Assembly: GCF_002077175.1 (NCBI RefSeq)
Contig: NZ_CP014943.1
Coordinates: 1,364,001 to 1,428,000 of the forward strand
Origin: Colwellia sp. PAMC 21821
GTDB taxonomy: Bacteria > Pseudomonadota > Gammaproteobacteria > Enterobacterales > Alteromonadaceae
Length of the DNA: 64,000 nt
Reading direction: 5' to 3'
Both the position numbers and the translations under genes were made by a program. Positions 1 to 64,000 of this stretch are shown in pieces; the first letter of the stretch is position 1, and every line of letters begins with the position of its first letter. The notes under the pieces are model-generated. The model saw only the letters and a program-made list of their open reading frames with translations. It was not told where the DNA came from and ran no database searches.

Positions 1-33
1 TAAAATGAGTACACTTTTGCGAAAACATTAGCA

Positions 34-1377
34 TTAATTCCCCCCTCCTTGGAAAGTAGCATGTAAATGCTCAACAAAGCTTAATCTATCTAGATTGCCA
101 CAATGTCCACCACGAGGAAAAATTTTCGCTCGTTCGGCGAAAACTTCCTGCAAATATTCCACCTCGCCTGCTTGTAAAATAATATCGTCTTGATTGGTCA
201 CTAAGTATATTTTTTCTGACGTTTTTAAATAATCTTCAATTGCATGCAAGCTGTAACGTTTGATCAAATCCGCCTTAGTAAGATTGATATCTTCGCGCTG
301 AGCTCTAGGTAGCATAGCGCGGTCAAAATAGTCACCAAACGTAATATCACTCGCTCGCTGCATTGAATGGGTCAAACTCTCAAATTTATCTATGGTGTGG
401 TCTTTGTAGGTGATTGCACCCGTATTAAAGCTAACATCGATGGCAAATATCATATCTGATGACGACATTCTAAATGAAGCACCAATAAGCAGTTTGAATT
501 CAGCTTCGGTTAACTCTGCATTTTTAAATAAATTGTATATTGACCCTTGGTCAAATTTTGAGGACCTTTGCGCTGAGTAGATATTTGAAAAGCGTGCAAA
601 AATTTCATCAAACATCGCTACAGCGGCTTGTCGATTATTACGCAAGTCAAAATATTCATCTAAAATACTGACCGAATTATATAAACTCACCGGAGGGTTA
701 ATTAGGAGCACCTTTTCAAAGTTAAACGCTTGCTTCTCTTCATCAATAAGTGCGATAAATGCTGAGTGAGCGCCACCTAAGCTATAACCAGTAAGTGAAA
801 ATGACGAAGCCTTTACTTCATCTTCTGTTTGAACTTGCGCCCAGACTAAGTTCATTACTTTATATAAATCTTTTGCGTCATGAGCTAAATCGCCAGGCAT
901 GTATTGGGTGTTTGGTGAGTTAACAATAAAATTAGCAAACGTTGGCGATGACAGTGAAATAACATGATAGCCCTGTTGAAAAAAACTTTTTTGCAGACTG
1001 ATCATTTTTGCACTCTCAAAACTTGCGCCGGTACCCGCAATAATAAAAATGACTGGTGCAATAGCCTCTTGTTTTATTAACGAGTATTTCATTTTTTTGT
1101 TAAACCAAAATATCTCTGAAATTTCATTTAATGGTTTAATCGTTATACTTTTATTAATAACATTTAATGATTTGGGGAGATCGGCTGCAGGCTCTTGGCA
1201 ATAGCCTGTAACGGTTGCTTGATAGCGAGAATATTCGAAATCGCAAACAGGTATAGCAACCACTACCGGTTCCTCTTTACTGCTGCATGCTGCTAACATT
1301 ATGATGAGTAAAACGCTAAAAATACGCACTGAGTTTAGCTTTCGTTGAGAGTGTTTAAAAAATATCATTTTACGCAT
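34..1377 (-). CDS. Lipoprotein with alpha/beta-hydrolase fold
   Basis: This is a 447-residue protein with a lipoprotein signal: a basic N-terminus, a hydrophobic stretch at about 18-30 and a lipobox LAAC with the lipidated Cys at 31. The mature part has the layout of a serine alpha/beta hydrolase. GTGASF (115-120) is a possible oxyanion loop, GYSLGG holds a nucleophile Ser at about 199, TNQDD supplies an acid at about 397, and GGHCGN supplies a His at about 425. An esterase, lipase or peptidase activity in the envelope is inferred; the substrate is unknown. It is followed on the same strand by nothing within the window. The fold call is fairly secure and the role is not. Confidence 0.7.
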   Translation of the reverse strand: MRKMIFFKHSQRKLNSVRIFSVLLIIMLAACSSKEEPVVVAIPVCDFEYSRYQATVTGYCQEPAADLPKSLNVINKSITIKPLNEISEIFWFNKKMKYSLIKQEAIAPVIFIIAGTGASFESAKMISLQKSFFQQGYHVISLSSPTFANFIVNSPNTQYMPGDLAHDAKDLYKVMNLVWAQVQTEDEVKASSFSLTGYSLGGAHSAFIALIDEEKQAFNFEKVLLINPPVSLYNSVSILDEYFDLRNNRQAAVAMFDEIFARFSNIYSAQRSSKFDQGSIYNLFKNAELTEAEFKLLIGASFRMSSSDMIFAIDVSFNTGAITYKDHTIDKFESLTHSMQRASDITFGDYFDRAMLPRAQREDINLTKADLIKRYSLHAIEDYLKTSEKIYLVTNQDDIILQAGEVEYLQEVFAERAKIFPRGGHCGNLDRLSFVEHLHATFQGGGN

Positions 1378-1819
1378 TAGTTGCTGCCAGCAGGTTTAAA
1401 GTTTTCAAAGACCAATATGCGTATTCTAGCTTTTGACCGCTAAAAAGTATCTAATTTAAAGCTTAATTTTTCTCAAAGGACATTTAATTATCATTATTTT
1501 AGTCACCGGTTTAGCTTTCATTCAAGGTCAATTTACGAGGAATAATAAATATAATTACAACGAGCATTTGTAAATAAATTGGGGGGCAATATGAGTTCGA
1601 TATGAGTTCGATATGAGTTCAATGTTCATTATTATATTATTGCACTTACGCTTTAAGGCATTATAAATACTCATAAAAAACAACAAACCTACTTGGTAGT
1701 CTCAGGCTATATTTGGCTATTAGCCAATAATGAAGTAGTCATGTCAAAGTGCCCGGGAATTTTTCAACCTTGTAGGTCGCTATATTTAATCCTGGCGTTG
1801 CAACTACTGTTTAGTGTAA
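1378..1819. other. Non-coding gap with a short direct repeat
   Basis: I see no convincing gene in this 440-base stretch. It holds three back-to-back copies of an 11-base unit (ATGAGTTCGAT) at 1591-1623, the last with one change. The rest is AT-rich and probably includes the promoter of the lipoprotein gene, but no -35/-10 pair stands out. Confidence 0.5.
1591..1623 (+). repeat. Three-copy 11-bp tandem repeat
   Basis: The unit ATGAGTTCGAT occurs at 1591, 1602 and 1613, the last copy ending in AAT instead of GAT. It is a simple slippage-type repeat in the gap upstream of the lipoprotein gene. Confidence 0.8.
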
Positions 1820-2548
1820 TTACGCTGCTGATTCACTTAATGTGTAGCCTTTACCCCAAACAGTATCAATGCTGACTTGTGTCATTCCCTCTTTGACTAA
1901 TTTTTCGCGTAACTTGGAAATCCGCACATCGACTGTACGTTCAGCACCATTGTATTTACGGTTCAGTAAAGTGGTATAAATAACCTCGCGCGTCATCACC
2001 TGTCCAGCATTTTGGATTAAAAAAGCCAGTAATAGGAATTCAAAAGAACTTAACCGAATGGTATTTCCATCAATTTCACATTTATGTGCTTGTGGATATA
2101 AGGTTATATTTCCTGACTTAATCACATGTAAAGGGCGCTCTTCTTTCATTGGTTTTCGGCGTAACATCGCCTCAACTCGTACTTTCAGCACTCGCGGTGA
2201 AACAGGTTTGCTAATGAAGTCATCTGCGCCAAAGTGAAAAGCATTAATTTCATCTGCGTCAGTTTTTCGGGCGGTTAATACGATGATAGGTTCATCATAT
2301 ATTTCTCGTAATTCATGACAAACTTGAAAGCCATCTAAATCAGGTAAGCCAATATCTAAAATCACTAAGTCTGGTTTATGTTCGAGAATCGCTTGTTTTG
2401 CTAAATCCCCACGAAAAACCTGCTTAACGATAAAGTTAGACTTCTCCAAAAATGATTTAATTAAATTAGACACCATACGGTCATCTTCGATTAATAGTAC
2501 TTTTCTGGTACTGTTTTCAGCAACGACACCTGCATTTAAACCAAACAT
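1820..2548 (-). CDS. OmpR/PhoB-family response regulator
   Basis: This 242-residue protein has two domains. The receiver domain (about 15-130) has the acidic pocket EDD at 21-23, the phospho-acceptor Asp at about 65 in LVILDIGLPD, the switch Thr in LTARK and the conserved Lys at about 114 in FISKP. The winged-helix domain (about 145-240) has the family signatures SSFEFLLL and RTVDVRISKLREKL. It should bind DNA as a dimer when phosphorylated. No histidine kinase gene adjoins it, so its partner is unknown. The hybrid kinase at 5.7-9.1 kb is not an obvious partner because it carries its own receiver. The family call is firm. Confidence 0.93.
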   Translation of the reverse strand: MFGLNAGVVAENSTRKVLLIEDDRMVSNLIKSFLEKSNFIVKQVFRGDLAKQAILEHKPDLVILDIGLPDLDGFQVCHELREIYDEPIIVLTARKTDADEINAFHFGADDFISKPVSPRVLKVRVEAMLRRKPMKEERPLHVIKSGNITLYPQAHKCEIDGNTIRLSSFEFLLLAFLIQNAGQVMTREVIYTTLLNRKYNGAERTVDVRISKLREKLVKEGMTQVSIDTVWGKGYTLSESAA

Positions 2549-2732
2549 AATCTATTCCATAACTTAACGGGTAAGTCCGTCGGGCGGATTATAGATGTAT
2601 TAAAACTACAAAGAAGTATGATTATGTTGCTAACAAAGTAACATAATGTAATTACCTTACATAAAGCCAATTATATCGGCTTAACCATTCAGAAAACTGA
2701 TATGAATTTTAAAAAACCACGTGCCAAATATC

Positions 2733-2768
2733 AAAAAAGCCAATTCAAATGAATGAATTGGCTTTTTG
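2733..2768 (-). terminator. Rho-independent terminator of the acyl-CoA dehydrogenase gene
   Basis: A strong hairpin (AAAGCCAATTCA, loop, TGAATTGGCTTT) with A and T runs on its two sides lies just downstream of the acyl-CoA dehydrogenase stop codon. The flanking runs would let it work in either direction. Confidence 0.85.
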
Positions 2769-2789
2769 TTAAGCATTTAAGCGAATAGC

Positions 2790-4568
2790 TTAAAAAAGCT
2801 CCTCGGCTATATCAAACACCGCGCTCTGACCAGACTTCGCTGACGTAATTAATGACTGACAACGTGGTAACAATCTTGAAAAGAAGTAACGAGCTGTACG
2901 CACTTTACTTTCATGGAAACTCTTATCATCGCTCGCTGCAAGTGATACTTCCGCCATTTTAGCCCAAACATAAGCCATCGCGGTATAACCAAATACATGT
3001 AAATAGTCATTCGCCGCACAACCAAGCTCTTCTGGAGAGGCTTGCGCCGCTAATAATAAGTGCTCAGTTAAGTCGGCTAGTTCATCTGTGGCATTCGCCA
3101 GAGGTTGAATAAACTCTTGCATAGCGTCGTTTTTACTTTCTTGGATGTAAGCACGCACTTCTTCAAGAAACACTAATACAAGTTTGCCTTTACTACCAGC
3201 AACCTTGCGCGCTAACAAATCCATGGCTTGAATACCGTTAGTACCTTCATAAATTTGTGAAATACGGGTATCTCTTACCAACTGCTCTTGCCCCCACTCT
3301 CTCACGTAACCATGACCGCCAAAAACTTGCTGTCCAGCAACCGTATTTTCAAAGCCAAGATCGGTAAAAAACGCTTTAGCAATCGGTGTCATTAAGGCAA
3401 CAAGTTGGTCTGCTTTCGCTTGTGCTTCACCGGTGCCGTATGTCGCAATATCTAACTGCATAGCAATATAAGTTGAAAGAGCACGTGAGCCTTCATTCAA
3501 GGCTTTCATGTTTAATAACATACGACGAACATCGCCATGTACGAGCAATGAATCAGCTTGCGCATCAGGCGACTTAACGCCAGATAATGAACGCCCTTGA
3601 ATTCTGTCTTTGGCATACTCTAAAGCGTTTTGATACGAGCGCTCTGCTGCACCTAAGCCTTGGATACCAACACCAATGCGTTCAAAATTCATCATAGTGA
3701 ACATACAAGCTAGGCCTTTATTAAGCTCGCCGACTAAATAACCTTTAGCACCATCGAAATTCATCACGCAGGTCGCAGAAGCATGAATACCCATTTTATG
3801 TTCGATAGAGCCACAACTCACGTTGTTTTGCTCACCAATAGTTTCATCATCATTAACATGAAACTTAGGCACTAAAAACAATGAAATTCCGCGCGGACCA
3901 TCAGGGGCATCGGGTAATTTAGCTAACACTAAATGGACAATATTTTCAGTTAGGTCATGCTCACCGGCAGTAATAAATATTTTTGTCCCCGAGACTAAGT
4001 AACTGTCATCAGCTTGTGGAACCGCTTTCGTTCTGATCATACCAAGGTCTGTACCAGCATGAGCTTCAGTTAAACACATGCTTGCAGCCCAATCGCCAGC
4101 ATACATGCGCGTTAAATAACGGGTCTTTAACGCTTCACTACCATGCTTCGCTAACGACAAGCCTGCGCCAGCAGTTAAGCCTGGATAAAGTGAGAATGAA
4201 ATATCAGCCGAACATAACATTTCTTCATGAAATGCAGTTAACATTTTAGGCATACCCATGCCGCCAAAGTCAGGGTCTCCGCCCAATGACGTCCAGCCAC
4301 CTTCAGCATAAGTTTTAAAGGCTTCTTTATAACCGGGTGCTGTGGTTACGTTACCGGCGTCAAAAGTGACACCTGTTTCATCACCATTTCGTGATAATGG
4401 TGCTATTTCTTGTTCAGCTATTTTCGCACAACCTTGCAAAATAGCTTCAGCGGTATCTCTGTCTACCCGTTCAGCTAACGTTGGTAATGACTGCCATAAT
4501 TTATCGGCATTAAATACGTCATATAACAAAAAACTCATATCTTTCAAAGGCACTTGATAATCAGCCAT
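2790..4568 (-). CDS. Acyl-CoA dehydrogenase, long DmdC-like type
   Basis: This is a 592-residue FAD-dependent acyl-CoA dehydrogenase. It has the N-terminal extension seen in the DmdC/FadE-like subgroup (MADYQVPLKDMSFLLYDVF), the flavin-binding region CLTEAHAGTDLG, the middle beta-barrel, and the C-terminal helical domain with IYEGTNGIQAMDLL, where the Glu is the likely catalytic base. A further C-terminal domain (about 470-590) is typical of this long subgroup. It would oxidise acyl-CoA to enoyl-CoA. Members act on medium or long fatty acyl-CoA or on 3-methylmercaptopropionyl-CoA, and the sequence alone does not decide which. It is a single gene with its own terminator. Confidence 0.9.
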   Translation of the reverse strand: MADYQVPLKDMSFLLYDVFNADKLWQSLPTLAERVDRDTAEAILQGCAKIAEQEIAPLSRNGDETGVTFDAGNVTTAPGYKEAFKTYAEGGWTSLGGDPDFGGMGMPKMLTAFHEEMLCSADISFSLYPGLTAGAGLSLAKHGSEALKTRYLTRMYAGDWAASMCLTEAHAGTDLGMIRTKAVPQADDSYLVSGTKIFITAGEHDLTENIVHLVLAKLPDAPDGPRGISLFLVPKFHVNDDETIGEQNNVSCGSIEHKMGIHASATCVMNFDGAKGYLVGELNKGLACMFTMMNFERIGVGIQGLGAAERSYQNALEYAKDRIQGRSLSGVKSPDAQADSLLVHGDVRRMLLNMKALNEGSRALSTYIAMQLDIATYGTGEAQAKADQLVALMTPIAKAFFTDLGFENTVAGQQVFGGHGYVREWGQEQLVRDTRISQIYEGTNGIQAMDLLARKVAGSKGKLVLVFLEEVRAYIQESKNDAMQEFIQPLANATDELADLTEHLLLAAQASPEELGCAANDYLHVFGYTAMAYVWAKMAEVSLAASDDKSFHESKVRTARYFFSRLLPRCQSLITSAKSGQSAVFDIAEELF

Positions 4569-4719
4569 TACATTCTCCGAACAGGTAATTTAAACAATTA
4601 ATTAAAACGCTTGTTTGAATATATATGAAACACAGTAAAAGTAAAGCTAAAGTGAGAAATTAGCTTGCCAGCAAAAATTAACGTAAGCTTTAGATGTTGC
4701 TAGCTTAGGATAAAGGTCA

Positions 4720-5691
4720 GTGGTGAAATTTATTGGTATTGTTGTATTTTTAATATTATGTTTGCCAAGGTTCGCTTGGGCGGAGCAGCTTGGTTTTAGT
4801 AAAAAAACCACAGATGAATATATTCAATTCAATTACCAATGGCTAGACCAAGCTCAACAAACACAATCATTAAGCTTTGCTATTGATAAAGTCATTATAT
4901 TTGATCGTTTTAGAAACTTTAAAAGCTACAACGCTCTGCATGCAAAAAAATACGTCGATCAAAAAATCAGACAAAAGCTCAGCCAGGACCCAATCGACAA
5001 TGTACAAATAAAATTTATAGGGGCTGGTGATAATTTACAAATTGAGCTAAAAAGTGATAATCAAAATACAATCGACCAAGCCTATAAAAGCATTACTAAA
5101 CTTAAACAAGACTTCATGAATGAACATTTAGCCCGTAATTTTTACACGCAATTTGTTTCTTATGATAATAGTTTATCTATTAAGCCTGATCATGTTCGAT
5201 TTGCACAAACTTCCGTAGCTGATTTCTCCGTACTAAAGGCGCTTATTTTAGACAAGGTATCCACTAAAGATGTTAGAGAGGTCGGCGATTATGTCCTCGG
5301 CTTTGTACAAAGCATTCCTTATTCAACTTTAGAATCGAGAATATCTTCAACAGGTGCTGGCTTTAATCCTCCACTGCAAACGCTATTTCAAAACCAAGGC
5401 GATTGCGACAGTAAAGTGACACTCACCGCGGCAATTTATAGGGCGCTAATGCCTCGAATGAAAGTGATGCTAGTTTTTATCAATAATCATGCTTTACTCG
5501 CCATTAATATTCCAAGTAAAGGTAACGAACTTACCATTACCGTTGATGGTGAAGCCTATATTCTAGCCGAGCCAACGGGTCCTGCCATGATGCGGGTTGG
5601 CGAGTTAACAGCAGATTCTGAGTTTGCCATTCGCAATGGCCGTTATTATGCAGAAGAATTTTCTCCTGAGCCTAGCACTGAGGTCAATTGA
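4720..5691 (+). CDS. Secreted transglutaminase-like protein
   Basis: This 323-residue protein has an N-terminal signal peptide ending near LPRFAWA. The C-terminal half has a transglutaminase-like arrangement: GDCDSKVTL carries a candidate nucleophile Cys and NNHALLAI carries a candidate His, with an Asp or Glu further on. Such domains are found in periplasmic proteases and cross-link-modifying enzymes. The start is GTG at 4720, supported by AAAGG a few bases upstream; a second GTG follows directly. The stop overlaps a palindrome shared with the converging kinase gene. The substrate is unknown. Confidence 0.65.
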   Translation: MVKFIGIVVFLILCLPRFAWAEQLGFSKKTTDEYIQFNYQWLDQAQQTQSLSFAIDKVIIFDRFRNFKSYNALHAKKYVDQKIRQKLSQDPIDNVQIKFIGAGDNLQIELKSDNQNTIDQAYKSITKLKQDFMNEHLARNFYTQFVSYDNSLSIKPDHVRFAQTSVADFSVLKALILDKVSTKDVREVGDYVLGFVQSIPYSTLESRISSTGAGFNPPLQTLFQNQGDCDSKVTLTAAIYRALMPRMKVMLVFINNHALLAINIPSKGNELTITVDGEAYILAEPTGPAMMRVGELTADSEFAIRNGRYYAEEFSPEPSTEVN

Positions 5692-5717
5692 AATACCTAG
5701 AATTAATTCTAGGTATT
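5692..5717. terminator. Palindrome between convergent genes, probable bidirectional terminator
   Basis: AATACCTAGAATT followed by its exact complement forms a perfect 26-base palindrome. It covers the stop codon of the minus-strand kinase gene and starts right at the end of the plus-strand gene. There is no long T run, so termination strength is uncertain. Confidence 0.55.
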
Positions 5718-8700
5718 GCTCATTTGCGACAAAATACTATCGCGTAATACATTCAAACTAATGGGCTTAGCAATATGTAAGTTCATGCCGGCTGCTATAC
5801 ATTGCTGCCTATCTTCTTCACGCGCATGTGCTGTCATGGCAATAATGGGTAACTTATTATATTGCTGTTGAGCACGAATGTGCTGGGTTGCAGTTAATCC
5901 ATCCATGACCGGCATTTGAATATCCATTAGAATAATATCAAAATTGTCGAGTGGTAACTTATCTAACGCTTCTTGGCCATTTTGTGCAACAACCACATGC
6001 GCCTGCATAGATTCTAATAGTTTAATGGCGACCAGTTGATTAACTAGGTTGTCTTCAACTAGCAATATTTTTAGTCCAAAAAGACTCGGCATTATTTTAG
6101 GTCGATGTGCATCAATCTCAAGCGGATCAACCGTCACGTTATCATTGATTAATGTTCCGCTTGCTGGCACCCGCGTAAGTTCATTAGCGAGCTTAGCAAT
6201 AACATCTCGATACAAGGGTATTTCAAGTAATAAATAATTAACCTGAGAGCCGTTTAATTGATCAAGTAGTTGAGTGGCAATAATGCTTGCCCTTGGCTGA
6301 CATAACGCAAGCACACTAACTTCTTGCTTTATTATCGCCAATTCACTGTCTGAAAAGCCTTGCGGGTACTGGCTACTATCAACAAATAGTATTTTAGCGC
6401 TTTTATCAGTAACGGTTGCTAGCGCTGTAAAATTTGAAATATCAATAATAGGCTGAGTAATATCGGTAAAGTTTTCTCGTAATTTATCAGGTATATTTAC
6501 CGCTGAGTTAAACACAGCCACTGTCGAAAATTGCGTTGTAAACTTAGATAAAAAATCTTCACAATATTGGCTATCGTCAGCGTTATTATCTGGCAACGCT
6601 AAAGCTATATCCGAAGTTATGTTTAAAGGTATGTTTAAAGGTAAAGCTAAGGTAAATTCTGCGCCTTGGCCTAAATCGCTCTCAATGGTAATTTCGCCCC
6701 CTAGTAATTGCGCAATATGTTGGCATATTGATAGCCCAAGCCCTGTACCACCATAAACACGAGTCATCGACTCATCGACTTGTTTAAAAGCTTCAAATAG
6801 GTCTGTTTGTTTTGATTTTTCTATGCCTATACCGGTGTCTTTAACTTTAAATAAAACCTCGATATTATTAGCTTTTAGGCGATTTTTAGCTGTGTTAGAT
6901 AATGCCACGGTAAGTTCAACTTTACCCCGCTCAGTAAATTTAATCGCATTATTGAGTAAATTACTCAGCACTTGTACTAAGCGCATGGTGTCAGTATGAA
7001 TATATAAAGGTACTTGGCTATCAATGGCGACACTTAAGCTTAAGTCTTTCCCAACGAGTGCAGCAATATTTAAATTAAGTGCCTGCGATACAATGCTTTC
7101 CAGCTCTATCTGTTCTTTATGCACTGACATATTGCCAGATTCTACTTTTGCTGAATCCAGTAATTCATTCACTAAATAAAGCAATGTATTCGAAGCTGTT
7201 TGTGCATTCCCCAAATATTGTTCCTGAATTTTGTTAAGCCTACTTTGTTGTAACAGAAAAAACATACCTTGAATGGCATTAATGGGCGTGCGAATTTCAT
7301 GACTCATATTCGCTAAAAATTGGCTTTTAATTTGATTGGCTTCTTCGGCCTGATTTTTAGCTCGCTGCAGGGCTTGGTTAATCTCGAATTGCTGCGTAAC
7401 ATCACGAATTAAAATTATACTGCCAAGTGATTCATTCTGTTCACCATAAAACGGTGCTTGATAAATTTCATAGGTATTCTGTTCAGTAGAAATAGTTTGA
7501 TGATAGGCTGTAGATGAGATTCCTTGTGGGTTTTCACCTATACTCTGCGCGACTTTCTCGCCGATATCGGTTGCAATAAAATCATTAATTTTACCACCTA
7601 AAATATCAGCTTCTTTTTGTGATACAAGTTGCTCAACCGCTTTATTACAACCAATTAAAAGGCCTTGCTGGTCATTAAATAGAATATAATCTGGAATAGC
7701 ATCCATCACTGACCGTAGTAAGGCATAGTCACGCTGATGTTGCTCACTTTTATAGAATAGAGCTTGGGTTTTTTCTTTCACCCTTAGATCTAACTCATTG
7801 TTTTGATCTTTTAAGCGCTGCATTAAGCTGCGGTTATCACCAAACAAATCTTCGACAATTTTAAACCAATGCCGCCACTCATCAGATGGCTGTATTTTAC
7901 CCGGGTCGCCCGCTGAACAATATTCAATATGACTAATGAATTTTTTTGATGGCGCAATGAATGAGCGGTGTGTCACGTAATAAATCACCACTAATAAACT
8001 TAACAGCCCGAAAAAAACACCCACTAATATCGAGATAAAGCGCTGATTAATTACCGCATAAAAACTATTTTTTCGATGATACTCAAGTAGAATCCAATTA
8101 TTAATCGGCAGTTGCTCTCGTTGCACAACCCAATCACCAATTTCAGCACTGGGCGGCAAGTTTAATAGCGTTTGATAACTAAATTGATTTAATTGTGACG
8201 GCGCTGCATCGCTAAAAGCGGTATTGGCATTTAGCGTAAAATTGGCGACATTTTTATGCAACAAAACATGGCTATGCTTATCAACAATAATATAGCCATG
8301 ATCTTTATCGCTTATATTAGGTAAATAGTTATAAAAGCCCGCCGTATTAATATCAATCAGCACCGCCCCTTTTATCTCATTATCTAAATAAACGCCCATG
8401 CCCAAAGCCGCATTTAGACCTTTGCCGGCAGAATCAACATAAGGCTGGGACCAAAACTTTTCATCCTTAAGCTTTGAGGCTTTTATTTTCAGCATTAAAC
8501 CATTCGTTAAGCTTTGATCACTGTACTGCCAAATATTTCTGGGTACCCAAGGGTATAAATTAACAAAGCGACGCACTGAAATGTAATACAACCAGTTAGC
8601 TTCTTTAATCGACTCCTGTGCAGTAACAAATGCGGGTGTTAATGCATTTGCCATAATCAACTCATGCACAAATGATTGATTAAAAGCGTCAATGCGGCCA

Positions 8701-9122
8701 ACACCTGTGATGTTGCCGCTCATGATGCGATTATTCGTCGTTAAGTTTTGACGATTTTTATTCTGATAAAAGTATTTACCTTCTTGTCGCAATGACGGCG
8801 CTTTACTGGATAATTCTTCAGGGAAACGTAAATAATATTCAGCTAAGTCACGAATACCGGTCAGTGTTTCAACCGTACTATTGAGCTTATTATTTAGCTG
8901 GGTACTATACCGACTCATTTCCGCTAATTTATCGTTACGGTGGGTATCACGGGCAAGAAAATAACTATAAAGCGTTATAATAAAGGTCAGTAGCATAATG
9001 CTTGTAAAGACCATAATTACCGATTTATTGTAGCGTTGAAAAAGTTGTTCTTTTGAATTTTCTGCTAACACTAGGAAGCCCTGATAAGTAAATAAACGTA
9101 AAATTGTTGATGGCTCACTCAT
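5709..9122 (-). CDS. Membrane-bound hybrid sensor histidine kinase
   Basis: The protein is about 1137 residues long. In order it has a transmembrane helix (about 37-59), a periplasmic sensor region of about 300 residues of the double-Cache type, a second transmembrane helix (about 365-386), a coiled linker, a PAS domain (about 465-580), and a HisKA domain with SHEIRTP (phospho-His at about 609). An HATPase domain follows with N-box NLLNNAIKF and G-boxes GTGLGLS. The C-terminal receiver has ILMDIQMPVMDG, with Asp at about 1068. The stretch between kinase and receiver (about 850-1000) may be a degenerate second receiver. No Hpt domain is present, so phosphate would pass to a separate Hpt protein. 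I chose the ATG at 9122; two TTG codons lie just upstream in frame and no strong ribosome site decides. Confidence 0.88.
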   Translation of the reverse strand: MSEPSTILRLFTYQGFLVLAENSKEQLFQRYNKSVIMVFTSIMLLTFIITLYSYFLARDTHRNDKLAEMSRYSTQLNNKLNSTVETLTGIRDLAEYYLRFPEELSSKAPSLRQEGKYFYQNKNRQNLTTNNRIMSGNITGVGRIDAFNQSFVHELIMANALTPAFVTAQESIKEANWLYYISVRRFVNLYPWVPRNIWQYSDQSLTNGLMLKIKASKLKDEKFWSQPYVDSAGKGLNAALGMGVYLDNEIKGAVLIDINTAGFYNYLPNISDKDHGYIIVDKHSHVLLHKNVANFTLNANTAFSDAAPSQLNQFSYQTLLNLPPSAEIGDWVVQREQLPINNWILLEYHRKNSFYAVINQRFISILVGVFFGLLSLLVVIYYVTHRSFIAPSKKFISHIEYCSAGDPGKIQPSDEWRHWFKIVEDLFGDNRSLMQRLKDQNNELDLRVKEKTQALFYKSEQHQRDYALLRSVMDAIPDYILFNDQQGLLIGCNKAVEQLVSQKEADILGGKINDFIATDIGEKVAQSIGENPQGISSTAYHQTISTEQNTYEIYQAPFYGEQNESLGSIILIRDVTQQFEINQALQRAKNQAEEANQIKSQFLANMSHEIRTPINAIQGMFFLLQQSRLNKIQEQYLGNAQTASNTLLYLVNELLDSAKVESGNMSVHKEQIELESIVSQALNLNIAALVGKDLSLSVAIDSQVPLYIHTDTMRLVQVLSNLLNNAIKFTERGKVELTVALSNTAKNRLKANNIEVLFKVKDTGIGIEKSKQTDLFEAFKQVDESMTRVYGGTGLGLSICQHIAQLLGGEITIESDLGQGAEFTLALPLNIPLNITSDIALALPDNNADDSQYCEDFLSKFTTQFSTVAVFNSAVNIPDKLRENFTDITQPIIDISNFTALATVTDKSAKILFVDSSQYPQGFSDSELAIIKQEVSVLALCQPRASIIATQLLDQLNGSQVNYLLLEIPLYRDVIAKLANELTRVPASGTLINDNVTVDPLEIDAHRPKIMPSLFGLKILLVEDNLVNQLVAIKLLESMQAHVVVAQNGQEALDKLPLDNFDIILMDIQMPVMDGLTATQHIRAQQQYNKLPIIAMTAHAREEDRQQCIAAGMNLHIAKPISLNVLRDSILSQMSNT

Positions 9123-9241
9123 CAACAATTTATCGTTAACTTTATGACTTAATATTAAATCAAACTAGCCGTTGAGAACAGCAGAGAAAAACATAACGGC
9201 GATATCATTAAAAATACCTGACATCACCAAGACCTAGAGAC

Positions 9242-10621
9242 TTATAAGTTTTCTTCCGCGAAAGAGGCTAAACGACTACGAACCACGCCATTTAAATTGA
9301 TATTACTACTGCCTGGAAAGTCTTTAAAGCGTTCTACAATGTAGGTCAGGCCAGAGGTGACTGCGGTTAAATAGTTACTGTCAATTTGCGCTAAGTTACC
9401 TGAACAAACTATTTTAGTACCTTCGCCACAGCGGGTAATAATGGTTTTCAACTGCGAAGCCGTTAAGTTTTGGCACTCATCAAGTAAAACCAGCGCATTT
9501 TGAATGCTTCGACCACGCATAAAGTTCACAGACTTAAACTGAATATTGGCTTTGTCCATAATGTAATCAAGGCTTCCGTTCATATTTTCGTCTTGTTTAT
9601 GCAGTACTTCTAAAGAATCAGTGATTGCCGCTAACCATGGCGCCATTTTTTCTTCTTCTGTACCGGGCAAAAAGCCAATTGACTCTGCTATTTCAGGGGT
9701 ACTGCGCGTAACAATAATTTTATCGTATAGCCCGCGTTCAATAACTTGTTCTAACGCTGTGGCCAAGGCAAGCAATGTCTTACCACAGCCTGCAGGCCCG
9801 GTGAGAATAACTAAATCAATGGTGGGATCAAGCAAAGCATCCATCGCCATGCCTTGATAAATGTTTTTTGGATGAATGCCCCATGCTTGCTTTGCCATTA
9901 AGCGTTCACGACTTAAATCGACTATTGATAATTTTTCATCGTCCCCGCCCGTAATTTTACCCGCAAAATGTTCGCCTTCATCAATAAGGTATTCATTGAT
10001 ATAACTGTTGGGCAGTAAATCGCGTTTAATGTAGTGGGTGGTATTACGACCTTGGGTTTCACTTTCGCACTCTTTTACGTGCTGCCAGAAATCACCGGTA
10101 AATTGGTGATAACCTTTGGTTAAAAATTGAATATCATCAATCAGCTGATCAGTACGGTAGTCTTCAACAAAAGCAAGCCCTGCACCTTTTGCCTTTAAGC
10201 GCATGTTAATATCTTTTGTAACCAGCACTACTTTGTTTTTTGGGTTTTGTGCTTGTAAATAAATTGCCGTACTAATAATGCGATTATCATTTTCATTAAA
10301 CGACAACTTTACTTTACTTTCGTCCAAGGCATAATCGTTAAAAATGGATAAACATCCACTGGGGTGTAGTTCATCGTTTTGCGGTAATTTAACACCGGAA
10401 AGTACTTGCTCTGGTGATGCATTGACTAATGTATCTTCAAGCGCTCTGATGGCAACTCGCGCATCACGGCTCACATCTTTGTTGCGATCTTTAATAGAAT
10501 CTAATTCTTCTAATACCGTCATCGGTACGACAACATCATGTTCTTTGAAGGAGAGAAAGGCGAAGGGTTCGTGTAATAATATATTGGTATCTAAAACATA
10601 AATAATTTTATTAACTGTCAT
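9242..10621 (-). CDS. PIN-PhoH2 family ATPase
   Basis: This 459-residue protein joins an N-terminal PIN nuclease-like domain (about 5-140, with acidic residues in VLDTN, EELD and SRDAR) to a PhoH-type P-loop ATPase (about 240-450, Walker A GPAGCGKT, Walker B LVLLDECQN). Members of this PhoH2 group have RNA helicase and ribonuclease activities in some species; the role here is not known. The start ATG at 10621 has AAAGGATC upstream as a ribosome site. It stands alone, divergent from rapA across a 413-base gap. Confidence 0.88.
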   Translation of the reverse strand: MTVNKIIYVLDTNILLHEPFAFLSFKEHDVVVPMTVLEELDSIKDRNKDVSRDARVAIRALEDTLVNASPEQVLSGVKLPQNDELHPSGCLSIFNDYALDESKVKLSFNENDNRIISTAIYLQAQNPKNKVVLVTKDINMRLKAKGAGLAFVEDYRTDQLIDDIQFLTKGYHQFTGDFWQHVKECESETQGRNTTHYIKRDLLPNSYINEYLIDEGEHFAGKITGGDDEKLSIVDLSRERLMAKQAWGIHPKNIYQGMAMDALLDPTIDLVILTGPAGCGKTLLALATALEQVIERGLYDKIIVTRSTPEIAESIGFLPGTEEEKMAPWLAAITDSLEVLHKQDENMNGSLDYIMDKANIQFKSVNFMRGRSIQNALVLLDECQNLTASQLKTIITRCGEGTKIVCSGNLAQIDSNYLTAVTSGLTYIVERFKDFPGSSNINLNGVVRSRLASFAEENL

Positions 10622-11034
10622 ATGAAGATCCTTTCACAAGTTGAAGGCTCCACAGCGATGTTTATTAGTAACAGCTGCCAGAAACCACAAAAAGTTGATA
10701 ACTCATCTAACCAAAATAATTCAATAAATCATTTATTTATATCATTGCTTTTACAACAATATAAACGGCTTGTACCATCAAGCATATAACCACTCTACAG
10801 TTTATTTCCCCGCAAGCAAGCAGCTTTTTACTGATTAAGCCTTAAGTATCAAGGACTATTATTGTGCTGCGAATGCGTTATGGCTTAAAACAAAATTAAA
10901 TTCTATTAATTTTAAAGAAAAAAAGTGCGCTTTTACTGATTTTTTTAATGATCACTTCTATGATTAACGATATTATAGCGCCCTTTTTTTGACGTGTATT
11001 TTTTACGCGAGTTATTGAGTTGGAGTTTTTTTTT
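10622..11034. other. Divergent intergenic region between the PhoH2 gene and rapA
   Basis: I see no gene in these 413 AT-rich bases. The region must hold promoters for both divergent genes. GATATTATAG near 10970 could be a -10 element for rapA, but I find no matching -35, so I do not annotate it as a promoter. Confidence 0.4.
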
Positions 11035-13947
11035 ATGTCATTTTACCCTGGACAACGCTGGATTAGTGATAGTGAGTCAGATCAAGGACTAGGTACCGTT
11101 ACCGCTGTCGAAGGTCGTTTTGTTACTATCGTATTTACGGCTACTGGGGATGCAAGACAATATGCCATAGATAATGCACCTTTAACCCGAGTTATTTTTA
11201 ATGCTGGCGATAATATTCCAAGCCATGAAGGTTGGTCACTTACCGTCGAATCGTTCGAAGAAAATAATAATTTATTGACCTACTTTGGTGTTAGACAAGA
11301 CACCGGCGAAGCTTGTTCATTAAAAGAAATGATGATTGATCATTTCATTAAATTTAATAAACCTCATGATCGCCTCCTTAACGGACAAATTGATCGCCTT
11401 GATTGGTTTCGTTTAAGAAAAGACTGTCTACATCATCAATTTAGCCAACAACAATCAGATTTAACAGGCCTAAGCGGTGGCCGTGTTAGCTTGATCCCAC
11501 ACCAATTATATATTGCTGAAGAAGTCGGTAGTCGCTTTGCACCTCGGGTTTTGTTAGCTGATGAAGTGGGTTTAGGTAAAACCATTGAAGCTGGCTTAAT
11601 TATTCATCAACAATTAGTAACAGGCCGTGCTAAACGTGTGCTAATTATTGTACCAGAGTCATTAATGCACCAATGGTTGGTTGAAATGTTACGTCGTTTT
11701 AATCTGCCGTTTAGTATTTTTGATGAAAGTCGCTGTGAAGAGACATCAGATAACGGCGATGATGAAAATCCATTCAGCCAAGAACAACTGGTGCTAGTTA
11801 ATCTTGGCTTTATTACCAAAAATCCTCGCTGGTATGAAGCGATGATTGATGAAGAATGGGACTTGATGGTTGTCGACGAGGCACACCATTTAAGTTGGCA
11901 GCAAGATAATGCCAGCATAGAATATCAATGTATTGAGCAATTAGCGCAAACCATACCTGGGGTTTTATTGTTAACGGCGACACCTGATCAATTAGGTCAT
12001 GAAGGTCACTTTGCTCGCTTACGTTTACTTGATCCTGATCGCTTCTTCGACTATCAAAAGTTTACTGAAGAAGAACAACATTATACCGAAGTCGCTGATG
12101 CAGCAAATACGCTGATCACTGATGAACCACTTGCTAGCGAACAAATAACCACGTTAACCACCTTGTTGCACGAAGCCGATGTTAGTGCACATATTGCGGC
12201 AATCAATCATGCTGAAAAGTCAGAGCAAAAAAATGCTCGCCAGCATATTCTTGATCAACTTTTAGACCGTCATGGCACAGGTCGTATATTGTTTCGTAAC
12301 AGCCGTAACACCATTAAAGGTTTCCCCGGCCGTGAATTACATGCTGCGCCAATGGCAATGCCAGAAGCCTATCAAGACGCTATCAATGAACTCTTATTGT
12401 CAGGCACTGCTGAAGATTTAAAATCACAAGCACAAGCAAAACTTATTTTTACGCCAGAAACATTGTTCAGCTTAGACAGCCATGAAGATTGGTATGATAT
12501 TGACCCACGCGTCGATTATTTAATTGAGCTTTTACAGTCATTGAAAAAAGAAAAAGTCTTAGTTATTTGTGCAAATGCGCAAACCGCTATCGACTTAGAA
12601 ACCGCCTTGCGTGTTAAAGAAGGTATGCGTGCTGCGGTATTTCATGAAGGTTTAAGCATTTTTGAACGTGATCGTGCTGCCGCCTACTTTGCTCAAGATG
12701 AAGATAGCGCTCAGGTGCTATTGTGTTCTGAAATTGGTAGCGAAGGACGTAATTTTCAATTTGCACATCATTTAGTCTTGTTTGATTTACCACGTAACCC
12801 AGATTTACTAGAACAACGTATCGGTCGCTTAGACCGTATTGGTCAGACAGAGACTATTCGTATTCACGTGCCTTATTTTGAAGACTCTGCGCAAAGTTTA
12901 CTGTTTAAATGGTATAAAAAAGCGTTGAACGCATTTGAGCATACTTGTATTACTGGCCATGCAGTTTTTAACGCTTTTGGTGAAAAATTATTTGACCTAG
13001 CACTTAGCGCCAGTTGGGATTCTAACGAAGCGGAAACGTTGATCAAGCAAAGTCATGAGAAACATTTAACCATCAAACAAGACCTTGAATCAGGCCGAGA
13101 TAAATTGCTTGAGCTGCACTCTTCAGGCCAAGGTAAAGCACATGCCTTAGTTGAAAAGATTGAAAAGTTAGATCAACAAATTCATTTGCCACAATTCATG
13201 TTTCAGTTATTGGATGTTTTTGGCATTCAACAAGATGATAAAGCAGATAATGCCATTGCACTGCAACCTTCTGAGCATATGTTGTGTACTAACTTCCCAT
13301 GCTTACCTGAAGACGGCACAACGATTACTTTTAACCGTCATACCGCACTAGCAGTTGAAAACTACCAGCTTATTACCTGGGATCATCCTATGGTACGTGG
13401 TGCTATGGACCTTGTTCTTTCTGATGAAATAGGTAACTCAAGTATTGGCCTATTGAAAAACCCGGCACTGCCTGCTGGCACATTTTTCTTAGAGTGTATT
13501 TTCACCTTAGAAGCTATTGCACCAAGCAATTTGCAGCTAGGTCGTTATTTACCGACTACACCTATTCGCATCTTAGTCGACAAAAATGGTAATAACCTTG
13601 CCGATAAAGTCAGCGAAACAGTATTAGATCAACAACTGTCACCGGTGAAAAAACAAGTGGCACTGCAATTAGTTAAAGCATTGAGAAGCCAAGTGGCTCC
13701 GTTAGTTGCCAAAGCAGAAGCACATGCGGATGCGCAAATTTCTTCTATTCAAGCAAAAGCGCTTGCAGGTATGCAAGTAGCCATGGATGAAGAACATCAA
13801 CGTTTAACGGCGCTAAAAGCCATAAACCCAAGTGTGCGTCAGCAAGAAATTGACTTTATTTTGATGCAAAAAAATGCCTTAGCTGAATATATTGAAAAAG
13901 CACAAATTCAGTTTGAAGCTGTGCGGTTAATTGTTGTCAGCAACTAG
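11035..13947 (+). CDS. rapA: RNA polymerase-associated ATPase RapA
   Basis: The 970-residue protein is a Swi2/Snf2-type ATPase that binds RNA polymerase and recycles it after stalling or termination. The N-terminal Tudor-like region begins with PGQRWISDSESDQGLGTV, a close match to Escherichia RapA. Walker A DEVGLGKT lies at about residue 177, the DEAH box at about 281, and the helicase C motif ends with IGRLDRIGQ. The length matches the family (968 in Escherichia). I start at ATG 11035, because TTGGAG at 11020-11025 then serves as the ribosome site; an in-frame TTG at 11020 is less likely. It is followed by a terminator and rluA. Confidence 0.96.
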   Translation: MSFYPGQRWISDSESDQGLGTVTAVEGRFVTIVFTATGDARQYAIDNAPLTRVIFNAGDNIPSHEGWSLTVESFEENNNLLTYFGVRQDTGEACSLKEMMIDHFIKFNKPHDRLLNGQIDRLDWFRLRKDCLHHQFSQQQSDLTGLSGGRVSLIPHQLYIAEEVGSRFAPRVLLADEVGLGKTIEAGLIIHQQLVTGRAKRVLIIVPESLMHQWLVEMLRRFNLPFSIFDESRCEETSDNGDDENPFSQEQLVLVNLGFITKNPRWYEAMIDEEWDLMVVDEAHHLSWQQDNASIEYQCIEQLAQTIPGVLLLTATPDQLGHEGHFARLRLLDPDRFFDYQKFTEEEQHYTEVADAANTLITDEPLASEQITTLTTLLHEADVSAHIAAINHAEKSEQKNARQHILDQLLDRHGTGRILFRNSRNTIKGFPGRELHAAPMAMPEAYQDAINELLLSGTAEDLKSQAQAKLIFTPETLFSLDSHEDWYDIDPRVDYLIELLQSLKKEKVLVICANAQTAIDLETALRVKEGMRAAVFHEGLSIFERDRAAAYFAQDEDSAQVLLCSEIGSEGRNFQFAHHLVLFDLPRNPDLLEQRIGRLDRIGQTETIRIHVPYFEDSAQSLLFKWYKKALNAFEHTCITGHAVFNAFGEKLFDLALSASWDSNEAETLIKQSHEKHLTIKQDLESGRDKLLELHSSGQGKAHALVEKIEKLDQQIHLPQFMFQLLDVFGIQQDDKADNAIALQPSEHMLCTNFPCLPEDGTTITFNRHTALAVENYQLITWDHPMVRGAMDLVLSDEIGNSSIGLLKNPALPAGTFFLECIFTLEAIAPSNLQLGRYLPTTPIRILVDKNGNNLADKVSETVLDQQLSPVKKQVALQLVKALRSQVAPLVAKAEAHADAQISSIQAKALAGMQVAMDEEHQRLTALKAINPSVRQQEIDFILMQKNALAEYIEKAQIQFEAVRLIVVSN

Positions 13948-13983
13948 GCTAGAAAGCACTAACAACTAAGAATAAAAAATAGT

Positions 13984-14011
13984 AAGGCTACGCATATTGT
14001 GTAGCCTTTTT
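13984..14011 (+). terminator. Rho-independent terminator of rapA
   Basis: The stem AAGGCTAC/GTAGCCTT with a short loop is followed by a T run, 36 bases after the rapA stop. It separates rapA from rluA, although rluA may still be reached by read-through. Confidence 0.85.
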
Positions 14012-14043
14012 GTTTCACGCAAGTTTAAAAGGAATACCTTAAG

Positions 14044-14727
14044 ATGGGTGCTAACCCTGATTTTATTTATCAGCCCCCAATGAGTCCTTACCTTGATATT
14101 GTTTATCAAGATAACGATATTGTTGTCTTCAATAAACCTAGCGGGCTATTGACGGTACCCGGTCGCTTGCCTGAACACCAAGACTGTTTACAAAATAGAG
14201 TGCTAAAAGTGCTGCCTACGGCAACCGTGGTTCATCGCTTAGACATGGCAACATCGGGCATTATTTTAATGGCACTGAATAAACCTGCCCATGTAGCAAT
14301 TAGCCGTCAATTTGAAAAGCGCTTAACGCAAAAAAGCTACATTGCTCGGGTCTTTGGTAAAATTGAAAAAACTCAGGGTTCTGTTGAACAACCTTTAATT
14401 TGTGACTGGCCAAATAGGCCAAAACAGAAAGTCGATCATGAAAATGGCAAAGCCGCGTTAACCCATTACAACGTGCTAAGTTATCGTGAAAACAACGATA
14501 AAAAAATAACCACCTTAGTTGAACTGACACCGGTAACAGGACGCTCGCACCAATTACGGGTGCATATGCTTTTTCTTGGTCATCCAATACTTGGCGATCG
14601 ACTTTATGCCCACCAGCAAGCATTAACCATGAGTAATCGCTTGCAATTACATGCAAAAATGCTACAAATAACGCATCCAGTTTCTGCGCAAACATTAACA
14701 TTTTCAAAAGCCTGCCCTTTTGATTAA
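14044..14727 (+). CDS. rluA: Pseudouridine synthase RluA
   Basis: This 227-residue protein is of the RluA family, with the catalytic motif HRLDMATSG and Asp at about 66, the upstream NKPSGLLTVPG and the downstream GRSHQLRVHM. RluA makes pseudouridine at position 746 of 23S rRNA and position 32 of several tRNAs. The short length without an S4 domain and the position next to rapA (the same pairing as in Escherichia) favour RluA over RluC or RluD. AAAGGAA lies upstream of the ATG. Confidence 0.92.
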   Translation: MGANPDFIYQPPMSPYLDIVYQDNDIVVFNKPSGLLTVPGRLPEHQDCLQNRVLKVLPTATVVHRLDMATSGIILMALNKPAHVAISRQFEKRLTQKSYIARVFGKIEKTQGSVEQPLICDWPNRPKQKVDHENGKAALTHYNVLSYRENNDKKITTLVELTPVTGRSHQLRVHMLFLGHPILGDRLYAHQQALTMSNRLQLHAKMLQITHPVSAQTLTFSKACPFD

Positions 14728-14884
14728 TACCAAAAGTTACAGAGGTTAGATAAAGGTATTAGTTAAAGAGATTAGTTAAAGAAAATGTCGATAACGTCGA
14801 TACTAGCTAATGTCGATACTATAGGCACACGCGTTTGGTAGCGCCATCCTGTTAATCACTCATCTGTCAGAGGAAAGTTACTTT

Positions 14885-15931
14885 ATGCGTTTAAAAATAA
14901 AACCATTATTTAATTTCATTATATTAGCGACATCGACCCTACTGTTTAATAGCACGCACTCATTGGCCTTTGACCCTATCCAAGAAGTACAAGAGCAGCT
15001 AAAAACAGGTGCAAAAACAGAGAAAAGTGCTAACAGCGAAACGGCAGGTACAGAGCAAAGTACTAACAGCGACACTGAAGCAGAAACAAACACGGAATCC
15101 GACGATAAAAAAGCTGACCCTGAGTCAATAAAAGACACTGATACAGCAGAAGATGAACATCAACACCACGTCATCATCAACCCACCGGTTGATTCGTTTG
15201 AACAGCAGCAGCAAGATATTAAACACTACTTATCGCAAGAGAAAATCAGTCCAATACTTGTTGGATCTGAAAGTTATCTGACGGCGATTAATGAACACAC
15301 CACGGCGATTAACAAAGGTGTGATGGTGTTAATTCCTGATTGGCAACAAAGCATAGCAACACCTAACGCACTTAATCAGCTTCGTAAGGACATGCCACAG
15401 CATGGATGGACAACCATTACCTTGCATCCTCCAAGTAAACCAGAAAACTACCCATCACAAGCATTCATGGCGCAAGAACGCAGCACTGAAGATAGCGACA
15501 CTTTAACAAGCTATAGCAAAAAATTTGCCGATATTATGCTAGCGGTAATTGAGAAAGCTAAAAGTTATCCTGGAGTCATAATTGTTGTGGCAGAAGGTAG
15601 TAATAGCGCTGTATTACTCGGCATATATCAGCAAGCGTTAGTGGCTGCACCCGCGGCATTTGTTATGCTTAGTAGCTATATGCCAACAATACCAGCAAGC
15701 GATAAAATAGCGCAACAATTGGCAGAAACAGATTATCCCATACTCGATTTATATTTAAAGCGTGACCACCGGTTAGTGCTTGCGAATGCAAAAATAAGAA
15801 AAGATGCTGCTAAAAGAGAATTGAAAGTGTATTACCGACAAAAGCAATTAAGTAATCAAGTTACCGGTTACTACCCTAAAAACACCTTAACAACAGAAAT
15901 TATAAGCTGGCTTAGTGCGATCGGCTGGTAA
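14885..15931 (+). CDS. DUF3530 family secreted protein
   Basis: This 348-residue protein has a signal peptide ending near SLAFA-like residues (about 25-29). A low-complexity acidic linker (about 40-90, rich in Thr, Glu, Asp and Ser) is followed by a domain that resembles DUF3530, a divergent alpha/beta-hydrolase-like family common in Alteromonadales. In place of a clear GxSxG elbow it has VVAEGSNSAVLL, so enzymatic activity is doubtful. The start is supported by AGAGGAAAG upstream. It stands alone downstream of rluA; function is unknown. Confidence 0.65.
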   Translation: MRLKIKPLFNFIILATSTLLFNSTHSLAFDPIQEVQEQLKTGAKTEKSANSETAGTEQSTNSDTEAETNTESDDKKADPESIKDTDTAEDEHQHHVIINPPVDSFEQQQQDIKHYLSQEKISPILVGSESYLTAINEHTTAINKGVMVLIPDWQQSIATPNALNQLRKDMPQHGWTTITLHPPSKPENYPSQAFMAQERSTEDSDTLTSYSKKFADIMLAVIEKAKSYPGVIIVVAEGSNSAVLLGIYQQALVAAPAAFVMLSSYMPTIPASDKIAQQLAETDYPILDLYLKRDHRLVLANAKIRKDAAKRELKVYYRQKQLSNQVTGYYPKNTLTTEIISWLSAIGW

Positions 15932-16040
15932 TATTAATTCAAGTTAAAAACACAGTTTTATGCATAGCCTAGTCCAGAATAAAGTTAAGCATAAAGTTAA
16001 GAACAAAGTTAAAATCATTGAGAAATATGAACAACTGCAC

Positions 16041-17111
16041 TCATGGATTGGTGCGATATATTGCAACCTTCCCTTGTGCTCCTGCGGCTAAAAACAATCC
16101 ATTATCACTGGCGATAGTATAAAAACCCTGGTCGTTTATTTCGCTTGAAGTATCGTCAAACGCTTGCCAATGTTGTCCGGAATCTGTGGAAATATCACTG
16201 CCAGTTTTGCCACTGGCAATACAAATATTTTCGCTGCAGCTCATCGCGGTGCGCAAACCACGTTGACCCGCATCAATTGGCTGCCATTGCTTGTCTAAAA
16301 AGGTGGCAATATTGGCGTAACTTGCTGGCCTTTGCAGATAATCTCCACCTAGCACAAAAACCTGCTGTTGACTGTTCAGCGCTAACGCATAACCGCCTGC
16401 GGTTTGTGTTTGTTGAAAAAGCGGCACACTTTGCCTTAGCCAACTTTCGCCCCAATCACTGCTGTAATAAACTGAAGCTGTAAAGCCCCCCGTAGTTAAC
16501 CAAGCTTGACCATTTTCATCTGTAATAAGCGTATTGCCACTAGCGGCAAAGGCGGCTTCTTTGGGTAAGATTTTAGGGAGTTTTAACCGCGCAATTCTTC
16601 GCCATGTTCGACCCGCATCTTCGGTTTTTTTAATCACATAAAAACCGTCAACAGGGTCGCCTAATAATAGCCCTGTGGTATTATTCCAAAACGCAATGGA
16701 ATCATAAAAGCCCTTAGCATCTTCATTCTGTAAGAGTAATTGCCAAGTTATGCCAGCGTCTATTGTTTTATATAAAACAGATTGAGCGCCTTCCCCTACA
16801 CCCATTACGATAGCGGTGTTATGATCAAATAATGCGATATCACGAAAGTCGGTATTAACCTTTGCAATAACCGAGCGATCTAACCAAGTTTTACCTGCAT
16901 CTTGGCTAACATATACCGCATTTTCGCTGCCCGTTATCCAGAGTGAATCTTGATAAACTGCACTGCCGCGCAGTGACACCTTTTTAGCTATATCCCCCCT
17001 TTGCCACGGTGTTAATTGTGCATGGACGATGGTCGGCATATTTACAGCAATAAATAACAAAAAAACAAAGCACATTTGAAAAAGCTTTCTAGAAGAAGTA
17101 TTTACAATCAT
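16041..17111 (-). CDS. YCF48-like secreted beta-propeller protein
   Basis: The protein has 356 residues with a signal peptide (cleavage near IVHAQ). The mature part has repeated BNR/YCF48-type units, recognisable by the recurring pattern of Ser or Asp, Gly, Trp (SQDAGKTW, TIDAGITW, TEDAGRTW, SSDWGESW, STDSGQHW). These predict a seven-bladed propeller. YCF48 in phototrophs assists photosystem II assembly; in non-phototrophs such proteins are of unknown function and may bind ligands or partners in the periplasm. No partner gene is adjacent. Confidence 0.8.
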   Translation of the reverse strand: MIVNTSSRKLFQMCFVFLLFIAVNMPTIVHAQLTPWQRGDIAKKVSLRGSAVYQDSLWITGSENAVYVSQDAGKTWLDRSVIAKVNTDFRDIALFDHNTAIVMGVGEGAQSVLYKTIDAGITWQLLLQNEDAKGFYDSIAFWNNTTGLLLGDPVDGFYVIKKTEDAGRTWRRIARLKLPKILPKEAAFAASGNTLITDENGQAWLTTGGFTASVYYSSDWGESWLRQSVPLFQQTQTAGGYALALNSQQQVFVLGGDYLQRPASYANIATFLDKQWQPIDAGQRGLRTAMSCSENICIASGKTGSDISTDSGQHWQAFDDTSSEINDQGFYTIASDNGLFLAAGAQGKVAIYRTNP

Positions 17112-17257
17112 TTACTTACCATAGATTACAAGTGAGGTCTGACTATCACGATTTTTATCTGTAAAATCAAGCCTCAGCAATTAAAAACCAGGTGAAATAT
17201 AAAAATTTGTCATTCAAAACTTATCAAAAATTAATAAAATAATGGTCTTATGCATAC

Positions 17258-17638
17258 CTATCTTTTATTGACGAACTTTGCCCAAGACAATAGTATTTCT
17301 CGAAAATCTTCGCGTCCACAAGATGACGAGTCCTGTTGATCAAAATCTATATCTTCTTCAATCAATGAATCTGGCAATACCTCAAGTCCGTCCATACTGG
17401 CATTAGTTTGTACTGTGACATCACCACGATTAAAAACCACCGTGTATTCGTTACCTGTTATAGTAACTTCTAACTTTTTCTCTGCTTCAATATCTGCCAT
17501 AGCTGACAATAACTGTTCAAGCTTGTCTGTATCAGTACCAACTTCAACTTCTAACCACGGACCAATAACTTCATGATCAAGTGAGAACTTAGCGATAGCG
17601 CCGCCTGTGATTGGATCATCTATAAATTGATATTCCAT
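17258..17638 (-). CDS. yacL: UPF0231 family protein YacL
   Basis: The protein has about 126 residues, starting MEYQFIDD, with the family pattern of an N-terminal MDYEF-like strand, an HEVIGPW motif and an acidic C-terminal part ending in CGREDFREILLSW, close to Escherichia YacL. The start at 17638 is chosen because GAGG lies 7-8 bases upstream and because homologues begin there; an in-frame ATG at 17701 would add an atypical extension. In Escherichia yacL follows acnB on the same strand, and here a broken acnB fragment lies upstream on this strand. Function is unknown. Confidence 0.85.
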   Translation of the reverse strand: MEYQFIDDPITGGAIAKFSLDHEVIGPWLEVEVGTDTDKLEQLLSAMADIEAEKKLEVTITGNEYTVVFNRGDVTVQTNASMDGLEVLPDSLIEEDIDFDQQDSSSCGREDFREILLSWAKFVNKR

Positions 17639-18045
17639 ATATACCTCATTCTGAAAATTTTTCGAAAAACCTATTTTACCCATTGGATTAAATAACTGCA
17701 TCGCTTAGACTCAATTATATAACCCGTTTGGCATTTTGTTAGCTAATTTCACTCAGCGTTTGCAGCAGTGTTTAACATCTAATTGAAAGCAAAAAAGCTA
17801 GCCTAAAAAACCATCATCTAATAATGAAAATCTACTATATTTAGTAAGGACCTTGTTATAATAGATATTGCCACTTAATTGTAGCAAAACCCTAGTTTTT
17901 AACACGAAATAACTCAGGTTAATGAAATAAAATAGTGTTTTAGTCTTGGCAAATAAGGAAATGATTTATCACAAATATTGGCAATAATTTTTTCATAGTA
18001 AAAATAGACTTAATTAAACAAATACCGCTGCTCGTTCGCGCTAGT
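17639..18045. other. Intergenic region between yacL and the binding-protein gene
   Basis: This 400-base stretch carries no clear gene. It contains a candidate extended -10 promoter at 17854-17862 and a short eight-codon frame at 17961-17987 directly behind AAGGAA. That frame could be a leader peptide or chance. Confidence 0.4.
17854..17862 (+). promoter_or_regulatory. Candidate extended -10 promoter element
   Basis: TGTTATAAT fits the extended -10 form (TG, one base, TATAAT) and points toward the substrate-binding protein gene. No good -35 hexamer lies 17 bases upstream, which is tolerated in extended -10 promoters. Confidence 0.4.
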
Positions 18046-18780
18046 TTGGGTTGTCTGTTTTTTTTATTTTTTATGTCATTTAAAATCACAGCGCAACCGC
18101 TAAATACTATTATTGTTGCTACGCATATTGAACCGCCATTCTCCAACATTGTTGACGGTATATTCATTGGCGAAAATATTGATATCGCCCATGCATTGGC
18201 AGCCAAATTAAATAAAAAAGCGAGTTTTGTCTATTGCCCTCCTGCTCGCTGTTTTGCACTATTACAAAGTGGTCAAGCCGACATGATGATTGCGATAAGG
18301 AAAACAGAAACAAGAAAACAGTTTCTACAATATCTTGAACCGCCAATAAAAATACAAAAGCTGCCGTTACAATTCTATATTCATGCCGACAGTAAAATCG
18401 ATTTAAATAGCTATGAAGACCTGCATTCTTTAAACATTGGCGTTTTAAGAGGAGCTTCATATTTTGATCAGTTTGACCAAGATACACAACTCTCTAAAAT
18501 TCCATTAACTAACTACCAGCAACTCGTTGATATGCTATTAAAAGGGCGCATTGACACCTTCCTTGAGCGCGAAGAAACTATCACACCCTGGGTTGATCAA
18601 AAGGTTTATAATACTCAAATTAAAATAGCGAAGTTCGCTTATGACAAAACGGTAGGATCTTATATTACGGTGTCAAAAAAATCTGCATTAGCCAATGAAA
18701 CAACACTTTTATCACAAGCCTTAAAGGACTTATCTGACAAAGGTGAGTTGCAGGCTATTGTAAAGAAAGTGAGAAATTGA
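18046..18780 (+). CDS. Periplasmic solute-binding protein, family 3-like
   Basis: About 244 residues with a hydrophobic N-terminus ending near KITAQP, then a family 3 binding-protein fold: IIVATHIEPPFS, the sequence GENIDIAHALAAKL, the central LQSGQADMMIAIRKTETR and LNIGVLRGASY. Solitary proteins of this type occur widely in Alteromonadales without transporter genes. No permease or ATPase gene is adjacent, so a sensing or scavenging role is possible. The start is unsure: the frame is open back to 17965, but TTG at 18046 is the only usual start codon and it lacks a ribosome site and basic N-region. Confidence 0.68.
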   Translation: MGCLFFLFFMSFKITAQPLNTIIVATHIEPPFSNIVDGIFIGENIDIAHALAAKLNKKASFVYCPPARCFALLQSGQADMMIAIRKTETRKQFLQYLEPPIKIQKLPLQFYIHADSKIDLNSYEDLHSLNIGVLRGASYFDQFDQDTQLSKIPLTNYQQLVDMLLKGRIDTFLEREETITPWVDQKVYNTQIKIAKFAYDKTVGSYITVSKKSALANETTLLSQALKDLSDKGELQAIVKKVRN

Positions 18781-18856
18781 GTTGAATATCAATTGAACTT
18801 ACACTGCGCTATCGCGTCTATAACTTATCTTCTATTTATCTGATATTGATATTGTT

Positions 18857-19630
18857 GTGCGAAAAGGAACTTACCCCGCCATTCTATGTTCCTTAATTAT
18901 TCATGGCATAATTGTTTATTTAATGCTGATGGCGCAACCAAACAAGCCAAAAATAGTAAAATCAACGACCAAAACAACACCGATAAAAAGCTTTATATAT
19001 TACCCACCAAATGTAGCCAAAACTGAAGCAAACGCAGTTAATAAAAAGTTGTTAGAAAAAGCCCCGACAATGGAATCGCCTGCTATTGAACAAACTGAGC
19101 TTAATAATAAACCAACAGAAAATAACCTAACGCCTGAAATAACAAAAAAAGCGCTTGATGATTCACCTCCAGCTGACTTAGCGATAATGGAAGCTATTGA
19201 ATTACCTGAAACGGACAATAAAACCACTGAGCCGACCCCCTTACCAAAGCCTACAAATAGAAAATTAGATAGTTTCACGCAATTACAAAAGCTGCGCAGT
19301 ACACTTAATAAAAATTCGCTTCAAAATACAGATAACCCCTATCAAAGCTATCAACCACCTTCAGTTTTTAACACCAACTCAACGTCGGTCCCACATTCAG
19401 TCCCCATAAAAGATGAAGAGAAAGAGCGAGAAAAAAACACTAAAAACATGGGGGCAGGAATAGCGATTACCAAAGGTGATGACGGCAGATGTTCAGTGAC
19501 TCAAGACTTAAGTGCTTATGGTTTAAGCGAAGGTTCATCTACACAATTTTTCAGCTGTGGGGAGTCAAAGTTCGATAAAAGCTTTCGTGAGCATATGAAA
19601 AAAGTTAACAGTAAATTAGGTAAAGATTAA
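18857..19630 (+). CDS. TonB-like membrane-anchored protein of unknown function
   Basis: The 257-residue protein begins with MRKGTYPAILCSLIIHGIIVY, a short basic segment followed by one transmembrane helix with an S..H pattern reminiscent of the TonB/TolA anchor. A long Pro, Lys, Thr and Asn-rich extended region follows (about 30-190), then a small C-terminal part with two Cys (CSVTQD and FFSCGE) that could form a disulphide. There is no recognisable TonB C-terminal domain and no ExbB/ExbD neighbours. The start is GTG. It lies 76 bases after the binding-protein gene and may be cotranscribed. I cannot assign a function. Confidence 0.55.
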   Translation: MRKGTYPAILCSLIIHGIIVYLMLMAQPNKPKIVKSTTKTTPIKSFIYYPPNVAKTEANAVNKKLLEKAPTMESPAIEQTELNNKPTENNLTPEITKKALDDSPPADLAIMEAIELPETDNKTTEPTPLPKPTNRKLDSFTQLQKLRSTLNKNSLQNTDNPYQSYQPPSVFNTNSTSVPHSVPIKDEEKEREKNTKNMGAGIAITKGDDGRCSVTQDLSAYGLSEGSSTQFFSCGESKFDKSFREHMKKVNSKLGKD

Positions 19631-19764
19631 TCCGATAATTTTCATGAGCATTTATAATATTGCTTTGGACTTTTTCTTTAATGGCCTATAGAGAAATGCC
19701 GATTGTAAAAATAATAATCGAGACAGGGTTATTTCTCATCAGATTAATCGTTTACTTAACCGTT

Positions 19765-19788
19765 GACGGGCTAAAGCCCGACCTACAA
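19765..19788 (+). repeat. Single REP-like arm
   Basis: This is one copy of the element GACGGGCTAAAGCCCG followed by ACCTACAA, the same sequence that makes up the array at 45.3-46.1 kb (there with CTGAAG in the loop). It has the REP layout: a GTAG-type tail on the reverse strand next to a G/C-rich hairpin. Confidence 0.8.
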
Positions 19789-19843
19789 AGAAACACCTGT
19801 CCATCAGGTTTGATTTTAAATCAAACTATAAAGCGGGATCATA

Positions 19844-19988
19844 TAAAGTAGGGTCAGATACACATTAATTGATTTTGGTGGCTTTGGTCATTGTAAAAGA
19901 GGCAATATTGAGCTCAGAGCTTGACCATGTTGCTCGTTTTAGAGGATATCAGGCAACTAAAATTTAATGTGTATCTGACCCTACTTTA
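19844..19988. mobile_element. MITE-like element with 25-bp perfect inverted ends
   Basis: The 145-base element is bounded by perfect 25-base inverted repeats at 19844-19868 and 19964-19988. Each reads inward from TAAAGTAGGGTCAGATACAC. The 95-base interior has no gene of useful length, so the element would need a transposase in trans or is a deletion derivative. It interrupts the decayed acnB reading frame just after its Gly-Cys-Ser cluster-ligand motif. I do not see a clear target-site duplication. Confidence 0.75.
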
Positions 19989-20165
19989 TTTGATGAACAA
20001 CCAGGAGGCTTGCTTCTTGCGCCCGCTTTATCATAAATACTATGGTAACCTTCAGCAGTAAGCTGGTCTCTAACCATTTCGGCGGCGCCACCCATAAGCG
20101 TGTTGGTAAGGTTTTGCCAAACTTCTCAATCAGTTTACCAGCAGTTCGGAAATGGCCATTATCAG
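19989..20165 (-). pseudogene. acnB: Remnant of canonical aconitase B (acnB), frameshifted
   Basis: Read on the minus strand, about 27 codons from 20157 give GHFRTAGKLIEKFGKTL and then PTRLWVAPP. A shift of one base near 20080 gives RDQLTAEGYHSIYDKAGAR and then PGCS. Together these follow the C-terminal domain of Escherichia AcnB (GHFRAAGKLL, PTRLWVAPP, QLTEEGYYSVFGKSGAR, PGCS). The frame is cut by the inverted-repeat element immediately after PGCS, before the second cluster Cys. Upstream of 20165 no more AcnB is recognisable except a possible FIGS at about 20215. It lies where acnB sits in Escherichia, on the strand of lpd and yacL. Confidence 0.85.
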
Positions 20166-20602
20166 AATAAATAGCTTAAAAAACCTCACCAGTATAACCG
20201 TTCTTTCTACTACCTATAAATAGCGTGAATAGTGCTTATTTAATCAAGTGATTAGTAGTAACTATAAAATCAGGTAGAATATAGGCAAATTTTACACAGC
20301 TAGGCTTTGTTGACCTTCATGTATAAATTTTGTTCGAATACACTATTGATTAACAGCAATACAATTGATGTAGCATAGTTGTCTTGATATGATTTTTTGC
20401 AACATAGCGCGAAAAAACACATGCTCAAGCTTGATATAAATGTTATACCCATTTGATTAATTAAGTGATCTACTTTTTCATGAGAAAAAATAAGCCGCTA
20501 ATTAATCAACTTGGTATTAATAAACAACTCGAACGAAACCAGTAAAAATCAACAATTCCTAGTGATAATATTACTAGTATATTTAGTCAAAGAGGGAATC
20601 AA
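20166..20602. other. Upstream region of the intact acnB
   Basis: No gene is visible here. The region contains a near-perfect 19-base inverted repeat (20445-20463 and 20499-20517) and must contain the acnB promoter. AGAGGG just before 20600 is the ribosome site. I find no convincing -35/-10 pair. Confidence 0.45.
20445..20517. repeat. Short inverted-repeat element upstream of acnB
   Basis: ATACCCATTTGATTAATTA at 20445-20463 faces TAATTAATCAACTTGGTAT at 20499-20517, with two mismatches over 19 bases and a 35-base loop. Ends of the type ATACCAA...TTGGTAT also bound the element at 32588-32650, which suggests one family of small palindromic repeats. Confidence 0.7.
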
Positions 20603-23410
20603 ATGAGCCTATATTTAGAATATATCGCAGAGATTGAAAGTCGTAAGAATGATCTAGGATTAGCACCTAAGCCGATTGATGGCGCTGAGTTATTAGCAGA
20701 AATTATCGATCAAATTAAAGATCAAGGTAACGAGCATCGTGCCGATTCACTTAACTTCTTTATCTATAATACTTTGCCAGGTACAACAAGTGCCGCAAGT
20801 GAAAAAGCTAAATTCTTGAAAGCAATTATTCTTGGTGAATCTGTTGTTGCTGAAATCTCAGTTGAGTTTGCCTTTGAATTGCTTTCTCATATGAAAGGTG
20901 GACCTTCAGTAGAAGTACTACTTGATTTAGCCTTATCTGACGATACATCGGTTGCACAACCTGCCGCAGAAGTATTAAAAACCCAAGTATTTTTATACGA
21001 TGCTGATACTGCTCGCCTTGAAGCAGCATTTAAAGCCGGTAACGCCATTGCTAAAGATATTCTAACCAGTTATGCAAACGCTGAGTTCTTTACAAAACTG
21101 CCTGAAATAGACGAGAAAATTGAAATTGTGACTTATATTGCTGGTGAAGGTGATATTTCAACAGATTTATTATCTCCAGGTCATCAATCTCATTCTCGTG
21201 CAGATCGTGAATTACATGGTCAATGCATGAGCACGCCAGAAGCTCAAGCAGAAATAAAAGCATTACAAGTTAAGTACCCTAATGCGAAAGTTATGCTTAT
21301 CGCAGAAAAAGGTACTATGGGTGTTGGTTCATCTCGTATGTCTGGTGTTAACAACGTTGCACTATTAACCGGTAAGAAAGCAAGTCAATACGTACCTTTT
21401 ATCAACATTGCACCCATTGTTGCTGGCACAAATGGTATCGCTCCAATCTTCCTAACAACGGTTGATGTAACGGGTGGTATTGGTCTTGACCTTAAAAACT
21501 GGGTTAAGAAAGTAGACGCAAGTGGTAATACCGTTGTTGACGCAAATGGTGATGCCGTGCTGGAAGAATTGTACTCAGTAGCTACAGGTACTGTATTAAC
21601 TATTGATACCAAAGCGCATAAATTATTCAACGGCGACCAAGAGCTTGCTGATATATCTTCAGCCTTTACGCCACAGAAAATGGAATTTATGAAAGCTGGT
21701 GGGTCATATGCTGTAACGTTTGGTAAGAAACTACAAACATTTGCAACAGAAGCTTTAGGTGTTGAACCTGTCAGCGTATATGCATCTTCAAAAGAAATTT
21801 CGCATGCAGGCCAAGGCTTAACGGCTGTTGAGAAAATATTTAACCGTAATGCCGTTGGTGTTTTATCTGACTCACCATTGCACGCAGGCTCAAACGTCCG
21901 TGTTAAAGTAAATATTGTCGGCTCGCAAGATACTACTGGCCCTATGACATGTCAGGAATTAGAAGCAATGGCTGCTTCTACTATATCGCCAATTGTTGAT
22001 GGTGCATTCCAATCAGGTTGTCACACAGCATCTGTTTGGGATAGTAAAGCAAAAGCGAATACGCCTAAGTTAATGAGCTTTATGAACGCGTTTGGTTTAA
22101 TCACAGCACGTGATCCTAAAGGTGTTTATCCGGCAATGACGGATGTTATTCACAAAGTATTGAATGATATTACTGTTGACGACCGCGCTATTATCATTGG
22201 TGGTGACTCGCATACACGTATGTCTAAGGGTGTTGCCTTTGGTGCCGACTCAGGCACGGTAGCAATTGCACTGGCAACGGGTGAGTCTGCAATGCCAATC
22301 CCTGAATCAGTGAAAGTGACCTTTAAAGGTCATATGAAAAAACACATGGATTTCCGTGACGTTGTTCATTCAACACAAGCACAAATGCTGAAGCAATTTG
22401 GCGGTGAAAACGTCTTCCAAGGTCGTGTAATCGAAGTACACATTGGTACGTTAATGGCTGACCAAGCATTTACTTTTACCGATTGGACTGCAGAAATGAA
22501 AGCAAAAGCTTCAATCTGTATTTCTCAAGATAATACCTTAATTGCATCACTTGAATTAGCGAAAAGTCGCATCCAAATCATGATTGATAAAGGTATGGAA
22601 AACCCAGCGAAAACGCTTCATGGTTTAATTGCTTTAGCTGATAAACGTATTGACGAGGTTAAGTCTGGTACTACACCTGCACTAAGACCTGATGCAAATG
22701 CTAAATACTTCGCTGAAGTAGTCGTTGATTTAGACCTAATCGACGAACCTATGATTGCCGATCCAGATGTAAACAACGACGACGTATCTAAGCGTTACAC
22801 GCATGACGTTATTCGCCCTGTTTCTTTCTACAATGGCAAAACGGTTGATTTAGGTTTTGTTGGTTCATGTATGGTACATAAAGGCGATATGCAAATCATT
22901 GCGCAAATGTTCCGTAATATTGAAAAGCAAAATGGTAAAATTGAATTTAAAGTACCACTAGTTGTAGCGCCACCAACATACAATATTGTTGATGAGCTTA
23001 AAGCTGAAGGCGATTGGGCAATACTACAAAAGTATTCAGGTTTCGAATTTGACGATGTAAATCCAAAAAATTCGGCACGTACTAAGTATGAAAACATCAT
23101 GTACTTAGAACGCCCTGGTTGTAACTTATGTATGGGTAACCAAGAGAAAGCTGAACCGGGTGATACGGTAATCGCTACATCTACACGCTTGTTCCAAGGT
23201 CGTGTTGTAGCTGATACCACTGAGAAAAAAGGTGAATCATTATTAGGTTCAACACCGTTAGTTGTACTTGCATCTATGTTGGGTCGTTTCCCTACATTGG
23301 CTGAATACAAAAGCGCTGTAGACGGTATTAACCTAACAGACTTTGCTCCACCAGTTGAAGTATTAACAACGCCAGCAACCGCTGCTGTTAGAATTGCTGA
23401 TCCTAGCTAA
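20603..23410 (+). CDS. acnB: Aconitate hydratase B, long divergent type
   Basis: At 935 residues this is about 70 longer than Escherichia AcnB. It keeps the N-terminal HEAT-like domain, VGSQDTTGPMT, GGDSHTR, and cluster Cys at about 756 (GSCM), 840 and 843 (GCNLCMGN). The interval between the first and second Cys is 84 residues against 59 in Escherichia, so the segment is rearranged. It should interconvert citrate and isocitrate and possibly act on 2-methylisocitrate. The first 200 residues (APKPIDGAELLAEII, FFIYNTLPGTTSAA, FLYDADT) resemble the Bacteroidota type as I recall it. It lies opposite in strand to the decayed acnB remnant and to pdh. It has its own terminator. Confidence 0.95.
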   Translation: MSLYLEYIAEIESRKNDLGLAPKPIDGAELLAEIIDQIKDQGNEHRADSLNFFIYNTLPGTTSAASEKAKFLKAIILGESVVAEISVEFAFELLSHMKGGPSVEVLLDLALSDDTSVAQPAAEVLKTQVFLYDADTARLEAAFKAGNAIAKDILTSYANAEFFTKLPEIDEKIEIVTYIAGEGDISTDLLSPGHQSHSRADRELHGQCMSTPEAQAEIKALQVKYPNAKVMLIAEKGTMGVGSSRMSGVNNVALLTGKKASQYVPFINIAPIVAGTNGIAPIFLTTVDVTGGIGLDLKNWVKKVDASGNTVVDANGDAVLEELYSVATGTVLTIDTKAHKLFNGDQELADISSAFTPQKMEFMKAGGSYAVTFGKKLQTFATEALGVEPVSVYASSKEISHAGQGLTAVEKIFNRNAVGVLSDSPLHAGSNVRVKVNIVGSQDTTGPMTCQELEAMAASTISPIVDGAFQSGCHTASVWDSKAKANTPKLMSFMNAFGLITARDPKGVYPAMTDVIHKVLNDITVDDRAIIIGGDSHTRMSKGVAFGADSGTVAIALATGESAMPIPESVKVTFKGHMKKHMDFRDVVHSTQAQMLKQFGGENVFQGRVIEVHIGTLMADQAFTFTDWTAEMKAKASICISQDNTLIASLELAKSRIQIMIDKGMENPAKTLHGLIALADKRIDEVKSGTTPALRPDANAKYFAEVVVDLDLIDEPMIADPDVNNDDVSKRYTHDVIRPVSFYNGKTVDLGFVGSCMVHKGDMQIIAQMFRNIEKQNGKIEFKVPLVVAPPTYNIVDELKAEGDWAILQKYSGFEFDDVNPKNSARTKYENIMYLERPGCNLCMGNQEKAEPGDTVIATSTRLFQGRVVADTTEKKGESLLGSTPLVVLASMLGRFPTLAEYKSAVDGINLTDFAPPVEVLTTPATAAVRIADPS

Positions 23411-23452
23411 GATCAAAATAGTTAACTAGCAATCAGCTAAAAACTATTAAGC

Positions 23453-23492
23453 AAAAGGGTTACTTTACAACATTGTAAAGTAACCCTTTTTT
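23453..23492 (+). terminator. Rho-independent terminator of acnB
   Basis: A strong 16-base stem (AAGGGTTACTTTACAA against its complement) has a CATTG-type loop and is followed by a run of T. It lies 43 bases after the acnB stop codon. Confidence 0.93.
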
Positions 23493-23539
23493 GTCTCTAT
23501 TTTTTGTCTCTATTTTTTGTATCTATTTTTTGTCTCTAA
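23488..23539 (+). repeat. Four 13-bp tandem repeats
   Basis: TTTTTGTCTCTAT is repeated four times without gaps, with one changed base in the third copy and one in the fourth. The array starts inside the T run of the acnB terminator. Confidence 0.85.
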
Positions 23540-23549
23540 ATGGCCATTA

Positions 23550-23912
23550 TTATTTGATAGCAGCTGGACACTCAATATTAGCGGATAGCGACGGCATGAT
23601 CATATTAGGAAATGACAATTTGTCATCAAAGCGTTCAACACCTTCTAGCACTTCAATTTTAAAGCCATAGCTTTTACAAATACGTAATGAGCGGCGCATT
23701 AAAAACGTAGCCAATTTACTAAACTCGGTATTTTGCTTAGCAATAACTTGCAGATGATGCTTACCGTTCTCCAAATCGGTTTGTTTGAATTGTATTTGAT
23801 GATCAAAATCCCATTGCGAGGCACCATTGGGCGTCTCCTTTTGGGTTGAGCAAGCACTCAGTAGTATCAAAGACGATAATAAAATAATATTTTTCATAGT
23901 GTTAATATCCAT
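23550..23912 (-). CDS. Small lipoprotein of unknown function
   Basis: This is a protein of about 120 residues with a lipoprotein signal (LLSAC lipobox near residue 20), followed by a short soluble domain with two further Cys (RICKSYGF and NIECPAA) that may form a disulphide. I chose the ATG at 23912 because GAGG lies nine bases upstream; an ATG five codons further in also fits a signal peptide. It is convergent with acnB. No function can be assigned. Confidence 0.6.
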   Translation of the reverse strand: MDINTMKNIILLSSLILLSACSTQKETPNGASQWDFDHQIQFKQTDLENGKHHLQVIAKQNTEFSKLATFLMRRSLRICKSYGFKIEVLEGVERFDDKLSFPNMIMPSLSANIECPAAIK

Positions 23913-23991
23913 ATAGCTAAACCTCAAGTTATGAGATTAATGTTATTTAGTATAGTCTGACAGACAATCTATGAAAACAAAATTAAGACCT

Positions 23992-24019
23992 AAAAAAGCC
24001 AGCGTGCATGCTGGCTTTT
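23992..24019 (-). terminator. Rho-independent terminator of the S9 peptidase gene
   Basis: AAAAGCCAGC, a short loop and GCTGGCTTTT form a stable hairpin just downstream of the peptidase stop codon. T runs on the reverse strand support termination of that gene. Confidence 0.88.
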
Positions 24020-24039
24020 CAAATAACATCTGTTCTGAA

Positions 24040-25992
24040 TTATTTTAAGTGCTGCTTAAGGAAATCGTTGAGTTCTTTAAATGCCTCAAGCCTATTATCG
24101 GCTTCGTCTAAATAATGAGTACCATATTCGAACTCAACATATTTTACATCTAAGCCGGCGCTTTTCGCCTTATTAAAAAAATCTGATGATTGCTCTACAC
24201 GGACTTGGGTATCATATCGACCATGCATTAATAAAATAGGCGATTTAATTTTATTAATATGATTAATCGCAGATAAACGCTCCAATTCACCCGCCACTTT
24301 ATCATCCGTTGGATCGCCGATAGTGTTAACTATACTTGCACGTATATTTCCTTGCCATCTATAGTCTTTTTCTGCCAAGGTATACAAATCACTAATACCT
24401 GCAATACTAACAATACATCGATATTGTTCCGGCTGTTGAAATGCAGCTGTCAATGCGGCGTAACCACCATAGCTGTAACCTGCAAAACAAGATTTATTAG
24501 TATCAACAAGGTCTTTACCTTTTAACCAGTCAAAACCATTATACAAGTCCTGCTGCATACGTTTGCCCCACTGATGGTAACCTGCAGTTTCAAAGTTTGT
24601 ACCAAAACCGCCAGATCCTCGATAGTTCACCTGTAAAACGGCATAACCTTGGCTAGTAAAAAACTGAACGTAAGGATCAAAGGTTTGATAATCTCTTATA
24701 CCAATAGGCCCGCCGTGTGGCCAAACAACAAGCGGAGGTTTGCTTTCACTATTGCTACTCAGAGGTAAGGTCAAATACCCGGTCAAACCAACACCGTCAT
24801 CCGCATCAAATTTTATCGGTAATACATTAGGCATAGCCTGCCTTTCTAAAAAAGGATAAGTACTAAACCACAAGCCCCCTTTTTTATTTTTAATATCTAA
24901 CCAAAAAAATTTTTGCGGACTATTATCTTTTGTCGCATAAACCAGCATTTTAGTTTTATCTTCACTACGGCTAAATATAGTTGCTTGATAACCTTTGAAG
25001 CTATTTTTAACTAAAGAAGAGATCTTGCTGTCTTCATCTTGAAAGTAATGTTCGCGTAAGTAATCATCGTAATAGTAAACGCCGATAACACGGCTTCTGT
25101 CTGCATTATAGATCGCAGAGGTAACATCATACTCCTCATGTCCAAATAACATATCAGCAAATTTACCGGTTTTTATATCGTAAGACCACAGAGCTTTTCG
25201 TCTAGTTTTATAATCACTTATAACAAGTAGCTTATCATCCTGTACTATAATCGGAGAGAATTTTTCGCCCCTGTATGCTTTTTGCTTATGTAGCAGTTTC
25301 CATTCAGATTGCTCATTCTTTCTATGCCAAATTGTATTTACATCGCTAATTTTTTTACTTTTTTCAGTGCCGTAACCAAATAGCACTTCGCCCTTTTCAT
25401 TAGCAACCCACGCATACACATCAAACTTATTTACAAATAGCTTATCAAAGTCATTTTCATAAACATTAACTTTATATACCGCTTGAGCTTCATCTCTATA
25501 ATCATATGTTTGCAATAACACGTGCTTTTTATCATCTTTTAATAACGATACAAGTCGCAAGCTTCCAGCATTTCTAATTTCCCATGGTGCCGCACTAGGT
25601 GGCATTTTCGTTTTAAGCTCAACAAGATCAGTGCCATCCGTATTCACCGAAAAAATACGATCGCGTCTAAATCTGCGATTAAGTATATTTTCTGAATAAC
25701 TGGCAACAATTAATAGACGTGATGAATTTACCCACGCAATATCTTCAATACGATCTTGAGACTTCTTCAGTTGTACAATTGTTGATACTTCAGCCGAACC
25801 AAAATCACTAATAACGACGCTAGGACCATCACTAGCATTATAAATTGCCGCTATAAATTTACCATTAGGTGATACGCTCGGGTACTCTATCATTGGCAGC
25901 GTACCGAACTGTTCATAATTCAAAGCCGGTGTTTTCGCATGCCCAAAATAGGCAACCAGACTTAACATAAGAGTTAGTAATATTTTATTCAT
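24040..25992 (-). CDS. Secreted S9-family prolyl oligopeptidase-like peptidase
   Basis: The 650-residue protein has a signal peptide (MNKILLTLMLSLVAYFGHA), an N-terminal beta-propeller region (about 30-390), and a C-terminal alpha/beta-hydrolase peptidase domain. The catalytic elements are GYSYGGYA (nucleophile Ser), LLMHGRYDTQV (Asp) and YGTHYL (His). It likely cleaves short peptides in the periplasm or outside the cell, as dipeptidyl or acylaminoacyl peptidase relatives do. The start is set at ATG 25992 because TTGGA lies eight bases upstream. It lies between lpd and acnB, in the position of yacH in Escherichia. Confidence 0.87.
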   Translation of the reverse strand: MNKILLTLMLSLVAYFGHAKTPALNYEQFGTLPMIEYPSVSPNGKFIAAIYNASDGPSVVISDFGSAEVSTIVQLKKSQDRIEDIAWVNSSRLLIVASYSENILNRRFRRDRIFSVNTDGTDLVELKTKMPPSAAPWEIRNAGSLRLVSLLKDDKKHVLLQTYDYRDEAQAVYKVNVYENDFDKLFVNKFDVYAWVANEKGEVLFGYGTEKSKKISDVNTIWHRKNEQSEWKLLHKQKAYRGEKFSPIIVQDDKLLVISDYKTRRKALWSYDIKTGKFADMLFGHEEYDVTSAIYNADRSRVIGVYYYDDYLREHYFQDEDSKISSLVKNSFKGYQATIFSRSEDKTKMLVYATKDNSPQKFFWLDIKNKKGGLWFSTYPFLERQAMPNVLPIKFDADDGVGLTGYLTLPLSSNSESKPPLVVWPHGGPIGIRDYQTFDPYVQFFTSQGYAVLQVNYRGSGGFGTNFETAGYHQWGKRMQQDLYNGFDWLKGKDLVDTNKSCFAGYSYGGYAALTAAFQQPEQYRCIVSIAGISDLYTLAEKDYRWQGNIRASIVNTIGDPTDDKVAGELERLSAINHINKIKSPILLMHGRYDTQVRVEQSSDFFNKAKSAGLDVKYVEFEYGTHYLDEADNRLEAFKELNDFLKQHLK

Positions 25993-26060
25993 TATTTGCA
26001 TCCAAGCTATTGTTATTTATTTGTTAATCTCAACAATATATTTATACACCATTTGGACAC

Positions 26061-26090
26061 AAAAAAGCCAGCGTAGTCGCTGGCTTTTTA
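26061..26090 (-). terminator. Rho-independent terminator of the pdh operon
   Basis: AAAAAAGCCAGCG, a short loop and CGCTGGCTTTTT form a strong hairpin 45 bases after the lpd stop, ending the pdhR-aceE-aceF-lpd transcription unit. Confidence 0.9.
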
Positions 26091-26134
26091 ATCGATGTGC
26101 TTAAACGCTAAGTTAGCGCCAAGTTAAAACGAAA

Positions 26135-27565
26135 TTATTTTTTCTTTTTAACGGCTTTAGGGTTTGGCATATCAGTAATCGTACCTTCAAAGATCTCTGC
26201 AGCCATACCGATTGATTCATTTAATGTTGGGTGAGCATGAATAGTAAGACCTATGTCTTCAGCATCAGCGCCCATTTCAACGGCTAAACAAACTTCACCT
26301 AGCATTTCACCAGCATTGATACCAACAATAGCACCACCTAATACACGGCCAGTTTCTTTTTCGAAGATCATCTTAGTTTTACCTTCAGTACGCGCAGAAG
26401 CAATTGCACGACCAGAAGCAGCCCAAGGGAAGTTAGCCACTTCAATGTTCAAGCCTTGCTCTTTCGCTTCACGTTCTGTAACGCCAACCCAAGCCATTTC
26501 TGGATCAGTATAAGCAATTGAAGGAATACAACGTGGTTCAAAAGTATGTTTCTTGCCTGAGATAACTTCAGCAGCACAATGCGCTTCATGTACCGCTTTA
26601 TGCGCAAGCATAGGTTGACCAACAACATCGCCAATGGCGAAAATGTGGTTAACGTTAGTGCGAAGCTCATTAGTTACGTTGATAAAGCCACGCTCATCAA
26701 CATTAACACCGGCTTTATCTGCAGCAACTAAGTGACCGTTCGGCTTACGACCAACAGCAACTAGAATTTTATCGTAGCGTACTTGCCCTTCTGGGGCATT
26801 TTTGCCTTCAAAAGTAACATATAAACCATCGTCTTTAGCATCAACAGCAACAACTTTCGTTGACAACATAATGTTGAATTTTTTGCTATTGTATTTAGTA
26901 TAAACTTGCACAATATCTTTATCAGCTGCAGGTACTAATTGGTCAGCAAATTCTACTACTGAAACATTTGAACCTAACGCACGATATACCGTACCCATTT
27001 CTAAACCGATAATGCCGCCACCCAGTACTAACATTTCTTCTGGTACGTCTTGAAGCTCTAAAGCACCGGTTGAATCGATAACACGTGGATCATCTTTTGG
27101 AATAAAAGGTAAATCTACTACTGATGAACCCGCAGCTATAATCGCGTTGTCAAAAGTGATGGTTGTTTTACCGTCAGCGCCTTCAACTTCAATAGTTTTA
27201 TCTGAAGTGAATTTACCGTAACCAAATACTGTTTTAACTTTACGTGCTTTAGCCATTCCGCCTAAACCACCTGTTAATTGACTAATAACCTTTTCTTTCC
27301 AGCCACGAATTTTGTCTAAATCAATTTTTGGTGCGCCAAAAGTAACACCATGAGAAGCCATTGCTGCTGCATCGTCAATAACTTTAGCTACGTGTAAAAG
27401 TGCTTTTGATGGGATACAACCCACATTCAAACAAACGCCACCAAGCGTTTCACGGCTTTCAACTAATATTACGTCTAAACCTAAATCTGCTGCGCGAAAT
27501 GCTGCTGAATAGCCACCAGGACCCGCACCTAAAACTACTACTTGAGTTTTAATATCGTTACTCAT
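26135..27565 (-). CDS. lpdA: Dihydrolipoyl dehydrogenase (E3)
   Basis: This 476-residue flavoprotein reoxidises dihydrolipoamide of the pyruvate (and oxoglutarate) dehydrogenase complexes, with NAD as acceptor. It shows the FAD-binding GAGPGG at 13-18, the redox disulphide GGVCLNVGC (Cys 45 and 50), the NAD-binding GGGIIGLE and the C-terminal HAHPT with the catalytic His. It is the last gene of the pdh cluster, separated from aceF by 256 bases that hold a strong inverted repeat. The length equals that of Escherichia Lpd (474). Confidence 0.97.
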   Translation of the reverse strand: MSNDIKTQVVVLGAGPGGYSAAFRAADLGLDVILVESRETLGGVCLNVGCIPSKALLHVAKVIDDAAAMASHGVTFGAPKIDLDKIRGWKEKVISQLTGGLGGMAKARKVKTVFGYGKFTSDKTIEVEGADGKTTITFDNAIIAAGSSVVDLPFIPKDDPRVIDSTGALELQDVPEEMLVLGGGIIGLEMGTVYRALGSNVSVVEFADQLVPAADKDIVQVYTKYNSKKFNIMLSTKVVAVDAKDDGLYVTFEGKNAPEGQVRYDKILVAVGRKPNGHLVAADKAGVNVDERGFINVTNELRTNVNHIFAIGDVVGQPMLAHKAVHEAHCAAEVISGKKHTFEPRCIPSIAYTDPEMAWVGVTEREAKEQGLNIEVANFPWAASGRAIASARTEGKTKMIFEKETGRVLGGAIVGINAGEMLGEVCLAVEMGADAEDIGLTIHAHPTLNESIGMAAEIFEGTITDMPNPKAVKKKK

Positions 27566-27735
27566 GCTAACCTCAAAATTGATGTATTTATTGCTGGTTT
27601 TGCCAGCCTATATTTGCTGAGCAAAATTAATAGCGTTAACCATTAATATTTCAGCATTTGATTATATCTTACTTGGCGACGATTTTACTTAAACCGCACC
27701 AGGATCGCCATCTTTAAATCAGTAATTATTAGCAA

Positions 27736-27785
27736 AAAGTTGGTAAAAGCGAAAATTAACCAATTACTTTCACTTTACCAACTTT
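27736..27785 (-). promoter_or_regulatory. Long inverted repeat between aceF and lpd
   Basis: AAAGTTGGTAAA at the left and TTTACCAACTTT at the right pair perfectly, and the stem extends inward by several more bases (GAAA/TTTC) around a 13-base loop. No T run follows, so it is more likely an RNA processing or attenuation structure than a simple terminator. It sits 36 bases after the aceF stop. Confidence 0.55.
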
Positions 27786-27821
27786 AGGTCATATTACTGT
27801 TTTATATCTGCCATTTGGCAA

Positions 27822-29792
27822 TTATAGGATGAGTTTTCTAATATCACTCATTACACCTGCCAGATGTACAGTAAAGCGTGCCGCTAGTGCGCCGTCAATT
27901 ACACGATGGTCGTAGGACATAGATAACGGTAACATTAACTTAGGTTCAAAATCTTTACCATTCCATTTAGGTTTCATTTCTGATTTAGAAACACCTAAAA
28001 TCGCTACTTCTGGAGCATTAACAATCGGCGTAAAAGCCGTACCGCCAATACCACCAAGGCTAGAAATAGTAAAACAACCGCCTTGCATATCCGTCGCTTT
28101 TAACTTGCCGTCACGCGCTTTTATGCTAATTTCAAGTAATTCACGCGATAACTGGTGAATGCCTTTTTGATCAACATCACGCACGACCGGTACAACTAAA
28201 CCATTAGGTGTATCAACCGCAACACCAATGTGAATATACTTTTTCAGAATTAAGCTTTCACCGTCTTCACTCAAGCTAGAGTTAAAGGTTGGAAAGGTGC
28301 GCAATGCATCTGCTGCGGCTTTTAAAATAAACACTAATGGCGTAATTTTAAAACCCAACTTTTGCTTTTCACAAATAACGTTTTGTTCTTTACGGAAGGC
28401 TTCAACATTGGTGATGTCGGCTTCATCAAACTGCGTAACATGCGGGATAGTTACCCAGTTACGATGTAAGAAAGGACCCGATATTTTCTGAATACGTGTC
28501 AGTGCTTTCGTTTCAACTTCACCAAACTTCGAGAAATCAATTTGCTTAGCGCTAACAACTTGTAAACCACCTTCACCAGCCGCTACTGAACTACCCGCAT
28601 TAGCTTTCGGACGTGACAATTCATATTTAACATACGACTGTACATCTTCTTTTAAAATACGGCCTTTACGTCCAGTACCTTTGACTAACGTTAAATCAAC
28701 TCCAAACTCGCGAGCAATGCGTCGAATAGAAGGTGAAGTATAAATAGCATCGGCATTCGTTAAACCAATTTGTGGATGATGCGGCACAGGCGCTGATTTT
28801 TTAGCTGCTGGCGCTGGTGCTTGGCTAGCAGCCGGTGCTGGCGCTGAAGTAGCTTCAGGCGCTGCTTCCTGAGCAGGAGCACCAGACGACGTTTCAAGCT
28901 TGATAACAATTGAACCTTGCTTAACTTTATCACCCGTACTGATCAATACTTCTTTTACCGTTCCGGCATGTGACGATGGCACATCCATAGTGGCTTTATC
29001 TGTTTCTAGCGTGATCAAGCCATCTTCAGCTTCAATAACATCGCCAACAGCAACCAGTACATCAATAACGTCAACTTCGCCATCTTCGCCAATATCAGGT
29101 ACCGCTATTTCGATAACTTCACTGCTTGCAGCCGCCGCAGGCGCTGATTTCTCAGCAGCAGGAGCTGGCGTAGCAGGCGCTTCTTCAGATGCAGGTGCAC
29201 TTGATGAAGTTTCAAGCTTAATCACAATAGAGCCTTGCTTAACTTTATCACCGGTATTAATCAGCACTTCTTTAACTGTACCAGCATGAGGTGACGGAAC
29301 ATCCATAGTCGCTTTATCAGTTTCTAACGTGATCAAGCCATCTTCAGCTTCTATCACATCACCAACCGCAACCAGTACTTCGATAACGTCAACTTCGCCA
29401 TCTTCACCAATATCAGGTACGGCAATTTCAATAACTTCACTGCTAGTTGCAGCACTTGGCGCTTTTTCTGCTGCCGGTGCTTCAGCCTTAGCTTCTGGTT
29501 CAGCTTTTACTTCTGACTCAGCCGCAACAGGTGCTTCTGCTGTATCTTCAGCAGCAGCGCTCTTCATCTCGGCAATAACATCACCTTCTTTGATCTTGTC
29601 ACCAACTTTAACGGATAACGCAACAAGCTCACCAGCAAATGGGGCTGGAATATCCATTGATGCTTTATCAGTTTCTACGGTAATAATACCTTCGTCAGCT
29701 TCTAAACTGTCGCCTACTGCAAAACAAATCTCGATAACTTCTACTTCATCGCCACCGACATCTGGGACTAGAATTTTTTCAATATCAGACAT
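27822..29792 (-). CDS. aceF: Pyruvate dehydrogenase E2, dihydrolipoamide acetyltransferase
   Basis: 656 residues. Three lipoyl domains lie in the N-terminal half, each with a lipoylated Lys in DKA (first at 43, the others near 157 and 268), joined by Ala, Pro and Glu-rich linkers. A peripheral subunit-binding domain follows (SIRRIAREFGVDLTLVKGTG), then the catalytic acetyltransferase domain ending with the active-site SYDHRVIDGA. It transfers acetyl from lipoamide to CoA and forms the core of the complex. Lipoyl domains two and three differ at only three residues in about 80, while domain one is clearly different. It is 25 bases downstream of aceE. Confidence 0.97.
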   Translation of the reverse strand: MSDIEKILVPDVGGDEVEVIEICFAVGDSLEADEGIITVETDKASMDIPAPFAGELVALSVKVGDKIKEGDVIAEMKSAAAEDTAEAPVAAESEVKAEPEAKAEAPAAEKAPSAATSSEVIEIAVPDIGEDGEVDVIEVLVAVGDVIEAEDGLITLETDKATMDVPSPHAGTVKEVLINTGDKVKQGSIVIKLETSSSAPASEEAPATPAPAAEKSAPAAAASSEVIEIAVPDIGEDGEVDVIDVLVAVGDVIEAEDGLITLETDKATMDVPSSHAGTVKEVLISTGDKVKQGSIVIKLETSSGAPAQEAAPEATSAPAPAASQAPAPAAKKSAPVPHHPQIGLTNADAIYTSPSIRRIAREFGVDLTLVKGTGRKGRILKEDVQSYVKYELSRPKANAGSSVAAGEGGLQVVSAKQIDFSKFGEVETKALTRIQKISGPFLHRNWVTIPHVTQFDEADITNVEAFRKEQNVICEKQKLGFKITPLVFILKAAADALRTFPTFNSSLSEDGESLILKKYIHIGVAVDTPNGLVVPVVRDVDQKGIHQLSRELLEISIKARDGKLKATDMQGGCFTISSLGGIGGTAFTPIVNAPEVAILGVSKSEMKPKWNGKDFEPKLMLPLSMSYDHRVIDGALAARFTVHLAGVMSDIRKLIL

Positions 29793-29817
29793 TTCTTAAT
29801 TCCTTATCTAGTCTTAA

Positions 29818-32493
29818 TTACGCGTAAAGCGGGTTAATTTTGTCAGCATCAATGTTAAAGCGTTTAATCGCTTCACTTACCACTTTGCTTTTAATCTCAC
29901 CACGGTTTGCCAATTCATAAAGCGCAGCAACAACAATGTAGTTTTGATCAACTTCAAAATGTTGACGTAGGTTATCGCGGCTATCGCTGCGGCCAAAACC
30001 GTCAGTACCTAATACACGATACTCAGTGTCGATATAAGCACGCACTTGGTCAGAATAGTTTTTAACATAATCTGTTGCAGCAATGGCTGGGCCTTTTTCT
30101 GCCGTAATTATCTTAGAAATATAGGCTGTTTTTTGCTTGCTTTCAGGGTGCAACATGTTCCAGCGCGTTACTTCTTGTCCTTCACGTGCTAGTTCGTTGA
30201 ATGAAGTAACAGAATAAACGTCACTTGATACACCGTAATCAGCCGACAAAATTTGTGCTGCTTGACGAACTTTTTGTAAAATTGTACCTGACCCCATTAA
30301 CTGTACGTTGGCTTTAGCTTTTTTAGCTTCAACACGTTCAAGTTGGTAAATACCTTTAATGATTTCGTCTTCAACATCTTTATTTTCTGGCATAGCCGGA
30401 TGTTGATAGTTTTCATTCATCAGCGTTAAGTAGAAGAAGATGTTTTCATTTTCTTCGTACATACGGCGTAAACCTTCACGCACGATAACAGCAATTTCAT
30501 AACCGTAAGTTGGATCATAAGTTACACAATTAGGAATTAAGCCCGCTTGCACATGTGAATGACCATCTTGATGTTGTAAACCTTCACCGTTAAGCGTCGT
30601 TCTACCTGCAGTAGCACCTAATAAGAAACCACGTGCTTGGCTATCTGCCGCTGCCCATGCTAAATCACCAACACGTTGGAAACCAAACATTGAATAGTAA
30701 ATGTAAAATGGAATTGTCGTGGCATTACAAGTTGAATAAGACGTACCCGAAGCAACCCAAGACGCCATAGCACCTAGCTCGTTAATACCTTCTTGTAATA
30801 CTTGGCCTTTCTTATCTTCACGGTAATAAGCCACTTGGTCAGCATCTTGTGGAACATATTTTTGACCTTCGCTGGCATAAATACCCACTTGGCGGAATAA
30901 ACCTTCCATACCAAAAGTACGCGCTTCGTCAGGAATAATAGGCACGATACGCTTACCGATTTTCTTATCTTTTAGTAAGCTGTTTAGTACACGAACAAAA
31001 GTCATTGTTGATGATACTTCACGCTCACCTGAACCTTTTAATATTGGCTCAAATATTTTTAATGCCGGAATATCAAGTGACTCTTCCGCTTGTTGGCGAC
31101 GCGCAGGTAATGAACCACCTAATGCTTCACGACGTGCTTTCATGTACTTATATTCTTCGCTATCTTCTGGGAACTTGAAGAAAGGTAAGTCAGCAATTTC
31201 TTCATCGCTTACCGGAATATTAAAACGATTACGGTAATGCTTAAGCGAATCAACATCCATTTTCTTAACGTTATGCGCAATGTTTAATGCTTCACCTGAA
31301 GCACCTAAACCAAAACCTTTAACGGTTTTAGCAAGAATAACCGTTGGACGACCTTTGGTGTTCATCGCTTTTTCATAAGCCGCATAAACTTTAACAGGAT
31401 CATGACCACCACGGTTTAAACGCCAAATATCTTGATCAGACATATTCGCGACTAGCGCTGCTGTTTCAGGATACTTGTTAAAGAAGTTTTCGCGTGTGTA
31501 CTTACCGCCTTTGGCTTTACAGTTCTGGTATTCACCATCAACCGTTTCGTTCATTAACTGTAGTAATTTACCTGAAGTATCGCGGGCAATTAATGCATCC
31601 CAGTAAGAACCCCAAATTACTTTAACAACTTCCCAGCCTGCGCCGCGGAATGTACCTTCAAGTTCTTGAATAATTTTACCATTACCACGAACAGGACCAT
31701 CTAAACGCTGTAAATTACAGTTGATAACAAATGTTAAGTTATCTAAACCTTCACGCGTTGCAAGGCCGATAGCACCTAACGATTCTGGCTCATCAGTTTC
31801 ACCATCACCTAGGAAACAATAAACACGTTGGCCTGAACAATCTTTAATACCACGGTCAGTAAGGTACTTAAGGAAACGTGCAGTATAAATAGCCTGTAAT
31901 GGACCTAAGCCCATTGAAACAGTAGGGAACTGCCAAAAGTCAGGCATTAAATGCGGATGCGGGTATGAAGACAAACCTTTACCATCACACTCTTGACGGA
32001 AGTTATTCATTTGCTCTTCCGTTAATCTGCCTTCCATAAAGGCACGAGCATAAATACCCGGAGAAATATGACCTTGAGCAAAAATAAAGTCGCCGCCATC
32101 TTTTTCAGATGAAGCTTTAAAGAAGTGGTTGAAACCAACATCATATAAAGTAGACGAAGAAGCAAAGCTACCAATATGGCCACCAAGCTCTAAATCTTTT
32201 TTAGACGCGCGTAATACCAACACTAAAGCATTCCAACGAATAGCAGCACGAATACGTGACTCTATTGTTTGGTCAGCCGGCATATGCGGTTCTAACCCTG
32301 GTGGAATAGTATTTACATAAGCAGTTTTGGCGTCAAACGGTAAATGTGTACCGCTACGACGGGCTCTATCGATTAATTTTTCAAGTAGAAAATGAGCACG
32401 TTCTGGCCCTTCTTTTTCTAACACAGACTCCATTGATTCCAACCATTCTTGGGTTTCCATTGAATCAATATCTAGATTTGGGAGCTCAGACAT
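29818..32493 (-). CDS. aceE: Pyruvate dehydrogenase E1 component
   Basis: This 891-residue homodimeric E1 (887 in Escherichia) decarboxylates pyruvate and acetylates the lipoyl group of E2. The thiamine diphosphate motif is present as GDGETDEPESLGAI through to INCN, and the region SHVQAGLIPNC and the C-terminal LGTDGFGRSDSR are typical. It follows pdhR on the same strand after 146 bases, so it may be read from the pdhR promoter and from its own. Confidence 0.97.
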   Translation of the reverse strand: MSELPNLDIDSMETQEWLESMESVLEKEGPERAHFLLEKLIDRARRSGTHLPFDAKTAYVNTIPPGLEPHMPADQTIESRIRAAIRWNALVLVLRASKKDLELGGHIGSFASSSTLYDVGFNHFFKASSEKDGGDFIFAQGHISPGIYARAFMEGRLTEEQMNNFRQECDGKGLSSYPHPHLMPDFWQFPTVSMGLGPLQAIYTARFLKYLTDRGIKDCSGQRVYCFLGDGETDEPESLGAIGLATREGLDNLTFVINCNLQRLDGPVRGNGKIIQELEGTFRGAGWEVVKVIWGSYWDALIARDTSGKLLQLMNETVDGEYQNCKAKGGKYTRENFFNKYPETAALVANMSDQDIWRLNRGGHDPVKVYAAYEKAMNTKGRPTVILAKTVKGFGLGASGEALNIAHNVKKMDVDSLKHYRNRFNIPVSDEEIADLPFFKFPEDSEEYKYMKARREALGGSLPARRQQAEESLDIPALKIFEPILKGSGEREVSSTMTFVRVLNSLLKDKKIGKRIVPIIPDEARTFGMEGLFRQVGIYASEGQKYVPQDADQVAYYREDKKGQVLQEGINELGAMASWVASGTSYSTCNATTIPFYIYYSMFGFQRVGDLAWAAADSQARGFLLGATAGRTTLNGEGLQHQDGHSHVQAGLIPNCVTYDPTYGYEIAVIVREGLRRMYEENENIFFYLTLMNENYQHPAMPENKDVEDEIIKGIYQLERVEAKKAKANVQLMGSGTILQKVRQAAQILSADYGVSSDVYSVTSFNELAREGQEVTRWNMLHPESKQKTAYISKIITAEKGPAIAATDYVKNYSDQVRAYIDTEYRVLGTDGFGRSDSRDNLRQHFEVDQNYIVVAALYELANRGEIKSKVVSEAIKRFNIDADKINPLYA

Positions 32494-32587
32494 AATTACT
32501 TAGTCTCCATTTGTTGTTTGTTAAGTAAATTTAGTTGTTTAAAGATAGCTGCTTTTAAGCAATTATCCTTACTCGTTTTAATTTTTT

Positions 32588-32650
32588 ATACCAATACAGT
32601 TTAAATGAATGAATTATCACTAATCGATAATTCGTTGAGTTAATTGGTAT
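32588..32650. repeat. Small palindromic repeat at the 3' end of pdhR
   Basis: ATACCAAT at 32588-32595 faces ATTGGTAT at 32643-32650, and an inner hairpin (GAATTATC/GATAATTC, 32611-32633) lies between them. The right end covers the last codons and stop of pdhR. It could serve as a processing or termination structure between pdhR and aceE. Confidence 0.55.
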
Positions 32651-33425
32651 CAACTTTCGGTCGTTTCATTCTGCGTATAGAACGTTCCATACGGCTATTT
32701 TCCTGTGACATTTTTAATAGCACTTCTTCAATGAAAGCTAAATGTCGATGGCTAGCTCCCCAAGCAATTTGGGGTTTACCACTGACAATCGCACTCATTA
32801 AACGCGTGCGATAATCAGATATTTGGCCAAACACGTCAGGTCGCTTAGCCAAAGTTGTTAAATTTTTCTCAATGTTGTCAATCAACAACGGCGCCATACT
32901 ATTGGCTAAATGCAAAATAACCGCATTATGACTCGCCGCGCATATAGCGATATAAAATTCGAATACGGCTTCAGCTTCAAGGCGGTAACTATCTTCAAGT
33001 TGTGCCGTGCCAATGTTGTCATGCTTGCGCTGAATTTCATCAAAATCAGCTTGTGTACCGCGCATCGCTGCATAGTAAGCCGACATCCCCTCAATACCAT
33101 GACGAAACTCTAATAAATCAAATTGTGACTCATTATTATTCGCCATTAAGGCAAATAGTGGGTCTGACAGACCACCCAAAATTTTATCACTTACAAAGGT
33201 TCCGCCACCTTGGCGACGCGTGACTAAATTTTTTGCTTCTAACTTTTGAATAGCTTCACGCAATGAAGGTCGAGACACATCGAACTGCTTTGCTAGTTCT
33301 CGCTCTGCCGGTAACTTTTGTCCGGGCTTTAAACTACCTTCTAGGATCATAGTCTCAAGCTGAGCCAAAATAATATCTGACAACTTAGCTTGCTTTACCG
33401 GTTTTTCAATACTCGGAATCGACAT
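32640..33425 (-). CDS. pdhR: Pyruvate dehydrogenase complex repressor PdhR
   Basis: The 261-residue GntR/FadR-family regulator has an N-terminal winged helix (about 10-78, with PGQKLPAERELAKQFDVSRPSLREA cut in the usual way by helix-turn-helix) and an all-helical effector domain of the FCD type that binds pyruvate in Escherichia. It begins the pdhR-aceE-aceF-lpd cluster and a matching operator lies 80 bases upstream, so autoregulation is likely. Its last three codons lie inside a palindromic repeat. Confidence 0.95.
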   Translation of the reverse strand: MSIPSIEKPVKQAKLSDIILAQLETMILEGSLKPGQKLPAERELAKQFDVSRPSLREAIQKLEAKNLVTRRQGGGTFVSDKILGGLSDPLFALMANNNESQFDLLEFRHGIEGMSAYYAAMRGTQADFDEIQRKHDNIGTAQLEDSYRLEAEAVFEFYIAICAASHNAVILHLANSMAPLLIDNIEKNLTTLAKRPDVFGQISDYRTRLMSAIVSGKPQIAWGASHRHLAFIEEVLLKMSQENSRMERSIRRMKRPKVDTN

Positions 33426-33505
33426 TTAAAACCCTTTATGACTCAAATACAAGTGACCTAAGTTAAAAAACTCACGTCGAAAATATTTTTAAAAAACCTT
33501 GGTAA

Positions 33506-33521
33506 AATGGTCTTACCAATT
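33506..33521 (-). promoter_or_regulatory. Candidate PdhR operator
   Basis: Read on the minus strand the site is AATTGGTAAGACCATT, a near-perfect match to the PdhR box (ATTGGT, three bases, ACCAAT). It lies about 80 bases upstream of the pdhR start. A second, wider dyad (TTGGTAA...TTACCAA) overlaps it. Confidence 0.75.
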
Positions 33522-33870
33522 GATAATTTCAGATGTAATGTAACAAATGAATACACTGTTGTAAACACAGCGACTAATTTATCACCAGTGCCCGCATATT
33601 AAGCACACCACTTGATGCAAAAAATCCACACTATTAACCACTGTAGTACAATTACTCATAAAGTTTAATAATGAAAGACTTCACAGTAATCAAAATAAGC
33701 CAAACGGCTTAACCTACTATACATAAGGCTAATAAAGCTGATGTGGTAAATAGGCTTGCGCTAAAGGGTAGACTAAAAAATAACGAACAACGTAAAGTAG
33801 CTAACTTTCAGTGTTTAGCGTAAACCATTTCGATTTCACTTCGTGGAAAGGGAAGTTGGGATGATATTAG
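33522..33870. other. Non-coding stretch between the pdhR operator and the repeat array
   Basis: About 350 bases without a supportable gene. AT-rich, no clear terminator or RNA gene. It lies between divergent transcription of pdhR and the repeat array. Confidence 0.4.
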
Positions 33871-34240
33871 TTTTAAGCTGTCAGTTTGCGAGACTGAAAC
33901 AAAGGGCGGGATATTAGATATTAGATATTAGCTATTAGCTGTAAGCTTTCAGTTTTAAGCTGTCAGTCTATGAGACTAAAGCAAAGGGCTGGGATGTTAG
34001 CTGTAAGTTTTTAGTTTTAAATTTTAAGCTGTCAGTTTGCCAGACTAAAGCAAAGGGCTGGGATGTTAGCTGTAAGTTTTTAGTTTTAAATTTTAAGCTG
34101 TCAGTTTGCGAGACTGAAACAAAAAGACGGGATATTAGATATTAGATATTAGCTGTAAGCTTTCAGTTTTAAGCTGTCAGTCTATGAGACTAAAGCAAAG
34201 GGCTGGGATGTTAGCTTTGAGCTGTCAGTCTACTGGACTA
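33871..34240 (+). repeat. Tandem array of 69-82 bp units with AAGCTGTCAG core
   Basis: Units begin with TTTTAAGCTGTCAGT at 33871, 33953, 34022, 34091 and 34167, with a partial unit at about 34217. Two variants alternate (A-B-B-A-B): the A variant has GCGAGACTGAAACAAA and a GATATTAGATATTAG stretch, and the B variant has GAGACTAAAGCAAAGG and GGGATGTTAGC. Units differ by substitutions and small gaps. The core recurs singly between other genes in 35-45 kb. Confidence 0.85.
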
Positions 34241-34324
34241 AAGAACCTCAATACCAAGCAAAGCGGAGGTTGGCTTTACTTGGTTACTGATAGCTTAATA
34301 CTGATAGCTTAAAACTTGTGTCAA

Positions 34325-35230
34325 TTAAGTAATAATACCGGTTAAGGTTAGAACAGATATTGCGGCTAAGAATAGTAATAGGGTTCGTTTGGCTAACTTA
34401 ACTAATAAACACGGTTCAGCAGTGCAGTCATCGGCATCAACCATAAAGTCTTCAGACATTTGCGCAACCGCTATCAATACTTTGCTGGGCGCTTTTTCAA
34501 ACTCAAATAAGTTTTCAATCCAAACGGGCATCGCTTTCGAAAAATGGCCAACAAACATATAACCAAAAGCAACTAACCTTACTGGTAGCCAATCAACCCA
34601 AAACAATAATTGCTGGCTGGCTTGACAAGTTTCATCGCTGTTTTGATTGTTTTGATTGTTTTGGCTGCTTGGGCTGTTTTGCTCAGCGCTGTCGTTCTGC
34701 CCATCTGTTGCATCATCTGGTTTATTAGCACATTCATTTACCTTGGTTAATAACCGATAAAACAATGCACCTGCTGGGCCAAATAAGACAAAGAACAGCA
34801 TAACCGCGATAAAGTAGCGATAATTTAACCAAACCATGGTTTGGCCAAATCCCATGTCGGTAATGTTTTTATCTTGTTGTAATTGCAAGTGTTGCAACTC
34901 ACAAGTAGTTAATTCACCTTTAAAAGCTGAAACCAAATAGTTTTTATAACTCTCTCGAGTTTTCATACAACCAAAACACACAATAAGGATTAAGGTTGAA
35001 GCAATTAAATACAATAAAGCGTTATCAATTTGCGCTAATAAAAAATAACACCCCACTACCGGCACCAAAATAACCGCATAAGTTAATATGGCAGAATTTT
35101 TATAATCAGCCAGCAACTTAGTTTTCTTAATTACCGCCAAATATCGTTGGTATAAAGTATCAAACTGCCAAGCACTAGAAGACAAGTAACGCTCAGCAAC
35201 CAGTGCAATCAGCAAACTAATCAAGCTCAT
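34325..35230 (-). CDS. ampE: AmpE-family membrane protein
   Basis: This 301-residue integral membrane protein has four probable transmembrane segments (near 45-60, 65-85, 145-165 and the extreme C-terminus), plus the N-terminal SLISLLIALVAERYL typical of AmpE. AmpE is coexpressed with AmpD in Enterobacteria; it is proposed to sense or transduce cell wall signals, but its biochemical role is not settled. The central loop is enlarged by an Asn, Gln and Asp-rich stretch. It lies downstream of ampD on the same strand, across a 222-base repeat-filled gap. Confidence 0.85.
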   Translation of the reverse strand: MSLISLLIALVAERYLSSSAWQFDTLYQRYLAVIKKTKLLADYKNSAILTYAVILVPVVGCYFLLAQIDNALLYLIASTLILIVCFGCMKTRESYKNYLVSAFKGELTTCELQHLQLQQDKNITDMGFGQTMVWLNYRYFIAVMLFFVLFGPAGALFYRLLTKVNECANKPDDATDGQNDSAEQNSPSSQNNQNNQNSDETCQASQQLLFWVDWLPVRLVAFGYMFVGHFSKAMPVWIENLFEFEKAPSKVLIAVAQMSEDFMVDADDCTAEPCLLVKLAKRTLLLFLAAISVLTLTGIIT

Positions 35231-35264
35231 TTTTAATTATCCATTTATTAAGTTTTAAGTATAA

Positions 35265-35452
35265 AGCTGTCAGCTTTCAGATCGCCAACTAACTACTATT
35301 ATGTGTTTCACGAACAACTGACCTGTTATGTCCTACCTTTAACTGACAGCTAATAGCTGATAACTGCAACTGACCTTGTGCCCTATCTTTTACTGACAGC
35401 TGAATTTTCCCTATTCTTTTACTGAAAGCTGACAGCTTAAAACTGACAGCTG
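35265..35452. repeat. AAGCTGTCAG-family repeats between ampD and ampE
   Basis: At least five copies of AGCTGTCAG or its complement CTGACAGCT are spread through this gap (near 35267, 35343, 35393, 35430 and 35443), with copies in both orientations. They fill almost the whole spacer and could form hairpins. Confidence 0.75.
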
Positions 35453-36046
35453 TCACTTCCCTAACAACCCCCAAAAACGCTGCCAATCAAACGCATCCCC
35501 AGGATCAGTTTTCCGCCCTGGTGCAATATCACAATGTCCAACAATGTTACGTTTTAGCTCAGGATAAGTTCCTATTAAAGCTTGGCTTAAGTCACTAAGC
35601 TGCTGATATTGCGCTTTAGTATAGGGAATATCATCTGTTCCTTCCAGCTCAATACCAATTGAAAAGTCATTACACTTTTCACGGCCTTGATAAGACGAAA
35701 CACCGGCGTGCCATGCTTTATCATTGAATGAAACATATTGCACAATATGACCAGTACGCTGAATCAAGCAATGGGCTGAAACACGTATGCTATATATACT
35801 TTCGAAGTAGGGATCAATAGTTGGGTCTAAATTACCGAGGAAGAAGTCGGTAATGTGGCTACCACCAAATTGCCCCGGCGGTAATGAAATATTATGCACA
35901 ACCAATAAACTAACCGCTTCATCTATCGCTCTAGGCTCACAGTGGCTAGATTTTTGAATTTCAGCGTCACATAGCCAACCATTTTTAATGACTAGTTCAG
36001 CGATACATTTTCGGTCATTTTGCAGAAATGACATACAATAATTCAC
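35453..36046 (-). CDS. ampD: 1,6-anhydro-N-acetylmuramyl-L-alanine amidase AmpD
   Basis: The 197-residue zinc amidase releases the peptide from anhydromuramyl peptides in cytosolic cell wall recycling. Typical segments are VVHNISLPPGQFGG (zinc His), VSAHCLI, the substrate-binding KAWHAGVS, DFSIGIELEG and the terminal GHCDIAPGRKTDPG, which supplies the second His and the Asp. The GTG at 36046 gives the longest frame; ATG 12 bases on is also possible. In many bacteria AmpD loss raises beta-lactamase expression. Confidence 0.95.
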   Translation of the reverse strand: MNYCMSFLQNDRKCIAELVIKNGWLCDAEIQKSSHCEPRAIDEAVSLLVVHNISLPPGQFGGSHITDFFLGNLDPTIDPYFESIYSIRVSAHCLIQRTGHIVQYVSFNDKAWHAGVSSYQGREKCNDFSIGIELEGTDDIPYTKAQYQQLSDLSQALIGTYPELKRNIVGHCDIAPGRKTDPGDAFDWQRFWGLLGK

Positions 36047-36175
36047 AGGTTGTTTATCAAAGCGCTATTACATAGTAAAGTTATCGATAGAACAAGATAT
36101 TATCCCCGTATCACGGCAAAATGTAGATTGGTGCGATGGGAGAATCAAACAGATTAATCTAACAGTTGGGCATAT

Positions 36176-36697
36176 ATGACTAAAAATGACACTTCAGCAA
36201 GTTTTGGTAAAGGCTTTGTCTGGATAGCCTGGATTATCGGTATCGCTTTATTAGTCTTTGTTTTTCAGGACTTACTCGACGAGCAATATAATCCAAACCA
36301 AGACCCTAAGCTTTCATTGCAGGCCAATGGCAAAGCAGAAGTTATGTTGCAGCAAAACCGACAAGGGCATTATGTTACTAATGGTGCTATTAATGGCACG
36401 CAAGTTACCTTTTTACTCGACACCGGTGCTACACACGTGTCTATTCCCGCGCACATAGCAGAGAACTTATCCTTGCAAGCACAAGGGCAAATGCGTGTGC
36501 AAACCGCAAATGGCACAATTACCGTCTATCAAACACAAATAAATGAACTACGCATTGGCAATATCTACCTGTATAATGTCGCAGCAAATATTAACCCTAG
36601 TATGGCTGCCGATGAAATTCTGTTGGGCATGAGCGCCCTAAAAAGAGTAGAATTTAGCCAAACCGGAAAACAACTAATTTTACGAGAGCAGCTTTAA
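36176..36697 (+). CDS. Membrane-anchored retropepsin-like aspartic protease
   Basis: The 173-residue protein has one N-terminal transmembrane helix (about 13-32) and a single-lobe aspartic protease domain with FLLDTGATHVSIP (active Asp about 84). The single lobe requires dimerisation for activity. This is the bacterial clan AA family defined by TIGR02281. Its stop abuts the nadC start codon (TAA followed directly by ATG), so the two are probably translationally coupled. Substrate unknown. Confidence 0.85.
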   Translation: MTKNDTSASFGKGFVWIAWIIGIALLVFVFQDLLDEQYNPNQDPKLSLQANGKAEVMLQQNRQGHYVTNGAINGTQVTFLLDTGATHVSIPAHIAENLSLQAQGQMRVQTANGTITVYQTQINELRIGNIYLYNVAANINPSMAADEILLGMSALKRVEFSQTGKQLILREQL

Positions 36698-37585
<888 letters not shown>

Positions 37586-37923
37586 AAATTAGCTAAAAAC
37601 TTTAAGCTTTAAGCTGTCAGTTCGAAGCTGTCAGTTAAAAATAGTCCTAAGCTGTCAGCTCTAAGCTGTCAGTTAAAACAACAATATCTATAGTACCTGT
37701 TTTCTCTCTTACTGATAGCTGACAGCTTAGAACTAAAAACTTGATATTTATCAATCTAATATCCATGCTTAATTTTTAAAATCACATGAAAATTAACAAT
37801 TAATGCGTAAAAACAGCGATAATTTGCAATAAACTTAAAATAAATGCTCACAAAGTTTTACATTTGCCAAATTTTGTCGCAATATCAATGCAGCCCCCGT
37901 AATAACGAATGGAATTTATAACG
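37586..37923. other. Intergenic region nadC-pilA with repeats
   Basis: This stretch has no gene. Its first half (37601-37729) carries five AAGCTGTCAG repeats: four in one orientation and one in the other, which could form a hairpin. The second half carries the pilA leader. I find no sigma-54 promoter match. Confidence 0.5.
37601..37729. repeat. AAGCTGTCAG-family repeats downstream of nadC
   Basis: Copies start near 37611, 37625, 37649 and 37662 in forward orientation and one reversed copy is near 37719. Forward and reverse copies can pair. Confidence 0.8.
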
Positions 37924-38370
37924 ATGAAAAAACTAAACACAATGAAAAAATCTCAAGGTTTCACCCTGATTGAATTAATGATCGTTGTTGCGATTATCGG
38001 TATTTTGGCTGCGGTAGCGTTGCCTGCTTATCAAACATATACACAAAAAGCGAAATTTTCTGAAGTTGTATTAGCTACATCAACTCAAAAAACAGCAGTA
38101 GAAATTTGTGGACAAACGGTTGCTTCAACAGCAGCAACTTTTGCTGCTAACTGTATAACCTCGGCAAATAAAGGCGTGGTTGATTCAGGCTCTACAGGTG
38201 TGATTAAGAGTGTGGCAGTAACAGCTTCTGGCACAAATGTAGTTGTTACTGCAACAGGTCTTGCTGCTACGTTCCCTGATGAAGAAACTTACATATTAAC
38301 AGGTACGTGGTTAGCTGGACAAGTAACTTGGGACAAATCTGGTACATGTGTTGCTGCAGGCCTTTGTTAG
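37924..38370 (+). CDS. pilA: Type IV pilin PilA
   Basis: The prepilin has a short positively charged leader ending in Gly, cleaved before Phe in [19 protein letters not shown], and a hydrophobic N-terminal helix. A Cys pair near the C-terminus (IC ... CVAAGLC) closes the D-region. The mature protein is about 134 residues, the size of major pilins. I set the start at ATG 37924, five codons into the open frame, where GGA is at fair distance. It is followed by a terminator and then pilB, so it is made in excess of the assembly genes. Confidence 0.9.
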
Positions 38371-38384
38371 ATAAGTAACATTAC

Positions 38385-38416
38385 AATAAAAAAGCTCCTT
38401 AGGGAGCTTTTTTATT
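38385..38416 (+). terminator. Rho-independent terminator of pilA
   Basis: AAAAAAGCTCC and GGAGCTTTTTT form a perfect stem around TTA, about 20 bases after the pilA stop. Confidence 0.93.
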
Positions 38417-38499
38417 GTTTGAAATAACTGTTTTTTTTGTTTTTTCTAACTAAAATAGTTACACTATAATTTGCAGTTAATAGTTTCATTAAGAGATCT

Positions 38500-40206
38500 A
38501 TGAAAGGACTTCATCAACAATCAAGCCTGCTTTCCGCCTTAACTAAGCATAATATTGTGCCTAGTGATAAAGCAGAAAAAATTAGTGCAGGTTTTATTCA
38601 ACAAAATAAGCCTTTTATTCGCTATTTAGTTGAAGATAAAAGCATTAATGCTGATGACATTGCAAGCACGCTCTGTCGAAGTTTTGGCTGTCCGCTAATA
38701 GACTTAGCTAATTTTGATACTAGCTTAGTGCCTGAAGGTGTACGTAACGAAAAACTGATCCGTAAACACCATGCCTTACCGTTATATTTACGTGGCAAAG
38801 TGTTATTCGTTGCCATGTCGGACCCGACTAATCTTGATGCGCTTGAAGAAATTCAATTTAATACCGGTTTTTCTACTGAGTTGGTTATTGCCAACGAAAC
38901 CGCTTTAGCTGCCTGTATTGAAAAAATATTAGAGGAAGATAGCGATGCCCTTGATATTTCAGACATGGACGCGGAAGAATTATCGGGTATAGATGTTCAA
39001 GATGAGCGCAAAGAAGAAGATAACATTGGTGGCGGTGATAAAGATGATGCCCCGATTGTTGTTTATATTAATAAAATTTTACTCGACGCGATTCGCAAAG
39101 GCGCGTCTGATTTACATTTTGAACCTTACGAGAAGTCTTACCGTATTCGTTTTCGTATTGACGGTATTCTTAACGAAGTTGCCAAACCACCTGTATCGCT
39201 CGCCTCGCGCATGGCGGCACGTTTAAAAGTTATGTCGAAGTTAGATATTGCTGAACGCCGCGTGCCACAAGATGGCCGTATAAAATTAGCTTTATCGAAA
39301 AAGAAGTCGATTGATTTTCGTGTAAGTACGCTGCCTACCATGTGGGGCGAAAAAGTAGTAATGCGTATTCTTGACTCGTCAAGTGCCATGCTAGGTATCG
39401 ATATGCTGGGCTACGCGCCAGAGCAAAAGAAAATTTACATGGACGCGCTAGCGCAACCTCAAGGTATGATTTTAGTGACCGGCCCCACGGGTTCAGGTAA
39501 AACTGTTTCGCTTTATACCGGGCTTAATATTTTAAATACCGAAGAGCGTAATATTTCAACCGCGGAAGATCCGGTTGAAATTAACCTCGACGGTATTAAC
39601 CAAGTACAAATTAATGTCCGCGCTGGTTTAACCTTCCCTGGCGCATTACGCTCATTCCTTCGACAAGATCCCGATATTGTTATGGTTGGTGAGATCCGTG
39701 ATTTAGAAACCGCAGAAATTGCCATTAAAGCCGCGCAAACGGGTCATTTAGTGTTATCAACATTGCATACTAACTCGGCAGCCGAAACACTTACTCGATT
39801 ATTGAATATGGGCGTACCCTCATACAACGTTGCCAGTTCAGTAACTATTATTATTGCTCAACGACTCGCAAGGCGTTTATGTGTTCAATGTCGAGAAGAA
39901 GAGCATATCCCTGAAGCCGAACTGCTCGCGCAAGGTTTTTTACCTGCACAACTAGAGAACATTAAATTATTTAAACCTGTAGGCTGCGATTTGTGTACCG
40001 GCGGCTACAAAGGCCGTGTCGGTATATATGAAGTCATAAAAATTAGCGATGTTACCGCAAACTTAATTATGACCGGCTCGAACTCGTTAGATATTGCTGC
40101 ACAATGCCAACGCGAAGGCTACAATAATTTGCGCCAGTCTGGCTTAGAAAAAGCCGCTCTAGGGGTAACCAGTTTAGAAGAAGTAAATCGCGTTACCAAC
40201 GCTTAA
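38500..40206 (+). CDS. pilB: Type IV pilus assembly ATPase PilB
   Basis: The 568-residue GspE/PilB ATPase powers pilus extension. It has the N-terminal MshE-type domain, Walker [17 protein letters not shown], the Asp box, Walker B and the His box ([12 protein letters not shown]). The zinc-binding Cys set is CVQC and CDLCTGG. It is followed by pilC. Confidence 0.95.
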
Positions 40207-40389
40207 TACGGCGAACTAGGCAAATAAGCATAGTTAACATAGCTGATTTAATACCTAGCCTTAAAACTAAATTTCAAAAAATTGCCAAGTATAGACAATA
40301 GTTATAAGCTAAACATAATAAAAGCATTTACTTATATTGCTAACGACAATACTTAAGTTAACTAGACAAATAAAAATTAGGTTAAGCGA

Positions 40390-41646
40390 ATGGCTGTTTC
40401 TTCAACAATAAAAGTAAAAGACAAGAAAAGTAAAGTTAAAGCACTTGATGTTTATAAATGGCAAGGGCTGAACCGTAAAGGTAAAAAAATTAGTGGCGAG
40501 CTTAATGCCACCAGTATATTAGAACTTAAAGCCCAGCTGCGCAAGCAAGGTATAACCCCAGGTAAAATCAGCAAAAAAGCTAAACCATTATTTGGTATGA
40601 GCGGCGATAAAAAAATTCTCCCGGTTGATATCGCGATACTAACTCGACAAATTGCCACTATGCTTGGCGCAGGTGTGCCTTTAGTACAAACCATTGAAAT
40701 GATAGGTTCTGGTCACAACAATGCCAATATGCAAAAATTACTCAGTACCATTGGGAATAAACTGCAATCAGGTATCCCGCTTTCTGAATGCTTACGTGAA
40801 CACCCTAAATATTTTGATGATTTATATTGCGACTTGGTTAACTCTGGTGAGCAATCAGGTTCACTAGAAACCATATACGATCGTATTGCTATCTATAAAG
40901 AAAAAGCCGAAGTATTAAAAGCCAAAATTAAAAAAGCCATGACCTACCCTATTTCGGTCTTAATTATCGCCTTAATTGTTACATCGGTCTTATTAATTTT
41001 TGTTGTACCTGTTTTTAAAGATATTTTTGATAGCTTTGGCGCAGAATTACCTGGTTTTACTTTATTTGTGCTCGCTATATCAGACTTTATGCAGTCTTAT
41101 TGGTATTTTGGTCTTGCCGGTATATTTATTACGGGTTACCTCTTTAAAAAGGCGCATGCCAATAGCCTTAATTTCCGTGATAGCGTCGATAAAAAAATAT
41201 TAAAATTACCTGTTGTTGGTGATGTATTAAAAAAAGCGGCGGTTGCCCGTTATGCCAGAACGCTATCAACTACTTTTGCTGCCGGCGTACCTTTACCTGA
41301 TGCATTAGAGTCAGCGGCTGGCGCTTCTGGCAATGCGGTGTTTCGTGATGCTATTTTAGAAATACGAGCTGAAGTTACCTCAGGTATGCAAATGAATTTA
41401 GCCATGCGTAATTGTGCCATTTTCCCAGATATGGTTATTCAAATGGTGGCGATTGGTGAAGAGTCAGGCGCAGTTGACGATATGCTAGCCAAAGTAGCTA
41501 CGGTATATGAGCAAGAAGTAGATAACGCCGTAGATAACTTAACTACCCTGCTAGAGCCTATGATTATGGCTGTGTTAGGTGTGGTTATTGGCGGTTTAAT
41601 TGTTGCCATGTATTTACCTATTTTCCAAATTGGTATGGTGGTATAA
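40390..41646 (+). CDS. pilC: Type IV pilus inner membrane platform protein PilC
   Basis: This 418-residue GspF-family protein has three transmembrane segments (about 195-215, 235-255 and 390-412) and two repeated cytoplasmic domains (first with TRQIATMLGAGVPLVQ, second with ARTLSTTFAAGVPLPDAL). It anchors the PilB motor. An extra basic N-terminus (MAVSSTIKVKDKKSKVK) precedes the usual start of the family. It ends with its own terminator. Confidence 0.95.
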   Translation: MAVSSTIKVKDKKSKVKALDVYKWQGLNRKGKKISGELNATSILELKAQLRKQGITPGKISKKAKPLFGMSGDKKILPVDIAILTRQIATMLGAGVPLVQTIEMIGSGHNNANMQKLLSTIGNKLQSGIPLSECLREHPKYFDDLYCDLVNSGEQSGSLETIYDRIAIYKEKAEVLKAKIKKAMTYPISVLIIALIVTSVLLIFVVPVFKDIFDSFGAELPGFTLFVLAISDFMQSYWYFGLAGIFITGYLFKKAHANSLNFRDSVDKKILKLPVVGDVLKKAAVARYARTLSTTFAAGVPLPDALESAAGASGNAVFRDAILEIRAEVTSGMQMNLAMRNCAIFPDMVIQMVAIGEESGAVDDMLAKVATVYEQEVDNAVDNLTTLLEPMIMAVLGVVIGGLIVAMYLPIFQIGMVV

Positions 41647-41684
41647 AAATAGCACAGCATATTTTAGCTTTAATCGATAAAATT

Positions 41685-41710
41685 AAAACGATGCTTGTCA
41701 TCGTTTTTTT
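41685..41710 (+). terminator. Rho-independent terminator of pilC
   Basis: AAAACGATG and CATCGTTTT flank a short loop and a run of seven T follows. It lies 38 bases after the pilC stop. Confidence 0.92.
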
Positions 41711-41831
41711 TATCAACTTAACTTACGTTGTATAACGTATTATGACGTTTTATGACTTTTTATCACATTGTTTGATTTTAACCTGCTAGCTTTAGCGCAT
41801 AGGGGTTAACATAGATTTCGAGGCTTTTCTT

Positions 41832-42713
41832 TTGACAGATGTTATAACACTAATGACAAATTCTACGGCATATTTCTACGCGATAGTGTTTGTTTTTTCT
41901 TTGCTGATCGGCAGTTTTTTAAACGTGGTCATTTATCGCTTGCCTAAAATGCTTGAGCAAGGCTGGAAAAGTGAATGCCGCGAATTTTTAGCTGATGAGT
42001 TAGCAAAACCAATAAAAGCTGACGATAACCTGATCACCCTTTCAACACCAAGTTCGAGCTGCCCTTCATGTAAACATAAAATTCGTTTCTACGAAAATAT
42101 TCCGGTCATAAGTTGGTTGTTTTTACGTGGAAAATGTAGCCAATGTCAGGAAAAAATATCACTGCGCTACCCATTAGTTGAGTTAGCTACCGCATTATTA
42201 AGCGTAGTTATTGCCGCCCATTACGGCGTTACCTTCACCACGCTTATGCTATTAGTGTTAACTTGGGGTTTAATTGCTTTAACCTTAATTGATGTAGACC
42301 ACATGTTATTGCCTGACCAAATAACCTTGCCATTATTGTGGTTAGGGCTATTGGTGAATATTAATGGTGCCATTGTACCGTTAAGCGACGCAGTTATTGG
42401 CGCAGTTGCCGGTTACATGAGCTTGTTCAGCATATTCTGGCTGTTTAAATTAATTACCGGTAAAGACGGTATGGGCAACGGCGACTTTAAGTTAGTTGCC
42501 CTGTTTGGTGCCTGGTTGGGCTGGCAGTTACTGCCATTGCTTATTTTAATGGCATCAGCCGTTGGCGCGGTCATTGGTATTAGTTTAATGGTTTTTAAGA
42601 ACCATCAGCGTGAGCAAGCCATTCCTTTCGGCCCATATTTAGCTATTGCAGGTTGGATAACCCTACTTTGGGGAAACAGCATTTGGTCTTGGTATTTAAG
42701 TTCGCTAATTTAA
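41832..42713 (+). CDS. pilD: Prepilin peptidase PilD
   Basis: The 293-residue aspartic peptidase of the inner membrane cleaves and N-methylates prepilins such as PilA. The N-terminal cytoplasmic loop has CPSCKHK and CSQCQEK zinc-type Cys pairs. The two catalytic Asp lie in LIDVDHMLLPDQ and GMGNGDFKL. Eight membrane segments are likely. The start is TTG at 41832, favoured by GAGG at 41820-41823 at eight bases; the ATG seven codons in is less well placed. Confidence 0.95.
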   Translation: MTDVITLMTNSTAYFYAIVFVFSLLIGSFLNVVIYRLPKMLEQGWKSECREFLADELAKPIKADDNLITLSTPSSSCPSCKHKIRFYENIPVISWLFLRGKCSQCQEKISLRYPLVELATALLSVVIAAHYGVTFTTLMLLVLTWGLIALTLIDVDHMLLPDQITLPLLWLGLLVNINGAIVPLSDAVIGAVAGYMSLFSIFWLFKLITGKDGMGNGDFKLVALFGAWLGWQLLPLLILMASAVGAVIGISLMVFKNHQREQAIPFGPYLAIAGWITLLWGNSIWSWYLSSLI

Positions 42714-42730
42714 AAACTGACACAAAGACC

Positions 42731-42820
42731 AGCTTTAAGCTGTCAGCCAAAGAAGCTTTCAGTAAAAAAATCGCTTCCATTAAGCTTGGTAAAACTGACA
42801 GCTGACAGCTTAAAACTTAA
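42731..42820. repeat. AAGCTGTCAG-family repeats between pilD and coaE
   Basis: One forward copy (near 42736) and two reversed copies CTGACAGCT (near 42795-42812) fill the gap and can pair as a hairpin. Confidence 0.78.
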
Positions 42821-42840
42821 AACTAAAAAAAGGCTTATAC

Positions 42841-43452
42841 ATGTCTACATTCATTATTGGTTTAACCGGTGGCATTGGGAGTGGCAAAACTACAGTAAGC
42901 GATTTTTTTGCTGAGTTAAACATTGATATTATCGATGCAGATATAGCGGCTCGTATTGTTGTAGAGCCTGGCAGTAAGGCACTAGTTGCAATTAAAGCAC
43001 ACTTTGGCGCTGACTTTATTGATAATAATGGCCAACTTAACAGAGCTAAGCTTCGTAGCCGAATTTTTAGTGAACCTGAAGATAAAGCGTGGTTGAATAG
43101 TTTATTACACCCATTAATTCGACAAGAAATACTAGCGCAAATAGCGCTGGCGAAAAGCAGTTACTGCTTATTGGTCGCCCCCTTGCTACTGGAAAATAAT
43201 TTACATAAATTAGTTAACCGTGTTTTAGTCGTTAATGTTGACGAATCTGAGCAAATTTCTCGCACAGCGGCCCGCGATCCCAGTTCGGTCGCTGAAATTA
43301 AGCGCATTATTGCCAGCCAAATGCCAAGTGAACAGCGACTTAGCTTTGCTGATGATGTTATCAACAATCAAAACACAAGTTTAGAAGACATTCGCCAACA
43401 GGTATTAGATTTAGACCAAAAATACCAACGCCTAGCCCTTAAGCCTTTATAA
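42841..43452 (+). CDS. coaE: Dephospho-CoA kinase
   Basis: The 203-residue P-loop kinase carries out the last step of CoA synthesis. It shows the P-loop GLTGGIGSGKTTVSDFF at the N-terminus, the DAD motif in IIDADIAARIVV, and a C-terminal lid with RTAARDPS. Length matches the family (206 in Escherichia). It lies between pilD and zapD, the same order as in Escherichia. Confidence 0.95.
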   Translation: MSTFIIGLTGGIGSGKTTVSDFFAELNIDIIDADIAARIVVEPGSKALVAIKAHFGADFIDNNGQLNRAKLRSRIFSEPEDKAWLNSLLHPLIRQEILAQIALAKSSYCLLVAPLLLENNLHKLVNRVLVVNVDESEQISRTAARDPSSVAEIKRIIASQMPSEQRLSFADDVINNQNTSLEDIRQQVLDLDQKYQRLALKPL

Positions 43453-43544
43453 ACGTCTATTTTCCCTAAATAATTCGCCATTTTTCCCAGCTATGGTTAC
43501 TATTAGGGCATGGCTCGCTAATCTCCAAATAAAGTTTTTAAATC

Positions 43545-44291
43545 ATGACCGCAATATTGTATGAACATCCGCTGAATGAGCGCATTCGTAACTATTTAAA
43601 ACTTGAACAATTATTTGCTCAAGCGTCAGATTGTTTGCACTATAATATCGCCACAAGTCATAGCGTTTTTTTTAATGCTTTATTTGCCATTCTTGACACC
43701 TTAGAACGTAACGACATTCGAGGAGACTTGATTAAAGATCTGGAAAAATTAGAGCAAAGCTTAGTGATTTGGTCACAAAACCCAGATATTGATAGTGCAG
43801 TGCTAGAAGATAACTTAAGCAAAACAGTCGCGCTGTCTAGCCAGTTAAAAGTGCCTAATGCACAATGGTTGCAGTTAAAAGCTGATAAATTTTTAACGGG
43901 TTTGAAACAACGCTTTGCCATTCAAGGTGGTAGTTCACACTTCGACTTACCGCAATTACAATTTTGGTTAAACCAAGCAAGCACAGAAGTTGAAGCGCAA
44001 TGCCGCTACTGGTTATCGCTATTGGCTCAAATTAACGCCGCATTAGCACTAAACTTAAAATTTTTACGTCAACGCGCTGCGTTTGAAGAAATAGTCACCG
44101 AAAGTGGCTTTTACCAAGATAATGGTGAGGGCTTAATTTTAATCCGCATTAAAGTGGCGAATAATTTACCTTTTTATCCAACCATTAGCGGTAACCGTTT
44201 TCGTTACTCTATTCGTTTTATGATGCCGTGTAGCGAAACCGGTCGAAAATATTGCAAACAAGCCACAACCTTCCAATTGGCCCGATGTTAA
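43545..44291 (+). CDS. zapD: Cell division protein ZapD
   Basis: The 248-residue protein (247 in Escherichia) cross-links FtsZ filaments at the division site. The conserved opening YEHPLNERIRNYLKLEQLF and RFMMPC near the end identify the family. It lies downstream of coaE and upstream of yacG in the conserved order. The FtsZ it would bind is encoded at 51.6-52.8 kb. Confidence 0.94.
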   Translation: MTAILYEHPLNERIRNYLKLEQLFAQASDCLHYNIATSHSVFFNALFAILDTLERNDIRGDLIKDLEKLEQSLVIWSQNPDIDSAVLEDNLSKTVALSSQLKVPNAQWLQLKADKFLTGLKQRFAIQGGSSHFDLPQLQFWLNQASTEVEAQCRYWLSLLAQINAALALNLKFLRQRAAFEEIVTESGFYQDNGEGLILIRIKVANNLPFYPTISGNRFRYSIRFMMPCSETGRKYCKQATTFQLARC

Positions 44292-44301
44292 AGTAAACAT
44301 C

Positions 44302-44378
44302 GTTTTAAGCTTTCAGTTTAGTCAACACTCTTGTAGCGCATGTTTAACTGACAGCTTAAAACTGACCGCTTACAGCTC
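44302..44378. repeat. AAGCTGTCAG-family repeats between zapD and yacG
   Basis: A forward-like variant AAGCTTTCAGTTT and a reversed ACTGACAGCTTAAAACTGAC pair form a weak palindromic element directly after zapD. Confidence 0.65.
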
Positions 44379-44471
44379 TGTTTTTTTTGTTTGTTTTGTT
44401 TTTTAACTAAAATTTTCTTATAATAGCGATATTATTTTATTACTTGTTATACCTAACGGATAATCATTCCT

Positions 44472-44708
44472 ATGACCTTAAAAGTAGCTTGTCCCACTTG
44501 TAAAAAAGAAGTGATTTGGCAAGCAGAGAGTCAATACCGCCCCTTTTGTTGTAAACGTTGCCAGTTAATTGATATTGGCGATTGGGCTGACGAAAATCAT
44601 AAAATTAGTCAGCCGGTACAAGGTGCTGTCGACTTAAATGAAGAAATGCTCGACGCTTTGGAAGCAGAATTTTTGCAGCATAATAAGTTCTTTGTAGAAC
44701 CTGAGTAG
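44472..44708 (+). CDS. yacG: DNA gyrase inhibitor YacG
   Basis: This 78-residue zinc-ribbon protein has Cys at 7, 10, 26 and 30 (CPTC and FCCKRC) followed by IDIGDWADE. YacG inhibits gyrase in Escherichia by binding GyrB. It follows zapD in the conserved coaE-zapD-yacG order. Confidence 0.94.
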
Positions 44709-44720
44709 ATTAGCTTCAAG

Positions 44721-44753
44721 TGCTAATAAACACATTAACTAGTGTTATTAGCA
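44721..44753. terminator. Bidirectional hairpin between yacG and mutT
   Basis: TGCTAATAA-CAC and GTGTTATTAGCA form an imperfect stem between the convergent stops of yacG and mutT. Confidence 0.65.
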
Positions 44754-44804
44754 TTGTTGTTTCAGGGCTTTAATATGGTTTAGCTGTGCTGAACAATTGA
44801 AACC

Positions 44805-45203
44805 TTACGACGGGTAATTTTTTTGCAGCTTTTCAATAATCGACTGATTCGCTGCAGGGAAGTTTAACGTGGCAAATTCCGCTAAGGTAAACCAACCTGA
44901 CTGTTGCCCTTCTAACGCTTTTGCCTCACCGGTAAAGTTATCAACCACAAACACGTCTAACAACACCTTTTTATCGCCGTAATCATGGCTAATTTGCATT
45001 AATGATGTGCAAGTCAGGGTTTCTATGGCAACTTCTTCTTTTAGCTCTCTATGAAGCGCTTGATGTACTGTTTCGTTTTCTTCTACTTTGCCACCTGGAA
45101 ATTCCCACTTATCACCTTGATGGCTATCAGCTAGGCGCTTAGTGAGAAAAAATTTATCTTCATGTTTGATCACACCAACAGCAACATGCACAATTTTTGT
45201 CAT
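44805..45203 (-). CDS. mutT: 8-oxo-dGTP diphosphatase MutT
   Basis: The 132-residue Nudix hydrolase removes oxidised dGTP from the nucleotide pool. The Nudix box reads GGKVEENETVHQALHRELKEE. MutT length and the neighbourhood with secA and yacG fit the Escherichia order secA-mutT-yacG. It reads away from the REP array. Confidence 0.93.
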   Translation of the reverse strand: MTKIVHVAVGVIKHEDKFFLTKRLADSHQGDKWEFPGGKVEENETVHQALHRELKEEVAIETLTCTSLMQISHDYGDKKVLLDVFVVDNFTGEAKALEGQQSGWFTLAEFATLNFPAANQSIIEKLQKNYPS

Positions 45204-45287
45204 AATTTGTCCTAAAAACCTATTTAAAAGATTATATCCAGTAATAATGATTGTTGTTCTATCACGTTAATTGTTTGCATAACGGTT

Positions 45288-46102
45288 GACGGGCTGAAGC
45301 CCGACCTACAAAAAAAACAACAGCCTAATGCAGCATTATTTCGCCGCTAGCCCTTGTAGGTTGGACTTTAGTCCATCAAGCTAAATATCTGTCCAGCTGC
45401 TGACGGGCTGAAGCCCGACCTACAAAAAACCAACAGCCTAACGCTGCATTATTTCTCCGCCAGCCCTTGTAGGTTGGGCTTTAGTCCATCAAACTAAATA
45501 TCTGTTTAGCTGCTGACGGGCTGAAGCCCGACCTACAAAAAAACAACAGCCTAATGCTACATAATTTCGCCGATAGCCCATGTAGGTTGGACTTTAGTCC
45601 ATCAAGCTAAATGTCTGTTTAGCTGCTGACGGGCTGAAGCCCGACCTACAAAAAACCAACAGCCTAACGCTGCATTATTTCGCCGCCAGCCCTTGTAGGT
45701 TGGACTTTAGTCCATCAAACTAAAGATCTGTTTAGCTGCTGACGGGCTGAAGCCCGACCTACAAAAAAACAACAGCCTAATGCTACATTATTTCGCCTAT
45801 AGCCCTTGTAGGTTGGACTTTAGTCCATCAAACTAAATATCTGTTTAGCTGCTGACGGGCTGAAGCCCGACCTACAAAAAACAACAACCTAACACTGCAC
45901 AATTTCGCCGCTAGCCCTTGTAGGTTGGACTTTAGTCCATCAAGCTAAATGTCTGTTTAGCTGCTGACGGGCTGAAGCCCGACCTACAAAAAACCAACAA
46001 CCTAACACTGCATTATTTCGCCGCTAGCCCTTGTAGGTTGGACTTTAGTCCATCAAACTAAATATCTGCCCTGCTGCTGACGGGCTGAAGCCCGACCTAC
46101 AA
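45288..46102. repeat. Tandem array of 15 REP-like arms (BIME-type), 113-bp period
   Basis: GACGGGCTGAAGCCCG followed by ACCTACAA occurs eight times with starts at 45288, 45402, 45515, 45628, 45741, 45854, 45966 and 46079, spaced 112-114 bases. Between successive copies lies an inverted arm TTGTAGGTTGGACTTTAGTCC, seven in all. Arms have the REP layout, a GTAG tail plus an imperfect hairpin. Conserved linkers show the array grew by tandem duplication of the pair. It separates mutT from secA, with no gene inside. Confidence 0.92.
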
Positions 46103-46136
46103 AAAACTTGCTTCTTAATCGTGGAGCTCTAAAGAT

Positions 46137-46167
46137 AAAAATGCCAGTCAATTGACTGGCATTTTTT
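46137..46167 (-). terminator. Rho-independent terminator of secA
   Basis: The 31-base palindrome AAAAATGCCAGTCA... with complementary TGACTGGCATTTTTT lies 22 bases past the secA stop and immediately before the REP array. Confidence 0.93.
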
Positions 46168-46188
46168 AAACGATTACTCGTTAAGTGC

Positions 46189-48867
46189 TTAGGTTAATTT
46201 ACCGTGACACTGCTTGTACTTTTTACCTGAACCACAAGGACAAGCCTCATTTCTTCCCACTCTTGGCATGGTGGCTTGTTCTGGTTCAGAAACAGACTCG
46301 TGCTTAAATTCTTTCGGCGCTTCATCTGCTTTTCTATGTTGTTCTTCAACGGCTTCAACATCAGACTCAGCTCTAATTTGCACTTTACTTAAAATACCAA
46401 TAACGTCGTATTTTAAGTTATCGAGCAATTCAGCAAATAGTTCGAAAGATTCACGTTTAAATTCTTGTTTCGGGTTCTTTTGTGCGTAACCGCGCAAATG
46501 AATACCTTGACGTAAATGATCCATCGCCGCTAAGTGTTCTTTCCAATGTGAATCTAAGCTTTGTAACATAACTGCTTTTTCAAATTGACGTAAAACATCT
46601 GCACCCACCATTTCTTCTTTGGCTGCATAACTTGCATCAACTTCATCATGAATTTTTTCACGTAACGTTTCTTCATGTAAGTTAGTGTCTTCTTCTAACC
46701 ATTTAGCGATAGGTAATTCAATTGTAAGCTCGCCTTTAAGTCGTTCTTCTAGGCCTTCTATATCCCACATTTCTTCCATTGACTGTGGCGGAATATGTTG
46801 ACCGATTAAACCGTTTACTACATCTCCACGTATCGCTTTAATAACGTCAGCAATATCTGCTTCATCCATTAATTCGTTACGTTGCTCGTAAATAACTTTA
46901 CGTTGATCGTTTGAAACATCGTCAAATTCTAGTAATTGCTTACGAATATCAAAGTTACGGCCTTCAACTTTACGTTGAGCGTTTTCAATACTCTTTGTTA
47001 CCCAAGGATGTTCAATGGCTTCGCCACGCTCCATGCCTAGCTTACGCATCATGTTGGTAATGCGCTCTGAGGCAAAAATTCGCATCAGGCCATCTTCCAT
47101 TGATAGGTAAAAACGTGTTGAACCTGCATCACCTTGGCGACCTGAACGACCACGTAACTGGTTGTCAATTCGACGAGACTCATGACGTTCTGTAGCTACA
47201 ATATGCAAACCACCCGCCGCTAAAACTTTATCGTGCTCTACTTGCCAAGCCGCTTTAACTTCTGCAATTTTTTCTTCACTTGGGTTATCAAGCTTAGCTA
47301 GCGTCGTATTTAAATTACCACCAAGTACGATATCGGTACCACGACCGGCCATGTTAGTGGCAATGGTCACTGCGGCAATTTTACCGGCATCAGCAACAAT
47401 TTCGGCTTCTTGCTGGTGAAACTTAGCATTAAGGACTTTATGCTTAATTTTTGCTTTCTTTAGGAATGACGATAAAAACTCTGAGGTTTCAATGCTGATC
47501 GTACCAACAAGTACTGGCTGTCCACGCTCAACACAATCTTTAATATCTTCTAAAATCGCTTCAAACTTCTCTTCAGCAGTTAAATAGATTAAATCAGGTA
47601 AGTCTTTACGCACCATTGGCTGGTTTGTTGGGATTACAACGGTTTCTAGAGCATAAATATGATTAAACTCGAACGCTTCAGTATCAGCAGTACCGGTCAT
47701 GCCTGACAATTTATTGTAGATGCGGAAAAAGTTCTGGAAGGTAATTGACGCCAAAGTTTGGTTTTCGTTTTGAATATTTACACCTTCTTTAGCTTCAACC
47801 GCTTGGTGTAAACCTTCAGACCAACGACGTCCTTCCATCGTACGACCAGTATGTTCGTCTACGATAACGATTTCGTCGTCTTTTACGATGTAATCTACGT
47901 CTTTTTGGAATAACTTGTGTGCGCGCAAAGCGGCCATAACATGATGCAACAAGGTAATATTTGCGGCTGAGAAGAGTGAATCTCCTTGCTGCATCAAACC
48001 TTTTTCGATCATGATTTCTTCGATATGAATTTGACCAAGCTCAGTTAAATATATTTGTTTGGCTTTTTCGTCGATGGTGTAATCGCCGGTACTTTCTTCG
48101 CCTTCTTTATCTTCTTCTTCCTGCTGCACCAGTGTCGGTACAACCAGGTTAATATTGCGATAAAGTTCAGAGCTGTCTTCTGCTTGGCCCGAAATAATCA
48201 GTGGCGTACGTGCTTCATCAATTAATATTGAGTCGACTTCATCAATAACAGCAAAGTTTAGTGGTTTTTGTGCACGCTCTTCTGGTGAAAAAGCCATGTT
48301 GTCGCGCAGATAATCAAAACCGAATTCGTTATTAGTACCGTAAGTTATATCTGAGTTGTAAGCTGCTTGCTTATCTTGTGGCGCCATACCGGCGATGTTA
48401 CAGCCAACGGTCATGCCTAAAAATTCAAATAAAGGACGACACCAATCACCATCACGCGTTGCAAGGTAGTCGTTAACCGTAATTACATGCACACCTTTGC
48501 CGGTTAATGCATTTAAATAAGACGGTAAGGTAGCGGTAAGTGTTTTACCTTCACCGGTACGCATTTCGGCAATTTTACCAGAATTAAGCACCATGCCACC
48601 GATCATTTGCACGTCAAAATGGCGCATGCCAAATACACGTTTACTGGCTTCACGTACTACAGCAAATGCTTCAGGTAGAATAGCTTCTAACTCTTCGCCC
48701 TGTGTTACACGATCTTTAAATTCAGTTGTTTTTGCTTTTAGTTCTTCATCACTGAGTGCTTCAAAAACCGGTTCTAGTGCATTTATTTTACTTACTTCTT
48801 TTTGCATTTGCTTCAGTAATCGATCATTACGACTACCAAACAATTTTGTCATTAAACTTACAAACAT
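46189..48867 (-). CDS. secA: Preprotein translocase ATPase SecA
   Basis: The 892-residue motor drives proteins through SecYEG. Key motifs are MRTGEGKT (Walker A), [15 protein letters not shown] (DEVD), TNMAGRGTD and the helicase C motif [11 protein letters not shown]. The C-terminal zinc region [14 protein letters not shown] binds SecB and lipid. The length is close to Escherichia SecA (901). The M23 peptidase gene lies just upstream on the same strand; no secM-like arrest peptide gene is seen in the 126 bases between them. Confidence 0.97.
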
Positions 48868-48993
48868 CGTGTTAAACCATATTGAGAAGAAAATCTTCCG
48901 CTGAAAATAAAATGATCGGTAGAACCGACCACATAAACTTGCTTAGTATTGTAATCGCAGGAGTATTTTAAACAACTGAAATTAGTGCTTAAG

Positions 48994-49890
48994 CTATTCT
49001 TTTGCTTTTCGATAAACGTATTTTTTTGGATCTATTTGGCGGTTATTACGTAAAATTTCATAATGTACGTGCGGCCCTGTCGAGCGTCCTGTACTACCCA
49101 TTTTCGCAATAACTTGCCCTTTATTTACTACATCGCCTACTGATACTTGTACAACTTTATTGTGACCATAGCGAGTTTTTAAGCCATCACCATGATTAAT
49201 TTCAATTAATTTGCCATAACCGTAGCGATCTCCAGCCCAACTTACAACACCTGATGCAGTAGCAATTATGTCAGCATTTTCTTTGCCGGCAAAATCTACA
49301 CCTTTATGCATAGCTGCTTTGCCATTAAAAGGGTCTTTGCGAATACCATAAAAAGATGACAGCCAACCCTTAACAATTGGTCGACCAGACAGATACCTTG
49401 TATTTTCTATATGGTGACCAAAACTGACAGATTCAAGCATTTTTAATTGTTTTTCTTCATGTTGAAGCGTTTTTTCTAATGCAGTTATACTCAATAACAA
49501 CTCAGTTAAGCTTTCTTGCTTACCTTCATTGCTCTGGACCATTGGTCCGCCGCTCGGTGGCGATTGCTGAAAGTTAAACTCATTATCAGGAATGTTAGCT
49601 TCTTCTGCTAAACGATCTCCTAGCGCATTTAATCTTAGCACTTGGCTTTGCAGCTCGGCCAACTTCATAGTGACAGCAGTGACTTGACTGTTTTCCTTTG
49701 CAGTATCGATACTAGGTAGGTTTGACATGCCATAGATTGGGTTTTGTGGTACGTCATCCGCAGAAGCAATTAAATGGACAATAAAGCCAGAAATCAAGGC
49801 AAATACAGTCAGAGCAGATAACCAACGCAGCTTATTTAGCTTCATTGAAAATCTAACGTTCTTTCCGCGGTATAGTAATGTTAAACTCAT
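48994..49890 (-). CDS. M23-family metallopeptidase, cell wall-directed
   Basis: This 298-residue protein has an N-terminal membrane segment or signal (about 22-42), a coiled-coil stretch (about 65-160) and a LytM/M23 domain (about 180-290). Zinc ligands are in HKGVDFAG and HVHYEI, with a further His in GRSTGPHVH. Members of this group hydrolyse peptidoglycan cross-links or act as activators. It lies upstream of secA, the position of secM in Escherichia, and is divergent from dciA with only 32 bases between. Confidence 0.9.
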   Translation of the reverse strand: MSLTLLYRGKNVRFSMKLNKLRWLSALTVFALISGFIVHLIASADDVPQNPIYGMSNLPSIDTAKENSQVTAVTMKLAELQSQVLRLNALGDRLAEEANIPDNEFNFQQSPPSGGPMVQSNEGKQESLTELLLSITALEKTLQHEEKQLKMLESVSFGHHIENTRYLSGRPIVKGWLSSFYGIRKDPFNGKAAMHKGVDFAGKENADIIATASGVVSWAGDRYGYGKLIEINHGDGLKTRYGHNKVVQVSVGDVVNKGQVIAKMGSTGRSTGPHVHYEILRNNRQIDPKKYVYRKAKE

Positions 49891-49922
49891 AATTCATTCA
49901 TCGTTTAGTTCAGAGCTGACTC

Positions 49923-50384
49923 ATGGCAAGAAAATCTAGAATTCCTACAGACATGTCAGCGCTGTTTAATTCAACGTCAGGCACTTTGGCACAAATAGCC
50001 GCAAAAACCAACTCTTTAACAGTATTGTCAGACATTGTACGACAAATCTGCCCCGACCTACCAGCAGATGTCTGGAAAATCGCAAATTTCAGGGCAAATG
50101 CTATCGTTATTGAGGTAAATTCGGCAGTTTGGAGCCAACGTTTACAATTCGAAAGAATGAATATCTGCCGAGAATTAACCCAAGTTACCGATAATGTCTT
50201 TAATCAGGTAGAAATTAAGATCACCCCATTTCGCAATAAAATGCCGGAAAAAACTGTGATACCAAACGCCATTAATTCAACAATTTCAGCCGCCACTGCC
50301 GAACATTTATTAAAAATAGCTGAAACAGCACCTGAGAGTTTACGTAAAAAACTTGAAAAATTGGCGGCCCACGCCAAGAAATAA
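49923..50384 (+). CDS. dciA: DciA-type helicase loader (DUF721)
   Basis: This 153-residue protein has the DUF721 domain (about 25-105) with the central ANFRANAIVIEVNSAVWSQRL. DciA is the common helicase operator in bacteria that lack DnaC or DnaI. In many gammaproteobacteria the gene lies between secA and lpxC, as here. The C-terminal part is short and probably flexible. Confidence 0.85.
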   Translation: MARKSRIPTDMSALFNSTSGTLAQIAAKTNSLTVLSDIVRQICPDLPADVWKIANFRANAIVIEVNSAVWSQRLQFERMNICRELTQVTDNVFNQVEIKITPFRNKMPEKTVIPNAINSTISAATAEHLLKIAETAPESLRKKLEKLAAHAKK

Positions 50385-50435
50385 TGCTTGTTTCAGTTGG
50401 CCATTTTTTAGACGTTAATTGACAGTTTAACGAAT

Positions 50436-50459
50436 GACGCACTGAAGTCCTACCTACAA
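50436..50459 (+). repeat. Degenerate REP-like arm
   Basis: GACGCACTGAAGTCCTACCTA differs from the arms of the 45-46 kb array by a few bases in the stem. It lies between the convergent dciA and lpxC. Confidence 0.5.
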
Positions 50460-50481
50460 GTCTAACCGTTTATTTTGCCGA

Positions 50482-50507
50482 TAAAAAAACCAGCGCATGG
50501 CTGGTTT
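50482..50507 (-). terminator. Rho-independent terminator of the lpxC transcript
   Basis: On the minus strand AAACCAGC, a short loop and GCTGGTTT are followed by a run of T. It lies about 30 bases after the lpxC stop and ends the dcw cluster transcription. Confidence 0.88.
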
Positions 50508-50535
50508 CTATTTTCAATGTGATTATTTTACGGCC

Positions 50536-51453
50536 TTAAAAAGCGGCTGCGTTAATCTCTTGATATTGAATCGGTGACTCTGCGGTATCTTCATAAGTAA
50601 CCCACTCCCAGCAGTCTACTTGTTTAAAGACTTCACGTAGCAACATGTTGTTTAAGGCATGGCCAGATTTAAAGGCATTGAGTTCACCTAAAATACTAAC
50701 GCCACCCATGTACAAGTCACCAATAGCATCTAGAATTTTATGTTTTACGAATTCGTCATCATAGCGCAAGTCGTCTTTATTCAACATACGGTATTCGTCT
50801 AACACAATGGCGTTTTCTAAACTGCCACCCAGTGCTAAATTATGCGAGCGTAAAAACTCAATGTCTTTCATAAAGCCAAAGGTACGTGCACGACTAATTT
50901 CTTTGATAAATGAACAACTAGACAGGTCCATACTCATCGCTTGACAAGTATTTACAATCACAGGATGTTCGAATTCAATCGCAAAATTGACGCGAAAACC
51001 TTCATAAGGCTTTAATTCAGCCCATTTATCGCCTTCTTCTACACGTATAGCTTTAGTAATACGTAAAAAGCGTTTAGCAACATTTGACGTTGCAATACCA
51101 ACCGATTGTATTAAATAAACAAACGGTAAAGCACTACCATCCATAATTGGAATTTCAGGTGAGTCAACCTCAACAATAAGGTTGTCAATGCCTAAACCTG
51201 CAACAGCAGAGAGTAAATGTTCGACGGTGGAAATCTGAACACCTTGCTCATTCACTAAACACGTACAAAGGGTAGTTTCACCCACAGCTTCCGGTGTCGC
51301 GGGGATGTCGACAACGGGATCTAAATCAACTCGGCGAAAAATAATACCGGTGTTTGCAGGCGCAGGTCGGAGAGTAATCTGCACCTTTTCACCTTTATGT
51401 AACCCTACACCAATAGCAGAGACACTTTCTTTTAACGTACGTTGTTTAATCAT
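50536..51453 (-). CDS. lpxC: UDP-3-O-acyl-N-acetylglucosamine deacetylase LpxC
   Basis: The 305-residue zinc enzyme (305 in Escherichia) commits precursors to lipid A. Zinc ligands are the His in [11 protein letters not shown] and [10 protein letters not shown] (His and Asp); the C-terminal GHALNN holds another catalytic His. It ends the dcw cluster, downstream of ftsZ, as in Escherichia. Confidence 0.97.
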
Positions 51454-51591
51454 AAATAGCCTTCTTAAGCCTATATTTTTGTATCAATTAGCCGCCACTG
51501 ATTTAAGCGGAGACGTAATATAACAAAAAAGCCTAACAAAATCAAAATTCCAACATTTTTAGTATTGCTTACTAAACTTCAACAACAAGTT

Positions 51592-52755
51592 TTAGTCAGC
51601 TTGTTTACGTAAAAATGCCGGTATATCTAAATAATCATCTAGCTCTGTTGCTGCCACTTTTTGTGCTTGAGCATTCGCTTCTGGCATAGTTACTGGGTTA
51701 GCAGATAACTCTGGTTGTGCGCTAGGGATGTAATCACCACCAACGACTTGCGGCTCTGCAATAGGAGTTGGGTTAACAAGTGTAATGTCTGGTTTTCTAT
51801 CAGCACCAATACCTGTTGCGACAACAGTAACGCGTAAATCTTCTGTCATTTCAGGGTCAATAACCGCACCAACAACAACCGTAGCATTTTCAGATGAAAA
51901 AGCTTTAACCATGTTACCTACTGTTTCAAACTCATCAATACTGATATCCATGCCAGCAGTAATGTTGACCAAAATGCCACGAGCGCCTGCTAAATCAACG
52001 TCTTCAAGTAACGGACTAGAAATTGCTGCTTCTGCCGCTTCTTCAGCACGATCTGGACCAGATGCAGTACCTGAACCCATCATTGCCGTACCCATTTCAG
52101 ACATTACCGTTCTCACATCGGCGAAATCGACGTTTATGAGTCCCGGGCGAGTAATAAGTTCCGCAATACCTTGTACCGCGCCTAATAAAACATCATTCGC
52201 GGCTTTAAATGCATCTAATAAACTCGTGCCAGGGCCTAAAACCTTTAATAGTTTTTCATTTGGAATGGTGATCAATGAGTCAACATTTTTTGATAAAAAC
52301 TCAATACCTTGTTCCGCGTAATTCATACGCTTTTTGCCTTCAAATGGGAATGGCTTCGTCACGACAGCTACCGTTAAAATACCCATTTCTTTTGCTATTT
52401 CTGCCACGACTGGTGCAGCACCTGTACCTGTGCCACCGCCCATGCCAGCAGCGATAAAGACCATATCAGCACCTTTAAGCGCTTCTTTAATAGTCTCTCT
52501 ATCTTCTTCTGCACTGCGACGGCCAATTTCAGGGTTAGCGCCAGCACCTAAACCTTTAGTAACGTCGTGACCTAGCTGCAAAGTAACATTTGCGGCTGAG
52601 TTACGTAATGCTTGTGAATCGGTATTCGCGGTAATAAATTCAACACCTTCGATGGTTTGTAAAACCATGTGTTCTACCGCATTACCACCACCACCACCAA
52701 CGCCTATAACTTTGATGACTGCTTCTTCGTTGTGATCTTCCATTAATTCAAACAT
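51592..52755 (-). CDS. ftsZ: Cell division protein FtsZ
   Basis: The 387-residue tubulin-like GTPase forms the division ring. GTP-binding residues are in [11 protein letters not shown] and [11 protein letters not shown], with catalytic [11 protein letters not shown]. The conserved C-terminal tail [13 protein letters not shown] binds FtsA and ZapD. A spacer of about 50 residues joins the two. It lies 76 bases after ftsA. Confidence 0.98.
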
Positions 52756-52831
52756 TTTATTTCTCCGATTTTATTACGTTTTGTTCCACCAAAACTCTTT
52801 TTTACCTTTAATTAACCGCCAATGCCGTTAA

Positions 52832-54067
52832 TTAAAATTCGCCTTTAAACCAAGCCAGTATTTTTGAGCCGATGCTACCAACTGACTCGCTTTTTTTATG
52901 TTCTTTATTTTGTTGCTGACTTGCCTGCATACCATAATGTAATAAGCCAACAACCGTTGAGTATGTTGGGTCATTAACATACTCTTTCAATCCACATACA
53001 TCAGAAGGTTGTGCTACGCGTGCTGGCATTTGAAATACTTCTTCAGCAAACTCAACTACACCTTCCATTTTTGCTGTACCGCCGGTTAAAACATAACCCG
53101 CAGCAATTTGATCTTCTAAACCACATTCTCGTAATTCTTCTTGGATCAGTTCAAATAATTCCTGATATCTAGGCTCAACAACTTCAGCTAAAGTATGACG
53201 AGACATAGAGCGCGCGGGGCGTCCACCGACACTCGGCACTTCAATATTTTCTTCCATGCTAACCATTTGGCGCAATGCGCAAGCATATTGCACCTTAATA
53301 TCTTCAGCATGGCTTAACGGTGTGCGGAATATTTTCGCAATGTCGCTAGTGACTTGATTACCTGCTACCGGAATTACCGCGGTATGGCGTAATGCACCAC
53401 CCGTAAATACAGCGATATCCATGGTGCCTGCGCCCATATCAACCACACAAATGCCGAGCTCTTTTTCATCATCTGTTAAAATGGCATAGCTAGAAGCAAG
53501 CGCTGAAAAAATAAGTTGGTCAGCTTTTAAATCACAACGTTCTACACATTTAACAATGTTTTTTGCCATGTCATTGGCACAAGTGACGATATGAACTTTT
53601 GCTTCCATTCGCACGCCTGACATACCAATAGGGCTTTTAATGCCGTCTTGACAGTCAATACTGTATTCTTGTGGTAGCACATGTAACATACGACGTTCGG
53701 CAGAAATAGGTACTGAGCGCGCAGTGTGAATAACGTTATCAACGTCATCTTGCATGACTTCTTTGTCATTAATGGGCACCATACCGTTTTCATTTTGACA
53801 ACTAATATGCTTACCAGAAATACCAAGGTATACCGAAGTTATATGGCAATCTGCCATTAGTTCAGCTTCATTAATAGCACGTTGAACTGACTGAATAACT
53901 AGGTTTAAATCATTAACGCCACCCTTATCCATGCCACGCGCAGGTTGATTTCCAACACCTACGATACTGAGCTGATTATCAGGCGTGATCTCGCCAACGG
54001 CTACTGAAATTTTTGACGTTCCAATATCTAATCCAACCACTAAATTTCTTTCAGTTATTTTTGACAT
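52832..54067 (-). CDS. ftsA: Cell division protein FtsA
   Basis: The 411-residue actin-like protein tethers FtsZ to the membrane. The phosphate loop GLDIGTSKISVAV, the 1C domain and the nucleotide-binding GAGTMDIAVF and TGGTAKMEG are present. The C-terminal amphipathic helix SIGSKILAWFKGEF is the membrane-targeting sequence. It is five bases from ftsQ. Confidence 0.98.
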   Translation of the reverse strand: MSKITERNLVVGLDIGTSKISVAVGEITPDNQLSIVGVGNQPARGMDKGGVNDLNLVIQSVQRAINEAELMADCHITSVYLGISGKHISCQNENGMVPINDKEVMQDDVDNVIHTARSVPISAERRMLHVLPQEYSIDCQDGIKSPIGMSGVRMEAKVHIVTCANDMAKNIVKCVERCDLKADQLIFSALASSYAILTDDEKELGICVVDMGAGTMDIAVFTGGALRHTAVIPVAGNQVTSDIAKIFRTPLSHAEDIKVQYACALRQMVSMEENIEVPSVGGRPARSMSRHTLAEVVEPRYQELFELIQEELRECGLEDQIAAGYVLTGGTAKMEGVVEFAEEVFQMPARVAQPSDVCGLKEYVNDPTYSTVVGLLHYGMQASQQQNKEHKKSESVGSIGSKILAWFKGEF

Positions 54068-54072
54068 TCAGG

Positions 54073-54852
54073 CTAAACTCTTTCTTTATTATCCGCGGTT
54101 TTCCAACCAACGGCTAAACCGGTATCGTATCTCAGGTCAACATAATCCACTTGCTGCCCCTCCTTTTTATTCAATTTAATTTCTGGATAAACGTCCATAA
54201 AGCGCTGTATACGCTCAACACGATTATCACGTCCTAAATTAATGGTGACACCATCATTTAAGATAAGCTGCCAAGCAAAGCGCTCGGTCAGCACTAATTC
54301 ATCTATGGTTAGCTGGCTAAAATCCAATAGCTTGTTCAAATCTCTAAAGTTGTCTAAGGCTATTTGTTCACTGCCCTCTGGACCAAAAAATGCCGGTAAC
54401 TTCTTGACTAAACGCTGCACGTCAGCCTGAAACGCTTTTCCGTTTGCGTTAATCAAAAAATCACCATTCCAATGAGCGATGGGTTTTTGATCAACAATAT
54501 AAATTTTCAATTCATCGGGCCATTTTTTCCGTACTGAAACAGAATAAACCCAAGGTAACTTAGCCACTTTTTGCTGCACGTCATTCACATCTAAGTTAAA
54601 GAAATTACCTAAATTAACTTTTTCTATCGCTCGTTCAATATCTAAGCGCGTGGTGTAAGGCATTTCACCGGCAATCGCAATTGAGGTGACAGGCGCTGAC
54701 TCTTCCGCGCTAAGTTGTTTGTTCAAAAAAATACCGAACGATAAAATGGCAACAATAACCGCAACGAAAAACGCCACACCTAGCCAAAAAGACCAGTGTA
54801 AATTGGCGACTTCTTCCTTTAATGGAAGTTGTTTTTGCATTGCCGTTGCCAT
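54073..54852 (-). CDS. ftsQ: Cell division protein FtsQ
   Basis: The 259-residue protein has a cytoplasmic N-terminus, one transmembrane helix (about 23-45), the POTRA domain (about 58-125) and the FtsQ beta domain. It links FtsA-side and FtsB/FtsL-side parts of the divisome. Order ddlB-ftsQ-ftsA is the standard one. Confidence 0.96.
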   Translation of the reverse strand: MATAMQKQLPLKEEVANLHWSFWLGVAFFVAVIVAILSFGIFLNKQLSAEESAPVTSIAIAGEMPYTTRLDIERAIEKVNLGNFFNLDVNDVQQKVAKLPWVYSVSVRKKWPDELKIYIVDQKPIAHWNGDFLINANGKAFQADVQRLVKKLPAFFGPEGSEQIALDNFRDLNKLLDFSQLTIDELVLTERFAWQLILNDGVTINLGRDNRVERIQRFMDVYPEIKLNKKEGQQVDYVDLRYDTGLAVGWKTADNKERV

Positions 54853-54855
54853 ACG

Positions 54856-55791
54856 TTACGCACTGCCTTGTGCGCTTATCGCGACTATTTTTGTCACTAA
54901 TTCGCTAAAGCTTAAGCCGTGAACCTTCGCGGCTTTAGGAACCAATGACGTTTCTGTCATGCCCGGTACTGTATTGACTTCTAATAATTGCCATTGACCT
55001 TGTGCGTTGCGCATAACATCTACTCGCCCCCACCCTTTAGCGCCGGTAGCATTAAATGCTTTTAAGGCGATACTTTGTAGCTCGGCCTCGTCCTCAGCAG
55101 AAAGTGAACACGGACAATGATATTGCGTTGTATTAGCTTTATATTTCGCGTCGTAGTCATAAAAGTCGTTCGGAGTTACCATATGTATAACCGGTAACGG
55201 CGTTTGGCCTAAAATGGCAACCGTGTACTCTGGCCCTTGAACCCAAGCCTCGACCAAAATTTGATGGTCATAATGAAAAGCAGCGATAAGTGCCTGATGT
55301 AATTCCTCAGCGTTATTTGCCTTAGACATGCCAATGCTTGAACCTTCATTCGCAGGCTTAACCATGACCACATTGCCTAATTGTTGTAATATTTTTGCCG
55401 CATCTTCTGCTTGATACTGTGCTTTATCGACAATAGCAAAAGCTGCTGTCGGTAAATTCAACGCTTGAAATACTTGCTTGCTGCGAATTTTATCCATGGA
55501 TAACGCAGAACCTAGCACATCTGATCCGGTATAAGGAATATTCATATATTGCAGCGCACCTTGCACACAACCGTCTTCACCACCACGGCCATGTAATGCA
55601 ATAAACACACGGTCAATATCTAATTTTACTAAATCACTTAAGCAGTAATCTTGAGTATCAATAAGCTGAACATCGAAGCCAGCTTCTTTTAAACCTTTAG
55701 CCACTGCTTTACCTGAATTAAGTGACACCGCTCTTTCTGCTGATGTGCCGCCATATAAAACAGCTAATTTTTGTTCTAATAAAGGTTTCAT
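54856..55791 (-). CDS. ddlB: D-alanine-D-alanine ligase
   Basis: The 311-residue ATP-grasp enzyme joins two D-Ala. The N-terminal [16 protein letters not shown] and [11 protein letters not shown]-binding [15 protein letters not shown], and C-terminal [11 protein letters not shown] are the family marks. It overlaps murC by four bases. Confidence 0.97.
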
Positions 55792-57260
55792 GAGTTTGCC
55801 GCCATTAACTTTTTATCTGTTGCTAAACTACGTGCAATCGCACCAATGTTGCCGGCACCTTGGGTAATAACCATGTCGCCATCTTTTAACTGTGCCGCGA
55901 TTAATTCGGCTAACTTATCGCTGTCGCTGACATAAATTGGCTCTATTTGACCGCGCAGACGTATGCTACGCGCTAAACTTTTACTGTCAGCATTAGCAAT
56001 TGGCGCTTCGCCTGCACCATAAACGTCAAGTAAAAATAAGCAATCGACTTCTGATAACACTTCAACAAAGTCTTCGTATAGATCACGCGTACGTGAGTAT
56101 CTATGAGGTTGAAATACCATGATCAGTCTTTTTTCTGGCCAGCCATTACGCATTGCCGCTATGGTCGCTTTCACTTCCGTTGGATGATGACCATAATCAT
56201 CAATTAACACCATTTCACCTTGCTCTGTGTGCAAAGTGGCTAATTTTTCAAAACGTCGACCGATACCTGCAAAACTTTGTAACGCTTGCTGAATAGCGAT
56301 ATCTTCAACACCTTCATCAATCGCAACCGCAACACCTGCTAAGGCGTTTAATACATTGTGCTCACCCGGTAAATTAACGCTAATAGCCAATGGCGCGCTG
56401 TCTTTGCGCTCAACCACAAATGAGCTCATGCCGGCTGATTGTTGATATTGTGTTGCTCTAACGTCAGCGTCTTCGCAGAAGCCATAAGTAATAACTTGGC
56501 GACCAATGCGCGGTAATATTTCTCGTACCACTGGATTATCTAAACAAACCACGGCTAAACCATAAAATGGTAAGTTGTGTAGAAACTCAATGTAGGTATC
56601 TTTAAGTTTTTCAAAGTCACCTTGATAGGTTTCCATATGATCTTCATCAATATTGGTGATCACTGAAACCATAGGTTGTAAATGCAAGAATGACGCATCG
56701 CTTTCATCGGCTTCAGCAATTAAATAACGACTACTGCCTAAACGTGCATTAGTGCCGGCACTATTTAACAAGCCACCGATTACAAAAGTAGGATCTAAGT
56801 TCGCTTGGGCAAATATACTGGCAATTAAGCTAGTAGTGGTGGTTTTACCATGCGTACCAGCAATGGCAATACCGTGGCGAAAACGCATTAATTCAGCCAG
56901 CATTTCAGCTCGACGAACAACAGGAATACGTTGTTCATGTGCCGCAACTAACTCTGGGTTTTCAACATTAATAGCAGTTGAAACCACAATAACACTCGCG
57001 CCATTAACATTATTTTCGTGATGACCGATAGTTATTTTCGCGCCTAAAGCTGTCAATCGTTTAACCACTTGGTTTTCACCAATGTCAGAACCGGTAATTT
57101 GATAGCCTTCGTTCAACAATACTTCGGCAATACCGCCCATACCCGCACCACCAATACCGACAAAGTGGATGGTTTTTACACGGCGCATTTCTGGTACCCG
57201 GTTATTGGCATTACTTAATGCTGTATTGTTACTTCTTTCTGTAGTCATTTCTTTACTCAT
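55788..57260 (-). CDS. murC: UDP-N-acetylmuramate-L-alanine ligase MurC
   Basis: The 490-residue ligase adds L-Ala to UDP-MurNAc. The nucleotide fold begins [15 protein letters not shown] after a 27-residue N-terminal extension. The ATP-binding loop is [11 protein letters not shown], and HPTEVKAT and HRYSRTRDL follow. The start overlaps the murG stop by four bases (ATGA). Confidence 0.97.
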
Positions 57261-58363
57261 GTTTTTACTACCTCGATACAGGTTGATGCCACAAGGTTAG
57301 TTGCATCCGCATGGGCAGCATTGTGCGCAGCTTTCGACATCTGTTGTACGACTTTGTCAGATATAAACAGACTATTAAGCATTTGCCCTAGGGTTGTACC
57401 GTTAAACTCTTTTTGTGCGATTAATTTTGCCGCACCACAATTAACTAAATACATCGCATTTTTGGTTTGATGATCATCAACCGCATGCGGCAAGGGTACG
57501 AAAATAGCAGGCTTGGCTGCCATTGCTAATTCAGATACTGTTAGTGCACCCGCTCGACAAATAACCACGTCAGCCCACTCATAGGCTGCAGCCATATCTT
57601 CAATAAATTCTGTTACTTTGACCTTATCTTCTGGCAAACCGTAGTCTTGATAACTTTTCAAGACGGCTTGTTCATTGCCACCACCGGTTTGATGCCAAAC
57701 ATCAATACTCTGTACCTTAATTTGATTCATTGCTTGTGGCACAACGTCGTTTAGTATTTTTGCCCCTAAACTGCCACCAACAACCAATACTTTTTTGCTC
57801 GTAGCCGGTTGCTCAGGCATAACGTTTTTAATGGCGATAATATCGCTACGCAATGGATTCCCAACTACTTTTGAGCTAACTCTTTTACTAAACGCACCAG
57901 GAAAAGCACTTAACGTTCTTGTCGCGATAAACGACAGATAACGGTTACTCATACCGGCAACAGCATTTTGTTCATGCAATACCAACGGAATACCTAATAA
58001 CCAGGCTGCAACGCCACCAGGAGCACTCGCATAACCGCCCATTCCCAGAACAACATCAGGCTTAACTTTGCGCAATATTTGAATCGACTGCAGCACAGAT
58101 TGCAATATTTTGAATGGCGTTTTCAACCATGTTTGCCAGCTTTTATTACGCACGCCAGCCATATTAATAAATGAGATCGGATAGCCACTTTTTGGCACTA
58201 GGTCTGCTTCCATTCGCTGAGCTGTACCTAGCCAATGTATTTTCCAACCTTGTTTTACTAATGCATCAGCAACAGCAATCCCCGGAAATATATGCCCGCC
58301 GGTTCCGCCTGCCATGACTAGCAGGGTTGGGCGTTTTGAGTCATGACTAGTTTGTTCAGTCAT
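57257..58363 (-). CDS. murG: Lipid II synthase MurG
   Basis: The 368-residue GT-B glycosyltransferase adds GlcNAc to lipid I on the inner face of the membrane. N-terminal [15 protein letters not shown] binds the substrate; [11 protein letters not shown] and [12 protein letters not shown] bind UDP-GlcNAc. Overlaps ftsW by eight bases. Confidence 0.97.
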
Positions 58364-59618
58364 TTTCGCCCTCGATAAGTTTTGTTTTCTTCACTTTACT
58401 TTGTTTCTTCTTAGAGCCTTTATGAGTACCAGTCGCGCGACTGGTTGCTTGAATACTTTGTAATCTAATTTCGTGATCAATACGGATTAATATCACCAAA
58501 GCTATGGTCATAATAATCATGGAACTCCCGCCATAACTAATCAGCGGCATTGTTAAGCCTTTAGTTGGTACTATGCCGGCACTGGCGCCAATATTAACGG
58601 CTGCCTGAAAGCAGAACCAAATACCAATAGCGTAGGCAAAAAAACCTTCAAAATATTTTTCTTGGCTGACTGCTTTCCTGCCCAGTAATAACGCTTTAAA
58701 GACCAAGGTCATACTTAACAACAAAATAACGCTGATGCCGATAAAGCCAAATTCTTCCGCAAGTACAGCCATTACAAAATCGGTATGTGCTTCAGGTAAA
58801 TATTCTAATTTTTGTACACTGTTACCTAAACCTTGACCAAAGGTTTCACCGCGGCCATAAGCCATTAACGATTGTGTTAACTGGTAACCACTACCAAAAG
58901 GGTCTTTCCAAGGGTCGAGGAAACCTGTTACCCGCGCCCAACGATAAGGTGAAAAATAAGCCAACATTGACAGTAACGTGACACCAACGCCTGAAATTGC
59001 GATAAATTGCCATAACTTGGCACCCGCTAAAAATAACAAGCCAAAGGTCGTAACAAACATCACGATAATGGTGCCTAAGTCTGGTTGCATTAATAACAAA
59101 CCACTCAATACACCAAAAACTAATAAAGGCTTGGCAAAGCCTTTAACATTTTCCATAACTTCATCGCGTCGTCTAACTAAATAAGCAGACAAATAGCAAA
59201 AGAAAAATAGTTTCGCTGGTTCTGCCGCTTGTATGGTTATCGGTCCAAGTCCAATCCAGCGTGTAGCACCGTTAACATTTCGGCCCACAACTAGAACAAC
59301 CACCAGTAAAGCAATACCTACTAACAATAAATTGCCACTATATTTATGCCATTTATGCATCGGTATTTGTAACGTCAAGGCCGCAACGAACAGGCTAAGG
59401 CCAATGTAAATCATGTGCCGTACAATAAAATGAAATGGATTAGCAAATAGCCTTTCTGCAATTGGCATTGAAGAGCTTGCTACCATGATTAAACCGATCA
59501 TATACATACTGAGCGCAAGTAATACATAGCTGCGGTCAAAGGTAGCGACCGAACTTGACTCAACTTGTAACCAAGGCGGTAACGTCCACTGTGACAAATT
59601 AGCAAAGGAGGCTATCAT
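58356..59618 (-). CDS. ftsW: Septal peptidoglycan polymerase FtsW
   Basis: This 420-residue SEDS-family membrane protein has about ten helices and is the septal glycosyltransferase with its partner FtsI. Typical parts are [33 protein letters not shown] and EFGFIG. A basic tail ends it ([13 protein letters not shown]). It overlaps murD by one base. Confidence 0.97.
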
Positions 59619-61012
59619 TAAATTCGCTCCTTATGCGTTAACACTGATTTTATAAACACCACACCACGTTCAACATAGTTCGCAAACATATCTAAACTGG
59701 CACAAGCCGGTGATAATAAGACCATGTCGCCCGCATTTGCTAACGTTCTGGCAAGTTTTACCGCCGCTGACAATGAATCAAGGTGCGAAGTTTTATCTGC
59801 TTGTTCTGGTGTTCTTAACGCAGCAATATTACGGCCATCTTTGCCAATCGTGATCAAGTAGTCGACGTGCTGGGTTAATGCTGGTGTAAGTGGAGAGAAA
59901 TCAGCACCTTTGCCATCACCGCCGGCGATTAAAATGAGCTTATTGCCCTGCAATGTAGGTGATAAACCTTCAATAGCAGCAAGGGTCGCACCAACATTGG
60001 TGGCCTTTGAATCGTTAATCCAACGAATCCCATCGTTTGTTTCAATTACTTCACAACGATGTGCTAAACCTTTAAAAGTCATTAAGCTTGCTAGTACTGA
60101 AGTTAAATCCCAGCCTGCACATTTTCCTAACGCTAACACGGCTAAATAATTTAAAGCATTATGAATACCTTGTAATGGCAATTCAGCCAAGGTGCATAAC
60201 GGTTTATCGCCTAACATTAAATAACTAACACCGTCGAGTTCAGCAATGCCGAAATCACCCGATTGTGCAGGTTCGCTGCCAAAACTTACCTGCTGACTGT
60301 TGGCATAACATGCATCAGGTTTAGTCGCGTTGTCGTTACGGTTATAAAGTGCATAGGTGCTATTTTGATATATGCTTTGCTTGATAGCGCCATAGTTTTC
60401 AATGGTCTTATGACGATCTAAATGATCATCACTTAAGTTCAATACCGTTGCGGCCAGTGGCTTCATACTTTTTACGGTTTCAAGCTGAAAACTTGATAGC
60501 TCTAAAACAATAAAATCTGCTTTTTCTTGGTCAATTTGATCCAGTACCGGCAAGCCAATATTGCCACCTAACTGCACGCGGTAACCTAAGCCGTTTCCGA
60601 CATAATTTAACATCGACACCACGGTCGATTTACCATTTGAGCCCGTCACCGCTAATATCGGCGTATCACTTAATCGGCAAAACAGTTCGATATCACCAAT
60701 AACATCGCAATTTTTGTTAATGACATCACTAATCTCTGACGCTGTAATATCAATACCTGGGCTGACAATTAAAATGTCTGCTTGGGCGATTAGCGCTAGA
60801 TCCCAATGGCCAAAAACTAAGGTATTATCAGCAAATTGATGTTTAAAATCACCCGGAGAAATAGGCATTGCTCGGCTATCGTTGACTGCAAATGCAATGT
60901 CATGACGATGTAAAAAACGCGCGCACGATAATCCCGTGATACCAATACCTAAGATCACGATTCGTTTATTCGCTAATTGCGTCGTTACCGACTGTTGCAA
61001 TTGTTTATTCAC
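59618..61012 (-). CDS. murD: UDP-MurNAc-L-alanine-D-glutamate ligase MurD
   Basis: The 464-residue ligase adds D-Glu. ATP-binding [22 protein letters not shown], and GLAHRCEVI with WINDSKATN are the family marks. It is ten bases from mraY. Confidence 0.97.
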
Positions 61013-61022
61013 GCGTTTATTT

Positions 61023-62105
61023 TTACCTTAACTTCAGAGTGGCTAAGCCAATCAACACTAACACTAAAGAAATTATCCAAAAGCGAACGATCACTCTTGG
61101 CTCCGGCCAACCTTTTAACTCATAATGATGATGAATGGGCGCCATACGAAATATACGTTGACCACGTAACTTGTATGAACCTACCTGTAAAATTACCGAC
61201 AGTGTTTCTATAACGAACACACCGCCCATAATAAATAACACTAACTCTTGTCTAACCAATACGGCGATAACACCTAATGCAGCACCTAAGGCAAGCGAGC
61301 CAACATCGCCCATAAAAACTTGTGCAGGGTAAGTGTTAAACCACAAAAATCCTAAACCAGCACCAACAATAGCGGTACAAACAACCACGAGTTCACTGGC
61401 TAAAGCTATGTGGGGGATATGTAAATATTCAGAAAAATTAGCATGCCCTGTCATGTAAGCAAAAACGGCAAATGCCCCCGCCACCATAATGGTCGGCACA
61501 ATGGCAAGACCATCAAGACCATCGGTTAAGTTAACCGCATTACTGGTACCCACAATGACGAAATACACTAAACCGATATAAAGTAAACCTAACTGCGGTA
61601 ATACATTCTTAACAAACGGAATCAGTAACGTGGTTTCTTCAGGGCTTTGCGCAAATTGATATAAAAATATCGCCGTTGCTAAACCAATCACGGTCTGCCA
61701 AAAGTACTTCCAACGGGCAATTAAGCCATTTGAGTCTTTGCGAATAACTTTACGGTAATCATCAACAAAACCAATTAAGCCAAAGCTAACGAGTACAAAT
61801 AGCACGACCCAAACATAGGTGTTTGTTAAGTCAGCCCACAATAAAACACTGACGACGATAGCGGCTAATATTAATAGCCCGCCCATGGTTGGCGTACCTG
61901 ATTTAACTAAGTGACTTTCTGGGCCATCGTCACGAACCGTTTGACCTATTTGCATATTTTGCAAAGCACGGATCAATTTAGGGCCAAAATATAACGATAT
62001 AATCAACGCGGTCAGCGTTGATATAATGGCTCGAAATGTTAAATAAGAAAAAACATTGAAAAATGAATAAAACTGGGTGAGATACTCACCTAACCAAAGT
62101 AACAT
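61023..62105 (-). CDS. mraY: Phospho-MurNAc-pentapeptide transferase MraY
   Basis: The 360-residue membrane enzyme makes lipid I. The catalytic Asp regions DDYRK and [10 protein letters not shown], and [10 protein letters not shown], are present. About ten transmembrane helices are predicted. Its start shares one base with the murF stop. Confidence 0.98.
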
Positions 62106-63505
62106 TATGCCTGCTCCTGCATAGTCTGACTGTTATGCCATTGAATAATATCAGCCACTACGTATTCCATATGAGCACTGCGCGAACCTTTAACCAAAAT
62201 AGTCACTTGCTGTTCTTCACCTTGAAGTAACTGCTGTAATCGTGACAATAATTTTTCTTTACTACTAAAATGTTGAGCCTGTGCCTCTTGTCCTTGATAA
62301 AAGGCATCAGAGGCATGTTGACTTAATACGCCTAAGGTCAACAAATCGTCAATATGCTTATTTTTCGCATGTTCGCCAACTTCTTGGTGATAACGACGTG
62401 CTTCTTCGCCTAACTCGCCCATATCGCCCAAAATAAGCACTCGACGACCTGAATAACTCGCCAATAAGTCTGATGCGGCATTGATTGATTCGACGTTAGC
62501 GTTATAGGTATCGTCGATTAATTTAGTCTTGCTATCGAGTTGATGTAAATTCAATCGCCCTTTAACTTCAGCCATTTCAGCTAAACCCAAACGAATATCG
62601 TCCAAACTAGCACCAAACTCTACTGCGATAGTCGCGGCAGCAACGGCATTGCAGACGTTGTGATGCCCTGGCACGGTCAGTGCAATTTCAACACTGCCCA
62701 TAGGGGTCATTAATGTAAAATTTGCACAACCATTGCTATCTAAAACTTCTTGATGACTGTAAAAATCAGCGCTGTCTTTACATGAAAATCGCAGCACTTT
62801 TTTATCTGTTAAGCGCCATTGCCATTTGTCAGCCCACTGAGTGTCTTGATTATAAATAGCAACGCCACCAGCGTTTAAGCCAGAAAAAATTTCACCTTTC
62901 GCGCGTGCTACGCCACATAAGTCACCAAAACCTTCTAAGTGAGCTGCGGCGATATTATTAATAATGGCAACATCGGGCTTAACCAGTGCTGAGGTATAAG
63001 CGATTTCACCAATATGATTAGCACCTAATTCCACCACGGCAAAGTCATGCTGCTCTTCTAATCGTAATAGCGTCAGTGGCACACCAATATCGTTATTAAA
63101 GTTACCTTTGGTAGCGAGTACATTGCCTAAGCGATTTAAAATCGCCGCGACCATCTCTTTTACCGTGGTTTTACCACTGCTACCGGTAATCGCTACCGTT
63201 TTAGGCGCCACTTTGGCTTTTACATAAGCACCAATTTCGCCTAATGCCTTATGTGTATCTTCGACGACGATTTGCGCAATATTGAGGTTTTCTTGTGCTT
63301 TTTGGACAATAACCGCGCTACAACCCAGCTCACTGGCTTGCGTTAAGAATTTATGACCATCAAAATTTGGCCCTTGCAATGCTAAGAAAACATCACCAGC
63401 CTTTAAGGCACGACTATCGGTGCTTATCGCTTTTATGGTTGAGCTCTCACCTAACAGTTGGCCATTAATAGCTGTTGATAATTCAGTTAAGGTTAACGAG
63501 ATCAT
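62105..63505 (-). CDS. murF: UDP-MurNAc-tripeptide D-alanyl-D-alanine ligase MurF
   Basis: The 466-residue ligase adds D-Ala-D-Ala. ATP-binding [11 protein letters not shown], the [11 protein letters not shown] segment, and [11 protein letters not shown] identify it. Its start overlaps the murE stop by four bases. Confidence 0.97.
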
Positions 63506-64000
63506 GCCGTTACCTCTTTTTCTGCAGAATAAAATGCTTTGACTACTGCGCGTTCATCATAATGACGCTTTTCATTGCCAAAAATAATGTAGTCTTCGTG
63601 GCCTTTTCCGGCACAAAGCACGACATCATCGGCAGCTGCTTGTGTTAATGCTGATAAAATGGCGGTTTCTCTATCTAATATTTTTTCAAAATTTGTTGTT
63701 TTTCCTAAGCCTGCAATAATATCTGCGGCTATGGCTTCCGGGTCTTCGCTGCGAGGATTGTCGTTGGTAACGATCAGACGATCCGCTTTACTTTCAGCCA
63801 CTTTCGCCATTAATGCTCGCTTACCAACATCTCTGTCGCCACCGCAGCCAAATACTAGCCATAATTTGCCATGGCAATGCAATCGGCAAGCATCTAATGC
63901 GCTAGCCAATGCATCGGGGTATGGGCGTAATCAACTACAGCCGTAGGTTTACCTGCTGACGAAAATGCTTCCATCCGACCAATAATGGGCACAAGTTGCG
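63502..64000 (-). CDS. murE: UDP-MurNAc-L-alanyl-D-glutamate-2,6-diaminopimelate ligase MurE, 3' part, with an apparent frameshift
   Basis: Only the C-terminal third is in the window. Reading from the edge, one frame gives [17 protein letters not shown] and VVDYAHTP. The continuation [19 protein letters not shown] and the rest to the stop lie in a frame shifted by one base. The break is at the GGGG run at 63916-63919, where one base is missing. The C-terminal domain has [10 protein letters not shown], the diaminopimelate-type signature, and GKGHEDY. MurE is essential, so the shift is most likely a sequence or assembly error. The 5' part lies beyond the window. Confidence 0.85.

Follow-up and report, generated by a model that had tools for sequence, protein, structure and literature searches.

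The acnB locus of Colwellia sp. PAMC 21821 raises the question of whether one type of aconitase B has taken the place of another in a core pathway and, if so, by what steps. Core-pathway genes are usually taken to be inherited vertically and to resist replacement. A non-exhaustive search of literature titles and abstract openings found no description of AcnB transfer or replacement. The window analysed was 64,000 nucleotides of contig NZ_CP014943.1 (positions 1,364,001 to 1,428,000); features are collected in Table 1. A preliminary description made from the sequence placed the locus between the pdh cluster and yacL, which proved correct, with a UPF0231 gene on one side and lpd, aceF, aceE and pdhR on the other. 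In Escherichia, acnB presumably lies between the same neighbours, on the strand of both. The YacL-type gene scored above the Pfam UPF0231 cut-off and below the NCBIfam YacL cut-offs, and lpd was 94.5% identical at the DNA level to that of G182, the sister species and nearest relative.

Table 1. Features of the acnB locus (window coordinates)
Feature	Position	Strand	Basis
UPF0231 (YacL-type) gene, flank	17258..17701	-	PF06062, 99 bits
Paired inverted repeat (REPIN-like), 3' end of remnant	19847..19985		Motif count and pairing
Remnant of canonical acnB, about codons 710-768, 4-base deletion	19993..20165	-	blastn to G182; codon-position differences
Deletion junction	20166..20178		Block map against L233
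Retained intergenic region, lost to surviving gene, closest to G182	20179..20602		blastn and sliding windows
Intact long-type acnB, 935 aa (bifunctional aconitate hydratase 2/2-methylisocitrate dehydratase)	20603..23410	+	Pfam, NCBIfam and PDB 1L5J matches
Long-gene stretch with Colwellia polaris-like (G197) allele	20800..22750	+	Sliding windows, whole-gene identities
lpd, dihydrolipoyl dehydrogenase, flank	26135..27565	-	TIGR01350, 484 bits, over cut-off
aceF, aceE, pdhR	27822..33425	-	NF008814, TIGR00759, NF007001, over cut-offs

Two types of aconitase B at one locus

The preliminary description had reported a minus-strand fragment (19989-20165) that follows the C-terminal domain of canonical AcnB in two frames. 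This was confirmed: in blastn, the fragment was 86.4% identical over 177 bp (E 2.3e-56) to G182 acnB, an intact canonical gene, and canonical acnB of Colwellia sp. MB3u-45 also matched (85% identity across 145 bp, E 2.7e-41). The coordinates given were nearly right; the match begins at 19993, and a repeat distinct from it occupies 19847-19985. The unmended remnant is readable in two frames separated by the frame-shifting deletion. Among its differences from G182, 9/20 fell at codon positions 1 and 2, compared with 3/37 to 5/31 for five intact genes. Relics were found in only three of the 32 upstream regions searched, the window being one of the three. When these 32 sequences, at most 1.8 kb long, were reversed, there was no protein match and only two DNA matches, of 19 and 26 bp (E 0.003 and 0.009). 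This control, together with the E value of 2e-56 to G182 acnB, ruled out a chance match or another family. Judged by its sequence, the fragment is what remains of the resident canonical acnB after decay.

The neighbouring intact gene had been described as lying on the opposite strand, about 70 residues longer, with the first two cluster cysteines 84 rather than 59 residues apart. These figures held: the protein (C756, C840, C843) was 72 residues longer than canonical AcnB of G182 (863 aa, Cys 708/767/770), and the gaps were 84 and 59. It scored 938 bits against NF006690 (NCBIfam), above the curated cut-off of 782, and 363 bits against TIGR00117 (canonical AcnB), below the cut-off of 1287, whereas the canonical neighbour gene at locus L036 scored 1499 bits against TIGR00117. 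Its identity to canonical AcnB was about 30-37%, and 35-36% to the full-length canonical proteins of its own genus. Nevertheless, it shared with canonical and Escherichia coli AcnB (PDB 1L5J, E 1.8e-86) the domain order PF11791 (AcnB N-terminal, 7-163), PF06434 (Aconitase_2_N, 179-406) and PF00330 (aconitase core, 411-894), as well as the cluster motifs GSCM and PGCxLCMGNQ and the motifs GDSHTR, GSSR and GSQDTTG. In an alignment of five long and five canonical rows, 193 columns were invariant, including those of the cluster cysteines and of the catalytic motifs. A structure prediction (28-row alignment) had a mean pLDDT of 57.8, too poor for use. The profile matches identify the gene as a member of the AcnB family (NF006690) of another type than canonical AcnB.

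Loss of the canonical gene and probable import of a long-gene allele

Compared with G182, about 2.39 kb is missing at junction 20166-20178, namely canonical codons 1 to ~709 and ~250 bp upstream, and about 2.79 kb is missing at the repeat 19847-19985. The 22-base end motif of this repeat has 35 copies in the genome at up to three mismatches, 21 of them exact, and none in the reversed control; it forms 11 inverted pairs, as counted from the list, with a span of 138-139 bp. A Y1_Tnp gene (PF01797; C1:313739-314065 of this genome) lies between copies of one repeat cluster. REPINs, as described in PMC3116915, consist of REP sequences arranged in pairs and associated with RAYT transposases, and the window repeat has in common with them a short repeat in many copies and inverted pairs, with a Y1_Tnp gene among the copies. 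Many-copy inverted pairs and a RAYT-type gene thus both occur in this genome, and the likeness to REPINs is one of copy number, pairing and a nearby transposase domain.

G182 was 97.3% identical to this genome in rpoB and 95.8% in gyrB, and the two were sisters in trees of rpoB (15 genomes, 100/100) and gyrB (17 genomes, 100/99). Because G182 still has the canonical gene, its loss in the window is recent, as the preliminary description had supposed; it is placed by these trees in this lineage after the split from G182. The label "both" or "long only" needs six changes on the rpoB tree and five on the gyrB tree, with at least four changes forced by the starred branches in each. In another sister pair, 6.6 kb of G200 is cleanly absent from G201, and other Colwellia remnants keep other codons (~830-863 at L034, ~511-544 at L056). 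The canonical gene was apparently lost more than once. Recombination at the locus could also move the pair or the single-gene state between species; therefore, not every label change is a proven loss. Among the seven carriers (21 pairs), identity of the canonical gene correlated only moderately with that of gyrB (r 0.58), and the value for the long gene was r 0.65.

The surviving gene has a history of its own. Between 20800 and 22750, its identity was 90-98% to C. polaris versus 77-85% to G182. The whole gene was 81% identical to that of G182 and 93% to that of C. polaris, compared with 97% and 93%, respectively, for rpoB. To the right, 23.5-25.8 kb was also unlike G182 (73-86%), and no C. polaris match was found past ~23.8 kb, which makes the extent and source of any import tentative. 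The best reading is that the C. polaris-like stretch was imported by homologous recombination, so that the long gene would be foreign, as had been proposed, yet would have displaced another long acnB. A similar signal could also arise from two allele classes that have persisted since an ancestor.

Both changes occurred at one locus in one lineage, as they would if a single recombination event had removed the canonical gene and brought in the C. polaris-like allele. However, the two are separated by a G182-like stretch: 20179-20700 was 79% identical to G182 positions 12533-12021, highest in the first 120 bp (blastn), the segment from 20179 to ~20300 was nearly the same as G182, and windows starting at 20050-20500 scored best to G182, with G182 and C. 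polaris about equally alike at 20350-20650. A single event is disfavoured on these grounds and appears improbable.

Age and origin of the long gene

Every genome of the genus carried the long gene (17/17; in G056 it is split into two pieces, each at the end of a contig, and G204 is only 66% complete). Intact canonical acnB stood head-to-head beside it in 7/17. The preliminary description had named relatives with both genes intact and functional as counting against its reading, and the part on intact genes is borne out. The family (196 genomes) comprised 28 genomes with both types, 43 with the long type only, 121 with the canonical type only and four with neither, with the long gene in 71/196 genomes and 24/52 genera. 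In 18 of the 28 genomes with both, from seven genera, the genes formed a divergent pair 263-674 bp apart. This pair looks old and, because the same arrangement is found in other genera, would be older than the genus. No long-gene remnant above 60% identity was found at the best-scoring 30 of 149 canonical loci, searched with ~1.5 kb on either side or less where a contig ended.

In the preliminary proposal, a Bacteroidota-type acnB was acquired recently next to the resident gene, which then decayed. This accounts for the degraded resident copy, for its Bacteroidota-like neighbour and for the recent decay, and these elements were borne out. Its timing, as a single recent event, was refuted by the presence of the long gene throughout the genus and of the pair in G182 and other genera, and we consider the proposal as a whole very unlikely.

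As described, the long AcnB resembles the Bacteroidota type: along almost its full length it was 77-79% identical to eight Bacteroidota proteins (Flavobacterium, Sporocytophaga and Fluviicola). In a tree of 57 rows chosen from 114, however, it belonged to a marine gammaproteobacterial clade (100/99), and the Bacteroidota rows formed a separate group with full support. In the first tree (91 of 114 rows, near-duplicates omitted), which included row L230 in a wrong reading frame (end branch 10), the gammaproteobacterial rows were not one group. L230 was omitted from the 57-row tree and from the 84-row tree used for counting changes. The canonical outgroup (branch length 5) joined within the gammaproteobacterial rows in the 91-row tree and among the alphaproteobacterial rows in the 57-row tree, and Bacteroidota sampling was narrow.

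The single gammaproteobacterial clade of the 57-row tree is what would be expected if both types were old gammaproteobacterial genes that descended vertically with differential loss and no transfer. We nevertheless give this very little credence: identity was 75-79% across alphaproteobacterial and Bacteroidota rows; for the rows of Marinomonas, Psychromonas, Paraglaciecola and Colwellia, the long-gene tree requires 5, 4, 4 and 5 changes, respectively; and the long gene occurs on 38 plasmid records and in only 19/398 genomes of the phylum.

Redundancy, function and implications

Taken together, the explanation in which we have considerable confidence is as follows. At this locus, two acnB genes would formerly have stood head-to-head: on the minus strand, one of the canonical gammaproteobacterial type and, on the plus strand, a long one of the Bacteroidota type. 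They would have been redundant enough for several independent canonical losses. Here, the two gaps relative to the sister species (~2.4 and ~2.8 kb) left only a 173-bp canonical island beside the REPIN-like repeat, and much of the surviving long gene would come from a C. polaris-like source. The long enzyme retains the motifs and the cluster cysteines and probably performs the aconitase step. This genome additionally encodes an intact AcnA, and the suggested exchange of roles between two aconitases cannot be asserted for it. In three long-only relatives (G119, G143 and G056), long AcnB and AcnD are present and neither AcnA nor canonical AcnB was found; because AcnA is absent there, it is plausible that long AcnB took over the role, alone apart from AcnD.

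The two enzymes may instead have specialised roles, set for instance by the supply of iron or oxidants, with losses that follow habitat and not drift. The pair kept in 28/196 genomes, with its 263-674 bp divergent region in 18, and the mixed acnB content of 14/34 multi-genome genera fit this, but the closest sisters differ in acnB content. We regard specialisation as a possible, less favoured reading.

Xenologous gene displacement is a known evolutionary process, with which this locus shares a homologue of another type where the resident was lost and a remnant of that resident. It differs in that four states (canonical only, both, both with remnant, long only) are found within a single bacterial family, and in that the surviving gene itself appears to carry an allele from another lineage. 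Marine Gammaproteobacteria might, more speculatively, possess an ancient two-type aconitase B module, either partner of which can be dropped or swapped by recombination, perhaps adjustable to iron or oxidants and partly spread by plasmids. If so, a TCA-cycle enzyme would have been exchanged repeatedly, at one locus, between types that are ~35% identical. Caution is advisable where acnB is used as a marker gene, or E. coli AcnB regulation is assumed, in these bacteria. The stages of a TCA-cycle enzyme swap are visible among close relatives as remnants, deletion endpoints and sister pairs, and the replacement of a redundant central enzyme becomes directly testable.

Canonical acnB remnant and intact long acnB

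The minus-strand fragment that the preliminary description had assigned to canonical acnB was confirmed as such. It matched best to the intact canonical acnB of G182, which is the nearest relative among the genus genomes (177 bp aligned at 86.4%, E 2.3e-56); among named records, Colwellia sp. MB3u-45 gave the best match (145 bp at 85%, E 2.7e-41). In a reversed-sequence control of the 32 upstream regions searched, no match comparable to the remnant was obtained. The remnant contained a 4-base deletion. Of the 20 differences between it and G182, 9 were at codon positions 1 and 2; in five intact genes compared with G182, the values were 3/21, 3/25, 4/30, 5/31 and 3/37. In these small numbers, the differences at positions 1 and 2 fit a gene no longer under selection.

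Features of the acnB locus (window coordinates)
Feature	Position	Strand	Remark
REP-like repeat GACGGGCTAAAGCCCGACCTACAAA	19756-19795		follows the gene at 18857-19630; differs from the REPIN-like motif
REPIN-like inverted repeat pair	19847-19985		
Canonical acnB remnant	19993-20165	-	DNA match to intact G182 gene
Intact long acnB	20603-23410	+	935 residues; all three AcnB domains present
Small gene	23550-23927		
S9-type peptidase gene	24040-26001		

The long AcnB passed the broad NCBIfam AcnB model NF006690 (938 bits, cut-off 782) and was far under the cut-off of the canonical model TIGR00117 (363 bits against 1287). Its closest solved structure was E. coli AcnB (1L5J, E 1.8e-86). The residue count and cysteine spacing given previously were correct: the cluster cysteines were located at positions 756, 840 and 843, with a first-to-second spacing of 84, whereas those of the canonical AcnB of G182 were at 708, 767 and 770, with a spacing of 59. 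The extra blocks of the long type relative to canonical AcnB were mainly residues 298-321 and 813-832. An alignment of five proteins of each type contained 193 columns identical in all ten rows, including the catalytic and cluster-cysteine motifs GSQDTTG, QSxCHT, GGDSHTR, GSSR, GSCM and PGCxLCMGNQ. The invariance of these motifs across both types makes aconitase activity of the long type likely.

The REPIN-like motif was present in 35 copies in the source genome (G000), and a Y1_Tnp (RAYT-type) gene was located inside one repeat cluster (G000:C1:313091-314385). Several further copies of the GACGGGCTAAAGCCCGACCTACAAA-type repeat were found in G182 (positions 17047-17887 of its acnB locus record, L233). 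Downstream of the canonical acnB of G182, a stretch without counterpart in the source genome (L233:15300-18100) contained a 391-aa reading frame for a putative transposase and a row of REP copies.

The pair of acnB types and loss of the canonical gene

The long gene was found in 17 of 17 genomes of the genus (split in G056 into two pieces that lie at contig ends); canonical acnB exceeded its cut-off in seven of them, in all of which the two types were adjacent and divergent. Among the matches listed for 196 genomes of the family, 28 genomes had both types, 43 the long type only, 121 the canonical type only and four, which were 71-84% complete, neither; four long-only and two canonical entries were based on partial or split genes. 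In 18 two-type genomes from seven genera, the genes were divergent with a spacing of 263-674 bp; the remainder were tandem within 3 kb (four) or 7 kb (two), far apart (one) or on different contigs (three). Of the 34 genera represented by two or more typed genomes, 14 were mixed in acnB content. When flanks of roughly 1.5 kb were surveyed around canonical acnB in 30 further genomes of the family, 12 had a YacL-type or lpd gene there and 18 had neither. Long acnB adjoined one of these genes in several named genomes. The long/canonical pair looks old.

In Paraglaciecola sp. MB-3u-78, a 5' fragment of canonical acnB (L092:5745-5852, codons 6-41, 58%) was located just upstream of long acnB, and downstream a full canonical gene was present; the fragment is possibly a trace of the insertion route of the long gene. 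In a Moraxellaceae bin, a partial canonical acnB (L111:1731-2471, codons 418-705) was divergent from an intact long gene, which may represent a decaying pair or an assembly artefact.

The source genome was sister to G182, which carries both genes, in the rpoB (100/100, 15 genomes) and gyrB (100/99, 17 genomes) trees. The both/long-only label required six changes on the rpoB tree and five on the gyrB tree, with at least four changes forced by starred branches in each, and did not cluster significantly (shuffles gave counts as low in 500/500 and about 200/500 cases, respectively). If the pair was ancestral, seven losses were counted on the rpoB tree, some of these falling on branches with weak support. 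The window locus aligned with G182 in three blocks, with roughly 2.39 and 2.79 kb missing between them. Compared with its sister G200, G201 lacked a single 6.6-kb stretch containing the whole canonical acnB. The Colwellia records L034 and L056 retained canonical pieces of about codons 830-863 and 511-544, respectively, oriented as in the window. Because the deletion endpoints differ, independent loss of canonical acnB on more than one occasion is supported. At 30 canonical loci, no long-gene remnant above 60% identity was found within about 1.5 kb.

Mosaic structure of the long allele

G182-like sequence was located to the left (17.7-20.3 kb) and right (25.9-32.5 kb) of the acnB locus, and identity to G182 was 94.5% for lpd, 94.8% for aceF and 90.8% for the gene at 18857-19630. 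The long gene was 81.2% identical to that of G182 and 93.3% identical to that of Colwellia polaris (G197), whose rpoB and gyrB were 92.9% and 87.5% identical to those of the source genome. In sliding windows, the C. polaris-like stretch covered about 20800-22750, and a mixed tail was nearer to G199 and G200. The region at 23.5-25.8 kb was less G182-like (73-86%; small gene, 77.5%), and in the C. polaris DNA compared, no match was found beyond about 23.8 kb. The sequence from 20179 to about 20300, adjoining the deletion, was nearly identical to G182.

Considering the G182-like flanks, the C. polaris-like gene and the nearly G182-identical stretch beside the deletion, it may be concluded that a foreign allele replaced a long acnB and that the deletion was probably a separate event. 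Retention of two allele classes since an ancestor, instead of import, is less likely. The preliminary description had proposed that a foreign acnB arrived beside the resident canonical gene, which then decayed, in an event recent enough to leave sequence. Its observation stood, and its interpretation held in part: in a narrow sense, the gene that survives intact is foreign to this genome, yet it is the successor of another long acnB, and import of the allele probably did not cause deletion of the canonical gene.

The small gene and the S9-type peptidase gene were much less G182-like than the adjoining pdh genes, and for the peptidase gene no match was found in the C. polaris DNA compared. There seem to be two classes of long-gene alleles in the genus (G000, G197, G199, G200 and G201 versus the rest), and these were discordant with the rpoB tree.

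Spread of the long type and the aconitase complement

Identity of the long type was 80-96% with gammaproteobacterial loci (80 kept of 588 found), 77-79% with eight Flavobacterium, Sporocytophaga and Fluviicola proteins, 75-78% with 13 members from Alphaproteobacteria or another class, and about 30-37% with canonical AcnB. Two candidates per genome were scored in 398 genomes across the phylum, and the long type was detected in 19 of them, 11 of the same class (source genome included) and eight labelled as another class, which clustered with alphaproteobacterial plasmid genes in a 91-row tree. Among 72,556 plasmid records, 38 carried the long type (E up to 1e-100); one was from Alteromonas and 37 were from genera of Alphaproteobacteria, with a taxonomy line read for six records. 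The Alteromonas macleodii plasmid pBGP9 (L211) carried both types about 5 kb apart.

In a 57-row tree, whose outgroup branch measured 5 changes per column, the gammaproteobacterial (100/99) and Bacteroidota (100/100) rows each formed one group and were joined at 98/95, with the alphaproteobacterial rows outside. In the 91-row tree, which was built earlier and affected by a single misread row, the outgroup fell inside the gammaproteobacterial rows and Bacteroidota were joined with Alphaproteobacteria. Unrooted, both trees arrange the three groups alike, and the direction of transfer depends on the root. In an 84-row tree, the changes required were five each for Marinomonas (8 rows) and Colwellia (10), four each for Psychromonas (4) and Paraglaciecola (4), and one each for Pseudoalteromonas (5) and Alteromonas (3). 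The simplest reading is that long acnB was transferred among marine genera; names of metagenome bins can err.

The source genome also encoded intact AcnA (L269) and AcnD and a second, broken acnA. This second copy (L268, G000:C1:2918833-2921495) lay in two frames with an internal stop; redundant aconitase genes thus decay elsewhere in this genome too. G119, G143 and G056 had long AcnB and AcnD (TIGR02333 over its cut-off), and neither AcnA nor canonical AcnB was found in these three genomes, in which the long AcnB probably serves the TCA cycle as its working aconitase.

That a core gene can be displaced repeatedly by a homologue of a different type is already known, and the present locus is a well-documented case in which the stages are still visible.
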